A stretch of 64,000 nt of DNA from Antedon bifida (Eukaryota > Echinodermata > Crinoidea > Comatulida > Antedonidae): NCBI GenBank assembly GCA_963402885.1, contig OY727093.1, positions 1,240,001 to 1,304,000 of the forward strand. Direction: 5' to 3'. A program made the translations under genes and the position numbers. This document shows positions 1 through 64,000 of the stretch, piece by piece. The notes under the pieces were generated by a model that saw only the letters and a list, made by a program, of their open reading frames with translations, was not told where the DNA came from and did not search any database. Numbering within the stretch: the stretch's first letter is position 1; every line of letters starts with the position of its first letter.

Positions 1-348
1 GTACTTCAAAATAATTGTAATGGCATGTGCTCCTCTATTGTTGAGATAATCTTCAAATTGTGCATTTTTGTTGAAGTTTTTCTCTCCTCCTACATTCTCT
101 ATTCAACTAACATTGGCACACAAACATAAACAGCTATAGGATGTGAACTTGTAAAATTTGCACTTTAAATTGAGGTAGTTTTCAACGCGTTGTTTTCATT
201 GTACACACAGCCTGTAGTCCATGGCAGCTGCTCTGCAACATGAATCTATTTCTATTCAAATACTGTAAAATTGCTTTAGTGTTTTATCTCACGCAACACT
301 AAGGTACCTTTGGTATATTACACCTGGCATGGATGAACAGACCGGATA

Positions 349-410
349 GTTCAAACACGGAGTAGCTCCATGGTTCAAACATCGAGTAGCTCATTGGTTC
401 AAACATGGGG
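349..410. repeat. Short tandem repeat, 3 units of about 27 bp
   Basis: Three diverged units built on GGTTCAAACA followed by a GAGTAGCTC word. The word resembles a Pol III B box, but there is no A box, so this is read as a minisatellite or SINE-head debris. Confidence 0.5.
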
Positions 411-918
411 CATAAAGCTGAAATGAACTGGGAGTTAGTTGATATAAATATTATTATCTATACAATTTATATCTATTTTAATGTAATTTATTATCTAACA
501 ATATAGTATTCAAGCAGAACCAATTATACAAGTAATCAATTTATCAAATAAGTCATCCAATACTATATTTATCTTCTTTTCTAATTTATAATCATGATAA
601 ATCCTGAAACACTCTTAAAACCAAAACGAAAAAAAGTACAATTTAAAGGCTGGCATGAGCATGGGGGAATGCACTTCTTAAAGAGGTGGAACTAACGTAT
701 TGTATTAGTAAAACAGATACCACCTCACAAGCAATCTTTTACTAAAGGATAGGCAAGAAATCAAAACTATGTGTTGTGATGTTTCTTAATGCTCTCTAGG
801 TCTTCTGCTGCCTTGTTTTTCAAACTGTTGAAAGCATATATAGGGATATTTTATTTTATTTTTTGCATTTAAAGAAGGGAACTCTTCTGCACCACGAAAG
901 CATACATGAGTCCAGTAT

Positions 919-1068
919 CAGTGATGCAGCAGCCACAAGAAATAAAGTGGTGCGGTTGCTGCAAGAAAAGGGAACAATCCCCTGTGCAACCCACAGGGTT
1001 GTCAAAGGCTTCTGTGAAAAAGTGGTCAGGTTGATACCTTACCAACCGTACTGGTGGCTACAGCCCTC
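919..1068 (+). mobile_element. hAT-like MITE, copy 1 of 3
   Basis: Interspersed repeat that begins CAGTGATG and ends in GTGGCTACAGCCCT. The interior is clearly similar to 9213-9327 (+) and to the reverse complement of 60335-60476. Terminal inverted repeats of the type GTAGCCAC/GTGGCTAC and CAG ends point to a non-autonomous hAT-like element. It accounts for the open frame in this area, which is not a gene. No clear target-site duplication is seen around this copy. Confidence 0.65.
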
Positions 1069-2535
1069 TCCATGTGGACCAGAAATCAACTTCACTTTAC
1101 TTGGAATCAAAAACAAAGTAAAGACTACTGCAAGGTTTAAGTATCAACTTAAATCATTAAGCATTTGGATTACATGTAAAATGACAACTGTTACAGCAAC
1201 GTAAAGGGGAGTCTTAGCAAGAACTTAACCTAATTTACTTTCTTCTATTATAGATTACAGCATTCTTGTTCTACCAGGTGGCTACTAAGATGCAATTTAG
1301 ATATGAAATAGGTACATCAAGTGGTATCAAGATCTGGAGATGACATAATATCAATCCATCTCAAGAATGATAACAATCTTAAAGATAGTAGGAGTAATTA
1401 AATTATCTAGGAATTGGGGTGGGGGAAGGAACTATGGAAAATTATAATTTAACTTGGGATCACAACACAATATTTACTTCATCATTATTTATTATCACCA
1501 ATGGACAAATGGAAAATATTGTGTGACTTTGTTCCTGATTGTCTTCTTAATGTGCACATTTGTAAAAAAGATTCATCAGATTTCTATGAAACGAAAATTA
1601 ATAGGTAAAAAGGTAAAACCTTACTTCTACGTCATGGCAGAGACTTCAATAAAAGTAATGATTTACCTAAAAATGATATTTATTTTTATAAACGATGTGT
1701 ACATTGTGTATTGGGACCATGTTCCTGTTTTTCTTCTAAATTCTGGAGCCAACCCTGAACAGTCTGTGTCGATAAAATAACTTTCTGAGGGTGAAATTAA
1801 TGTTTTGCTTACTATTATTTCAATTTCAACAGTAGTTTAAAATCAAATGTTATTTTATAACATTACAATGACATTAATTTAATTTTGTAAAACTGTCCAG
1901 TGGCATTCAAATGATTGATGATAATTTAAAGCTGATATTTAATTGCCAATAAACATATTTTCCTACATCAAATATCCGTAAATTTAAAAAAACAGATACA
2001 TATAACACTGTGAACAACCATGCTATATATCATGTGAAAAGTAATCATCTTATATTCACTTCAGGCAAATAAATTTAACAAACTGACAGCGTTTTACATC
2101 CTCTCATTTTAACCTAATGTATTTATCATAAAATATATTTAGAAAATTCTATAACAGCAGCCGTGTTATATATTCAATTTATGTAGCTGCATTTTCTACA
2201 TAGTGAATTGATAAGATTAAGTGTGTTGAAAATTGAATTACTTCAGTATGAACATTTTATAATTAAAATAAATTAAAAATGTAATTTTTATTTTGGACTG
2301 TAGCCTATTTGGTTCTAACAACAACCAGGTGACATAAAGTCATTTTTTCAATATATTAAAATTGACAAATGTGCATGATGCTAAAATACATAATAAGACT
2401 GTACTTGGGAAATAAGCGTGAGCTAAAGTAATGACTCATGGATAATGGAATAATTATGTTTATTCTTAGGCTGACAACTAATTGGCCTACGGAATTATTG
2501 ATTAATTTCTGAAATGTATGCTTGATATGCTCTGT

Positions 2536-2790
2536 CATAGACGCTGGCAATCTAACACATTTAAAATAGGTTACATATTTAAATATGATATAATATTAAA
2601 ATTATGCTGCATATTACATAAATTGTATATTATGTAGAACAATATTAATTTGAAACCCGAGTTGCATTTAAATGACTGGTTAGTTATTTTTTGTATTTGA
2701 TGCATATTAATTTCTGTCCGTCATAGACGCTGGCAGAATTATAAAATTTAAAATAGGTTAGAAATAAAGAAGTTAAATATAATAATAATA
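2536..2790. repeat. Pair of diverged direct repeats
   Basis: The words GTCATAGACGCTGGCA and AAATAGGTTA, in the same order and spacing, occur at 2536-2575 and again at 2721-2762. The segment between and after them is AT-rich. Origin unknown; possibly two copies of one short dispersed element. Confidence 0.45.
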
Positions 2791-3703
2791 CAGTGAAAAC
2801 AGTGATACATTTTAAAAATTCTATTTTGTTTTGGTGTTTTTTTTATATAAATATGATAACACATAGGCCATCATCTATCAATAAAAACATAGAGGGCAGT
2901 ATACGATTTTTTTTTTTTAAACCAGAAATGAAACACCAGATTAAAGGGAGCAAGATGTTGATATAGCTCCCTTCACCTTGCCATTTCCTGTAACGGATAG
3001 CCATGAAAAAAAACACCTCAAGTAAAGTTGCTTGCATATCTCAGTAACAGAAAATATGAATTTATTCTTGCTTTTGTGGACTATAAAATGTGCTATAGAA
3101 CTTCATTCTATAATCTAGATACACATTTTTCATGAAGTATGTCCTTGGCTAATATCAGTTTTATTTACCATCACCCTTATCCAATCAAGTTTGGTCTATT
3201 TACCTTGAGTGCTGGTTTTCAAAACCTATTTCAGTGATTTGTTTGTTATTGCATTACTTTTATCCAATATCTTTTTATTTCAAAACCATAATAACAATTT
3301 TTGGTCAAGGATCAAAAACCACAGACGATGTCAGTGACCTACTAGCCATGACAAACCTTTCATTTTTAAAATCTATCATATAAAGTCAACATAAGTGCTT
3401 CCTCTACTTTAGAAAAAATAAATACATTTAAAACGTAAATGCTCAAAACATTATATGGAAACAGAAGCCATTGCTAATGGGAACATATCCTTATTGAGAA
3501 ACATACAAATTACAATAATGTTTATATATAATATTCATCCATGTTTAATATTAGAATATAGTAAATTGGGTAGAAAACCTGACTATCATACAGAAAGAAC
3601 CGATAAGAACAACTTCCAGTCCACTCTGTAAAGAGTACCTGGTTGAAAAATACTAGAGGATAAGGCGGTGTGGAACAGCCCATTCCCACAATCTATCACA
3701 TAA

Positions 3704-3847
3704 AAGTTCTGTCTTCACTATCAAACTTTATGTTACAAAAAAATGGGACGTGCCCACATATGGACATGATGGTGTCATATCACTACCATATTTGGGCATA
3801 TAACACTTTTTTTTGTCAAACTAGTTTGATAGTGTAGACAGAGTTTT
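3704..3847. mobile_element. Palindromic MITE, TA-flanked, copy 1 of 3
   Basis: The ends GTTCTGTCTTCACTATCAAA and the reverse complement of TTTGATAGTGTAGACAGAG form inverted repeats of about 20 bp around a 100-bp interior containing ACTACCATATTTGGGCATA. Related copies are at 45259-45392 (complete) and 21624-21726 (right end lost). The element sits between TA dinucleotides, as Tc1/mariner-type elements do; the family assignment is inference. Confidence 0.75.
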
Positions 3848-4529
3848 AGTACAATGAGCTAACAGCGCATTCCCCTACATTCAGAATGAATACCAAATAA
3901 ACAAATATATGAGTACATAACAAATGACACTTATCAAGCCTCTCAAGGTTCAGCTTAACTGTACAAATATTAAAATTATTGACAATGATCACCATGGCAA
4001 CTCTTTAACAAATTGCTACCAAATCTGTACCTGACCTTCATATTAATAAAAGACCATTAGCTTGTCCACCTGTCTGACCATTAGTTTTACCAACTGCCCT
4101 GTTGCTATACAATCATTAATCCTGATGTCATGGTAACAAAATGAATGTTCTGTGAACATTACTAATTCATTTACTGTATATCATGGACATCTTAAATCTC
4201 CGGTTGGTTGCATTTTAGTTTTCAGGGACATTTAATTGTAGCTCTAAATATTTTAATTTGCGATGTCTGAAAGTATATGCTGTATTAAAAAAAACCCATA
4301 TGTTGATCTTTTTTTCTGTTTGCTGTAACAAAGTATTAGTGACTTATAAATCATATCAGTGTTACTACTGTATTTTTAAAGTTTCATACAGTTGTAACTA
4401 TAGAGGGCAGCATACTAGTTTAAAAAATATATGGCTTGCTATACTGTTAACATCAATTACAGTACGTTGAGGAGGTGCGCTTGCAAAAAAATTGTTCTCT
4501 GGAAGACAAAATATTCCGATCATAACACT

Positions 4530-4760
4530 GAAATGATAATCAATCAATCAAAATCAATTTATTCCACAAAACTAAGGATATGTAAAAATATGTCATCAAA
4601 ATGTTTTGGAAAAGAGAACTCAAAATAAGTAAAGACCCTTAAAAACCAATAAGGTAATAAGAAGTAATTAATGTCAATAACAACAAAAACAAGAATAAAC
4701 CGGGAAGCTGCTAACAGAACCTTGATTATTATAAAGTATAGGTCTATGAATACAAACATA
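4530..4760 (-). mobile_element. Probable LINE 3' end (minus strand)
   Basis: Read on the minus strand, the segment ends with AATAAATTGATTTTGATTG followed by repeats of the ATTG/GATT type. This is the A-poor microsatellite tail of L2/CR1-like retrotransposons and resembles the tail of the intact LINE end at 46757-46775. No coding motif is recognisable in the preceding sequence. Confidence 0.4.
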
Positions 4761-5409
4761 AATACACAATTTCAAAAACATAGCATTTAATGTACCAGGT
4801 TGACTACAAAATAGAACAAAATTCAGGGTTTTATTATCCCTTTTCAAAATGTTTTAAAACACCATTGAGGATTGTCTACCACAGTGCGTTTCCTATGTCA
4901 AGCACACTGTAATAAATCTCCTTTATAATGTTCATAATAGGACAATGTATAGACTTTATGTCTTTAAGTCACAATCACAATACTAAGAATGTTACCACAA
5001 GCACAATCATTCTTTTTATTACACATACTAAATTCATTAATTTAAATAAGTTTCTTTTCCACAATTCTCACACATTTTGTGTTTATAAACAATCGTTATA
5101 CTTTGTGGTTTTTGGAATATAGATTATTCATCTACCATAACTTATGTTTTTATGAGACACAAGAGGGCAGCTTACCGACAAACTTTCTTTTTTCTAATAA
5201 ACGTCACTTTATGTTTTGAAATTTTCTACCAAAAGAAGAGTAATTGGTGAGATATTTTCCCATCTTGTGACATAATATTTACTTGAAACATATTGAGTTC
5301 CGGGTAGGACTCCATTGAAGAAGAAGCACTAACATACTATTAACAGTTTTGCAAAAATAGATATCAAAAATTAATTCATAATTTTACTTTAGTTTTCAAA
5401 GGAGAGAGC

Positions 5410-5510
5410 AAGCGTCCCAAGCATTCTAGGATCTGCCCTAAGACTCGACCTCCACATCACTAGCCTTGCGTCCATACCTCTATACCACTAAGCTACTCCA
5501 CAGTAGTAAT
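5410..5510 (-). repeat. tRNA-derived SINE relic
   Basis: On the minus strand GTGGAGTAGCTTAGTGGTAT resembles a Pol III A box, followed about 35 bases later by GGTCGAGTCTTA, a degraded B box. No complete cloverleaf can be drawn. Interpreted as the decayed head of a tRNA-derived SINE. Confidence 0.45.
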
Positions 5511-6799
5511 ACAATTTATCATCCAATAGGAGAGTTTAATCCATTAAATATTACAACATACAAAATTGAAAAGATTATGAAACTGGACAGCGTATTAATA
5601 AATTGTGTGAGCGAAGAAGCCCATACAGCGCTTCATTGCCAAGGTAAAAAGGTTGGAATGGTGTAACTCATGAAATTACCGGATTAACCGCTTTAAAAAG
5701 GCACCAACAGTTTTACTTGTAGATTAGAATTTGATCGAGCATCTTACAAACGCATCACTCTCTTATCTTTTTTATCAACTAATGGTGTCCATATTTTAAA
5801 AAATTCTATCATAATGCACTCGATTTTCAGTGCTGTAGCTCCACATGACAGATTTTCCATTTTGTTTTCTATAAAATTATAAAACATTTTTTAAGAAGTT
5901 CTGTACTAAACCCACATTAACAAACACCTGACAAAAATATTTTCTAAATTGTTGTATTTGTTATTATTTATGGTATTGAAAGGAAATAACTGCTTATAAA
6001 ACTATTAGCATGACATATGTTATAAATGTTATATTTGGAGGCTTGAACAGGTGTAGAAAGGAAAGTGCAAACCACATGAGACTTACAAATAAGGAAGTTA
6101 AAACAAATATTTTAAAATGAAAAATAAAATTGATGATGGTTTTAACCCAGTTAGGTTAATGAGTAAGCCAGTCCTTAAGTATGTACTTCATTCATACAGC
6201 AGGTTAAAAGTAATTAAAACTTCAAAACAAAGTTCTATAAAATGGTTTAATACGGTGATGGTGAAATGTTGATTTTTATTAAACTATTAAAAATGAATTC
6301 AATACACTAAAGAATCATAAAGGGTGCAAGGTAATACACAAACTGCGCATAAAATACCAACAATTGCCATTTAATATCCCAGGGTACAAAATAAACCTAA
6401 TTGTTTTATTTTAAGTTTACCTGAATAAACAGTGTTATTGGCACTAAAAACCTCAAACAATCTATCAATAAAACTTTCAATTTAAAACACAATCATCTTT
6501 TGAAGGATGTTGGACGTATTTTGACATTTAGAGCTACCTGTGTGTGCAAACCAAAATTAATGAAATCAAGTTTATAATATGTTGTTTTTTTACCTCCTTG
6601 AACCCCTTATTAGCTCCAACTAAAAGCTGATTACTTCAAATTGGGTGGTAAAAATAAGAAAAATGCACACGAAAAACTGTTATCGCTGAAATAATTAAAA
6701 TACGATTTATAATACAAAATGGGTGTAAAAATCTCTAAACAGTAGGGCCTAATTTTTTGACGTGCGGAAATGATTATATGCACATAATGATATAATCAT

Positions 6800-6975
6800 G
6801 CACATGTTTAACTGGAAACTGAGGAAATTTGGATAATGCTCTTTACAGATCACACGACAGCTAGCAGTGCCTACCAGATCACTAGACCAGGAGACGATTC
6901 CTATCCACTCTTTTTGAATTGGGTACCTTCTATAATGTGCCCTGTATGTACACAGGACCAACAGCTTTACATCTC
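6800..6975 (-). repeat. Dispersed repeat shared with 62300-62395
   Basis: On the minus strand the stretch with AAAGAGTGGATAGGAATCGT and GATCTGGTAGGCACTGCTAG closely matches the plus-strand sequence around 62310-62395 (AAAGAGTAGGGGATCATCTC, GATCTGGCAGGCGCTGCACT). The conserved block is 70-80 bp and looks like the body or 3' domain of a SINE. The overlapping open frames on both strands are by-products of this repeat. Confidence 0.6.
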
Positions 6976-8237
6976 ATCCAAAGGGTCAAACAATGAGAGT
7001 AAAGAATCTTGCCTAAGAATATAGTCAATATGGCACAGACAGACTTTAACCCATACCTCTCACTTCATAGTTCGATCCCTAAACTGTTACGTCATATCAC
7101 TCTAATAAACATAGATAATAGCAAGCCACTAACCTGTTTGATGTCCAATAAGATGCTTCAAGTATGCTCAGTAAAATCCTTCAAATTCAACCAATTCAGA
7201 AATTTCAGGCTAACACTACACACACATTAATCCATGCAAAAGGAAAGGGATGGTAAACTAAACCTAATATGAAGGAAATACAAAAAGTAAAATGGTAAAT
7301 GAAACTGAGTTGCAATACCTTATCTTACCACATAAGTTTTATTGCAAGATTGGCTCTGAATTGATGAATCACACAATAAATTTTCAAAAACAAAAGGAGA
7401 AACCGTTTCTAAGAAAAGGCGAGTAGCCATTACAACTATCATGTCATCAGGATGTTTATAAATCAACAGATTGCTACAAAGCGCCTTTCTTTACAAAAAA
7501 CAAACTTCATCTGATCTACACTATCGGGTTGCTAGTGTTCATGTCGTTGAGGAAACTTTATATTATATCCAAAGGCATTTTCCACTTACTCGTACACATT
7601 TCCAAACACATGCTTATTTCCCTGCACAAATACCATGTTTATACACAAGAAAGGACATCAAAATATTTATGTAAAAATAAATGTTGGAAACGGTAGCCCA
7701 TTGGACCATGGCGGTTTAAAAATATTTAGGATGGACCTAAACATTTTACTGAAAGAGAGAGTATTTACCAGCGATAACACTGAAATAGAATAACATGAAA
7801 TAACAAACATGAACAAAATGTGAAAAGATGAAATGCTTAAATCTTCTAATCTAATTTTAATAGGACAAATTGTTAAAAGAGATAACAGATGAATTAATGT
7901 TGTTTGTATCTTGTATTAACTATTATTATTTTTATAAACATAAAGTTTGAAATGTTGTTACAATGTTTTATCCAAATTATATTCTACCTGTACACTATAT
8001 AAAGGAAACAGTTTTATCCCAGAAATGACAATGTTACCCCATATTATAGGGTTCAACGGCCGAGAATTTCCTACTTAAACGTCACTAACATCATCCGTTG
8101 TTAACTCAACTGCATAATGTATGAGGCGATAGGCAATATATCTGACTTACTACTATAAATATACAATGTAAATTGGATACAAATGTGCTCATTTTATGCT
8201 TAAAATGTATGCTGTTATACAGAATTTGGTTTTTATA

Positions 8238-8300
8238 ATGGGCCATTTCAAAAATATTATACTGCAGTTACTGCAGTAAATATATTTTGTTGACCCTGAA
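8238..8300 (+). mobile_element. Fragment of Harbinger-like MITE
   Basis: GGGCCATTTCAAAAATATTA followed by ACTGCAGTTACTGCAGTAAA matches the left end of the elements at 40649-40860 and 52799-52995. No right end was found nearby, so this is a truncated copy. Confidence 0.5.
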
Positions 8301-9212
8301 TACTGATTATGCAAGTATATAATAGTAGGCTTTAGTAGGCCCTAAAAAACACTATTTATCACTTTATGCTGATGAACAACACTAAAATGGATATAGGAAA
8401 TGTCGTTTCTTTCTCACTTTAATTTTTAATTTATGTTTTGTTTTATTTTTTTATGTTTTTATGTAAAAGGGTCCTGCAGAAACAGAATTGTAAACTTCTT
8501 TATGCAGGATTCTTGCCATCAATTATATACTGAAATTATAATTATAAACGATGACTAAATAAATGTGAATAAATTGTATTCTTCTATTCAATCATATTTT
8601 ATTGCAATTTTTAAAATAAAAAACGGGTCTTTTAACTTTTGGTACTGATACTGTTTCTTACTATGTTTTATTTGTATATTAAAAGGAAACTACTACTACT
8701 ACATGTGAAAATAATGTTCCTATTAATTATAATAATAACACCATTAACATACACAATGAACTTTTAATATTATTCATACAGTATAATATTGCTATTACTG
8801 ACATCCTAGATGTCTAATTTTATGCTCTATCTTTACACAGAATGTTTTGACAGCAATCATTAATATGTCATCAACCAACGAACAAATTGATAATTGTTTT
8901 TACAGATGGTAGTAACTTAAGTTGTGGCTTATAATAACTATTTAGAATCTGATGGTAAAATTTGAAGGTCATAACTTAAAAAGTTATTAACATAGGAACA
9001 GAATAGCATTGTTGAGATAAATATCCAATTTGAAAATACTGCTACTAATTCTAAATTAAGTATACAAAAGTTGACAAAGCAATTGAAACTAGCAAAAAAT
9101 GATAATAAATGAAGATGATGCTGAGCAAAGATTTCACTGATCTATTCCTACTTTTGACAGCTAAAATGAACCACTTTTTGATATCTATTGATTAACAATG
9201 TATGATAGAGCT

Positions 9213-9327
9213 CAGTGTAGCCACGAGAAATAAAGTGGTTTTGCAAGAAAAGGGAACAATCTCTGTTCAAGCCACTGGGTTGTCAAAGACCTCTGTGAAA
9301 AGTAGTCAGGTTGAAACCTTGCCAACC
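9213..9327 (+). mobile_element. hAT-like MITE, copy 2 of 3 (truncated)
   Basis: Begins CAGTGTAGCCACGAGAAATA and continues with the same interior as the copy at 919-1068, but stops after TTGCCAACC, short of the GTGGCTAC right terminus. A 3'-truncated, old copy. Confidence 0.65.
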
Positions 9328-9750
9328 TTTAAAAAATCCTGAATCTATCCCAACATTCTCCAGCCTTTTGAAGCTCCCAAATGAGAGCTTGGTGAAACAA
9401 ACCTTGCATAGTGGAAAGGGTGATTATCTTTATATCTATCCTCCAAATGTCTGATTGCAATTTAATCAAAATATTTTGTTTTGACCATAGCTTTAAAATT
9501 CTCCATAGATGATCAAATATTCATCGGCACACCCCAAGATCTAAGCCTCTGGGATGTTTTGCAATGCTTTCTACAGAGAGGGCATAATTCCTACATATTT
9601 GTTGTTGATGTTTGATCTTCTTTTAATCTTTGTTATCCTTGAAAGTTTGCTTGCACCCAACTTGCATCTAGCATGTTGAAAGAGTTTTAATGGTAATTCA
9701 GAAAGTGAATAACCTACTTTAGGATATATATAACGGTTTTACTGTACTGT

Positions 9751-9935
9751 CAGTGGCGTATATGGCAATGAGCGCTCATTGGATTAACCCAGGGGCCCCA
9801 GAGCTCAGATGCCCAGAGCTAAGAGAGGCCGAGAGCTAAGAGGGGCCCAGGGCATGAACAGCCCCAATGCAATTAACAAGCATTGGAGGGCCCTGTAAGA
9901 AACAAGGGGCCTTTTGCACCTACGCTATGCAACTG
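9751..9935. mobile_element. hAT-type MITE with 8-bp target duplication
   Basis: A 185-bp element starting CAGTGGCGTA and ending CCTACGCTATGCAACTG, so the termini are inverted with a small insertion in the right one. It is flanked on both sides by the same 8 bases, TGTACTGT (9743-9750 and 9936-9943). The 8-bp duplication and CAG...CTG ends are diagnostic of hAT transposons. The interior is GC-richer than its surroundings and contains a repeated GAGCTAAGAG word. No transposase is encoded. Confidence 0.85.
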
Positions 9936-12900
9936 TGTACTGTATTCATATTGTGTAAAGGGCATATCATTTTGTATAGCAGGTGTAACGTTACATTTGA
10001 TTGGGTTATTAAACCAATTGTACAGACGGATAAAATCTTAATAAAAATGTTCTTTTAAAACTCAAAAACTATATACAAATTATTATTTTACCTTGATCTA
10101 CAATAATAGCTATATTTCAATTTAATTTTTATTTAGTAATTAAGGTAAATGAACTCTTAAGTTTGCACTAAAATTTACTATCCACTTGACCCTACTACAC
10201 AAAAACTGACCTTGCGGTACATAAGTTAACTTGTCTGACACGCTCTCACTCTCCAAGATCAACAGACTGGGCATGTATTTTGCGGTGTAAAGACTTTTAA
10301 CAACAGATAAACAATTGACTTGTAAACATTGCATTTGAACTCAATTAGATATTGTAAATAATTGAGCCAAACTTAAACCTGTCATTCAATTAACTTAACT
10401 TTCATAATTTTACTGCATACACTTGCTTCAAGCTAATGAGTCATCACGGATTGAAGATGTAAAAAACATTCTTAAAATCCTCAAATTACATAAGTACAGT
10501 ACAATATATGAATCATGCTTTTATGTTAAGTACCATACTTTAATTTAAAAGCTTCATTCACATTTTACTTTTTTGGTCAAACTACCTAGCAGTTCAGTCC
10601 GGTCAAGTCCTACGGTCATTCACACTTTAATTGTCTTGGTTAGTTTTAAACAAAGAATCGAGAGTCGTGAAATCTACTAGCGAGGATGCTTCATCATGAA
10701 ATGCTCCCATAAAACTTGCAAAATGCAGTGACTAGCTACGTGTAAACTGTTCACATCAGGCTTTCTATCTCAGCTAAACTATCTCGACCATTCTTCCTTA
10801 GCGAATTTTACTTTGTAAAATATTACTATGTAATTAAAAAAAACACTTGTGAAAGAGTATAAATGGGAACATTTTCTATGTTAAATAAAAGTACAAGAAT
10901 TACAAAGATTACTGTGTGTAGAACACCTAATTTTGACATGTAAAACAGAATTTGTATATTTTGTAAGGTGTTACTTCATAAAAATAAAAACATTATCAAA
11001 GTGACAGACACCAGTACAAAGAGAAAAAAAAAGATTTAACCATGAAATACAATCAGAAACTAACTTTTAATATCTCAGCGTTATCAAATAGTTTATAGAT
11101 CCACCTTGCCAAACCTACAATAAATCTAAATTACACATGTTTCGCATTAACTATGATGCCGCATGATTCATTATTGATCCAAGATGAAGAGGTGGGAACA
11201 GTTGACTAACTTTCTCACACTACCAAAACCAATACAAAACATCATCATCATTATCTTCTTTAATTCTGCCTCCCACTTATGTATATGAATCATCATTGCT
11301 AATCTTTCACATGTTGGTGTCAAGGGCGCTAGTATTAGATTAGGTTCCAAATTTATGAATAATTAGATAAATAATGTACTTAAAAGTTTATATTGGTATC
11401 CCTGTCCTTTGAAATGGACTTGATCATGGCTCTATACTACCTATGTAATGTCTACCAGTCTTGGAATACTGTACTTCGACTTAACTCACCAATTCTGAGT
11501 CCCACCATAGTACGATACAGGATCAGAACCGGAATATTGAAAACGGAAAATGAAGGAGCCAGCACCCTTTTGTTTAAGATTACAAATTGAAAAAAGGTCA
11601 AACATTTTGCACAAAATACTGAATTTCATAAATTAGCTACATCAATGAATTATCAAATTTTATTTAATTTACTAAAATATTTACACAATTTGAACGAAAT
11701 GGGGTACTTGTGAAAGTAGGTCACTATATTTCAGCTGGTGCAAACCACAGTCTGGTTGAGTTTTTTTTAAATAAAATATTACTCAAGGCCAAAAGGAAGT
11801 ACAGTAAATAAATAAAATATCAAATCTGGATTTTTAATGACATTTTAAAAAACCATAAAATGACCATTATAACAGTAATCTGTGACAATTCTACTAATAC
11901 TTTATATATTACATAGACTTATTAACTAATATTTTTTTTTAAAAAGTGAATGACAAAAACTATTGCCGGATACAATAGTTTTTTACAACTTAGATAATAC
12001 AATACATTACTGTTATTAGGTTAAGCAGGTAATGCTGGACACGAACGCATTTGCACGTCATCTCAATCTCTCACTCTCTCTGATACCAAACTGGCATATT
12101 CCCAATATTATTGGATATAAAATTGTCACAACTTACATAAAACAATGCAATACTGTTATTAGTTTTAAGGTAAAATACAACATTCATCTATTTACTATGT
12201 ACAAGATTTATAAAAAGGAGTGGTACACTACACCTACCTTACTCAATAGTAATCAACCAGAAATAAAGCAGAAAGTACAGAAACACTCTTCCCATGTACT
12301 ACAGGTCCTGTTCACCATATGTAAACACTTGTATTGTGGTTAAACAAGTTCAAGCAAGTATCTGATACAAAATGTGATTGTATTTCACATGTTAAACACT
12401 CATCCTTGATTGAAAAAGTATTTAAAAAAAGATCATATATCAACATTTACCTGTATATAAACAGCTGTAGGACAGATAATAGAAACAAATTACCTGTATG
12501 TAAACACACCTGTAGGTAAGTCAATTTACCATCTAAGCTGTAACAAAAAGTGAAATTAAATCCATCTTCATCAACAAGTTATTTTATCATCCAAGATCTT
12601 TCCACTTGAGAGGAGACTGAAGAACACTTTTGAAATAAATCAGCTATTTTTCCCACTTTTAAAACCTCTTCACCTATTTGCCAATTCATAGTAAATTATT
12701 ACTCTCTTGATAGACAAACACCATATTTGGATAAAGGTTATCACATGACTTGTTTTCTGACCAATAGGAATTAGGCTCTCACTGTTCATTCAAGCAAACT
12801 TTGGAAGAGACCATTATATATAGAGGTAAAAACTCTACTACATTTTTTATAATTATTCAATATTGAATATTGATCCAAAATTTGTAATTGGTTGTGCAAT

Positions 12901-13181
12901 AGATGGAGGAATAATTGATAGGTGTGTGTTAGCTTGAGGATTGAGGCCATGGCACTCTGATTAAAATAAAAGTACATAAAAGTTAAGTTTAGTGTACAGC
13001 ATAAAAAAGATTGGAATTATCCATATTATTATTATATTTTCAAGGTAAAACGATATTTACTCAATTGCACCTACTGGCTAAAATATTTTCATGTCCATTT
13101 TTAAAATGTCATAAGTCAAGGTTTGAGGCATGCTCATCTTATCTCCTGTGGATTCACCTACAGAAAGTATAGAAAGGACAA

Positions 13182-13205
13182 TTATAGAGGGCAGCACTTA
13201 CAAAA
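13182..13205. repeat. AGAGGGCAGC motif, one of four
   Basis: The word ATAGAGGGCAGC followed within a few bases by TTAC or TACT occurs here and near 2889, 4402 and 5162. The common word is short but unusual in this AT-rich background; it may be a terminus of a dispersed element. Confidence 0.3.
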
Positions 13206-15948
13206 TTAAACTTCAGAAAAGAAAATGCAAAGAAGGTCTCTGGCACAATTTGTGTTCATTATTAAAATTTATTAGGAATAATTCTAGTTTGTAAGTTTAG
13301 TTTTCTTAGGAATCATCAAAGGTACTTGATAGTTAAGTTAGAAAGAATTAAAGTTAGATTCAAGTTGAGCATGACTTATTCTCTTTAAGCGTACCGCTCC
13401 ACTTTTGTAGAAATTAGACTTAATGATTTTCTATTACTTAAGCTCTGTACATTTCTTTTAGGCTTTTAAGTTTTCTTATCATAAGTATTAAGTATACTCC
13501 AAACTGGTCAAGTGATATATAGATCCATTGGCTTTACTTGGTCTTGGTGATGTTGCTTAGCTTAAGTTACATCATACAGTTTTAAGTATAGAATGTTGGT
13601 AATCCTGGTGCTAAAACATCTTTACAGCTTTTGATCAGTAATTTCTTCCAAACATCAAATTAATAATGAACTTAAATTATGTCCTACATTTCATAAATTT
13701 TACAATTTTTCTTTTACTCATAATGGATTTAGTAGGCCTACATTTTGTAATTGAATGTCATTCATTGTCAAACTATTTATTATGGTTTATGAATGTTTAG
13801 ATAGTAATATAGTGTATATAAGAATTAGTATAAATGTGCATTATAATTGCACAGAACCAAGTAAAGAATACTCAGTATTTTATAGGAATATTTAGATAAT
13901 TTGGATTTACACTCCAACTATTAGTATACAAGATAAAACATGACAGACTTATATTTTTAACAACGATTATTCATCATGACGAGATTCTAAATTTTGTTAT
14001 TAATTTATTCGATATTCTGCCAAACTAAAATCTATCTATCAATATTATCATACTATAACATGATAATCAGGAAATTGTCTATGTTAAATTTAACTAGATT
14101 CTAAATTCCGTCTATATTCTGGAAGACAGTATAATAAAGGAAATAGACTTGTATGTTGTATGTACAACATTGTACATCTAGGCTTATCATACTGTAAGTT
14201 ATCTAAAAGTCAGAAAATTAAACAATTTCTTCCAAAATCAAGGTTAAATTTTGACCCCTAAATTATAATGAAATCACACAGTAAGTAATTTCCTAAGTGC
14301 TTATTAAGGTCTTTGTAAACCCATTCTAATACATTTACTTGCACACAATGTCATTATATCCATCCATGTATAATCACCTTCATTATTATTTCATTACAGT
14401 CTTCTTAACTTAAGCAACAAATCTTAATTTTGTGACTTCACTTCTACTAAACAGTGACAAATTATCCCCAGGAGACAAAACACTGCTGTGACATCAGCAA
14501 TTAACATTATAAATGGAAATAATAACTTAACTCATTCCTATAGTGCACTAATTTAGTTGAGCCTTCGTCCAATAATAGGCAGTATACAGAATAGCAAGGT
14601 GTCCTAACTACGTTATATAATTTAAAATGCAATTGAAAGTGGACAGTAAACGAGAATGGCATTAAGATGTACAGAAAGAGGAATGCATGGCAGATGTTTA
14701 TGTAAAATGTGTCTACAATATTTTACATCGCAACAATGATATAGTAATTGTGAATCTCAATAGAGTAGTAGTAGTATATTTCTTTAGTAGTGTAATGAGA
14801 TTTTCAAAATTAATGTTGAAAAAACGAATAGAGGAAAACTTTTATTTTCTTTGCACGATACAGTATGTTGATACTGTAATTATATAGATATATTATAACA
14901 AATAATATTATTTTTAAGAAAGAAAAGGGAAAAAATTGTTAAGCTTATGCTTACAAATGTAATAATTTCTTTGTTAAAATCTAGTCTACACATACAATTA
15001 CAGTATAATACAAAAATTATGATTTTAAACTGCTTTATATCAATAATTGAGAAAAAAGAAACAGTTCAGTGACAATTCTCAAGCAGTCACAAGTATTTGT
15101 AGAGCTCAAGAAGGACTTAGATACAGGTCATTTATTAAGTTTCTTCAATTAAATTTTAAAGCTATTAAAATCTTCTAGAATATGTACAATGGTTATGATG
15201 AAGTCGTTCAACTTGTTTCAAAAAGATGCTAAATTAGATAATATCTTTTTTACGTACCTGTCAGAAACACCGGAAAAAACTACAATCCAACTTGAAAATT
15301 CAATTATAAATAAGCACTGTAATTATAATAATAACAGGCAATTCTATATAGTTTACGATTATTGGTTTTAATTGAAGAAAACCACAAGATGAAATCTGAA
15401 CAAAGATGTTACTCAAGTTTATGATCACTAACTTAAATCAAAGAACGTACACTTGCTGCTTAACAATGATGTTATAGTAAACTTATAACGTGCTTAATAC
15501 CTACTTATCACAAAATTATTTGATGATTGAAAGAAAGGCTTTGATTTCATGAAATTTTAAAAGGATTTGCCGGTAATTGGGTGGAAAATGGATCCAGCTT
15601 GAATAGAGAGAGAGGTGTTAGGACGCCCTTCAAACCCCTCCCTCTATACACTAAGCATTTGCTAAATTGTATAGACAGACTACGTGTCTACGCGTGTTAC
15701 GCTTATTACAGTCTTCAAAAGCATATCATAATTTAAGTTCTATTCAGTAAGATTTTACTAAATCTATTTAAGCACAGTAAAGGCAACAATACAAACATGT
15801 ATGTGTTTATTTAAATAATAGTTGGTAAACAAGGATTTACAAAGACTTTAAAGTCAAGGGTATTGCATGGGTACAGTAGACAATATGACGGGTTACTGTC
15901 TATTGTAAAGTTGTTAATTCAAATAGGCTAATACATAGGTGAATAAAC

Positions 15949-16220
15949 ACTAGAATAACATGTGTGTAAAACATACAAAAAGAACCGTGTTGGTGGGTTG
16001 ATGCTGGACATGGGGCAAATCTTCCTGGATATCATTGATTTGACTAGAATAACATGTGTGTAAAACATACAAGAACCGTGTTGGTGGGTTGATGCTGGAC
16101 ATGGGGCAAGCCTTCCTGGATATCATTGATTTGACTAGAATAACATGTGTGTAAAACATGCAAGAACCGTGTTGGTGGGTTGATGCTGGACATGGGGCAA
16201 GCCTTCCTTGATATTATTCA
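15949..16220. repeat. Minisatellite, 3 units of about 91 bp
   Basis: Three direct units starting ACTAGAATAACATGTGTG at 15949, 16043 and 16134, nearly identical apart from a 3-base difference and a few substitutions. The last unit diverges at its right edge. A minus-strand open frame over the array is only a translation of the repeat and has no protein-family features. Confidence 0.9.
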
Positions 16221-16284
16221 CTTTAGATTAGAAAATAGTGATGGGCACAATTTTTGAAACACAGTTTAGAGGAGCAAGGCCTTG

Positions 16285-16345
16285 CATGATCCCAAGTAAA
16301 AGTCAAAGTAAAACTTTATTCATCCCTCACTGTGGGGCTTTCAAT
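16285..16345 (-). mobile_element. LINE or SINE 3' tail (minus strand)
   Basis: On the minus strand GAAAGCCCCACAGTGAGGGA is followed by TGAATAAAGTTTTACTTTGA and a TTTTAC repeat. This is typical of the 3' end of an invertebrate non-LTR retroelement or its SINE partner. Only the tail is present. Confidence 0.5.
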
Positions 16346-17513
16346 TTTTGAAATACATAATATATATCCGTGATATGAAGGTTTGCTTGGAAAATAAATT
16401 ATGTTTGTTGAAACATCCCTACAGCCTAATGCAAGATTACATTGCTAAAATGACCCATGTTGAACAGCCTACTCATGGATTTAGGGCTATACAATACAAT
16501 ATTCTACTGAGTGATGACCTAGTTACATTTATATCATAAATATTTCAAACATTAAGGTAAGGCATCTATGTGAATTATTTAGTTTATATTGATTTTTCTT
16601 TTTTTATTGCATGGCATTGCGGCAGTTTCACGATCATTGCTGGAATATTTCCGCATGCTATAACGTTGCTCTCAAGACCGTTAAAAAAGCTCTGAGTCTA
16701 AACTAACAGTAAATGGGAAACATTGCTAATTAGCATATTTTCTAGATTTTAATATGAACCCAGAAACTTTTCCACTTTTGTATATGTTATTTTTTACTAT
16801 AAATCTTCTTATATAAGTGAAAGATACTCTTCAAGTGGAAAGCCATCCTGAGATGAGTAGTAGTAATTGTACAGTCTTGTTTATTTTTAATTAATTTATA
16901 CGTAATTTTACTTTCTATGGACCAGAGATTCCGAAATAGAAGATTGAATGAATAAATTCCTTATAAACATTTTGAATAAAATAAAAATATACGTACTATT
17001 TTACTATCTCATTTTCTAGAAATCTAGGGTTGATAAATGTTTGTCCAGCTAACTAAGTTCAATGAACGTCTACATCAACCGCAGCCTATCATTAATTTTC
17101 CAATTACTATAATAAACCCAGAATAAACCTATCTATTTCTATTACAAAGGAAGTTCACCATGAAAAAAACTTGTTCTTGTGGCTACATTATAGTTAAGGG
17201 TATTCTATAAAAAGGTCACATTTTCAAAAATTCATAGTTACTGAAAACGTATGGTATGGTCCTCCTATGACGGTAATCTAAGAATTTGGGCCTATGATAC
17301 TCTAACTTTCTCAAATGGCAGAGATATGTTTCATTTACGATATCTCAGAGTATTAAAATTTGCAAAGTAACTTGTACTTATGAAATTTTATTTTAAAATG
17401 TGTACAAAAGAACAATGCTCATCTGAGTAGGCCTATGGTACAGGCTAGCTCCATGGTAGGTTAAAAGAAAAAGTGATGGTGCAATACCTCTCTCTCTCTT
17501 GAAACATTTTCCG

Positions 17514-17697
17514 TCATTTAGACATTACGCTTTCCACGATTTGTTCCCATGTTTTTGGCAGGATGTGTTGCCATTGTGCAAAGGTCTACATTTTTTCCTT
17601 TTAAATCTTTTTTTATTTGGTTTATCCAGTTATCTTTTGGTCTTGCTGGTGGTCTTTTTATTGTCTTGTTAGTTTTCTTCATTGTTTAATTGATGCA
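17514..17697 (-). pseudogene. Non-LTR retrotransposon ORF2 C-terminal remnant, frameshifted
   Basis: On the minus strand one frame reads KRPPARPKDNWINQIKKDLK. This resembles the R/K-P-x-G/A-R-P-x-x-x-W-I-x-x-I-K-x-D-L motif found near the C-terminus of many non-LTR reverse transcriptases. After a +1 frame change the continuation reads AQWQHILPKTWEQIVESVMS followed by a lysine and a TGA stop at 17514-17516, as expected for the end of such an ORF. The frameshift and the loss of everything upstream make this a dead fragment. The surrounding 200 bp may be more of the same element. Confidence 0.7.
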
Positions 17698-18129
17698 AAC
17701 ATTACAGCATGAACAAATTCTAAATTTCATCAAATTTGCAAGTAAGACAAAGCAAGCAGGTACTCACTCACACACGTGATGATTTATCTTAGCATTATTA
17801 ATGACATTGTTTAATGTGAAAAAAGTAGAATGTAACAGACCATTAACTAAAGTCAAAACAGGTCACTGTGTTCATAAACATTAATAATTTACAGAGTTAG
17901 TGAGCCTGCAACAAGGTAGAGATAGTACAAAAAACCCACATATAAACATACATAGTCAGTTTATGCTAGGCCACCAAGAAACAAGGCTTGTGTCAGACTA
18001 CTGACACAGAACAGATTTTCTCCCTATAAAAAAAAACAAGTCCCCTGATTTCCAAGCTCCTTCAGTCAGGGTAGACAAACAACGAATATACTGGAGTAAA
18101 TACAATTTCAACCAAAAATAATTTTATAG

Positions 18130-18210
18130 TTACATTACTCCAGGAGACGGTTGTACCACAACAACTGAAACGTCAAGAGATTATCAACTTTAGGCTACTC
18201 AAATTTACTT
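18130..18210 (+). repeat. Penelope-like GAAACGTC motif, copy 1
   Basis: CAGGAGACGGTTGTACCACA followed by ACAACTGAAACGTCAAGAG. The same pattern, a short hairpin followed by GAA(A)CGT(C), is at 36464-36545 and, inverted, at 18745-18810. Such sequences are widespread in invertebrate genomes at the ends of Penelope-like or related retroelements; that identity is recalled knowledge, not demonstrated here. Confidence 0.4.
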
Positions 18211-18744
18211 GTTGAAAAGATACAATACAGTACAATGTTCCACACATCTTACTTTACAATGCTTATTCATCATGCAAAATATATATATATTCAATCCTAC
18301 ACTGACTTTTGGATAGTGGGACTATACCCGAGGAAATCCTGGTTCAGAAAAAAAAAAGCATTTCTTGTAAAAACTCATCTGAACTGGCTAGAGAGAGACC
18401 AAAATTCAATACTGAGACTATACCCGGGGATATGACTGTTTGTGAAATCAGACATAAAGTAGAGGATATACGATAATATAAAATGAAAAGTTCCCAATCA
18501 AATATGCCAATAGATGTATAAAAGGAATATTGAAACTATCAAACAAAAAATCTAACTATGAGTAGAATACAACGGCAGGAATCAGTCAGATGTAGGACAA
18601 ACATCTACACAACTGTTGCAAAATGAAAATTGATGTGATTCTACAAAATTGAATTTTCTGCCTTATTTCATATTAAACCACAAGCATAACACAAACACAT
18701 TAGTAAAGTATGGTTGCAGCGTGTGCTTATAAAAGGAAATATAT

Positions 18745-18810
18745 TTAAGTTGAGAATGTCTCGACGACAACGTTCCGGTTGTTATAGTACCACCGTCTTC
18801 AGGAGTAAAC
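18745..18810 (-). repeat. Penelope-like GAACGTT motif, copy 2 (inverted)
   Basis: On the minus strand ACTCCTGAAGACGGTGGTAC is followed by ATAACAACCGGAACGTTGTC and a GAGACATTCTCAACTT stretch matching GAGATTATCAACTT of the copy at 18130-18210. The two copies face each other about 550 bp apart and could be the ends of one element. Confidence 0.4.
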
Positions 18811-19224
18811 ACATTTTATTAGGCCTAAACACACAGTTGTTCTACTTCATATTCATTACTAAGCTAAAATCAACTTGATATATATATTTGAGCTGTAAAT
18901 CTTTTAAACATCAACATAAAAAAGATTTATAGATATTGTGAAGTCTAAATGACTTCATAGGTTGTTGCAGTAACCTGCTTCTTTCTAAGGATTTTTAATA
19001 CTATACTTTTTTTCATAAAGATTAGCTACAATTTCTAGGTAAACTTTTTCAGATTGCCAAATGCAGGTGAAATACCTAATATTTAAGAGCAGATTAATAC
19101 AAGGTAATACAAGATAATTCAACAATACTAAATGCAATAACTATTTACAGCATGCCAAAAATGTCCAAAAATTAAAGCATTACGGCCTCAGATTTATGAT
19201 GAACAATGACCAAACTACATCCTA

Positions 19225-19330
19225 TTAGTTCATTGTGTGCATGAGGGAAAATTGGGATGCGAGTCCTCGCTCCTCACCTCAACACAGGTTTGATGGTTCA
19301 ATTCCAGATCCAGGCGATGAGTTACAGTGG
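19225..19330 (+). repeat. tRNA-like SINE relic
   Basis: GATGGTTCAATTCC at about 19311-19324 is a good Pol III B box in a locally GC-richer block. The upstream A box is degenerate and no full cloverleaf forms. Confidence 0.35.
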
Positions 19331-19892
19331 TAAGGTTTATCAAACACACTAATAATAATTTGATTAATTCAGTTTAAAATTTACCTTAAGAAAAAAGTCC
19401 TTAAGATAAAAAGAACTGGTTTGATAAATCAAGCCTCGGTTTTTACAAATTTCATTGTTAATCACCAAAATATAAAATTCTTTTTTTAGATCAAATAAGG
19501 TGATTTTCTTTTTCTTTGATTAATTTTTAAAAAAGTAGAAAAAAAAATTGAGAATTTCAATCAGAAATGACAATTTACAACAGAATATGTCGGCAGATCT
19601 TAATGAATGCGGTATCTTTACAGCAATACTCTGCATTTAATACACTTCATTACCTTTCTGCATTCAATTCAATTTCCAAGTTTACTTCAACTGTCATTAG
19701 TGTCTTCACTAACAAGCAACATCTAACAACTTAAAAACTAAAACACTATATAACAATTACAGAATAATGTTTGTTGATTACTTGGCAAAATGCTTCCAAA
19801 TCATTTGCTAAGATTAAGAATATTACGTGCTTTGAATGTTCTGTATCACGTTCATTTTCCACAATTTTTAAGTCCTGAATTTTGTTTACAGT

Positions 19893-20130
19893 TATATTAT
19901 TATTATTTTAGTCAATATTTATATAGCGCTTTTCTGAGAGACCAAAGCACTATAAAAAAATATAAATCTTATATACAATCATTTACTAATAAAATACAGA
20001 CAAAATTACAAAAGTTTTGGAAAAAGATGCGTCTTAAGTTGCTTCTTAAAAGATTGCACATTAGAACCCTCACAAACCTAATCAGGTAAACAATTTCACA
20101 ATTGAGACCCCAGAACCGAAAATTACTTAT
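19893..20130 (+). repeat. Dispersed TATAGCGC-type repeat
   Basis: A TTATTATTATT run leads into ATATTTATATAGCGCTTTTC and GAGACCAAAGCACT, then a loosely conserved 150-bp body. Shorter relatives with the TATAGCGC or TATGGCGC core are at 42120-42190 and 58170-58235. It looks like a retroelement 3' region. Confidence 0.45.
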
Positions 20131-21540
20131 CACCAAAAGACCGCTTATTAGTTATTCCAATGCACCATGTTTATTGATTTTCAGAAAAATTGATAGATAC
20201 ATATTGGTGATGTCACCAAAAAAATATAAAAATATTCAAATCTCCTCAGCAATTCTCTCGGTTTTCTGAGTGCTTAACTAATTAACTCAGAAGAGTAAGT
20301 AACAATTAATTGCTTGTCTGTATGTCCAATTTTAGGAAACAAACATGACATTGTTTCCAAGCAATTTAATAAATCGAAAGCTTGAGAACAACTGGACAAA
20401 CTGTAACATAGATTATGTTACTCAGTTGATGTAAATCACACGTTTCAAACCATAATCCAGTCAAAAGTATCACAACTATTTTAGTAGTAATGTTTAACGA
20501 AAAGCTTCCGAACAGAATGTCTATTGTATAGTTATATCAGGGCTACAACATCAAGGTTAAATGTATTAAACTACGTACCTATGGATTTTATTAATAAAAG
20601 ATATTTTTTGTTAGTACAGTATATAATATTAAGAAAAGCAAAGTTTAGATCAATAGAACATCTATGGTGTAAAATATACAGTAATTACAATTATGGTAAC
20701 ATTTGTTCCCTAAAAGGAATGTCCCTATTGATATCATTTTAATTGACAAAGACAATGTAGTTCTTGTGGGCCTCCTTCTGGATACACAAGATGTCTTCTT
20801 TACAACAATTGTCATATTTTTCTAAATATTCCATTTAACCAAGACAGATGTATTAATTACCAAATATCTATTACCATATAGTATATGACAAAGTATAAGC
20901 GCATTCTCTGGAATAATCCCACCCCATAATTCAGGCTAAATATGGACACAAGAATTTGCTCAATTCCATTTTTAATGCAATCTGGGTATAATCCCATCCC
21001 CTCATTTTCATTAAATTTCATACACAGACCCCTCTGGGAATATACTCAGGTTTATATAGTAAATTTTAAAAATGTATTGAATTGCAATTGAATCAAATTC
21101 AAAAGAGGTCAGTGTACGACCTACGACATACATGATATCCAATGTCCATAGCGTAATAGTTTTACCGCTTTCTAATTAGAGATGCAACGGATTCGTTTGA
21201 CAACATCTAATCTTTTTTTCAATAATTAACAGCCTCAGAGACCTGTATGCTTTGCATGTGTATTTAATTGCTAACATTTACAATGAGTCAACGGTAAAAT
21301 GTCATGAAATCGTGACTCATATTATAATGTCCAAAACAATCTATATATGATGGTCAATATTAAAACGGTTACTAGAAAGTATTATTATTAAATTAGGAAT
21401 GATAGGTTTGAAAAATATAATTAAAAATATATATATATAATACAAATCGTACGAAAAACCTATTTATGATACTGTACAAAATACAACATTTACATAACAT
21501 GGAAGAATTATTTAGAGTATCCTTTCAATTGAGCTCTTCA

Positions 21541-21930
21541 ATTTGTGTCATTTTCAGTTTTCAATCTCCAATTAGAATTAGATATTTGGTTCAATAAGGA
21601 ACAACTATTTGGTTTATAGTGTTAAGCCCTGTCTACACTATCAAACTTTATATTTGGGCATATCACTACCATATTTGGGCATATCACTACCATATTTGGG
21701 CACATCACACTTTTTTTGTCAAACTAGACACATTTAATCTGAACTATATAAATTGTCACAATATTCGCAATGTTTCACGTCTCCCAAAAGTTATTATCCT
21801 CTTAAAAATTAAACTTTATTCACATTCATCACCTATGATTTACTTCTTAAATTTATATAATTTTCAGTTTTCAATCTCCAATTATAATTGGGTCAAAAAG
21901 GGCCAACTATTTGGTTCACAGTGCTAAACA
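21541..21930. repeat. Duplicated segment flanking a MITE
   Basis: A sequence of about 75 bp containing TTTTCAGTTTTCAATCTCCA and AACTATTTGGTT occurs at 21552-21623 and, diverged, at 21862-21926. The truncated MITE (21624-21726) and about 135 bp of other sequence lie between. The arrangement suggests a local duplication followed by decay. Confidence 0.55.
21624..21726 (+). mobile_element. Palindromic MITE, copy 2 of 3 (right end lost)
   Basis: The left end AAGCCCTGTCTACACTATCA matches the copies at 3704 and 45259. Inside, the words ATATTTGGGCA and TATCACTACC are repeated three times in tandem, and the element stops after TGTCAAACTAG before the inverted right terminus. Confidence 0.7.
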
Positions 21931-22182
21931 TGATATCCTTGATTTTCCTCTGGTATTAAACTTAAGAACTACACTGTTGTTAATTACTACATCTTGGCCC
22001 TAACCATCACTTGCTACACACTTTCAATTAACATACCATGAATCTATCTCTTCTCTTTTCTTTCCACACCTTCACAATAGAGATAATAGCACACAAACCA
22101 AACAGCTAGTATATAAAGCATGGAGTAATTCTTTACTCCTTGATACAAACAGAAAATACATGGATAATCATGATCGGCTTAC

Positions 22183-22254
22183 CTTTTTTTGATCCGAAGC
22201 AGAACATCGACGAATGTTATTTTTAATTACCGGAGGTGCTCTCTTTGCTGCCAT
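22183..22254 (-). CDS. First coding exon of an unidentified gene
   Basis: On the minus strand an intron-like tract ending TTTTTACAG (22273-22281) is followed by an 18-nt leader, an ATG (22254-22252) and 24 codons beginning MAAKRAPPVIKNN and ending SASDQKK. A GTAAGCC splice donor comes directly after the last codon (phase 0). The peptide is basic, has no hydrophobic segment and starts in a way typical of nuclear or cytosolic proteins. I do not recognise the family. Continuation exons must lie further left, at lower coordinates, possibly outside the window; none could be identified in 1-22182. The combination of good acceptor, start context (AAGATGG) and consensus donor makes it a credible exon despite its small size. 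Confidence 0.6.
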
Positions 22255-24313
22255 CTTCACTGATAATATAATCTGTAAAAATAGAAGTGTAAAAGTAGGC
22301 TGTGAATTCTAATTTAACAGAAACATTCTGAGAATGTCTTTTGCTAGTTTGTTGAATAGCAAGTAGGTTAAATTTTTAATTCTGCGATAAAAATAAACGT
22401 AGATTCCGGTATCAATAGACAAATGGTGGATATACCGCAGTGATAATTGCAAAAAGGAGGGAACACTTTCAAAACACTGTTCTAAATTCTCCAAGCAGAA
22501 GTAAACCAGGCCTTTGAGAGCTAAGCTGATATTATAGGGTTAAAACAACTTTGCCTCGGGGTGCGATCTTTGTACCTGATGACAAGCTTGTTACAACACA
22601 TACAATTCATCCTTATAAATGAGGGTTTCGACTCGATAAGTCAACTAAAAAAAGAATGAATCGGAAGCAGGTGCAAAACGATTAGAAGTCAGATATTTTT
22701 ACCTCTTTACCTAATTTTAATTTTATTTAACAAAATACAATTATGGTAAAAATCAATCTGGTAAGTCCGCTAAATATTCAAAAATAAAATAGGTTTTTTT
22801 AGAAAATATAAGATTAAAAATAACCTATATTAAATAATTTATTAAGCTTGTTCTGTTTTATTTATTAGATTTTTTATGATCATTTTGTGAAAAAAATATT
22901 TTATAACAAATTTAAAATGAAACTTGAAACCCGATAGACCTCCTAGTCGAAATAATGATGCAACTTATCCATAAATAATCCATATATGACGTAAACGAAA
23001 TAAGTTCATAAATTTATGCATAAATGTACGCTTTTAGTGTCATAAATCATAGGATAGGATTACATACATAGAAACAGTACATTATGGTTTAGAACATAAT
23101 GCATGCAGGATATTATATATCTCATAAACGCAAAATTAAAAAAGGAGGAAATCTATAATAATCTCAATATTCATCATTAATATTATCATTTTTACCATTA
23201 CAATGATTATGATTTGAGAAAATGATAATTTTAATTTAAAATCTTATTATTATCATTACTGTACGTTTTTTATAATGGTTCCAAAAGCCACAAATAATAA
23301 TGAAATGATGCGGAAGTTACAATTGACAGATGACATTTACATCATAGTAATGCATCATTGTTATCATTATCATCTAATCATTAATAAATCATGATTTGAT
23401 AATGATCAACCTCATCATCATACTTATCATTATCATCAATGTTATAATGTCTTTATTCTGATGGTGATAATCTGGCATCATCAAAATAGTTGTATACAGT
23501 CACAAATATAGTAAATAACAAAATTCAGTGGAAAATAATAAAATTCAATGAGAAAACTTACCAATCACTCCTAATAAGGATTGGAACACAGCATGTTCAA
23601 CAAGAGTAACATCCAAAATAAAACACGGCTTTAGAAATACACAGGCAATACCATAATAGAGGGGGCTAGAGAAACTTTTCTACAAACCACAAAATAAACA
23701 GTTTTCTTCTTACTAAATTTGGTTCTCACACAACGCACATGCAATGCAAGTGAGTTGACCAATCACAAACCTAGTTTGGAAGAACCAAGCTTATGGAACA
23801 AATCTCAATATATTAATTATTTTACAAAATATAAATCAAATTGCTCATAACAAGAGCAGGAGGTTGAGCAAAAAAAGGATGAGCCTCACCCAAGATGCGG
23901 GTGACCTGACACATGTATGCTGATGGTCTAATTAATGCTAGTTTTTTTCAATGTTTTTCCCCAATCATTCAAAAAATCATGCTTTTGTTTTTAGAATGGG
24001 AAAAAAGAAGCTCTGACTCCTACACAATGGGTAGACAATTTGTGTTCTAGACGCGGACATATAGATAGATAGATAGACGGACGAACGGACAGACAGACAG
24101 ACAGGATACTGACTGTTAGAAGGTCATACCTCCAGACTTTTCTCACCACCTTGCCATGATGTACAAGACCCAACCGGTCAGGATGCTGCTGTCCCCTCAA
24201 CTTAAGCCCAAACTAAACAATGTTCATCAGAATGGCAACCTCGTCCTCGGGGGTAGCCTACTGCTTTAAATATTAGAATATCTGACAATAACTTACTTCA
24301 GTATTAAACTTAC
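22255..24313 (-). other. 5' UTR end (22255-22272) and upstream intron of the minus-strand gene
   Basis: If the donor at 24306-24313 is used, this is the first intron plus 18 nt of leader. It is AT-rich and contains ATCATT-rich low-complexity sequence (23160-23460) and a GATA/GACA-type microsatellite (24060-24105). A second good donor on the minus strand near 23562 (ATTG|GTAAGTTTT) may mark an alternative 5' UTR exon. Confidence 0.4.
24060..24105. repeat. Microsatellite (ATAG/ACGG/ACAG)n
   Basis: A run of tetranucleotides from ATAGATAG through GACGGACG to ACAGACAG. It explains the low-complexity open frame on the minus strand here. Confidence 0.9.
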
Positions 24314-24475
24314 CTGCTTTACTAGTACTATTTATAGGCATAATGCATATAAATATAGCCTCTAATCATGGCATATGATACAATAATGCTTCTCTTTCTT
24401 TTCCTTCTTGCTGCATGCTGCTCTTCTTCTTGCATGTTGTGTTGTCTGATTTGTTACGTCATAAAAGTCACGTGG
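24314..24475 (-). promoter_or_regulatory. Candidate promoter and 5' UTR exon for the gene starting at 22254
   Basis: Read on the minus strand, an E-box CACGTG (24469-24474) and a CRE-like TGACGTAA (24454-24461) are closely spaced, as in many constitutive animal promoters. About 140 nt further downstream, AAAGCAG|GTAAGTTT at 24306-24313 is a strong splice donor, so a non-coding first exon of 100-140 nt is plausible. No TATA box is evident and the start site is not determined. Confidence 0.4.
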
Positions 24476-24744
24476 GTTAACGCAAAAAATCAAATAAGAT
24501 TAAAGTTAATGTAATTTTTTTATAGCCAATCATTCGTTTTAAATATTAATTATTTATGTTTATTGTAAACATTTTAATCATTATTAAACCCTTTTTTTTC
24601 TTCTGGTCTTTCACAATTCATAATTATAAATAAATTCAAGAAAAACATTCAGTACACTCTCGATATATGACTAAAATACAAGTTTATAAGGAATTTATAA
24701 TTCTGAGTTTCTGTTAAATCTTTTGTCATATTTTAAACCAACTG

Positions 24745-24890
24745 TCGAAATACCGTAAAACCTTGAAAGGGGGGCTGATTTTAAAGGTCTGTTGTGTGAC
24801 GTCGTTCGTTTCGAGATGGGATTCTTTTCGAAATTACTTTTGCAAACTAAAGAGAGATTGGCTTCTTTTCGAAATGAATGCTGTAAAGTT
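24745..24890. repeat. Dispersed GAAAAGAAGC-type repeat
   Basis: Contains ATTCTTTTCGAAATTACTTT followed by TGCAAACTAAAGAG. The same block, in a longer form, is in the last unit of the 26-36 kb array (36216-36345), in a shortened form in the other array units, and diverged at 57395-57480. A short non-autonomous element is likely. Confidence 0.55.
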
Positions 24891-25639
24891 GTTACCATAA
24901 CAATTGCTTATCATAATAAAATTGAGACTACTATTGGAATTTCACACTGAATGAAATTATTTGTATCATTCCACGAACATATAATTTCATTATTTGACCA
25001 ACACTCGTCCAATCAAATGACAGGAATATTTAGGTGTTATACGCTTTATTGTTCAATGTATACTGCATCTGTCATTCATTGGGAGAGCGTCAGATCAGAA
25101 GTACGTCTGAAGGTCTCTTCCGATCGGCATCGATTTTTAATATTGCATTGATTTTTTGTTTCAGTGTAATATTTTTTTCAATGTATAGGCCTACTGTTAG
25201 CTTGCGAAATATGGGAGAGCGTCAGACATAGATCTGGAAGAGAAGATCTCGGCATCATCAATGTCCACACCCATATTTGTTTGTAATTCATTTAAAATTA
25301 TATTATCCGCCAAAGTGAGCAATTACTACCACATAGGTTAGCACACGGCACAGCATATTTAACTCGTGGCACAACGAGGGCATTATTTTGTTCCTATTAT
25401 ATTATTATTATAGACAGAAACTACCGTAAATCTTCTAACAGTCACAAAAACTATTGACAAAATGATTAGTCGTTTATGACATGCAGTCGTATTTTGAAAA
25501 AAAGGAGATTATGCATGTTGATCTCGGGTGGGGGAAGATTGAGTGTTTTTGAGTTTATAAAATAAAGTTAGAGTTCAACCAAATTTGTTTATTCGTACAA
25601 CTGTTTTATTATTAGGCCTATTTGCTATGGGTTGCTGAC

Positions 25640-25760
25640 CGGAAAAGTTGGGGTGGGTTACTATTTTCAGGTGCCTAATTTAAGATTAGTAATAGTAACC
25701 CACTACTCTAATAGTAACCCCCCCCCCCCCCCCCCTTCTAATAGTAACTCACCCACCCAC
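25640..25760. repeat. Low-complexity C-tract with flanking inverted words
   Basis: Eighteen consecutive C (25718-25735) sit between two AATAGTAAC words, and a GGGTGGGTTACTATT word upstream is the inverse of AATAGTAACCC. The minus strand is therefore a long G run able to form a quadruplex. Confidence 0.8.
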
Positions 25761-25894
25761 TAAAAAAATCAAAGAATAATAACCCAGGGTTACATAGAAG
25801 ATTTATAGGGGAAAATTCCCCACCCCCTGGCGGACAGCCGCAAGGCAGACACAGTTCGCTATGGAACGCCATCGCTGCCTCCGGCAGCAAACTT

Positions 25895-26110
25895 TAATTC
25901 TATTCGACTCTTTTACCATTACGTTCGGCTCTTTTAGCATTCGGCGCATTTATATTCGGCCCATTTACCATTACGTTCGGCTCTTTCAGCATTCGGCGCA
26001 TTTCTATTTGGCCCATTTACCATTACGTTCGGCTCTTTCAGCATTCGGCTCTTTTTTATTCGGCCCATTTATGATTACGTTCGGCTCTTTCAGCATTCGG
26101 CTCTTTTTTA
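25895..26110. repeat. Minisatellite of about 52-bp units
   Basis: About four units containing ATTACGTTCGGCTCTTT, AGCATTCGGC and a GGCCCATTTA word. The plus-strand open frame that spans it is a translation of the repeat and not evidence of a gene. Confidence 0.85.
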
Positions 26111-26884
26111 TTATTATTTATTTATTATTTTAATAACTTGCGTTTGTCTAAGATAAATACTTATTTAGTGTCCCCGGAGAGTGCACCTATTCATGGAAAT
26201 ATGAAATTAAATATTAAGTCTCCAGTACTAGCCCACCATGGTTGTGGCAGAGCTAATAATAATGAAAATAGAGCCCAGAATTGCACTTATACTTATTACT
26301 ATACATAATCACCTATGATAATTATGATAATGTTAAAATTTCAACTATCCAGATGCGACTTCAACATTTTAGGTGGGGTTTTCTACTTTAAAACTCGACC
26401 TCGTATATACCTAAGGCCTAGCCCGGCGGCGGAATTGGTCTAAGCTTCGAAATTGGTCTAGAAATCGGCATCTTTCAAAATGTTCTATATTTGATCTTAT
26501 TTCACTCTCCATTAACCCCATACAAAAATCATCGGAGACAAACTATCTGTTTAAAACATGTTTATTCTGGGACGGTGCGGCCATACACACCAACTACCAT
26601 AAACGTTTATTCATAACATTTTACAATAGAATATCTTGTATGAATCGGACATTTTCGCTACCAATGTAGCAACATTAACAAAATCAAAATTTAACAGTGT
26701 GGCGTGTTGACCGCGAATGACTAACAATACCATCTTTCCCACTACACCTGTACAACCATTGCATAACAACGCACGGCATACCAAACCGTTTCGTACACCT
26801 GCGATGAAAATATAAATTCAATTTATTTTAAAATTGAGGGCGGAAAACATAAAATTTACGAGATCGAATACAGGTTGAAAAAAA

Positions 26885-27153
26885 AAAATTAAATAAAAAA
26901 AAAGATGTTAAATGTGCTCTCCCTGCCTCAGCACTAAGGCCCTGCCACAGCCTTTTGGGGTCGTTTCCAGCACATCACCAGATGCATTGATGTTGTCGCC
27001 TCATGATGTGTGGTGGAAAGGGGGACGTATAATCTGTGAACCCCAAACACAGTGGTCGCATACCTTTAACTCTATTCCACCGACCAGCGTGGGAATCGAA
27101 CCCACGACATACGTGTTGTCAACACGACGCTCAGGCGACTGAGCTAACTGATC
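26885..27153 (-). repeat. SINE-like unit with tRNA head (first of six)
   Basis: On the minus strand the tRNA-like head (27153-27081) runs into a GC-rich body of about 170 bp containing CCCCTTTCCACCACACATCA. It ends at two T-runs separated by ATTTAA, which would stop Pol III. Corresponding segments are present in the other five units. The layout is that of a tRNA-derived SINE, but no A-rich or microsatellite tail and no target-site duplication are visible. Confidence 0.5.
27081..27153 (-). tRNA. tRNA-Val(GAC)-like, array unit 1
   Basis: A 73-nt sequence folds as a cloverleaf. The acceptor stem GATCAGT/GCTGGTC has 7 pairs including two G-U, and the D stem is GCTC/GAGC. The anticodon stem TCGTG/CACGT has one terminal T-T mismatch. 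The anticodon loop is TTGACAA (anticodon GAC), and the T stem GTGGG/CCCAC closes loop TTCGATT. No CCA is encoded, as normal for eukaryotes. Against a working valine tRNA are the discriminator G instead of the usual A, the missing second G of the D-loop GG pair, and the setting inside a repeated unit with a SINE-like body. A gene, a pseudogene or a SINE head are all possible. Confidence 0.5.
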
Positions 27154-27250
27154 ATTTTGGTTTTAACAAGATTAATAGGATATTTATGACGTAGTGTTGA
27201 ATTACGTAATATACGTATAAATAGACTATTATCAGCTGTTCAGGCATGTA

Positions 27251-27348
27251 CTACTTTGTGGCTTAACGGGTAATGCTCAGGTTTGGGTGCTCTCAATTCT
27301 AGTAGATTGGGTTCGAACCTCTACGGATTTTTTTTTTTTTTTTTTTTT
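27251..27348 (+). ncRNA. tRNA-like Pol III unit with T-run, array unit 1
   Basis: TGGCTTAACGGGTAATGCTC is a good A box and GGTTCGAACCT a good B box, 32 bases apart. The sequence then reads CTACGGA and enters 21 consecutive T, a strong Pol III stop. The acceptor stem cannot be paired and the anticodon arm is poor, so it is not a normal tRNA. It lies about 100 bp from the tRNA-Val-like sequence and points the opposite way. Confidence 0.4.
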
Positions 27349-28825
27349 GAAAATAATTAATATTGTTTTTTCTTTTATTTTGAAAGAGAGATATTTTGAG
27401 GGTTGTAAATGTCAGGCCTAAACAAGTGGACCTTTTTTAAAATCAGAAACAAAGTTGCATGGCATTATTTTCCATCCATTCTTTTCGAGATTACTTTTGC
27501 AAACTAAAAGAGGGGAGCTGATAGGTTCCCGGCCGGAAAATGTTTTATTTACATGATTTGAACAATCTTCTAATGTAAAGATTAACAACATCAAAATTTA
27601 ACAGTGTGGCGTGTTGACCGCGAATGACTAACATACCATCTTGCCCATAATACACCTGCACAAACTCATTTGCATAACAACGCACGGCATACCAAACTGG
27701 TTAAAATAGAGCTGCAAGGTCTCCTGAAATGACATCTATTATTTTTTTTAACATGGTATAAGACTTTTCAGTACCCCACCATGCTTGGGGCTGAGCAAAG
27801 ATAATTTTGAAAAATAGAGCTGCATAGGTTCCCGCCCCAAAAAAATGGCACTTTACATGATTTTAAATTATATGAAACAAACTATTAATAAGATTCACCA
27901 GGGACAATAGAGCTTGTCATCGGAAAGTGCTCCTATAATTCATTAACATATGAAATTAAATATTAAGTCTCCAGTACTAGCCCACCATGGTTGGGGCAGA
28001 GCTAATAATGAAAATAGAGCCAAGAATTGCACTTATACTTATAACTATACATAATCACATATGATAATTATGATAATGTTAAAATTTCAACTATCCAGAT
28101 GCGACTTTAAAATTTTAGGTGGGGTTTTCTACTTAAAAACTCGACTTCGTATAAGGCCTACCCGGCGGCGGAATTAGTCTAAGCTTCGAAATTGGTCTAA
28201 AAATCGGCATCTTTGCCAATGTTCCATATTTGATCTTATTTTACTCTCCATTATCTCCATACAAGAACCATCGAAGACAAACTATCTGTTTAAAACATGT
28301 TTATTCTGGGGACGGTGCGGCCATACATAGCAACTACCATCAAAGTTTATTCATAACATTTTACAATAGAATATCTTGCATGAATCGGGCGTTTTCGCTA
28401 CCAATGTAGCAACATTGATTAACAAAATCAAAATTTAACAGTGTGGCGTGTTGACCGCGAATGACTAACAATAGCATCTTTCCCACTGCACCTGCACAAC
28501 CATTGCATAACATAGCACGGCATACCAAACCGTTTCGTACACCTGCGATGAAAATAATAAATTCAATTTCTTTTTAAATTGAGGGCGGCAAACATAAAAT
28601 TTACGAGATCGAATACAGGTTGAAAAAAAAAAATTAAATAAAAAAAAAGATGTTAAATGTGCTCTCCCTGCCTCAGCACTAAGGCCCTGCCACAGCCTTT
28701 TGGGGTCGTTCCCAGCACATCACCAGATGCATTGATGTTGTCGCCTCATGATGTGTGGTGGAAAGGGGGACGTATAATCTGTGAACCCCAAACACAGTGG
28801 TCGCATACCTTTAACTCTATTCCAC

Positions 28826-28898
28826 CGACCAGCGTGGGAATCGAACCCACGACATACGTGTTGTCAACACGACGCTCAGGCGACTGAGCTAACTGATC
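28826..28898 (-). tRNA. tRNA-Val(GAC)-like, array unit 2
   Basis: Same 73-nt cloverleaf as in unit 1, without substitutions in the stems or the TTGACAA loop. The same doubts about function apply. Confidence 0.5.
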
Positions 28899-28995
28899 AT
28901 TTTGGTTTTAACAAGATTTATAGGATATTTATGACGTAGTGTTGAATTACGTAATATACGTATAAATAGACTATTATCAGCTGTTCAGGCATGTA

Positions 28996-29095
28996 CTACT
29001 TTGTGGCTTAACGGGTAATGCTCAGGTTTGGGTGCTCTCAGTTCTAGTAGATTGGGTTCGAACCTCTACGGATTTTTTTTTTTTTTTTTTTTTTT
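28996..29095 (+). ncRNA. tRNA-like Pol III unit with T-run, array unit 2
   Basis: Same A and B boxes as unit 1, followed by 23 T. Confidence 0.4.
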
Positions 29096-30572
29096 GAAAA
29101 TAATTTTAAATATTGTTTTTTCTTTTATTTCGAAAGAGAGATATTTTGAGGGTTGTAAATGTCAGGCCTAAACAAGTGGACCTTTTTTAAAATCAGAAAC
29201 AAAGTTGCATGGCATTATTTTCCATCCATTCTTTTCGAGATTACTTTTGCAAACTAAAAGAGGGGAGCTGATAGGTTCCCGGCCGGAAAATGTTTTATTT
29301 ACATGATTTGAACAATCTTCTAATGTAAAGATTAACAACATCAAAATTTAACAGTGTGGCATGTTGATCGCGAATGACTAACATACCATCTTGCCCATAA
29401 TACACCTGCAAAAACTCATTTGCATAACAACGCACGGCATACCAAACTGGTTAAAATAGAGCTGCAAGGTCTCCTGAAATGACATCTATTATTTTTTTTA
29501 ACATGGTATAAGACTTTTCAGTACCCCACCATGCTTGGGGCTGAGCAAAGATAATTTTGAAAAATAGAGCTGCATAGGTTCCCGCCCCAAAAAAATGGCA
29601 CTTTACATGATTTTAAATTATATGAAACAAACTATTAATAAGATTCACCAGGGACAATAGAGCTTGTCATCGGAAAGTGCTCCTATAATTCATTAACATA
29701 TGAAATTAAATATTAAGTCTCTAGTACTAGCCCACCATGGTTGGGGCAGAGCTAATAATGAAAATAGAGCCAAGAATTGCACTTATACTTATAACTATAC
29801 ATAATCACATATGATAATTATGATAATGTTAAAATTTCAACTATCCAGATGCGACTTTAAAATTTTAGGTGGGGTTTTCTACTTAAAAACTCGACTTCGT
29901 ATAAGGCCTACCCGGCGGCGGAATTAGTCTAAGCTTCGAAATTGGTCTAAAAATCGGCATCTTTGCCAATGTTCCATATTTGATCTTATTTTACTCTCCA
30001 TTATCTCCATACAAGAACCATCGAAGACAAACTATCTGTTTAAAACATGTTTATTCTGGGGACGGTGCGGCCATACATAGCAACTACCATCAAAGTTTAT
30101 TCATAACATTTTACAATAGAATATCTTGCATGAATCGGACGTTTTCGCTACCAATGTAGCAACATTGATTAACAAAATCAAAATTTAACAGTGTGGCGTG
30201 TTGACCGCGAATGACTAACAATAGCATCTTTCCCACTGCACCTGCACAACCATTGCATAACATAGCACGGCATACCAAACCGTTTCGTACACCTGCGATG
30301 AATAATAAATTCAATTTCTTTTTAAATTGAGGGCGGCAAACATAAAATTTACGAGATCGAATACAGGTTGAAAAAAAAAATTAAATAAAAAAAAAGATGT
30401 TAAATGTGCTCTCCCTGCCTCAGCACTAAGGCCCTGCCACAGCCTTTTGGGGTCGTTCCCAGCACATCACCAGATGCATTGATGTTGTCGCCTCATGATG
30501 TGTGGTGGAAAGGGGGACGTATAATCTGTGAACCCCAAACACAGTGGTCGCATACCTTTAACTCTATTCCAC

Positions 30573-30645
30573 CGACCAGCGTGGGAATCGAACCCACGAC
30601 ATACGTGTTGTCAACACGACGCTCAGGCGACTGAGCTAACTGATC
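30573..30645 (-). tRNA. tRNA-Val(GAC)-like, array unit 3
   Basis: Identical cloverleaf to unit 1, anticodon GAC. Gene, pseudogene or SINE head. Confidence 0.5.
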
Positions 30646-30742
30646 ATTTTGGTTTTAACAAGATTAATAGGATATTTATGACGTAGTGTTGAATTACGTA
30701 ATATACGTATAAATAGACTATTATCAGCTGTTCAGGCATGTA

Positions 30743-30818
30743 CTACTTTGTGGCTTAACGGGTAATGCTCAGGTTTGGGTGCTCTCAGTTCTAGTAGATT
30801 GGGTTCGAACCTCTACGG

Positions 30819-30848
<30 letters not shown>
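30743..30848 (+). ncRNA. tRNA-like Pol III unit with T-run, array unit 3
   Basis: Same A and B boxes, followed by 28 T, the longest run in the array. Confidence 0.4.
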
Positions 30849-30852
<4 letters not shown>

Positions 30853-32322
30853 AATTAATATTGTTTTTTCTTTTATTTTGAAAGAGAGATATTTTGAGGG
30901 TTGTAAATGTCAGGCCTAAACAAGTGGACCTTTTTTAAAATCAGAAACAAAGTTGCATGGCATTATTTTCCATCCATTCTTTTCGAGATTACTTTTGCAA
31001 ACTAAAAGAGGGGAGCTGATAGGTTCCCGGCCGGAAAATGTTTTATTTACATGATTTGAACAATCTTCTAATGTAAAGATTAACAACATCAAAATTTAAC
31101 AGTGTGGCGTGTTGACCGCGAATGACTAACATACCATCTTGCCCATAATACACCTGCACAAACTCATTTGCATAACAACGCACAGCATACCAAACTGGTT
31201 AAAATAGAGCTGCAAGGTCTCCGGAAATGACATCTATTATTTTTTTAAACATGGTATAAGACTCTTCAGTACTCCACCATGCTTGGGGCTGAGCAAAGAT
31301 AATTTTGAAAAATAGAGCTGCATAGGTTCCCGCCCCAAAAAAATGGCACTTTACATGATTTTAAATTATATGAAACAAACTATTAATAAGATTCACCAGG
31401 GACAATAGAGCTTGTCATCGGAAAGTGCTCCTATAATTCATTAACATATGAAATTAAATATTAAGTCTCCAGTACTAGCCCACCATGGTTGGGGCAGAGC
31501 TAATAATGAAAATAGAGCCAAGAATTGCACTTATACTTATAACTATACATAATCACATATGATAATTATGATAATGTTAAAATTTCAACTATCCAGATGC
31601 GACTTTAAAATTTTAGGTGGGGTTTTCTACTTAAAAACTCGACTTCGTATAAGGCCTACCCGGCGGCGGAATTAGTCTAAGCTTCGAAATTGGTCTAAAA
31701 ATCGGCATCTTTGCCAATGTTCCATATTTGATCTTATTTTACTCTCCATTATCTCCATACAAGAACCATCGAAGACAAACTATCTGTTTAAAACATGTTT
31801 ATTCTGGGGACGGTGCGGCCATACATAGCAACTACCATCAAAGTTTATTCATAACATTTTACAATAGAATATCTTGCATGAATCGGACGTTTTCGCTACC
31901 AATGTAGCAACATTGATTAACAAAATCAAAATTTAACAGTGTGGCGTGTTGACCGCGAATGACTAACAATAGCATCTTTCCCACTGCACCTGCACAACCA
32001 TTGCATAACATAGCACGGCATACCAAACCGTTTCGTACACCTGCGATGAAAATAATAAATTCAATTTCTTTTTAAATTGAGGGCGGCAAACATAAAATTT
32101 ACGAGATCGAATACAGGTTGAAAAAAAAAATTAAATAAAAAAAAAGATGTTAAATGTGCTCTCCCTGCCTCAGCACTAAGGCCCTGCCACAGCCTTTTGG
32201 GGTCGTTCCCAGCACATCACCAGATGCATTGATGTTGTCGCCTCATGATGTGTGGTGGAAAGGGGGACGTATAATCTGTGAACCCCAAACACAGTGGTCG
32301 CATACCTTTAACTCTATTCCAC

Positions 32323-32395
32323 CGACCAGCGTGGGAATCGAACCCACGACATACGTGTTGTCAACACGACGCTCAGGCGACTGAGCTAACTGATC
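32323..32395 (-). tRNA. tRNA-Val(GAC)-like, array unit 4
   Basis: Identical cloverleaf to unit 1, anticodon GAC. Gene, pseudogene or SINE head. Confidence 0.5.
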
Positions 32396-32492
32396 ATTTT
32401 GGTTTTAACAAGATTTATAGGATATTTATGACGTAGTGTTGAATTACGTAATATACGTATAAATAGACTATTATCAGCTGTTCAGGCATGTA

Positions 32493-32593
32493 CTACTTTG
32501 TGGCTTAACGGGTAATGCTCAGGTTTGGGTGCTCTCAGTTCTAGTAGATTGGGTTCGAACCTCTACGGATTTTTTTTTTTTTTTTTTTTTTTT
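32493..32593 (+). ncRNA. tRNA-like Pol III unit with T-run, array unit 4
   Basis: Same A and B boxes, followed by 24 T. Confidence 0.4.
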
Positions 32594-34055
32594 GAAAATA
32601 ATTAATATTGTTTTTTCTTTTATTTCGAAAGAGAGATATTTTGAGGGTTGTAAATGTCAGGCCTAAACAAGTGGACCTTTTTTAAAATCAGAAACAAAGT
32701 TGCATGGCATTATTTTCCATCCATTCTTTTCGAGATTACTTTTGCAAACTAAAAGAGGGGAGCTGATAGGTTCCCGGCCGGAAAATGTTTTATTTACATG
32801 ATTTGAACAATCTTCTAATGTAAAGATTAACAACATCAAAATTTAACAGTGTGGCGTGTTGATCGCGAATGACTAACATACCATCTTGCCCATAATACAC
32901 CTGCACAAACTCATTTGCATAACAACGCACGGCATACCAAACTGGTTAAAATAGAGCTGCAAGGTCTCCTGAAATGACATCTATTATTTTTTTAAACATG
33001 GTATAAGACTTTTCAGTACCCCACCATGCTTGGGGCTGAGCAAAGATAATTTTGAAAAATAGAGCTGCATAGGTTCCCGCCCCAAGAAAATGGCACTTTA
33101 CATGATTTTAAATTATATGAAACAAACTATTAATAAGATTCACCAGGGACAATAGAGCTTGTCATCGGAAAGTGCTCCTATAATTCATTAACATATGAAA
33201 TTAAATATTAAGTCTCCAGTACTAGCCCACCATGGTTGGGGCAGAGCTAATAATGAAAATAGAGCCAAGAATTGCACTTATACTTATAACTATACATAAT
33301 CACATATGATAATTATGATAATGTTAAAATTTCAACTATCCAGATGCGACTTTAAAATTTTAGGTGGGGTTTTCTACTTAAAAACTCGACTTCGTATAAG
33401 GCCTACCCGGCGGCGGAATTAGTCTAAGCTTCGAAATTGGTCTAAAAATCGGCATCTTTGCCAATGTTCCATATTTGATCTTATTTTACTCTCCATTATC
33501 TCCATACAAGAACCATCGAAGACAAACTATCTGTTTAAAACATGTTTATTCTGGGGACGGTGCGGCCATACATAGCAACTACCATCAAAGTTTATTCATA
33601 ACATTTTACAATAGAATATCTTGCATGAATCGGACGTTTTCGCTACCAATGTAGCAACATTGATTAACAAAATCAAAATTTAACAGTGTGGCGTGTTGAC
33701 CGCGAATGACTAACAATAGCATCTTTCCCACTGCACCTGCATAACATAGCACGGCATACCAAACCGTTTCGTACACCTGCGATGAATAATAAATTCAATT
33801 TCTTTTTAAATTGAGGGCGGCAAACATAAAATTTACGAGATCGAATACAGGTTGAAAAAAAAATTAAATAAAAAAAAAGATGTTAAATGTGCTCTCCCTG
33901 CCTCAGCACTAAGGCCCTGCCACAGCCTTTTGGGGTCGTTCCCAGCACATCACCAGATGCATTGATGTTGTCGCCTCATGATGTGTGGTGGAAAGGGGGA
34001 CGTATAATCTGTGAACCCCAAACACAGTGGTCGCATACCTTTAACTCTATTCCAC

Positions 34056-34128
34056 CGACCAGCGTGGGAATCGAACCCACGACATACGTGTTGTCAACAC
34101 GACGCTCAGGCGACTGAGCTAACTGATC
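34056..34128 (-). tRNA. tRNA-Val(GAC)-like, array unit 5
   Basis: Identical cloverleaf to unit 1, anticodon GAC. Gene, pseudogene or SINE head. Confidence 0.5.
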
Positions 34129-34225
34129 ATTTTGGTTTTAACAAGATTAATAGGATATTTATGACGTAGTGTTGAATTACGTAATATACGTATAAATAGA
34201 CTATTATCAGCTGTTCAGGCATGTA

Positions 34226-34328
34226 CTACTTTGTGGCTTAACGGGTAATGCTCAGGTTTGGGTGCTCTCAGTTCTAGTAGATTGGGTTCGAACCTCTACG
34301 GAATTTTTTTTTTTTTTTTTTTTTTTTT
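34226..34328 (+). ncRNA. tRNA-like Pol III unit with T-run, array unit 5
   Basis: Same A and B boxes, followed by 25 T. Confidence 0.4.
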
Positions 34329-35803
34329 GAAAATAATTAATATTGTTTTTTCTTTTATTTTGAAAGAGAGATATTTTGAGGGTTGTAAATGTCAGGCCTA
34401 AACAAGTGGACCTTTTTTAAAATCAGAAACAAAGTTGCATGGCATTATTTTCCATCCATTCTTTTCGAGATTACTTTTGCAAACTAAAAGAGGGGAGCTG
34501 ATAGGTTCCCGGCCGGAAAATGTTTTATTTACATGATTTGAGCAATCTTCTAATGTAAAGATTAACAACATCAACATTTAACAGTGTGGCGTGTTGACCG
34601 CGAATGACTAACATACCATCTTGCCCATAATACACCTGTACAAACTCATTTGCATAACAACGCACGGCATACCAAACTGGTTAAAATAGAGCTGCAAGGT
34701 CTCCGGAAATGACATCTATTATTTTTTTAAACATGGTATAAGACTCTTCAGTACCCCACCATGCTTGGGGCTGAGCAAAGATAATTTTGAAAAATAGAGC
34801 TGCATAGGTTCCCGCCCCAAAAAAATGGCACTTTACATGATTTTAAATTATATGAAACAAACTATTAATAAGATTCACCAGGGACAATAGAGCTTGTCAT
34901 CGGAAAGTGCTCCTATAATTCATTAACATATGAAATTAAATATTAAGTCTCCAGTACTAGCCCACCATGGTTGGGGCAGAGCTAATAATGAAAATAGAGC
35001 CAAGAATTGCACTTATACTTATAACTATACATAATCACATATGATAATTATGATAATGTTAAAATTTCAGCTATCCAGATGCGACTTTAAAATTTTAGGT
35101 GGGGTTTTCTACTTAAAAACTCGACTTCGTATAAGGCCTACCCGGCGGCGGAATTAGTCTAAGCTTCGAAATTGGTCTAAAAATCGGCATCTTTGCCAAT
35201 GTTCCATATTTGATCTTATTTTACTCTCCATTATCTCCATACAAGAACCATCGAAGACAAACTATCTGTTTAAAACATGTTTATTCTGGGGACGGTGCGG
35301 CCATACATAGCAACTACCATCAAAGTTTATTCATAACATTTTACAATAGAATATCTTGCATGAATCGGACGTTTTCGCTACCAATGTAACAACATTGATA
35401 ACAAAATCAAAATTTAACAGTGTGGCGTGTTGACCGCGAATGACTAACAATAGCATCTTTCCCACTGCACCTGCACAACCATTGCATAACATAGCACGGC
35501 ATACCAAACCGTTTCGTACACCTGCGATGAAAATAATAAATTAAATTTCTTTTTAAATTGAGGGCGGCAAACATAAAATTTACGAGATCGAATACAGGTT
35601 GAAAAAAAAAATTAAATACAAAAAAAGATGTTAAATGTGCTCTCCCTGCCTCAGCACTAAGGCCCTGCCACAGCCTTTTGGGGTCGTTCCCAGCACATCA
35701 CCAGATGCATTGATGTTGTCGCCTCATGATGTGTGGTGGAAAGGGGGACGTATAATCTGTGAACCCCAAACACAGTGGTCGCATACCTTTAACTCTATTC
35801 CAC

Positions 35804-35876
35804 CGACCAGCGTGGGAATCGAACCCACGACATACGTGTTGTCAACACGACGCTCAGGCGACTGAGCTAACTGATC
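35804..35876 (-). tRNA. tRNA-Val(GAC)-like, array unit 6
   Basis: Identical cloverleaf to unit 1 even though the unit's sequence just beyond it has started to diverge. Anticodon GAC. Confidence 0.5.
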
Positions 35877-35973
35877 ATTTTGGTTTTAACATGGTTAATA
35901 AGATATTTATGACGTAGTGATGAATTACGTAATACACGTATAAATAGACTATTATCAGCTGTTCAGTCATGTA

Positions 35974-36063
35974 CTACTTTGTGGCCTAACGGGTAATGCT
36001 CAGGTTTAGGTTCTCTCAGCTCTAGTAGATTGGGTTCGAACCTCTACGAATATTTTTTTTTTT
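35974..36063 (+). ncRNA. tRNA-like Pol III unit, array unit 6 (diverged)
   Basis: A box changed at one base (GGCCTAAC), B box intact, T-run shortened to 11 and followed by A-rich sequence (AAATAAA repeats). Confidence 0.35.
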
Positions 36064-36463
36064 AAATAAAAAAAAAATAAATAAAAAATAAATAAATAAA
36101 TAAAATAGTGAATATTGTTTTTCTTTTATTTTAAAAGAGAGATATTTTGAGGGTTGTAAATGTCAGGACCTTTTTTAAAATCAGAAACAAAGTTGCATGG
36201 CATTATTTTCCATTAAATAGACTACCACAAATCCTCGAAAAGAAGCTCATGTGCTCCTTCATTTTTGGTACTCTTGGGTGGGCTTCTTTTCCACATGAAG
36301 TTCTTTTCGAGATTACTTTTGCAAACTAAAAGAGGGGAGCTGATAGGTTCTCATCCGGAAAATGTTTTATTTACATGATTTGAACAATCTTCTAATGTAA
36401 AAATTAACAACATCAACATTTTAACTTTTTTACTCTGCTAAAGGAAACACAAAGGATATTAGG

Positions 36464-36545
36464 AGGACTGAGGACGATCAAAGCATATTGATCGAAACGT
36501 CGAGAAACTCAACAGTTCTTTTCAGAACTAATATACATGGTGTAC
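36464..36545 (+). repeat. Penelope-like GAAACGTC motif with perfect hairpin
   Basis: CTGAGGA is followed by the hairpin CGATCAA-AGCATA-TTGATCG (7 perfect pairs) and then AAACGTCGAGAAACTC. Relatives are at 18130 and 18745. The order CTGANGA, hairpin, GAAAC resembles a hammerhead ribozyme core, but the G before AAA is needed for the hairpin closure, so the match is imperfect. Confidence 0.45.
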
Positions 36546-36739
36546 CGCAAACTTTATATCAACAAAGGATTTTTTTTCTCTTAAATTTATTAAAATGTAG
36601 TGACCTTATTTCTATTTTATACCACTGTGCTCCCTGGTGGCAAATTGAGTTCAATTGAGCACAGTGTATGAACATACAAAATATATTAAAATTCTGTGAC
36701 TGAACCAGTTACCGTAGTACTATTTCTATTTCTGAAGTA

Positions 36740-36933
36740 AATAAAGGCATAAATGGCGCTCCGTAGAAAAGTAGAGAATGCTCGAATGCTCCATCATCGT
36801 CAGAATGACGCTCTGAATATACCTCGCAGTATTAGTACAACAGCATCAGAAAGATCCACTACCAAAGTGTGGTGGCGCTTAGCAGCTTAGTGAACCGAAA
36901 CGGAGCCATTATTATTATCTTGTTGGACTGGTG
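36740..36933 (+). promoter_or_regulatory. Candidate promoter and 5' UTR exon of the LRR gene
   Basis: This block has more CpG and GC than its surroundings and ends in GGACTGGTG|GTAAGCT, a good splice donor (GT at 36934). With the acceptor TTACAG at 37462-37467 this gives a non-coding first exon and an intron of 534 bp directly before the coding exon. There is no TATA box. Confidence 0.45.
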
Positions 36934-37477
36934 GTAAGCTAGCCTAGATTAATCCTACAAAATTTTGGATTTCACGGCAGTTTCGGTGATTGAATACATC
37001 TTTACCATTGACTAGATTATTATTTACTCCTGGTATGTTACTGAGATCCACAGTGTCTTGAATATTATACTATATTTAAGCGATATACTGAAGCCAAAAA
37101 CCATTCCCCATATCCAACGAAGCGAACAGTGTGTAAGCTGGAGCAGTGGCTGAGTAATAAGAGAGTAGCTTGATGGGGCGTGTTTCCCATATATTGGTGG
37201 CCTAGCATTTGAGCCTTTATATACAAATGTACTGTTAGTAGGATGATGCTTCATGTGTCGTATTAGTTGTAGTAGGCATAGGCCTAATGCAATAGAGTCT
37301 CTGTTTTAAAAATAAATATTCAGTAATTTTAATTGTGGATAGGCAGGAGCTAGCCTAGGCTGGCCTTTCTTTCAAGTTAGATGCCAAAGTAAAAATAGCT
37401 CTACTTAACTTACTGTAGTAAGTGTTGTTACCCTAACATAGAGCAATTGTTTTTTGTTGAGTTACAGATTAGTCAAG

Positions 37478-38188
37478 ATGGGAGATTACAAAGTAACAAA
37501 GATTCTTGATGACAAGGGTGATATGCGGGATTGTGTCGAATTGATTCGTAAAAAAGCTGACGAAGTACCAGAAAAAATGAGATCTAAAACAAATATCATT
37601 GGTCTCCGCCTCCAAGGAAATGACATCACTGATCTACCTGATTGGTTGGAAAAGTTCACAAAAGTTCAAGAACTCAATTTATCAGAAAATAAATTTGAAA
37701 AGTTCCCAGCTGTTATTGGTGATATGGAAGCGATAAAAGTCTTAAAGATGTCGCATAACAAACTCACATCACTTCCAAAGGATATTACTTGCCTTCATAG
37801 ATTAGAAGAGCTTTATCTCGATTATAACGACTTCGAAGAAATCCCAGAAGTCATTTTTGAAACCAATATAAAGGAGTTGTACATCCGTAATAATAAAATC
37901 CGTTGTATTCCTGCTGGAATAGCAAAAATGAAATGCCTTGAAGTGTTAGTTGTGGATAATAATCAACTGGAAGAGTTTCCAGAAGCATTAGCTGAGATGC
38001 CAAACCTACGCGAAGTGTTTATCAAGAAGAATCAGATCGAGAGGTTACCGAGGGGGTTACTCGCGAAAATGTGTAAGCTAGAGGTCCTTGAGTTGGATGA
38101 AAACCCGCTGGATTCACCCCCTCACGAGGTGGTGATGAATGGAATCAAAGCGATGGTTAAATACGAACAAGAGCATGAGAACGATTAA
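37478..38188 (+). CDS. Leucine-rich-repeat protein, 236 aa
   Basis: The start is the ATG at 37478 (context AAGATGG, beginning MGDYKVTK). It lies 11 nt after the splice acceptor TTACAG; in-frame sequence before it is intron. One uninterrupted coding exon. After a charged N-terminal helix of about 40 residues come roughly eight leucine-rich repeats of 22-24 residues of the LxxLxLxxNxLxxLPxxL type, for example LRLQGNDITDLPDWL and LKMSHNKLTSLPKDI. A short cap follows (NPLDSPPHEV). There is no signal peptide or membrane segment, so a cytosolic scaffold role is likely. The repeat class is that of SHOC2, LRRC-type and plant PIRL proteins, but I cannot assign an orthologue, and no catalytic domain is attached. 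The acidic, lysine-rich C-terminus ends EQEHEND. A poly(A) signal AATAAA lies at 38385-38390. Confidence 0.9.
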   Translation: MGDYKVTKILDDKGDMRDCVELIRKKADEVPEKMRSKTNIIGLRLQGNDITDLPDWLEKFTKVQELNLSENKFEKFPAVIGDMEAIKVLKMSHNKLTSLPKDITCLHRLEELYLDYNDFEEIPEVIFETNIKELYIRNNKIRCIPAGIAKMKCLEVLVVDNNQLEEFPEALAEMPNLREVFIKKNQIERLPRGLLAKMCKLEVLELDENPLDSPPHEVVMNGIKAMVKYEQEHEND

Positions 38189-40648
38189 ACACATTTCAAA
38201 TGTCAATAGGTTTTTATCAAAATTATAGAATGCGTTAAGAAATTTGTGGTAAATAATTATATATTGGTAAAGCTGGTTGGAATGTGTATGGCTTTAAAGT
38301 ATGTGAATGCAGTCATGCAAAATCAACAATGTTTAATATACTGTTGCACTATTTGAATGCTCTGACTGTATTAAGCATTACCGTAATAAATTTGCATGTC
38401 AAATTATGATCATAAAATTATACAAATATTATTATCCAATTTGATATGTTTTTCTTCATAATCTTACTGTACCTTGATTAAGTTTTTATGATCAAAAGAT
38501 GTATTTTTTGTGCATATACCTTAATGTGTGATAAAAAGATTATTGGAACAATAGCAAAAGCAATTCTGAGCTTTGTTACAGGTACATATAGTACATGCTA
38601 AAAAATATCCTTAATGTTTAGATAGCAGGCTTATAGATAGATAGATAAACACCTTGCATAATTGTGGCCTTAATCTACTTTTCCAAAAAATAATATTGTT
38701 TATCTTAAAACTAGAATGCCTTTTTAAGGTTATAAAATTGATAAATTAATACAAAATCATAAATAATATGTATTTTTCTTAGTTTTCAACTTTTATGAAC
38801 ATTTACATAGTTCTATCAGATTTTATTATTAAATTAAACTTAAAAATCATAGTTTCAGTTTAAAAAAATGCAAACAGACCAAATATTTAATCTTTTCATT
38901 GCCTTTGTAGGTGTGTCGTAACAGGTATTGTTTAGCATCTAAAGGATATGGTTGACTGACTCTGATGTATAGCGAGTGAGTAGGCATGCATTCACCATTC
39001 AGAGTGGTTTTACTTGCAGATCTATTTTTCTAATTCTTGTTAATATAAAATAATCAATGTTAAGAATTTGGGTATTCCCCACCAACCATTGTAATTTATG
39101 TAATGTAATACAGTTTTAATATTATATTTACACATCATTTAAGTATAAACATACAGTCTGTATATCTCTAGGATAGAGTCTGACTTTTGTATGTTACGCT
39201 TATTACATGTTTTATTTAATGCTCATAGAGGCTTCAATGTTTTATGTAACTGAATTGGCTTGTTGACAGATTGGACATTAAAATTGTTTGTTTTACAAAT
39301 TTTATGTTTTTTAAATTAATCAAATGTATGTTTTTGTTTACAGTAACTACTGTATATTATCTGTTTTAATTATTAGTACTATAAAGAAACGTTTATGTAT
39401 ATTTTGCTGAATTTATATTTAAGTTAATTGTTAAGTTTTAGTTGTATCTTCATTACCTATATTATACTTTTAGTCAACTCCCCCAATACTGGTGGGCTAG
39501 CCCGAAAATCTGATTTTAAATTGTATATCTCTAAATACAGTAATCTGTACTGTAGTAGTATACACACATTTGTTGTTGGACGAAATGTAGAGATGAACAG
39601 ATTTGACCAGTAGTAATAATTGGGTTTCGTGTAAAGTATAAAGTTTACATTTTAAAAATGTAGTAATTTTACTAATAATTAGAAAAATGTTGTTTACTGT
39701 TACTTCCTATTATTTAAAGAGTCTATGCTACAGTAGTAAAAGGAATAAGGTAAGTCTTTAGGAAAATAAGCAAAAAGCCTTTACATACCCTATTTTAAAT
39801 TTATATAAATGTACAACAGATGTACAGAAGTACAATCAAGTTAATAGTAAAAAGACGTAAAGTTATAACATGCTGAATAAATCGAAATCGTATTAACATT
39901 AATTATTATCGGAACTAATAAACTCGGTATTATGATTGCTTGAATGTTTTCTCATTGAAAACCAGACAAAGAGAGAGAAACTTTACAAACAACAAGAGTG
40001 TGTAAAACTCTGCGCCATTGCGCGCACGCTCAAGTATATGAAGTCCTTACAAGTCTGTAATTTCCTAATAATGGGACCAAAGAAACTTCATTCTCTTTGG
40101 TCTAACCTTTTAAGCAACTGTACTTACTATAAAAACCTTGAATTTGTGGACATTTTTTATTCTGTATGATGACAAATCATAAAACAAAGACAAAATATTT
40201 AATCCTGACACCTTGGCATCTACTGTGTTTCATTTCATGGAGTGTACATACTATATAATCCTATAATTATGTATAATTTTTTTATGCTGTTTGGAGCTAA
40301 TTTACTCGAAAAACCTTTGGGAGAACTGCAAGTCCATAATAAAATATTATAATTAAGATTCAAATACAGTATGTTTTAATTAGTTTGAATGTTAATTAAG
40401 TACTTCAGGCTGTACCGATACAAACATAAAATGGCACAGCCTGTGTTTATGTAGTATGTTATCTATGTATTGTAATGCATTAAAGAAAATATAATATAAA
40501 CTGCCATATTAATTAAAAAAAAAAAATAGAATTTTTATCAAAATAAGATAATTTATAATTATGCTTGTTAATTATGTTTTGTTATTTTGGAAATACGGTA
40601 CATTTAAGTCTGTTAAAATTACTTTATTCGTTTTGTTGCATATTATTA

Positions 40649-40860
40649 GGGACCATGTCAAATTATTCTACTGCAGTTTTACAGTAACTGCATATTGTTG
40701 ACTATCTAACCTGTTTGTGCAATTGTTTATTTACTTTTTTGAGTAGAACCCTGTTTATTGGAGTGACATCCTCATAATCTTCTACATTCATATCAACTAA
40801 AATCATGTTAATGCAGTAACACATGTAGTTACTGCAGTAGAGTGAATTTGACATAGTCCC
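40649..40860. mobile_element. Harbinger-like MITE, TTA target sites
   Basis: A 212-bp element with inverted ends GGGACCATGTCAAATTATTC and GAATTTGACATAGTCCC. It is flanked by TTA on both sides (40646-40648, 40861-40863), the 3-bp target duplication of PIF/Harbinger elements. CTGCAGT/ACTGCAG words extend the inverted repeat inward. A second copy is at 52799-52995. Confidence 0.75.
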
Positions 40861-40940
40861 TTATTTTGTATCGTGATTTTCAACATAGTCCCTTAATTAT
40901 TTTGTATGTGATTTTCAACATAGTCCCTTAATTATTTTGT
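40848..40940. repeat. Tandem repeats of a MITE end
   Basis: The word ACATAGTCCCTTA occurs three times (about 40851, 40879 and 40918) with TTATTTTGTAT and GTGATTTTCA between. The right end of the Harbinger-like MITE has been duplicated in tandem with its flank. Confidence 0.7.
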
Positions 40941-41687
40941 ATCGTAATCTAAAACATAGAATATGAACTTGTGTGCACTCATGCATGCATTCTGTTTATA
41001 CAATAATCAATGTAATTAACATTATTATTTTATAGTGACATTTTAAATGTTTCTTGGTTAATATACACTGTTTAAAGAATGTGTAAATTAGCTATGGCTT
41101 GTTAGGCTTATTGAGTGATTTTAAACCTGGTTGTAAATAAGTACAGTCAAATTATTGGTTCAATAATAAACAAAATAATTATGGGAAAATTCTTTGTTGT
41201 TTTTTCTTTTAACTAATGTAAAAACAGAGTTAAGTAGACATAGATTTACTTTGAGAGCACATAAAGACATTACACATAGTCCTACTTTAACTAAAATTAT
41301 ACAATACTTATTGGAAAAGACCGTATTTAACTAGTCTAGATTCTGGACAGTGATTCACTCAATATTGGTGAAATATTTTGGCACACATGGTGTTTCATAT
41401 GTTTAACACGTTTTAAAGACAAAAATCTAAATGCCGAATGGTGAAGCTTGGGGCAAGTGTAATACTTAACCTACTTAAACAAAAGTGTATGATCTCACTG
41501 CTTTAGCATACGTAACCAAAATGCAACAAAAAACGTGACATTTACTGGTATGATTTCCTTGCTTTTAGCCTTCTGAATAAATACTAATAATCATAATAAA
41601 TATTAGCATAACCTCAACGATAGATCTTAATTTATGAATATTAAACTGACATATATATTTTCATTTTGTGTGTATATTATATTATTA

Positions 41688-41837
41688 CAGTCAACTCTGC
41701 CAATTCCGGACTTTTTGTGAGGTCCAAAAAGGTCCCAAATTCATTTTTACTATAAAAAAACATGTTCCGAATACCAGATTTTACGGACAAACAGACATAT
41801 CAGCAAAGCCCAAAGGTGTCTGGTATTGGGAGGACTG
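41688..41837. mobile_element. pogo/Tigger-like MITE with TA target sites
   Basis: A 150-bp element beginning CAGTCAACTCTGCCAATTCC and ending ATTGGGAGGACTG, flanked by TA on both sides (41686-41687, 41838-41839). CAGT...ACTG ends with a TA duplication fit the pogo/Tigger branch of Tc1/mariner. The overlapping open frame is repeat-derived. Confidence 0.65.
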
Positions 41838-42119
41838 TATTAACAATAATGTATACATTTTGATGGATTAATGTATAGCAGCAGGAAACATATGGTGCCA
41901 GCTTTTTAAGAATAATGTAATTTTATGACTTGCCCTTTGTATATATGCTGAACTTTGCTTGTAATAAAACAATCATAGAGTAATCATGTAAATACATATA
42001 CAAATGATGCGATAGGACATAGAGATAACGGCCTGTATTCATGGAAAGGAACTTTAGTCCCCTTATCATCCAATCAGCAATATGTAAACAATGTCAATTT
42101 GAAAAAATGAATTATAATA

Positions 42120-42190
42120 CAGTAATAGTTTATTCTTATATAGCGCATATAAGCAAGCTCTCAATGCGCTGCACATTATTACCTCTGTCA
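42120..42190 (+). repeat. TATAGCGC-type repeat fragment
   Basis: GTTTATTCTTATATAGCGCA followed by CTCTCAATGCGCTGCACATT, a short relative of the repeats at 19893 and 58170. Confidence 0.4.
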
Positions 42191-43719
42191 TTTTTTGGAT
42201 CAAACATATATGGAAACATACTCCCATAATAATGCAGCTAGTAATCAGTGCAAATAATTAATTATTCAATGTGTCGAAAGATTATCTAAAACTAGACTAC
42301 ACAGTAGGGCACAATGATAATTCTGATATTTTATATTGTAATTCATCATTGACACAATGATAAAAATGCATCCCCAAGTAAAGTACAGGGACATTTATGA
42401 AAAATGGTAAAATTCACAATTTAAAAAGTTTGTTGACAAAAAAATGGTGAAAATTTGTTACTCGAAAAAGAAGTACTGTTTGTTGTAGGAAATCTCTGTT
42501 ACACTTTCCTAATTTCTTTTTTTTTACACAGTTTTTCTTGCACATAATCATTGCATGCAGCTAATATGCTGTCCTATCACAAAGCAATTAGTCCATGTTC
42601 CAACACTGTTATTTCTAATCTCTTTTTCAAACCTTTTATGAGAACAAGTTGAGCTGATTTGGGCTGGTGACAGATCCAGCAATTAGTGATGCTAGCTTTA
42701 ACAATAATCTGGTGTTAATAAACCTCATAATCTGGATTAACTCTACACTATTATATCATGGAGTTCGTACTCAATGATTTCATTTTCTGTTGTTTAAAAT
42801 ACCATATTCTTTTCATTCATTAATTCATTGTATCACATCTACTGTATGAAATCAGTACAATTTGAGTTATTGATTGAGACTTAAAAATTTTTTTTTTAGA
42901 TTTGGGAGGTGAAAATAAATGTAACATTTTGGTCAGGTGACCGCATCATTTGCCTCATGGCCCAGGTACAAAAAAAAGTAAATCATTGACACAGTTTTTG
43001 CATGAAAAAAAGAAATTTATTTTTAAAGTATACAAGCGTATCATATAATCTTACTAATAAGCATACAAGTGGTTTTATGTAAATTAATTGATTGTAGCTC
43101 AATAAAATCTATATTCTTATTATTTAATTATACTTGTGATATAAAACTACATACAAATGTACTTAACATTCAAAAGACATTGATGCTTAATCTAAGAAAC
43201 AATCGAAAGGATGTAATCACGAAGTATCATGTTTATACTTTCCAATTTGAAGAAATACTTGATTCATTCTATTAAATGCAATTATTTATAATGATTATAT
43301 GAAAATGATACCAAAGCTTGGTTCCCTCAAGAATGCAACGCAAGAATGTAAACGCACTACAAGTAATTGGACCAATCAAAGTGAGGATCATCCAAACTGT
43401 CGCTTGTGATTGGTCAATTCACTTGCGCCTACGTTGGTTCGTTCCGTCTAAGTAGGAACCAATCCCAAAGGAACCAGCTCATGGAGAAGATGAAAAAAGA
43501 ACCCATTTCCAAATTCCTAAAAACTGGTGATGAGATGAAAATCAAATATTTGTACACAATTTAATAATTGTTATGGGCTAGCTATTTTGTATTACCTCAT
43601 CTACATATCCCTCACTTATTTATGTTACAATGGAAGAATTTTATTTTCAAAATGTTTTATGTATTTTTAAGTAACTACATAAGATTTATTAGTGTTACAC
43701 ATGCATTTTCAGAGGTAGT

Positions 43720-44120
43720 CTCTTAATATTAATCCACAGAATATCACTAATCTTTTATAATTAATCCAGAGAATATCATTAATCTATTACAATTAATCCA
43801 GAGAATATTACTAATCTCTTTATATTAATCTACAGAATATCAACAATCTTTTATAATTAATCTAGAGAATATTGTTAATCTCTTCATATTAATCCAGAGA
43901 ATATCACTAATCTAGTAATACACAGAATATCGCTAATCTATTAATCCAGAAAATGTCACTTATCTTGTAGTATTAAAGACATGATTTAATGACGGAGGAT
44001 GTTTTAAATCTAGAGAATATTGTTAATCTCTTCATATTAATCTAGAGAATATCACTAATCTAGTAATCTAGAGAATATCGCTAATCTATTAGTCCAGAAA
44101 ACGTCACTAATCTTGTAGTA
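43720..44120. repeat. Minisatellite of about 30-bp AT-rich units
   Basis: A dozen or so imperfect units built on ATTAATCCAGAGAATATCAC and TAATCTTTTA, with a larger duplication inside: the block with GATGTTTTAAA and GTAGTATTA/GTAGTATCA words recurs near 43965-44000 and 44115-44150. Length varies between units. Confidence 0.85.
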
Positions 44121-44149
44121 TCATGATATAATCATGGAGGATGTTTTAA

Positions 44150-45258
44150 AAGACAATTGGGCTTGTTAACAGTGCATGATACTATACATTATTAAGCTCA
44201 TGTTAACAATTGCAACTTTTAATAACTATACACATACATACTTTGATATGAACAAGGTGGGTATATATTTGATATCTACAATAATTAAAAAAAAGAATTT
44301 TAAAATGTTATAAATAATGAGTTATTTTTACACAATTTGTTCGTTATGTATTATTACCCTCGATGGAAGTCAAAAATCAAAATAAAAATATTCTTAAAAT
44401 TATAAAATTACTCTATAAAAATGTACTGTACAGTAGTTTTTAAATTGTTTTTAAATTGTTTTTTTTTTTCAGTTTGTACTTTACTCATATCATTTCTACA
44501 CACCATTGATTTTCTTACTTTTAATTGTTACATTTTGATACTCAATGGTTGTCATTTGAGAGAGAATATATTTAAAAAAAGAGAATGGTCCTCCCTAAAT
44601 AGACTAATGGGCCTCATCTGAATAAAGCTACTTTAACCATGAGAGAAAGAACAGTTTCTCCAGACCAGACTAAAGGGTCTCATATTAGCACCCACCCACT
44701 CTGTTGGTTTTATATTTACAGACAAAATCATCTCAATTAATGTTCTTGAAGAAACACATTTATCAACTATGTGATGTTAAAGGTAAAGTCCATGTTATAA
44801 TAACATCATCAAAATCAAATTAAACACTTTACTGGCCTGGCACATAGAACTGATCATTTCAAATACATGCATAAAATACATTACATGTATATCAGACAGT
44901 ATACATGTACTACACATATTGTTTGTAAAAACACATGCATTGATGTTCAATAGTGTAAAGTAATTCAAATATCAAATTCACATCAATAACATAAGCACTT
45001 ACTATATGTAGCATTGGAAGGGTTGCCATTACATGGGTAGCAATTAGCAAAGTCTCTTTTCTATACAACATGCATAACACATGTACATAGCTTTTCTATA
45101 TGACATGTGTGACACATGCATTTTCTATGAAACCTATGTATGCCAGGGTAAGCATGAAAGAGCAAACAAAAATAATATGTCATAAAACTTCAATATCACA
45201 GCCATAATACTTTCAATAACTGGTATCATGACATAACCTTTCACACACTTTCCCATTT
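44150..45258. other. Region between convergent genes, downstream of the receptor
   Basis: No exon recognised. It probably includes the 3' UTR of the receptor gene, read on the minus strand from 45468 leftward. The closest minus-strand AATAAA (45355-45360) lies inside the MITE at 45259-45392. Confidence 0.35.
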
Positions 45259-45392
45259 AAGCTCTATCTACACTATCAAACTTTATGTGACAAATAAATG
45301 TGATGTACCCATATGGACATGTCATATCACTACCATATTTGGACACATCACACTTTTATTGTAAAACTAGTTAGATAGTGTAGACAGAGCTT
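45259..45392. mobile_element. Palindromic MITE, copy 3 of 3 (complete)
   Basis: The ends GCTCTATCTACACTATCAAA and TTAGATAGTGTAGACAGAGC form near-perfect inverted repeats. TTTAA lies on both sides (45256-45260, 45391-45395), compatible with a TA target site within it. It lies 77 bp from the stop codon of the receptor gene and therefore probably in its 3' UTR, where it offers a minus-strand AATAAA. Confidence 0.8.
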
Positions 45393-45468
45393 TAATCTTT
45401 AATGTAGAAACATTCTTATATGGCTCAGTGTGTTTTATATAGATTGTTCAATATTGGCTTTGATAGCC

Positions 45469-45594
45469 TTAAACTTTTACATCTTCTCCAGCAGCGAGGG
45501 AATCCAATGTCTTCTTAATTCGCAGTGTGGTTAGCCTAGCAGCCCCGTTATGATACCAACATTCTTTCATCAGTTTTGCCATGATACGCATAGC
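45469..45594 (-). CDS. TGFBR1: Receptor coding exon 8: kinase end and stop
   Basis: Acceptor TTTTGCAG. 41 codons from [13 protein letters not shown] through [11 protein letters not shown] to GEDVKV and TAA (45471-45469). The short C-terminal tail after the kinase is normal for type I receptors. Confidence 0.93.
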
Positions 45595-48500
45595 CTGCAA
45601 AAATTTACAATTTTTTGTATTATTATATATAATATATAAAAACAAATATGGCATACTCAATAGCAATTGAGGGGAGGGTCACCCTATTAATGGGCTACCT
45701 TTTCTGCTCAACCTCTACACATAGGTCATCCTAATTAGATTTTGTTTTGTACATACCTCAATAGAACTCCACCAGTTGGGGATAGAAGGCCTGTATTGAT
45801 CAACACAAACAACTTTTCTCATTAAATCAATGTTGGGGTCTAACGGCACATACTCAAAGTAAGGCAAACAACTATCTTCAACGAAACCTTGAAAAAAAAA
45901 AAAAAACACAAACAAACATTATCATCATTCTCCTGTCTGGAGAATCTATGGTTCAAAAAGTTCTTAGTAAGACTAATTCAAGACTTAAATTTTTGTATAG
46001 ACATTCTGCATGTCTAAATTTCTTTTCTCGTAAAATTCTATGTTCGGCACTGATTACTTGTCACTTTGACTATGCATGTTGCTCCTGGTTTTCAGGTGTT
46101 TCTAAAAAACTTAAACAAAGACTCCAAACCAGTCAAAATAAAGTTGCTAGGTTTATATTAAATAAAAATAATCGTGCACATATTGGTAAAGACGAACTGA
46201 ACCAAATCGGTCAATTATGTGTAGAGGATAGAATTTGCCAACTCAAACTTCATCATGTTCATAAGATTTTTTATGGAAAATCAGTACCTTATTTGACTGA
46301 AAAGTTTCAAAGAGTTTCATCTAACCACCATTATATGACTAGAAGTAGTGTCAATGGTTTTTCAGTTCCTAAATCTGATAGTCAAATATCTAAAACGTTT
46401 TATTATACAGGCATAAAGGCATGGAATAACCTTCCTCATTCCATTCAACAAATAGAAAACAAATTTAATTTTAAGAAAAATGTTAAATCACATTTCTGTT
46501 CTACCAAATAACTTTATAAGTCCAATCATAGTCTTTAATTTAACTTGTTTTTTATATTATTGTTTTATTTACGTGTTTAATGCAATACTTTGTAATGTTT
46601 ATATTTTTATTTTAGATTGTAAAAGGATCCCAATGGAAATAAGCTGATAAGCTTTTTGGGCTATCCTGGAAAATCTTTTTTAAATGTATTATTTGTAATG
46701 TCTGTAATTTATGTAATCACTTTTTATGTATTTTTTATGATGATTTTCCAAATAAATTCAAATCAAATCAAATCATCATAATATTATATCTCTCAAAAAA
46801 CACTTATTAGGACTTGGCTATTCTTTCTGGATGTTTTAGCTTATTGTTTATTTTATTATTAGTATCTCCATTGAGATCCAGCCACCAATGCAATAATGAG
46901 CATCAGTGTTATGACGTCATATGTCCACTCGTACTCATGTCAAGAGAGCGAATGCCGAAATGACACGGAACAAGTGCTTAAATTTTCCAGTTGCCTAGCG
47001 CATGCGCATATCATAAAAATGACTTTATAGGGTAGCAGTCGTCCTGATTGTATTGGTAACAGCAACATGACAATGAAGTAAAAGGGGCAGGCCGGGTAAA
47101 TGGAAATAACATGTCATAATTTGAGATTGATATGGAATCTTTGATTTTGTAAAAAAAAGGAAAAATGTTTGATTGTTTACCTCCGATGGTACATCTCCTG
47201 GCAATCTCCCAGAAAACTAAGCCCAAAGCGTAGACATCCGCTCGCTTGAAACAATCAAAGTGATGAATATTAATGGACTCATCCAAGACCTCTGGCGACA
47301 TGTAACGTTTAGTTCCGACTCGGTGGTTTGGAGCAATATCTACTTCATCTGTTGCCGAGTTATGACGCACAGCCAAGCCAAGATCGGCAATGGCACACTG
47401 GCCGCTACGCATCACTAAGATGTTTGTGCTCTTTAAATCCCTATGTGCAATTGCTGGCTTGCCTATAGTTAAAGATAATTAGATGAAGGTTATTAAACAT
47501 CAAAATTAGAATACACTAGTATAGTAAAATCTATTGGTTAAATTCTAATTAAATTCATTCATTAATTTTTGTTATTTCATTTTTATTTTATTTCATCCAT
47601 GGACACAAACATACAATACAAAGAAAATCAAATAAAAAATAAATCATCATCTTAAACGCTAATCGTAATTAGACATTGCGCATCTCACTTGTGTTCGCCA
47701 CTGTGTATGTTTTTGAGCAAGCATGTGTATAGGGTCGCATGTGTATAGGGCCGCATGTGAAAAGTTCAGCTTCTTTTTTTATGTTGTTTTCAATTTGTGA
47801 ATATGTTTGTGAATATGTTTTTGAATATCAAAATGAAAAAGACACAACTGAAATGTTATGACCAATCAGTGCCCTGGTTGCTTTAGTGAGCTTGTTAATT
47901 GGTTTACTTCAAAGTTTATCATACCTTGCATTCCAATGATTTCCATATGCAAATGAGTTAGACCATTAGCAATTGACCAGGCCATTTTAATCATTCCGTT
48001 TACAGTGATTGTTGTACGATTTAAGTAATCGTACAGTGAGCCATACTCGTGATAGTCTGTGATCAGTAGAAGCTGTGTTGAAATTCCACTATCTGAAAGA
48101 CAAGACGCCAGAAATGTTAACATACAAAATTCTAAAATAATGAAAATACTGTGACGCAAAGATGTCTAATCTTCTATCTTTAAATGTTATACACACGTTA
48201 AATTATTAAAACTCATGTCAAGGGCAGACCTGGAGGTGCACTTGGGGTGCAAGCTCAGTGCTGGGTCCAAGATTTTTATTTAGTGGGGCCTAAAAATGGT
48301 AAAATGAAGTCCTGGACAGAACCTAATATCTTATCATTGGCATTACAAATTTGGAGATGACTTGCCTCACTTTTTTTCAAATATTGTTTTTTAATTAATA
48401 GTGAAATGTCCAAGTTACCATTACCAATTATGTTGTTTTATTTTAATATATTTATAAATTATGTATGTATTTATTGAATTCATTTTTAATGATACAGTAC

Positions 48501-51500
48501 ATGTCACACCACAGTATCCAGCCAAGCATGCAGTTTTAATTTGTCTTTTTTTATATGAAAAAGGACATCAACTACTACAATGTCATGATGATTGTCTAGA
48601 CATGGGTTTATATAGAAGGATAAAGCAATGACATTGCAAACACACCCCAGTCAATAAATTAAAAGCCATTACAACAGGTACATGCCAAGTAATTATTGTA
48701 CTAACATTACAGTGCTACAATAAATCATCAATATACTGTATTTTATTATATAAGAATTTAAGCTGAATAAGAAGTTAAGTGTTTTGTCAGTCAAGGTAAC
48801 TAACAAGACTATTTTGCATTCAGTTGTAGTAGAACAATTTTGAATGGAGTTGCTTTTTAAAAAACAGGTAGATTAGAATAACACATTTATTATATAAATA
48901 TCTGTCACCTATTTTGCTTACCACATTGTGATACTTTTTTTACAGTAGTTACTGTATAGAGATATTAATATCTCTATGGTTACTGTAACAAAATATTACC
49001 ATGGATACTTTTTAGCTAACCTAACCTGGCCTACTTTTAATGTTTGATGTATGTTAAGAACAGGAACGCTGGTAGAACAAAGGACAGAGAAATAACCTCA
49101 TGACTTTTTACTTGACATTAGATGGTTATTATATGATCTACATTGTATGAGGGTCTGCACTAGAACAATATTCATTCTTCTTTCGTGCAAGCTCCAGGGA
49201 AAAAAACATAATAAAGTTAAAGTGTACATAGAAACTTTACAACAATACCTTTATTGTCAGCTGCAATGAATCCAAGGATATTTTTGTGCCGAAGCATAAC
49301 AGTTTGGTAAATTTCTGCCTCTCGGAACCATGATTTTTCCTCACGGGTAGAGAAGACCTTTACAGCGACTGGTTCGTTCCGCCAACTACCACGATACACC
49401 TCCCCATAACGCCCTTTACCGATACATTCTTGTATGGTAATCTGGCGAGCAATTGTACGCTGCACAAGTAGAGGTAGCCCTGTAGATGTGAGAAAGAGAT
49501 AATGAGTTAGGAATTGGACTGATAAATTCTATGTTGTTGGTAATTACTTGCAATATGTATTGTACATGTCTTTCATGTTATACCAATTCAATTAATTGGG
49601 TCAAATAATACATTTCTTTTATATTTATTATCATATTTCAACCATTACAATATTTTTCAACATTTTTATTATTTTTTTTAAAATAAGAAATGTTTTCCAA
49701 AAGCTTGACAAGTCTCATATCTGTTTTTTACTTAACCGTTTAAATTAGCTTTTAGATTATTCTATTATTTAACACTGATCAATGTACCAACAGGGCTCTG
49801 TTAGTTACAGTATTTGACACTGATCAATGTACCAACAGGGCTCTGTTAGTTACAGTATTTGCATTTTGATTAAAATTTATTATTTCTATTTAGAATTTAG
49901 AAATAACATTCAAAAATATTGATAATAAATTGGTTTCTACAAAAAAAAAAAAAGAATCCAACAATATTTAATACTAGAAAAAAAAAAAAAAAATTATTAT
50001 CATTTCTAGTTATACATTTTCAAATAAATATCTGAATCACAACTGCGATAAAAAATTAATTTATAATATAAGTTGAAAAATTCAAGATAAAGCACTTTTT
50101 TTTAAGAAACAAATGTATTTAAAGCAGTACTGTACATTTTTGTATTTATATATTTAATTGCCTAAGGTTAACCATAAGCGAAGGATAACGAATTGTCATG
50201 GATAACCAATCATTCACTATCCTTCTTAATGGTGGCAATCCCGTTCACAAGACAAACATATACACAAGATGCTCTACATAAACAAAGTCTTATTACAAGT
50301 CTTTGGGAGTGGAGTTATAAATTGTCATTAGAAAAATTAGGACTTGATAGCCAAGCATCATAACCACCAAGCCTCAACTGAACAAAATCAGACAATCAGA
50401 AATTGACTAATCAACTGTAAAATAATGTGTAAGACAAGACATAGTATTTCATACTTCATTGCTTCATATTATTCTTGAAATCACATGGGCATCCCAAATT
50501 ATCTAATGTAATTGCCTAGCTACAGGATATAAAAGGTTTCCCACACGAATGTCTAGACAGGGGAATGACGCACTAGCAGAGAGAGAAAAAGAGAAGTAGT
50601 AAAGACTAATAATATTAAGTCATTAGTACTCTTAACAAACACGCATAGTGAAATATTACATATTCTAAGTAGTAAGAAGGTATTTTTGTTTTGTAATTTT
50701 ACCTTAAAAAAAATAATTATTGGTACAAAAAAAGTGACGAGATTCAACAATTTCTATTTTTTCCCCTAAATTCTGTTACAATATACAGTAAAGTATACAG
50801 TATGAAAAAAAAATATAAAGCATAGAATGACATATGCGTATTTCTGTGAAACAGAACTTAGATCCAGACAAAGATTAACATGCATATTTGTGATTTTTCA
50901 ACAAAAAACATGTAGTATTTTTTAGCACAGAAATGAACGTAATTGGAACTTGTAACAAAATAATCTTAATACTGTATGTCCAGCAAGGTCCAATGACATT
51001 AGATAAACAATGCTATTGTCTGCAGCACCCTCTGTAGATATGTTAATACTCTGAACATTAGCATACATTATTCTAATTAAAATCCAAAATGTCAATGCCA
51101 TAGCATGAAAGTACAAACAAAAGAAATTTAATAAATTCTACACAATATTCTCCCAATTGAAATTTATTTTGGACCAAATTGTGAAGTGATATACTGTAAG
51201 CATAGATATCTAAATATCTATCAAAAATGTCAAAATATATTTAAATATTTTATCAATCCAACGGATATAGCTTCCAATTGCTATTGTGTAATGTATTTAA
51301 TATCTAGGCTTAGCCCATGGAGCTATAGCTCTATGGGCTAAGCCTACCATATCTACTGTACTCTTATTTTATGATATATATCTTCTTACACTATTTTAAT
51401 ACCGGTTGGAACCAATTAATTCTGGTGAATCTTGCTGGGTAAAAAAAATGGCTTTGTGAGGAAACTGCTGCCATAACACTAGGAATAATACTAATATTAG

Positions 51501-54500
51501 TTATCATGAAGAATCCTAATGGTAGCTATTTCCCTGAATATGTTTGCGGCTATCTGTATACAAATACACCTGCCAAGTCATGCATGACGGCCGCTTTTTA
51601 AGTGATTACATTATTACACATTATATTATACATTATTTTGCCCATTTTGAACTAACAATAACAATCATAGTTCTACATGTTATTAATTAATTTGAGCACA
51701 AGTTAGCCTAGGCCTATGATTATGTGTATTTTTTGGTCGATAGTGTAGCACCGCAATGCCTATTCGGTAGAAAACTAAACATAGTTGATTTATTTCATGA
51801 TAAGGCACTACATACATTTTTTTTCTCATTCATTGGCCATTGAAAAAAGTTGGGAGGTACTGTATAAATGATGAACTTACCTGATCCTGAACCAGGTAGA
51901 GTTGGATCAATGATATCAATGAGGCTAGGACCTCCATCTAAGAACTGAGTAGTATCAGGGTCAGTGATCAACATGTTAGGCATATTCTGTTGACAATGCC
52001 GAGCTATCAAGATAATCATTATCAGGATACATATGAAACATATAGGCACAGCAATGAGAGCTGCAAGTTCCAGTGTATCAAACTTGTTCTTGCTGCTGTC
52101 CTTTAGATCTGTCAAGAAAAGCATGAATATTGCAATAAACCAAAGATGATGTTGGCTGTTAAGTTATGAGATTAATAATAAACAAAGGTAATACAGTAAG
52201 TAACTAGAAGGGCACTTGGAGAGCTCAAACCACCACCAATGCTACATATCAAAAAAGACGTATAAGGTTTTACAATGAAAATCTCTATGGTCAAACTGTC
52301 CATTGCTCTGGTCAGCTTGATATTTGACCTAAGCATATGAAAATCCAATCACATGTTGTTCAATATAGCTATGAATCCATCCTTTAAAATCTTATGAAAA
52401 TTGGGAAATAACTTTTGAGTAATCCTGCTAACAAAATGGCAGAGGAAAATATGCAATTATTACTATAATGCCTCCCAGATTCCATTTAAAAAAATTAATA
52501 AAATCAACATTGTAAATTACTAATGTTTGATTCAATACCTTTACAGGTCTCTTCACATAACTCTAATGTTGTAAAGCTATTCTCATTGCCTCCACATCCA
52601 GAATACTCAAACTTTACACAACGGTTAGCTTGTGCCATGTACGCATACCTCACTAATCCTAATCCTTTGCAAGTACCAGTGTGTAGTGGTTGGTTACATA
52701 TAACTACAAGAAAAACAAATACATTCCTGCATACAAAAGATACAACACATTTTTATGTATTAGGGCTAGAGATTTTGTTTACAACTAACAAACCATTAGG
52801 GACCATGCCAAAATTATTCTACTGCAGTTTACTGATACTATTTTGTTTACAGTAATATTTAACCTGTTTATGGAATTATTTACAAAACATACACCATTTA
52901 TTGCAGAGAATACATCATAAACTACATTTCAGTGTCCATGCCTGAAAAAATGTGTAAAAATAGTTAACTGACAGAACGATTTTGACACAGTTTCCTTAAA
53001 TCTAAGTAGCAACCCTTCTAGCAAGTTACAAGTCTTGTTTATTTATCTATATATATCACTGGTATATTTTAATCAATTATAAACATACAAATACATTCTT
53101 AACATTTAGCAACAGGAAAAAAGTAACATTTTCAGCTGAATTGCACTTTATGATAACAGAAAAGGATTACAATTAAAAACAAAACACATTTTATATTAGA
53201 TGCACAAATTTAAAATGTGGAAAATAATAATTCCTGGTTGATCAGATAGTAAGTCCCATTATTGATACTAACCACTTGGTATAGGTGTGTATGGCAACAT
53301 TATAATGTCCAAGTTCTCATTACAGTAGTCAGCATCATTACAACACTTCTTCCCATACATGTTTGAGGGAGCAGACTCCACACAACTGATATGCTTTGCA
53401 GAATCGTTTTTCCCTATTGTCATGAGATCTTCTTCAAGAATACAAAATAATAAGGTTTCCAATGTTCTGCCTTTTCTCTGTATAACCTTTGCACATTGTC
53501 CTTTCTTTCCAGCATCACAATAATTGGAATCACATAATTTCACATTTGGATCATCACAAGAACACAAAATACCTGAAAAATGGTGAATAAAAACAAAAAA
53601 CATTTTTAAAACCAGCAGGTCAAATGAATCGTTAACTTTGTATACAAATACTGGGAATATGCAATAAAAGCAATAATCAGAAATCAGTGGTGCCGGCTAG
53701 TAATAGTATGCCTAGACGTCTTAAATTCCAACGCGTGTTCTCTAAATAGTCTACTTCCATTAAATATTTAAAAATATCATTACATAATATTAGCAATTAA
53801 TGGGTCCTCCTAAATACCAAGACCTACCAAGACCTACCAAGACCTGTCAATTTAAAGTGTTAATTTAACGAAATATGATATATATAGACTTCTAATAGCA
53901 TTTCCAACAATAAAACCTCAATTTTAGCGCTATATAGACACCAAAAATGTTAAATAATCGACAAGCTTCGCGTTCGCGAAACGAACTGAGTTGATGCATA
54001 CATTGCGTCACAAATGTCCGTATTGCGTCAACTAGTATGACCAACCAAGACCTACCAAGACCTGTCAATTTAAAGTGTTATTTTAACGAAATATAATATA
54101 TATAGACTTCTAATAGCTTTTCAAACAATAAAACCTCAATTGTAGCGCGATATAGACACCAAAAATGTTAAATGTAGGCCTACGACCCAGTAGGCCTATG
54201 ACAGGAGAACTGCGTCGAGTGTCAGTGAGCCATACTAGTTGACGCAATACGGACATTTGTGACGCAATGTATGCATCAACAACTCAGTTCATTTCACGAA
54301 GCTTGTCGATTATTTAACATTTTCGTAAAATTTTTGGTGTCTATATCGCGCTGAAATTGTTGGAAATGCTATTAGAAGTCTATATATATCATATTTCGTT
54401 AAAATAACACTTTAAATTGACAGGTCTTGGTAGGTCTTGGTTGGTCATACTAGTTGACGCAATACGGACATTTGTGACGCAATGTATGCATCAACTCAGT

Positions 54501-55245
54501 TCGTTTCGCGAACGCGAAGCTTGTCGATTATTTAACATTTTCGTAACATTTTTGGTGTCTATATCGCGCTGAAATTGTTGGAAATGCTATTAGAAGTCTA
54601 TATATATCATATTTCGTTAAAATAACACTTTAAATTGACAGGTCTTGGTAGGTCTTGGTTGGTCATACTAGTTGACGCAATACGGACATTTGTGACGCAA
54701 TGTATGCATCAACTCAGTTCGTTTCGCGAACGCGAAGCTTGTCGATTATTTAACATTTTTGGTGTCTATATCGCGCTAAAATTAAGGTTTTATTGTTGGA
54801 AATGCTATTAGAAGTCTATATATATCATATTTCGTTAAATTAACACTTTAAATTGACAGGTCTTGGTAGTTCTTGGTAGGTCTTGGTAGGTCTTGGTATT
54901 TAGGAGGACCCCAATTAATAGCCTAAATAAAGTAAAGACTATACCTAGTTATAGAACAGGCCTAGGCCTTAATCTACCTTATTATGTCCACTATACTAGG
55001 CATGTAGCATGGGCCTCTATGTAGAGCAAAGCTAGGCTAAAGCGTAGACTTTCTAATAAGCAAGGCTAGATCCATCCAGCAGGCTAGGTAGGCTGGCGAC
55101 ATTTAATACGTTGTTGTGGTGTACGAAATCCTATTCCACTTTCCTAACCACTTTCTTTTTGTTCAAACTTACCAGTGACACAATGTGGAACAAAACACAC
55201 TACAAAAACAGTTAAAGCTAAATATCTACAACTTATTAGTTCCAT
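45469..55245 (-). CDS. TGFBR1: TGF-beta/activin type I receptor (ALK4/5/7 class), 8 coding exons
   Basis: Eight minus-strand exons join in frame to 512 codons plus stop (human ALK4/5 have about 505). Order: signal peptide (1-24); cysteine-rich ligand-binding ectodomain ending in the CCNDADYCN box; one membrane helix (about 139-161); GS segment (about 193-203); Ser/Thr kinase (about 215-500). Visible kinase features: glycine loop GKGRYGEV (221-228), Lys241 in [12 protein letters not shown] with Asp342, DLG (360-362), and [12 protein letters not shown] near the end. The L45 loop (ADNKDSGIS) resembles receptors that activate Smad2/3 rather than BMP Smads. The known mechanism is that ligand-assembled type II receptor phosphorylates the GS segment, and this kinase then phosphorylates R-Smads. 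Oddities: the GS segment is [10 protein letters not shown] instead of the usual TTSGSGSGLP, and SPE replaces APE. Which vertebrate paralogue is closest cannot be settled, so the symbol is provisional. Confidence 0.93.
45757..45887 (-). CDS. TGFBR1: Receptor coding exon 7: kinase C-lobe
   Basis: The acceptor is a run of 13 T followed by CAAG; donor TTGAG|GTATGT. Encodes [37 protein letters not shown] ends only about 41 bp upstream of this acceptor. Confidence 0.93.
45929..46771 (+). mobile_element. 5'-truncated LINE (L2/CR1/jockey-like) in a receptor intron
   Basis: An open frame of 187 codons is followed by a 3' UTR of about 245 bp and an AAATC microsatellite tail (46757-46775). ATCATCAT on both sides (45921-45928, 46772-46779) is a candidate 8-bp target duplication, but the flanks are simple sequence. 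It lies antisense to the receptor gene, in the intron between exons 6 and 7. The 5' part, with endonuclease and most of the reverse transcriptase, is missing. Confidence 0.85.
45948..46511 (+). pseudogene. Reverse transcriptase C-terminal region of the LINE
   Basis: The frame is open for 187 codons and shows the C-terminal conserved words of non-LTR reverse transcriptases: [42 protein letters not shown], and [12 protein letters not shown] close to the end. The palm catalytic residues lie upstream and are absent, so the product could not be active. The lack of stops and frameshifts suggests a fairly recent insertion. The apparent start is only the point where the truncated frame opens. Confidence 0.85.
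47181..47462 (-). CDS. TGFBR1: Receptor coding exon 6: catalytic loop and activation segment
   Basis: Acceptor AACTATAG, donor GGAG|GTAAAC. Encodes [37 protein letters not shown] and [12 protein letters not shown]. The activation-segment end is SPE rather than APE. Confidence 0.94.
47925..48092 (-). CDS. TGFBR1: Receptor coding exon 5: L45 loop to alpha-E
   Basis: Acceptor TCTTTCAG, donor CAAG|GTATGA. Encodes the C-terminal side of the L45 loop, [15 protein letters not shown] and [10 protein letters not shown]. Confidence 0.93.
48940..48990. repeat. Perfect 22-bp palindrome with inverted flanks
   Basis: ATAGAGATATTAATATCTCTAT at 48955-48976 is its own reverse complement, and TTACAGTA/TACTGTAA words flank it. 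It is in the receptor intron between exons 4 and 5. Confidence 0.7.
49249..49479 (-). CDS. TGFBR1: Receptor coding exon 4: kinase N-lobe
   Basis: Acceptor CATCTACAG, donor AAAG|GTATTG. Encodes [11 protein letters not shown], the glycine loop, VAVK, and [20 protein letters not shown], among the most conserved stretches of type I receptors. Confidence 0.94.
49772..49861. repeat. Perfect tandem duplication, 2 x 45 bp
   Basis: The unit begins ACACTGATCAATGTACCAAC and ends TTACAGTATTTG; the second copy (49817-49861) is identical. A recent duplication in the receptor intron between exons 3 and 4. Confidence 0.9.
50265..50350 (+). repeat. Dispersed repeat shared with 61410-61480
   Basis: ACATAAACAAAGTCTTATTA and GGGAGTGGAG correspond to ACATAAACAAAGTCTTCTAA and TGGAATGGAG at 61428-61465. 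Both copies continue with TTGTCAT and GAGAAAA/TAGAAAA. Family unknown. Confidence 0.5.
51305..51346. repeat. 42-bp near-perfect palindrome
   Basis: Two 21-base arms (TAGGCTTAGCCCATGGAGC... and its inverse) match at 20 positions with no spacer, predicting a strong hairpin or cruciform in the receptor intron between exons 3 and 4. Confidence 0.85.
51881..52108 (-). CDS. TGFBR1: Receptor coding exon 3: membrane helix and GS segment
   Basis: Acceptor CTTGACAG, donor ATCAG|GTAAGTTC. Encodes the stalk, the hydrophobic span [20 protein letters not shown], a basic stop-transfer RHC, and the start of the GS segment (DPTLPGSGS). The upstream membrane-proximal part has several acidic residues. Confidence 0.92.
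52799..52995. mobile_element. Harbinger-like MITE, copy in a receptor intron
   Basis: Starts GGGACCATGCCAAAATTATT and ends TTTGACACAGTTTCC, with TTA on both sides (52796-52798, 52996-52998). More decayed than the copy at 40649-40860. It lies in the intron between exons 2 and 3. Confidence 0.7.
53273..53572 (-). CDS. TGFBR1: Receptor coding exon 2: ligand-binding ectodomain
   Basis: Acceptor TTTTTCAG, donor AGTG|GTTAGT (a less common GTTAGT). Encodes about 100 residues with the cysteine pattern of the activin-receptor three-finger fold, starting CSCDDP and ending with CCNDADYCN. Confidence 0.92.
53802..54911. mobile_element. 1.1-kb multiply inverted DNA transposon, 8-bp target duplication
   Basis: The termini are exact inverted repeats starting GGGTCCTCCTAAATACCAAG and ending in its reverse complement. 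CAATTAAT is duplicated on both sides (53794-53801 and 54912-54919). The interior is five copies of a unit of about 220 bp: two in forward orientation (53.82-54.05 and 54.05-54.23 kb, the second shortened) and three inverted (54.23-54.44, 54.44-54.67 and 54.67-54.90 kb). Units carry TTTCGCGAACGCGAAGC and GACGCAATACGGACATTTGT and are joined by AGACCTACCA/GGTCTTGGTA repeats. No coding capacity. The 8-bp duplication fits hAT, P, Merlin or MULE types; family undecided. It sits in the first intron of the receptor gene. Confidence 0.88.
55173..55245 (-). CDS. TGFBR1: Receptor coding exon 1: signal peptide
   Basis: ATG at 55245-55243. The 24 codons start MELISC and contain the hydrophobic core [11 protein letters not shown], then PHCVT. 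Donor G|GTAAGTT, phase 1. Confidence 0.88.
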
Positions 55246-55753
55246 GTTTAATCAATTGTTAACATTATAAAAACATCCACATTTCACGAAAAACATTTCA
55301 AGCATGAAACAACAATCATTCAACAACGAGAGCAGTCACCATTTTCCCGATTTATTCGTCAACTTTATTTGTAACCTTTCACCTCAGTTTGACCTCTTCT
55401 TCATTTTGTAATTTGAAATTAATCCGCTACATGCATTTTTCCAATGTTTTTATACTATTTTGCAAGGTAATTTAATTGTGTTTGATATTTATTGATATAT
55501 ATTTTATTATTATCGTTATTTAAGTACGCTTTTATATTACTCATATTATTAATTGATGTTAGATTTGTAAGATATAACCTTGCCTAAAAAAGAGTACGAA
55601 TGATTTTAATTATTCATGATGTCAGCAGCGAGAGGTCGTCGACCGCGTCGACGACACGAAGATCGATATCCGGCAGCTCAATTTACAAACAAACAAGTTC
55701 TGTTTTTGGTCCCCCCAGTCTTCTGTCATCGAGAGTCTTCCTTTCTGCGCTTG
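55246..55753 (+). promoter_or_regulatory. Head-to-head promoter region of the receptor and ASB8 genes
   Basis: The receptor ATG (minus) is at 55245; the likely ASB8 leader exon (plus) ends at a TTG|GTTAGT donor at 55753. The distance between the two probable start-site areas is only a few hundred bases. The ASB8 side (55615-55755) is CpG-rich in an AT-rich neighbourhood and contains the perfect hairpin GTCGTCGAC-CGC-GTCGACGAC (55635-55655). No TATA box is seen in either direction. Confidence 0.45.
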
Positions 55754-55799
55754 GTTAGTACATTATTCATCCCTAACTAGGTCTAGCTAGGCATAACTA

Positions 55800-56000
55800 G
55801 CTAAGCTAGGCTACAGTATCCTCTATTCTAATCCTAGCTAAAAATAAAGCTACTGCAAGCACCTACCTACTAACTAACTAGCTAGCTAGCTAGGCCTAGG
55901 CCTAGGCCTACAGTAAACTTTTATTAAAAGGAGGCATAGGGCTAGGAGCCTAGGCTAGATGGACTACTATTTAGCTTAGTAGCAGGCCTAGGCCTAGAGG
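55800..56000. repeat. TAGGCCTA-rich and CTAG-rich low-complexity sequence
   Basis: Runs of CTAACTAA, GCTAGCTAG and three consecutive TAGGCC units, within the presumed first intron of the ASB8 gene. Confidence 0.7.
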
Positions 56001-56870
56001 GCGACTCCCTCCTTTGTAGCCAGCTGAGAGGCCTGTAAGTTAAGGTGTTGTACCCCACAACAAGCTGAGGATAGGCCTATGTTGTTAGGAATTCTTCATC
56101 CATCTAAAAAAATTTAATTAAAGCACATACCTTGAATATACCTTGAACCGTAGGACTTTGAGAACTTATTAGCTCATTTGTCCCTCCATTGTCATCAATG
56201 AGATCTCCTCAGTAACACATGCGCCCTTCGGCTTCGCCCCCAACTGGATTCGCCACACAAAGCCACAGTATTGTGCAAAGACATAAAAAATGTTGGCACC
56301 TGAACAGGTTGATATGTATAATAATTATTTTTTGTTTCATTTCTATTTTTAGGTTCAATGGAATTATATTGATGAAAAAGTATCAAGGAATTTAATAAAA
56401 ATTGGTAAATTTCTTATACTTTATAGGCCTAGGCCTACTGTATTTGAAGTATGAAGACAAATAGCAATTATTTTTCATAGATGCCCCTGAAAAAATAATT
56501 TAAACATTATTTTGTTACATAGGCCATTTAAATGTCAAATTCATTCAATTGACCAAAAAACATTTACATAAAACTGTAACTTAAATAGTTGAATTAATAT
56601 ATAAATCATTATTTTTGTATATTTCTGTAAAAGTGAATAACTATTAAAACTACAAAAATGGCCTATTCAAAAGTATTTTTTATTCATTTTCTACACCTGC
56701 TACTGCATAAGAATATTAATAATTTTATGAATATTATAATATTGCCTTAGTATATTTCATTGTGTAAATTGTTAGGAAAAAAATTATATACCATGTCTTT
56801 AACATGCTACAAATAGAAGAACAATAAGCCCTTCCATCCTAGTATAATAAGTAATAATGTACGCATAATC

Positions 56871-56950
56871 ACAAATATGTTCACATTTCAGGTGTGAATG
56901 TACCCTTTAGTAGTATAATGGCGACTGCATGGTACATACTGTATACATAA
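56871..56950 (+). repeat. Partial duplicate of the ASB8 start region
   Basis: The sequence from TATGTTCACATTT through an acceptor CAG, GTGTGAATGTAC and ATGGC(G/A)ACTGCATGGTACAT occurs here and again at 56951-57026, where it begins the real coding exon. This upstream copy has its own acceptor (AG at 56890-56891) and its own ATG (56918), but the frame closes after ten codons (MATAWYILYT, stop at 56948-56950). Confidence 0.85.
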
Positions 56951-57005
56951 TCACATATTATATGTTCACATTTCTGCAGGTGTGAATGTACGCTTCAGTA
57001 GTGTA

Positions 57006-57236
57006 ATGGCAACTGCATGGTACATCATGGAGACAGCACAGCAACACTATCAGTTGTCTGAACGTTTGATACGAGCTGTAAGTGACTGTCGTCTGAATGC
57101 ACATGACACAGTTCTAGAACTCATCAACAAAGGAGCTGATGTAAACCAAGCCCATGGAACCCTGTTACCTCTTCATTGTGCATGCATGGTCAGTGATAAT
57201 GAGATGGTTCAACTGCTGCTACGTAAAGGGGCCAAG
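57006..57236 (+). CDS. ASB8: ASB8 coding exon 1
   Basis: 77 codons from MATAWYIM to LLLRKGAK; donor AAG|GTAAGTAC. An in-frame ATG earlier at 56982 lies in the spliced leader and would add eight residues (MNVRFSSV); the family's usual start and length favour 57006. Confidence 0.88.
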
Positions 57237-58161
57237 GTAAGTACATGCTTAGTGTGAGGCTCATTCAAATATGAATCACCAGACCTTGTCTCTTGAAAAT
57301 TGTCGGTGTAATCCTCATTCAGAGGTGCTGTAAGTGTGCCATTTGTACTTTTGTGTATAGAAGTATACCAAATTTAAGTGTGCTACACTCAAGGGTGTTG
57401 AAAATACCATAAAACTTTTGAAAAGAGACCCATCTTGAAAAGAAGCCCTCTCCCACTTCTCTTGGTCTGCAAAAGTGTGCAGTATTTCTGTCAGATGTGA
57501 AAGAAATAATTAAATGTTTGTGTTTTATTAGGTTGATAGTGTGGATGGCTACCATAGAACTGCCCTTCACTATGCAGCAGAAAAGGATGCAGAATGCCTG
57601 GAGTTGTTACTGCTTCACAAGGCCAATCCAGACTCATTAGATGCCAATAAGAACACACCACTCCATTGGGCCAGCTTCAAGAACAAATCTGAATGTGTAA
57701 GATTACTTCTAAGGTATGGAGCTTATGTTGATGCTCTTGATTATAATGATGATACACCACTACTCTGGGCTGCGCACAAATGCAATTACGAGAGCATTAG
57801 TATTCTGTTAGAGTACGGTGCTGACGTACATGCCGTAAACTCTGGCTTGCAAACGTCAATATCTCGTGCCGCTTGTTTACTGGCAAGCGGGTTGGAACCT
57901 CGGGACGAGCTCAGTCTTAACTTACTCATACAAGCTGCAGGTCAGTTTGACCTTCGGATGGACGGTCAGTTACCAAGTCTAGTGGAACGTGATCGGGAAA
58001 TGTGCAATCGTATGTTGGCATATTGTCAAAACTGTCGTAGTTTGCAGCAGCTGTGTCGATACAGTATACGCAAATGTTTACAGGGTAAACATCTACCTAA
58101 AGTCATTGCTAAACTTCCTATTCCAGTCATAATGCAACGGTTTCTATTACTGCAAACATAA
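57006..58161 (+). CDS. ASB8: Ankyrin repeat and SOCS box protein 8, 2 coding exons, 286 aa
   Basis: Start ATG at 57006, after the acceptor TTTCTGCAG. Exons 57006-57236 and 57532-58161 join in phase 0 (AAG|GTAAGT, TTATTAG|GTT). The product is 286 residues, close to the 288 of the vertebrate protein. Order: an N-terminal segment with the family words WYIM and LSERLIR; about four ankyrin repeats (roughly 33-165), including GTLLPLHCACMVSD, RTALHYAAEKD, NTPLHWASFKN and DDTPLLWAA; a linker; and a SOCS box at about 236-286 with a BC-box-like SLQQLCRYSIRKCL and a Cul5-box-like LPIP. By family knowledge, the SOCS box recruits Elongin B/C and Cullin-5, making this a ubiquitin-ligase substrate adaptor; the ankyrin repeats would bind the target, which is unknown. 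The upstream partial duplicate of its start may affect splicing or translation. Confidence 0.92.
57395..57480. repeat. GAAAAGAAGC-type dispersed repeat in the ASB8 intron
   Basis: ACCATAAAACTTTTGAAAAG and TCTTGAAAAGAAGCCCTCTC resemble the block at 36216-36290 and, inverted in part, 24745-24890. It explains the minus-strand open frame here. Confidence 0.45.
57532..58161 (+). CDS. ASB8: ASB8 coding exon 2
   Basis: 209 codons from VDSVDGYHRTALHY to QRFLLLQT and TAA. Carries the remaining ankyrin repeats and the SOCS box. Confidence 0.92.
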   Translation, partial: VDSVDGYHRTALHYAAEKDAECLELLLLHKANPDSLDANKNTPLHWASFKNKSECVRLLLRYGAYVDALDYNDDTPLLWAAHKCNYESISILLEYGADVHAVNSGLQTSISRAACLLASGLEPRDELSLNLLIQAAGQFDLRMDGQLPSLVERDREMCNRMLAYCQNCRSLQQLCRYSIRKCLQGKHLPKVIAKLPIPVIMQRFLLLQT

Positions 58162-58169
58162 TTGCATTA

Positions 58170-58235
58170 TTTAGTTCATTCTATTCTATTCAGGTTTTTA
58201 TATGGCGCCCTACAAAGAACAGAGCGCCTAACAAT
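58170..58235 (+). repeat. TATGGCGC-type repeat fragment in the ASB8 3' UTR
   Basis: GTTTTTATATGGCGCCCTAC and AGAACAGAGCGCC match the core of the repeats at 19893 and 42120. It begins nine bases after the stop codon. Confidence 0.45.
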
Positions 58236-59584
58236 ACTTAGTAATTAATTAAAAAGAAAAGTTAAAATAGAAAAAACTTTTACTAAGAATTTAAATTGTA
58301 CCTTAGGAGGTTGAAAGACACCGATGAAAAAAAAACACACAATCAGACATGCTAGATCGATATTAGCTGGTGAATACTATTCTGAATATCTACACCGTCA
58401 GTACCGTTTTGATTGCGGTCATGCGGGAAATTACCTCACAACATTACACATAAATACAGATAATCGTAAAAAAAAAAAAAACTCCGCTCACAGTTTCATT
58501 GGAGAGATTATCATGTTGTATAGTAGGGGCCTGTTATCTACAACCACTCAAAAACAATATGAAAGCGATTTAAAACATGTCGTAATAATTTTTGTTTAAA
58601 GTCTTCATAATTTTATCATAAATTTTGAGGCAGCAAAATGATAGTATATACAGTCGAATAAGTTATCCGTTTTATCACCTTTAAGAAAGTTCAGTAATAA
58701 TTAGAAAAATATTTTGGTATTGGTAGGTATACCTGGATATTTGTGATTTCCTTACTGACAATAATCAAAATAATAATAAATATCTCAATTATTTTGATCG
58801 ATTACATTTTTTTATCTACTTTTTTTGCACAATAAATTTGTCTAACCCCATTTCTATAGCAATATGTTTTTATATTACGAATCATTCATTAATATTTTAA
58901 TATTTCAATTTTCTTGGTATTAATAGGATTTGCTGTGCAATGTACGAAATGTAGAATGCTTTTTATTCTGATAAAGTTTGATATTTATAAACTTTCACAA
59001 ACATATTTAAATACAAGGTACTGTATTAAATAATTAATATTATAAGTAGGTAAATCTATTTTTTGCTATAAAGAGTACTTTATATTCTAAAATGAAATAC
59101 TATAATTATGTGCCAACATTTATATTATAATATTAAATACAAAAAAGAAATAAATGTAGTTTTTATAGGCATTAGTAGATTAATGTTTTAACATTTTAAT
59201 TGCAGTGTAAATATTAATAAAAGGAATCAATAAATGTACTATTAATTTAAATTTGGTATTGTATTCTTTTTTAAATATATTATTAATATTTATTCAGGCA
59301 AAAGATACATTTTACAAAATATTATACAAATCAAGAAATTAAACAAACACAACGCAAGGAGAAAATATAAAATCATAGTCACTAGCTGCCAGGAAAGCAC
59401 AAAGCAGCCTAAGCCACAAACATTTTATTCACATGATTAAATATAATGTGTTTTTGTAATATATAAGCAACAATGTAACTATACCTACGAGTTTCTGTTC
59501 ATATTTTGTTTCCTATAATTGCTGATTTTTCTATTGCCAACCCATATTAGCCTCATCACACCCATCCCCACCAACGAACATTGC

Positions 59585-59745
59585 TGCACGTTAGTGAGGG
59601 TGTGTGGAGCAGTGTGTTGGACGTTGGACTACTAATCGTGAGATCGTGGTTCGAATCCAACTCTCGCCGCATTGCTTGTAACTTTAGGCAAGATACTTTA
59701 CTTACATTAGGCGCTATATAAATCCAGGATATTATTATTGTTTAA
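59585..59745 (+). repeat. tRNA-derived SINE
   Basis: An A-box-like GTGGAGCAGTGTGTTGGACG is followed by GATCGTGGTTCGAATCCAAC, a good B box. A short body (TTGTAACTTTAGGCAAGATA) comes next and a tail TTAGGCGCTATATAAATCC with a TTATTATTG microsatellite. This head-body-tail order is typical of marine invertebrate SINEs. Confidence 0.75.
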
Positions 59746-60334
59746 AACGCCACTTTTCGTGTGTTCTGTGTGGGAACTGTCAATTGTTTCATCATTCTTC
59801 ATGCAAAGTCGACAGTGTTTTGTTTTTTTTTAATATTAAATTTTACCATCGCATATCATGCTTTTCTAGCCTTTGTTATTTCTGTAGATATTACAGGTAA
59901 GAAGTATGAAAATCATAATAGCTCCCTCTATAGTTTACAGTTTTGCTTTTCACAATACCAGTACTGTAGTGTACACAATATCCAGGTACCTCAAGAGCCT
60001 TATTGTTTATATTTGTACACAATGATAGCATTGTTTGTCTATATAGTTAGAAATGTACAAACAATTTGTAATAATTATTGATATAACTGTTGTGTTATTA
60101 TACTCCTATCTCTCTGTGTTATGGTGAAGGATACTGACACAGAGGATTATGTTGAGATTAATAAAAAAAAATATTAATTGATTGTTGAAAGAGGAAAAAT
60201 AAACAAAAAGTTTGTAGTTATGTAATATTTGTTACATATTTATATTCTGTGGAATAATAATTGTTTCAAGTTTTGATTATATTTATTTTTATTAATCTAA
60301 TTTGATCACATTTATTAACAATTTAATAGTATCA

Positions 60335-60476
60335 CAGGGCCGTAGCCACCCGTACGGTTGGTAATGTTTCATCCTGACCACTTTTTCACAGAGGCCTTTG
60401 ACAACCCTGTGGCCTAGACAGAGATTGTTCCATTTTCTTGCGACCACCACACCACCATCTTGTGGCTACATCACTG
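60335..60476 (-). mobile_element. hAT-like MITE, copy 3 of 3 (complete)
   Basis: Plus-strand ends are CAGGGCCGTAGCCACC and GTGGCTACATCACTG; the interior is the reverse complement of the copies at 919 and 9213. TATCA lies on both sides (60330-60334 and 60477-60481), consistent with a decayed target duplication. The best preserved copy. Confidence 0.75.
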
Positions 60477-61409
60477 TATCAGAAAGAACGTCTAATTTGA
60501 TTTCACTTATTTATAACAACATCTAAAAAAGTAAATTTAACAATAGCTGTAGCAAGAATACCTAGTTGACCAAATTACAGTTTATTATTTCGACCCGATA
60601 GAAAGATTTCTTATTGTAAGAAATGTGTGATGTTCATTTGCCGTCATGATATAGAAAGATATTCGCATAAAGCACATTAATATTAGAAAGTATAATGTGT
60701 GAAGATTTCCGTCTTGAGTACATTCATATTGTAAACGATTTAACACAAACACATTAATGTTCCACATTGAGAAAAATGTGATAAATTTCTTACAATAGGT
60801 ATTGTAAAGAACATTTATAGTTGTTATAAATTTGATAAAAAATAATGAATATTGTAATTTTGCATTTAACATTCAAGTTCGGAAAAATATGCAAGATCCA
60901 TATCCATTAATGCTGTAAATCCAAGAATGCTAAGGTTTTCATTTTGGTTTCATTAATGATATTAAGAAAATCGTGTACAAGATTTTTCATTTCAGATACA
61001 TTAATGTTGCACGGGAAATCGTGCAAAGATTTCCATTCAAGTACTATTAATGATGTAATAAAAGTCGTGTAACTATTTTCATTCGACGTAAGTAATCCGT
61101 GTTCGTAAGAGCAATTAAGATTATTGTCCTTGGGCATGTAAAGCATTATGATAGCTATCCTCATCTGTATTAATGTCAAGAAAATAATATCCGTATCTCC
61201 TTGACTTCTCAATATAGCGTGAATAGTTTTCTAGAAACATTTTTAGAGAGGCGCGATCTTGAATTGAATATAAAGGGTTTGAATCCTACTTGGTTTGTGT
61301 TGTCAAAATACAAATTGATTTCTTTTTGTACAAAAACTATTTATTTAGGTACATTTTCAAGGATTTTTCACTCTCCCGATATTTCAGGTGACAATCCATT
61401 CACAGGATG

Positions 61410-61480
61410 CTAGCACGATGATATACATAAACAAAGTCTTCTAACAAGTCTATTGGAATGGAGATGTTTTGTCATGAGAA
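61410..61480 (+). repeat. Dispersed repeat shared with 50265-50350
   Basis: ACATAAACAAAGTCTTCTAA followed by CAAGTCTATTGGAATGGAG; see the partner copy in the receptor intron. Confidence 0.5.
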
Positions 61481-62299
61481 AAAATCACAAAAAAACGTAT
61501 TCTTGTATGTATTTGAAAATCAGTGTTTTTGGGCAACCAGACATTTTGTGGCTAGCCCAGAGGTGTTGGTTGTTGCAGAGTTAACTGTAGTACTGGTTAT
61601 CAATGATTATCTTGGTTGTCAGGTTGTTGAATTAAGTTCTGCTGTTCTCTCAGAATACAACCTACTTTCGTAACGCAACACGTGTTGTATCATACTTTCC
61701 ATTTTAAGGAACTTTGTTGCTGTAATCAGCTGACAAGAACACAACATGTCTGGCTATGTAATAATAACAATACATCGTTTGTAATTAGTATAATTTATAG
61801 ACAAAACAACTCTAGAAGTATTTATAATTAGTTTTGTGTTTTATTGTTTTCCATTAAGGTTCATTAAGTATATGGTATTCAGAGCACGTTTGCGGGTGAC
61901 TGGCTAACATGTATGGTCTGTGCGTATATTTGTGTACAATTGTTATGTTTCGCTCCTCTGCCTTGTAACTAAATGGGTGATTCACTAGAATGGAATTCCT
62001 GAGAACAATAGTTAAAATATCAATGATTAATCAACTGTGAAATACCATAGAAGATGATGTTATTTTGTAGAATATTATTAACCAAAAATTGTGTTGTTTT
62101 TGCACTTATTGATATAATGCTTTGAACTTTCTGTCTGTTATTGCAGATCAGCTGTAAAGTTAGACGACTAAAAGCTTGGATTACCATTACCTCTTTCTTT
62201 ACCATTCTTTGAGAGGAGTTTGATTTGTCTGTATACATTACTAGTTACAACTCCTTATCCTACGCCATATACCACTGTGTCAGTGCATTATCTTCAATT

Positions 62300-62400
62300 T
62301 CTTCTAAAGAGTAGGGGATCATCTCCCAGTGTGCTGATCTGGCAGGCGCTGCACTGCTGGCTGCCGTGGGTCCGTTTAGTGCCAAATCTGAATTTCCTCA
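62300..62400 (+). repeat. Dispersed repeat shared with 6800-6975
   Basis: AAAGAGTAGGGGATCATCTC, GATCTGGCAGGCGCTGCACT and GCTGGCTGCCGTG match the minus strand of the block at 6860-6920. GC-rich island in AT-rich surroundings; probable SINE body. Confidence 0.6.
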
Positions 62401-62667
62401 GTTTCCAGTTAAGCTTGAGGACAAATATAAGTACCTTTACCTTTTATTTTAAAGCCCACCTTTATATCATTTTTAGAGTCCTACATTGTATACAGTACTG
62501 CTAGTGCATTATCAATTTCGTCTTTAATTTCATGCCCATCTTTATTTTGATTAAAGATGTTACGTTCCGTTATCTTCATCAACTACTGTATTTTCCACGC
62601 CTGAGTTTCCCTTTGAACTACTTTCCGGATACAAACAAATATTAAGCTACGTTTTTGTAGCAATCTT

Positions 62668-62852
62668 CAATAATTCAAGTTGTTTATGTTTGATAGATCT
62701 TTTTAATGGTGATGGTGATGGCAGTATTTAAAGAGAGATAGTTGTATTAGATTACTAAACAATAATTCAGGTTGTTAATGTTTGATAGATCTTTTTAATG
62801 GTGATGATGATGGCAGTATTTAAAGAGAGATAGTTGTATTAGATTACTAAAC
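62668..62852. repeat. Tandem duplication, 2 x about 93 bp
   Basis: Both copies contain TGTTTGATAGATCTTTTTAA and AAAGAGAGATAGTTGTATTA and end TAGATTACTAAAC; they differ at a handful of bases. Confidence 0.9.
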
Positions 62853-64000
62853 ATCAATTGGTATCTAGAAATAATTATGTATTCCAATAAAAATACAAAT
62901 CCAATCATACTCCAATAGACTGGCAACAGGTTTTTAGTTATAAATTATATCATAAATTTATCATCATTTAAAAAATTAAAATAATATTTAATCTTTATTA
63001 ATCGTTGAGTAATAATAAAAAGATCCAATAATCACACAATCCAATTAAAAGATTTTTGTGCTGCTTTTTTGTTTTGTGCGTATACATCCATTCAGTGCGA
63101 GAAGCCCAGCTTGTGGTTGAAACCCACCCTGAGTTATAAACCCATCCCAATTGTGGGTTCATTTTATATCAATTTATATAGATGAAACCTATTGTGATCT
63201 ACTGGTATAAAAGCCACTCTTTCTTAACCCAATCTTCAGAACTAGTAGACATTATATATTGAATTCAGTACTCTGTATAGTAAGACTTGTATTAGTAAAT
63301 AACTTTATATAATAATATAAATAAATAATATTGTAATGATTAACATTTGTTAGTGCTCCTTATTATCGTTCAAATTATCGTTAATAATTGTGGCTAGTAT
63401 AAACATTGGGAATTCCATAATTATTACATAATTAGACTGTTATTTCCGGAGTCTGTCTCTAGACGGATTCTCCCTGAGGGGAGTGAGAGCTGGCTCCATA
63501 ATCATCAAAGCAAAACCATAATACAAATTACACATTGCTCTCAAATAAACAGGTGATTGTGAATGTCTGATGCTTAAAAAAAGTTTCTTTGCTGTTAAGT
63601 TTTTGATGGACAGAAGTCAAAGATTTGAACAGAAGACACACAAGTTGATTCAAGGGCGAGTTTCATTAATTTAACTATTTTTAGACCCTTGCCCCAACTC
63701 CCTCTCCATATTTTAAAATCCTGCTTCCGCCAATAAAATAATTATTATTATTATCCAATTGTCTCATAAAAATCAGGTAACATGGCTCCTCCCTGTTAGG
63801 TAACCGGTGCTAGAGGTGGACCGCTGTATAAAAGACAGCTATTTAATTAACTCAGCATTTAAAGATTTCAAGGTTTTGATGGTATTATTTGTGATCATCT
63901 GAGCATTTTAAGGTTGTCTACTATAGAAGATTAAATACCGTTGAATGTTCAACATTCCTTAAAAGAGAATTAAATAGATTTAAACCTCCAAACTTATTTA

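Follow-up and report, generated by a model that had tools for sequence, protein, structure and literature searches.

Background

The closest described counterparts of the tandem array reported here are, for structure, the transposons Tetris and Galileo and, as mobile elements bearing Pol III units, Cassandra and Helenus. They are summarised here as portrayed in parts of the cited papers. Tetris is a foldback transposon of Drosophila virilis, apparently non-autonomous, whose internal tandem repeats give rise to satellite-like arrays (PMC4079207). Galileo, of the P superfamily, features long terminal inverted repeats (TIRs), some with tandem repeats inside, target site duplications (TSDs) mostly of 7 bp, and a highly variable structure (PMC4168063). 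Cassandra, Helenus and Ajax are non-autonomous LTR elements of the TRIMp3 type, which keep a Pol III promoter derived from a small-RNA gene; tandem arrays are formed by Cassandra and by a zebrafish Helenus (PMC7215508, PMC10886601). The 4.5SH and 4.5SI RNAs are small nuclear RNAs of rodents, encoded by Pol III genes of 7SL or tRNA origin, whose promoters combine A and B boxes with a TATA-like box at -31/-24 (PMC10137851). Dada elements are DNA transposons that insert into small RNA genes (PMC3706591, PMC8869645).

The array lies in a stretch of 64,000 nucleotides from the crinoid Antedon bifida (contig OY727093.1, positions 1,240,001 to 1,304,000), the whole of which is called the window; positions are those of the window. 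Like Tetris, it probably belongs to a non-autonomous DNA transposon of foldback type, with internal repeats expanding into arrays; the repeats of Tetris, however, are about 220 bp long and lie within its TIRs, whereas those found here measure 1.75 kb and carry two Pol III-type units each, which the portion of the Tetris description considered does not mention (PMC4079207). Long, repeat-bearing TIRs in some copies, 7-bp TSDs and a variable structure are shared with Galileo; its insertion motif GTATTAC, in contrast, is absent among the five TSDs found here, the part of its description considered contains no Pol III units (PMC4168063), and no P-type transposase domain was found close to 80 right-type termini of the crinoid element. 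TRIMp3 elements are similar in being non-autonomous, in having a Pol III promoter from a small-RNA gene and, in the case of Cassandra and a zebrafish Helenus, in forming tandem arrays (PMC7215508, PMC10886601). Unlike the crinoid element, which has TIRs and a divergent pair of units, they are described as LTR retroelements whose LTR contains the small-RNA sequence, and are recognised by LTRs and a TSD of 4-6 bp, whereas here the termini are inverted and the TSD is 7 bp long (PMC10886601). The 4.5SH and 4.5SI genes are comparable as small-RNA genes with A and B boxes and a TATA-like box, but neither a transposon nor a divergent pair figures in the part of their description considered (PMC10137851). 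Dada is likewise a DNA transposon linked with small RNA genes (PMC3706591, PMC8869645); in the portions considered these are its targets, whereas the crinoid element carries its units internally, and its five TSDs are mutually different.

Organization and genomic frequency of the array

A direct tandem of six 1.75-kb units, the middle four nearly identical, had been proposed at 26201..36420 by a sequence-only reading of this DNA. Self-BLAST and alignment of the units bear this out and define a slightly longer array, at 26169..36421 (no strand assigned), made of about 5.86-5.9 copies of a unit of about 1748 bp, which start at 26169, 27915, 29665, 31413, 33160 and 34895. The length of the repeat ranges between 1735 and 1750 bp. 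In the unit alignment, units 2-5 are 99.2-99.7% identical, gaps uncounted, and the edge units are diverged, most changes in unit 1 falling within the left half and those in unit 6 lying rightward of the tRNA-like sequence. Each repeat contains an internal duplication of about 118 bp (monomer positions 503-621 and 1414-1531, about 86-90% alike).

The genome-wide copy-number comparison that had been suggested as a check was run on 315.6 Mb. With up to 3 mismatches, a 40-mer of the right unit gave 353 matches and a 37-mer of the tRNA-like head gave 438, against 0 for both patterns read backward, which excludes a chance origin. Matches to the body of the leftward unit numbered 539. Units differ by 1.3% within arrays and by 7.1% between loci, indicating local homogenisation, and the closest unit came from the same locus in 32 of 48 cases, ties included.

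Termini, target sites and transposase search

The term satellite, used in the earlier reading, misses the main point: such arrays form part of a TIR transposon that has common arms and 7-bp TSDs. Twenty stretches were fetched elsewhere in the genome; the left junction recurs in 11 of them and the complete right arm, beside the array, in 7, with a partial arm in L018. In the window the conserved left junction is 42 bp long (26127..26168, + strand); it is identical in 10 of the 11 loci showing it and 91% identical in L025. The left arm and the left TIR are missing from the window copy, where other sequence adjoins the junction, so that its own TSD is unreadable. The right arm and its TIR occupy 36422..36825 (+ strand), the tip ending at 36825, and hold subterminal repeats of about 95-100 bp, which are found again, in inverted orientation, where other copies begin on the left. 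The tip is the same in 6 of 7 arms, that of L013 being about 11 bp short, and recurs inverted at 8 left ends. A 22-mer from the tip, with up to 2 mismatches, gave 401 matches genome-wide and 0 in the control; among the 100 matches listed, at least 28 inward-facing pairs were found, 1.7-14.3 kb apart, and the termini listed fall on eleven contigs.

Inverted tips at both ends were readable in 8 copies, 5 of which show a perfect 7-bp TSD, different in each; L010 matches at 6 of 7 bp, and L026 and L030 are without TSD. Five more attempts yielded no second tip. For comparison, the TSD of Dada elements is 6-7 bp long. Long, internally repetitive inverted repeats, the foldback trait, were seen in some copies: L030 has inverted arms of about 1.8 kb, with 95% identity, L022 has two arrays facing each other, and the TIRs contain the subterminal repeats. 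The common arms, the recurrent TIR tip and the 7-bp TSDs make it probable that the array forms the inside of a DNA transposon of foldback-like type.

Two other interpretations of the arms were dropped. An LTR-type structure (a 1433-bp "LTR" plus spacer), prompted by the recurrent right edge of the array, is at odds with the inverted termini and the 7-bp TSDs. A hammerhead ribozyme was considered for a stretch of the right arm resembling a Penelope hammerhead, and rejected, as no Rfam hammerhead was found at E up to 1 in either the window or L014; other Rfam matches in these two sequences were few and far under their cut-offs.

Transposase domain searches gave 58 P-type and 33 MULE hits; the nearest of those listed lie 54.8 and 97 kb, respectively, from the 80 right-type termini, and none was found less than 54 kb away. 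Two of the 58 P-type loci were fetched and showed just one match to the TIR, 27 bp long and at chance level. L029, which has both tips and a 7-bp TSD, was rejected as an autonomous copy: the four scanned ORFs, from 31 of at least 60 aa, include a reverse transcriptase and a destabilase exon, and no transposase. No similarity to phage records was found, and four sequence fragments, searched for in paper texts, matched only an unrelated tRNA-fragment paper.

The leftward unit

In each repeat a left-pointing tRNA-Val(GAC)-like sequence had been noticed, and it is confirmed by six ARAGORN calls on the minus strand, the only tRNAs found by this program in the window. The six heads are identical to each other (75/75), reach 50.8 bits with the Rfam tRNA model (cut-off 29 bits) and have a cloverleaf as their minimum-energy fold (z -2.79). 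The unit is more than a tRNA, as the head is followed by a conserved body of about 170 nt, ending in a T-run. The six leftward Pol III-type units, all on the - strand, are located at 26902..27154 (head 27080-27154, body and T-run to its left), 28647..28899 (head 28825-28899), 30394..30646 (head 30572-30646), 32144..32396 (head 32322-32396), 33877..34129 (head 34055-34129) and 35625..35877 (head 35803-35877). A T-run of at least 7 is found behind 63 of 63 left units. The anticodon varies among subfamilies, being GAC, AAC or disrupted; decoding is therefore not the conserved property.

A structured leftward RNA was rejected, the RNA folding no better than its shuffles (z -0.32) and RNAalifold detecting two-sided changes in 0 of 72 pairs. 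A small hairpin (GGU-AUGCG-ACC / GGC-AUGCG-GCC) co-varies by eye in alignment A1, but RNAalifold pairs these bases differently, and it is not taken as evidence. Between 30000 and 31412 of the window, no Rfam family besides tRNA was found at E up to 1.

A tRNA-like head with A and B boxes, a body and a 3' tail make up the anatomy of a tRNA-derived SINE, and to this extent the suggestion of an amplified nested SINE pair was justified. Insertions independent of the element were searched for among 12 single-looking copies, drawn from the first 100 listed exact matches to the body (C1, C7, C8) and hence not exhaustive: 11 lie inside the element and none lies clearly outside it, L042 being a fragment of ambiguous context. 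A pattern spanning the junction between element promoter and head gave 483 matches, close to the 438 of the head pattern, the two differing in length.

The rightward unit and the promoter region

A right-pointing A/B-box unit about 100 bp away, with a long T-run, had also been proposed; an A box is indeed located 105 bp past the head, and a T-run follows the B box, in all six units. With starts estimated, these + strand units lie at 27247..27348 (A box 27259), 28992..29095, 30739..30848 (A box 30751, B box 30802), 32489..32593, 34222..34328 and 35970..36063, the last being diverged, with a shorter T-run. A T-run of at least 4 is present behind 75 of 75 right units; no Rfam match was found for this unit. 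Between the left and right units of repeat 3, a shared promoter region (30672..30716, no strand assigned) contains the TATA-like box of the left unit (30672-30680) and the TATA block of the right unit, TATAAATAG (30708-30716), each 42-43 nt from the corresponding A box.

The notion of a divergent Pol III-like pair is upheld. The leftward unit, both B boxes and the right TATA block (divergence 0.00 in 20-bp bins) are conserved, and both units end in T-runs; the left TATA-like box (7.5%) and the left and right A boxes (6.3% and 11.8%), however, are no quieter than their surroundings. Over its full length, the right unit shows no strong conservation, with 16% difference in single-looking copies. 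Transcription of both units by Pol III is to be regarded as putative.

Conservation of the leftward unit and alternative explanations

In comparisons across 34 loci (561 pairs), sequence difference is 2.9% for the leftward unit, versus 12.9% for the adjacent 505-717 spacer; pair by pair, the value for the unit is lower in 542 cases, tied in 3 and higher in 16. When 11 single-looking copies were compared with the window, differences amounted to 32% for the neighbouring 96 bp, 3.4% for the body and 2.9% for the head. Inside the leftward T-run, at the terminator, divergence drops from 0.55 in one 20-bp bin to 0.05 in the next, although the 0.55 bin is of low complexity, with 30% gaps, and the preceding bins range between 0.10 and 0.46. 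Exceptions are L009 and L015, where parts of the body are 15-20% different. We consider it probable that the array forms the inner part of a TIR transposon that is non-autonomous and foldback-like, and that the leftward unit of its divergent, putatively Pol III-transcribed pair is kept by selection.

The main alternative is that the uniformity of the leftward unit could result from gene conversion among hundreds of copies. The units would then be silent passengers, namely one SINE of tRNA origin plus another tRNA-like fragment, both caught in the ancestral element; the transposon itself is accepted in both cases. This would agree with the strong homogenisation of units within arrays, the SINE-like anatomy, the negative shuffle and RNAalifold results and the lack of special conservation of A boxes and left TATA-like box. 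Conversion, however, should also have affected the spacer in the same copies, which is over four times as divergent as the unit, and the conservation boundary coincides with the terminator; we judge this explanation rather unlikely.

The conserved head, body and terminator, together with the TATA-like box, also recall the 4.5SH and 4.5SI genes, as far as described in the part of the source considered (PMC10137851), and the leftward unit might be a multicopy small-RNA gene of the host, spread by the transposon and kept by host selection. This is improbable, given that no single-looking copy lies clearly outside the element, that the promoter-head junction is roughly as frequent as the head, and that the Rfam search revealed no family other than tRNA. 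If the array served as a boundary or insulator in chromatin, with putative TFIIIC sites as its basis, this would account for the density of A/B-box sites and for the enrichment of right-type termini near chromosome ends (38 of the 80 lie within 2.5 Mb, versus 14 expected), but dispersal of the transposon explains these positions without any host role, and we regard it as very improbable.

A functional tRNA-Val(GAC) gene cluster, as the ARAGORN calls and the cloverleaf fold might suggest, has a negligible probability, since the anticodon is not conserved between subfamilies, the D loop has no GG, no terminator directly adjoins the head, and the head score falls short of the 63.5-74.2 bits of the 63 top-scoring tRNAs in the genome, which were selected for their high scores. 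G18 and G19 of the D loop play a role in tRNA, and no cytosolic GAC tRNA is known in eukaryotes. Equally negligible is an assembly artefact by false duplication: the middle units are near-identical, but substitutions separate them, the array edges are diverged, and the same organisation occurs at other loci with other flanks and copy numbers.

Conclusions

The element most likely carries a conserved divergent pair of candidate Pol III units, and expands this pair into local arrays. Pol III would transcribe both units, giving RNAs of about 255 nt leftward and about 95 nt rightward; a transposase acting in trans would move the element, and unequal exchange or replication slippage in inserted copies would make the 1.75-kb repeats grow or shrink. 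The leftward unit would be preserved by selection, acting either on Pol III activity or on the leftward RNA, while the spacers drift. More tentatively, the element may be a DNA transposon encoding its own Pol III RNAs, from divergent units with a shared TATA-containing promoter, the RNA of about 255 nt possibly being selected at about 3% difference, against 32% in the flanks.

If so, either the element or the host would benefit from the leftward RNA, or from the open chromatin that its transcription produces, and the local arrays would increase the dose. Small-RNA promoters in mobile elements have already been described in SINEs and in TRIMp3 LTR elements. A DNA transposon of cut-and-paste type bearing a divergent pair of Pol III-type units would extend this list, and would directly link a transposon to a satellite and to a Pol III-transcribed array. 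In genomes with such arrays, tRNA finders may call many false tRNA-Val genes. Hundreds of natural copies would offer a testing ground for the role of the conserved RNA or promoter.

The repeat array and its two divergent units

The genome searched comprises 315.6 Mb in 27 contigs, the window being C1:1240001-1304000 (C1 is contig OY727093.1). Among the open frames of the window are those of an LRR protein and an ankyrin-SOCS-box protein, together with a protein-kinase exon, a set that suggests an animal genome. Self-comparison placed the tandem array at 26169-36421, with units starting at 26169, 27915, 29665, 31413, 33160 and 34895. Units 2-5 share 99.2-99.7% identity (gaps not counted), in agreement with the sequence-only reading of six units, the middle four almost identical; unit 1 shows about 97% identity with these four, most of the differences being in the left half, and in unit 6 the divergence lies on the right side of the tRNA-like head. 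Near-identical middle units between diverged edge units are what is usually seen when the core of an array has been homogenised and its edges are older.

On the minus strand of each repeat, the tRNA-like sequence was called Val(GAC) by ARAGORN in 6/6 units and scored 50.8 bits with the Rfam tRNA model in 6/6; 75/75 bases are identical across units, and the minimum-energy fold is a cloverleaf (z -2.79 versus shuffles). This head continues into a body of about 170 nt with a T-run at its end. On the plus strand, an A box starts 105 bp past the head, reading TGGCTTAACGG in five of the units and differing from it by one base in the sixth; downstream come a B box, GGTTCGAACCT, and a T-run. Both the Val(GAC)-like left unit and the right-pointing A/B-box unit about 100 bp away were recovered as first described. 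The right unit alone folded no better than shuffles, and shuffle and covariation tests gave no structural signal for the leftward RNA.

Each A box is preceded by a TATA-like box, at a distance of 43 nt in the right unit and 42 nt in the left, a spacing that fits a predicted start some 12-15 nt upstream of the A box, with TATA near -30. In this respect both units resemble the rodent 4.5SH and 4.5SI genes, for which the portion of PMC10137851 consulted places a TATA-like box at -31/-24. All 63 left units examined are followed by a run of at least 7 T (median 10), one of them also having an internal TTTT, and all 75 right units by a run of at least 4 (median 12), a run of 4 T being weak evidence in a genome so AT-rich.

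The head is very unlikely to be a functional tRNA gene, as its anticodon differs between subfamilies (GAC, AAC or, after a deletion, disrupted), while the body is retained. Four high-scoring tRNA genes, three tRNA-Lys(TTT) and one tRNA-Cys, were fetched from the genome for comparison. The 13-mer GTTAGCTCAGTCG is shared by the head and two of the three tRNA-Lys genes, the third matching at 12/13 bases; it is followed by GTAGAGC in the tRNA-Lys genes and by CCTGAGC in the head, which for this reason has no D-loop GG. From these four sequences, the head is likely to be of tRNA-Lys-like origin. A tandem tRNA gene cluster, with many genes at 173-bp spacing, was also seen at C13:4536474-4604213; the one fetched is a tRNA-Lys(TTT).

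The array lies within a transposon

Junctions and arms were compared in 20 stretches fetched around right-unit matches. The left junction of the window is present in 11 of them and the whole right arm adjoining the array in seven, with part of it in another (L018); the remaining stretches ended before an element end, were rearranged, or showed neither junction nor arm. The right arm terminates at a common tip (window 36825) in six of the seven stretches with a whole arm, and about 11 bp short of it in L013. Eight copies carry this tip, in inverted orientation, at their left end. Among the eight copies readable at both tips, a perfect 7-bp target-site duplication (TSD) flanks five (L014 TCATCAG, L020 CGTGTGA, L024 GAATTTT, L025 GAATAAA, L029 TCGTTTG, the last with a deletion within its tip), L010 matches at 6/7 bases, and L026 and L030 have none. 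A second tip was sought and not found in L017, L019, L021, L023 and C13:20506-20509 kb. The inverted arms of L030 measure 1.8 kb at 95% identity, two arrays face each other in L022, and the terminal inverted repeat (TIR) contains subterminal repeats of about 95-100 bp. The array thus belongs to a transposon. The term "satellite", used in the sequence-only reading, holds for the tandem arrangement and fails for a free-standing repeat, given the common arms, inverted tips and 7-bp TSDs.

The window copy has neither left arm nor left tip, its match ending at about 26127; directly to the left of this truncated element, at the expected place of the left arm, lies a TTCGGC-rich 52-bp minisatellite (25898-26112). 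A second foldback-like structure, with 218-bp direct repeats and inverted partners of up to 98% identity, occupies 53774-54942 and has no match to the array in self-BLAST. In L029 (C9:10197600-10206300), the tips and TSD (75-8643) enclose a reverse transcriptase frame and an exon (7733-7966) of destabilase, an invertebrate-type lysozyme, possibly host sequence captured by the transposon. L043 (C10:13982000-13987000) is one of 15 matches, out of 58, with equal score and an open frame of 638-642 aa with a P-element-type transposase domain; judged from these copies, the P-type family looks recently active, and L043 does not share the TIR of the array-bearing element.

Copy number and local expansion

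Genome-wide searches, allowing up to 3 mismatches, returned 353 matches for a right-unit 40-mer, 438 for a head 37-mer, 539 for a body 39-mer, 483 for a 29-mer joining the promoter region to the head and 80 for a 45-mer of the right-type terminus, and, at up to 2 mismatches, 401 for a tip 22-mer; the patterns differ in length, and the counts are not strictly comparable. Reversed-pattern controls gave 0 matches throughout. Locations refer to the best 100 or so matches per pattern, except for the right-type terminus (all 80). The best 100 of the 539 body matches are all exact. Right-type termini are concentrated towards chromosome ends, 38/80 being at most 2.5 Mb away versus 14 expected; the maximum in 20,000 random draws was 30. 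Among the tip matches listed, three exact co-oriented tips stand 19.3 kb apart on C8 (22607616, 22626903 and 22646189), perhaps a large tandem duplication including an element end.

Over monomer positions 505-1149 (66 unit copies from 34 loci, seven overlapping loci dropped), divergence is 1.3% within loci versus 7.1% between them, and 32 of the 48 copies from multi-copy loci have their closest counterpart, counting ties, within their own locus. Elements L009, L012, L013, L014, L016 and L017 contain tandem repeats of just the right unit and its promoter (period about 140-330 bp).

Conservation of the leftward unit

Mean divergence over 21 loci is 2.1% for the body, 3.0% for the head and 4-15% for other blocks. 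With one unit from each of 34 loci (561 pairs), the leftward unit diverges by 2.9% versus 12.9% for the adjacent block (monomer 505-717), with the leftward unit the less diverged of the two in 542 pairs, the more diverged in 16 and a tie in 3. Over 33 loci, divergence is 2.6% in the right TATA block, 1.1% in the left B box and 4.7% in the right B box. With 6.3% for the left A box, 7.5% for the left TATA-like box and 11.8% for the right A box (some of it at the free positions of the box), these three are no quieter than the sequence around them.

Of the best 100 body matches, twelve single-looking ones, each on C1, C7 or C8, were retrieved; 11 lie within the same element, mostly of a diverged subfamily, and L042 is a fragment. 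The divergence of these 11 from the window is 32% over monomer 622-717 and 17.6% over 503-621; it is 3.4% for the body and 2.9% for the head, 16% for the right unit and 9% for the stretch between the two units. In 20-bp bins (10 of the 11 copies, the less diverged L037 being omitted), mismatch is 0.10-0.46 over monomer 503-702 and 0.55 in bin 703-722, which is low-complexity with 30% gaps; it falls to 0.05 in the following bin and remains at 0.00-0.14 as far as the head extends. The right TATA block has a mismatch of 0.00. The step is located within the leftward T-run. In two other loci, L009 and L015, mismatch reaches as much as 0.20 inside the body and 0.30 where the body ends.

Discussion

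In the portions of the sources consulted, Tetris (PMC4079207) and Galileo (PMC4168063) supply the aspect of a transposon with tandem repeats, Galileo also a 7-bp TSD, while Cassandra (PMC7215508) and Helenus/Ajax (PMC10886601) have a Pol III unit within a non-autonomous element but are LTR elements; the phrase "DNA transposon" has 0 occurrences in the Helenus/Ajax text consulted. A search of literature titles and abstract openings, with subscription papers and Repbase outside its scope, found no DNA transposon carrying Pol III units.

In the mechanism that we consider most likely, a transposase supplied in trans (no P-type or MULE domain was found within 54 kb of the 80 right-type termini) would move the element through its TIRs, and the number of 1.75-kb units inside it would rise or fall through unequal exchange or slippage, with a predicted divergent Pol III-type promoter region in every unit. 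The main rival explanation of the uniform leftward unit is gene conversion among copies, which, however, should not respect a boundary at the terminator. Since the conserved block ends there, selection on the predicted transcription unit, acting on the RNA or on transcription itself, is the simplest reading.
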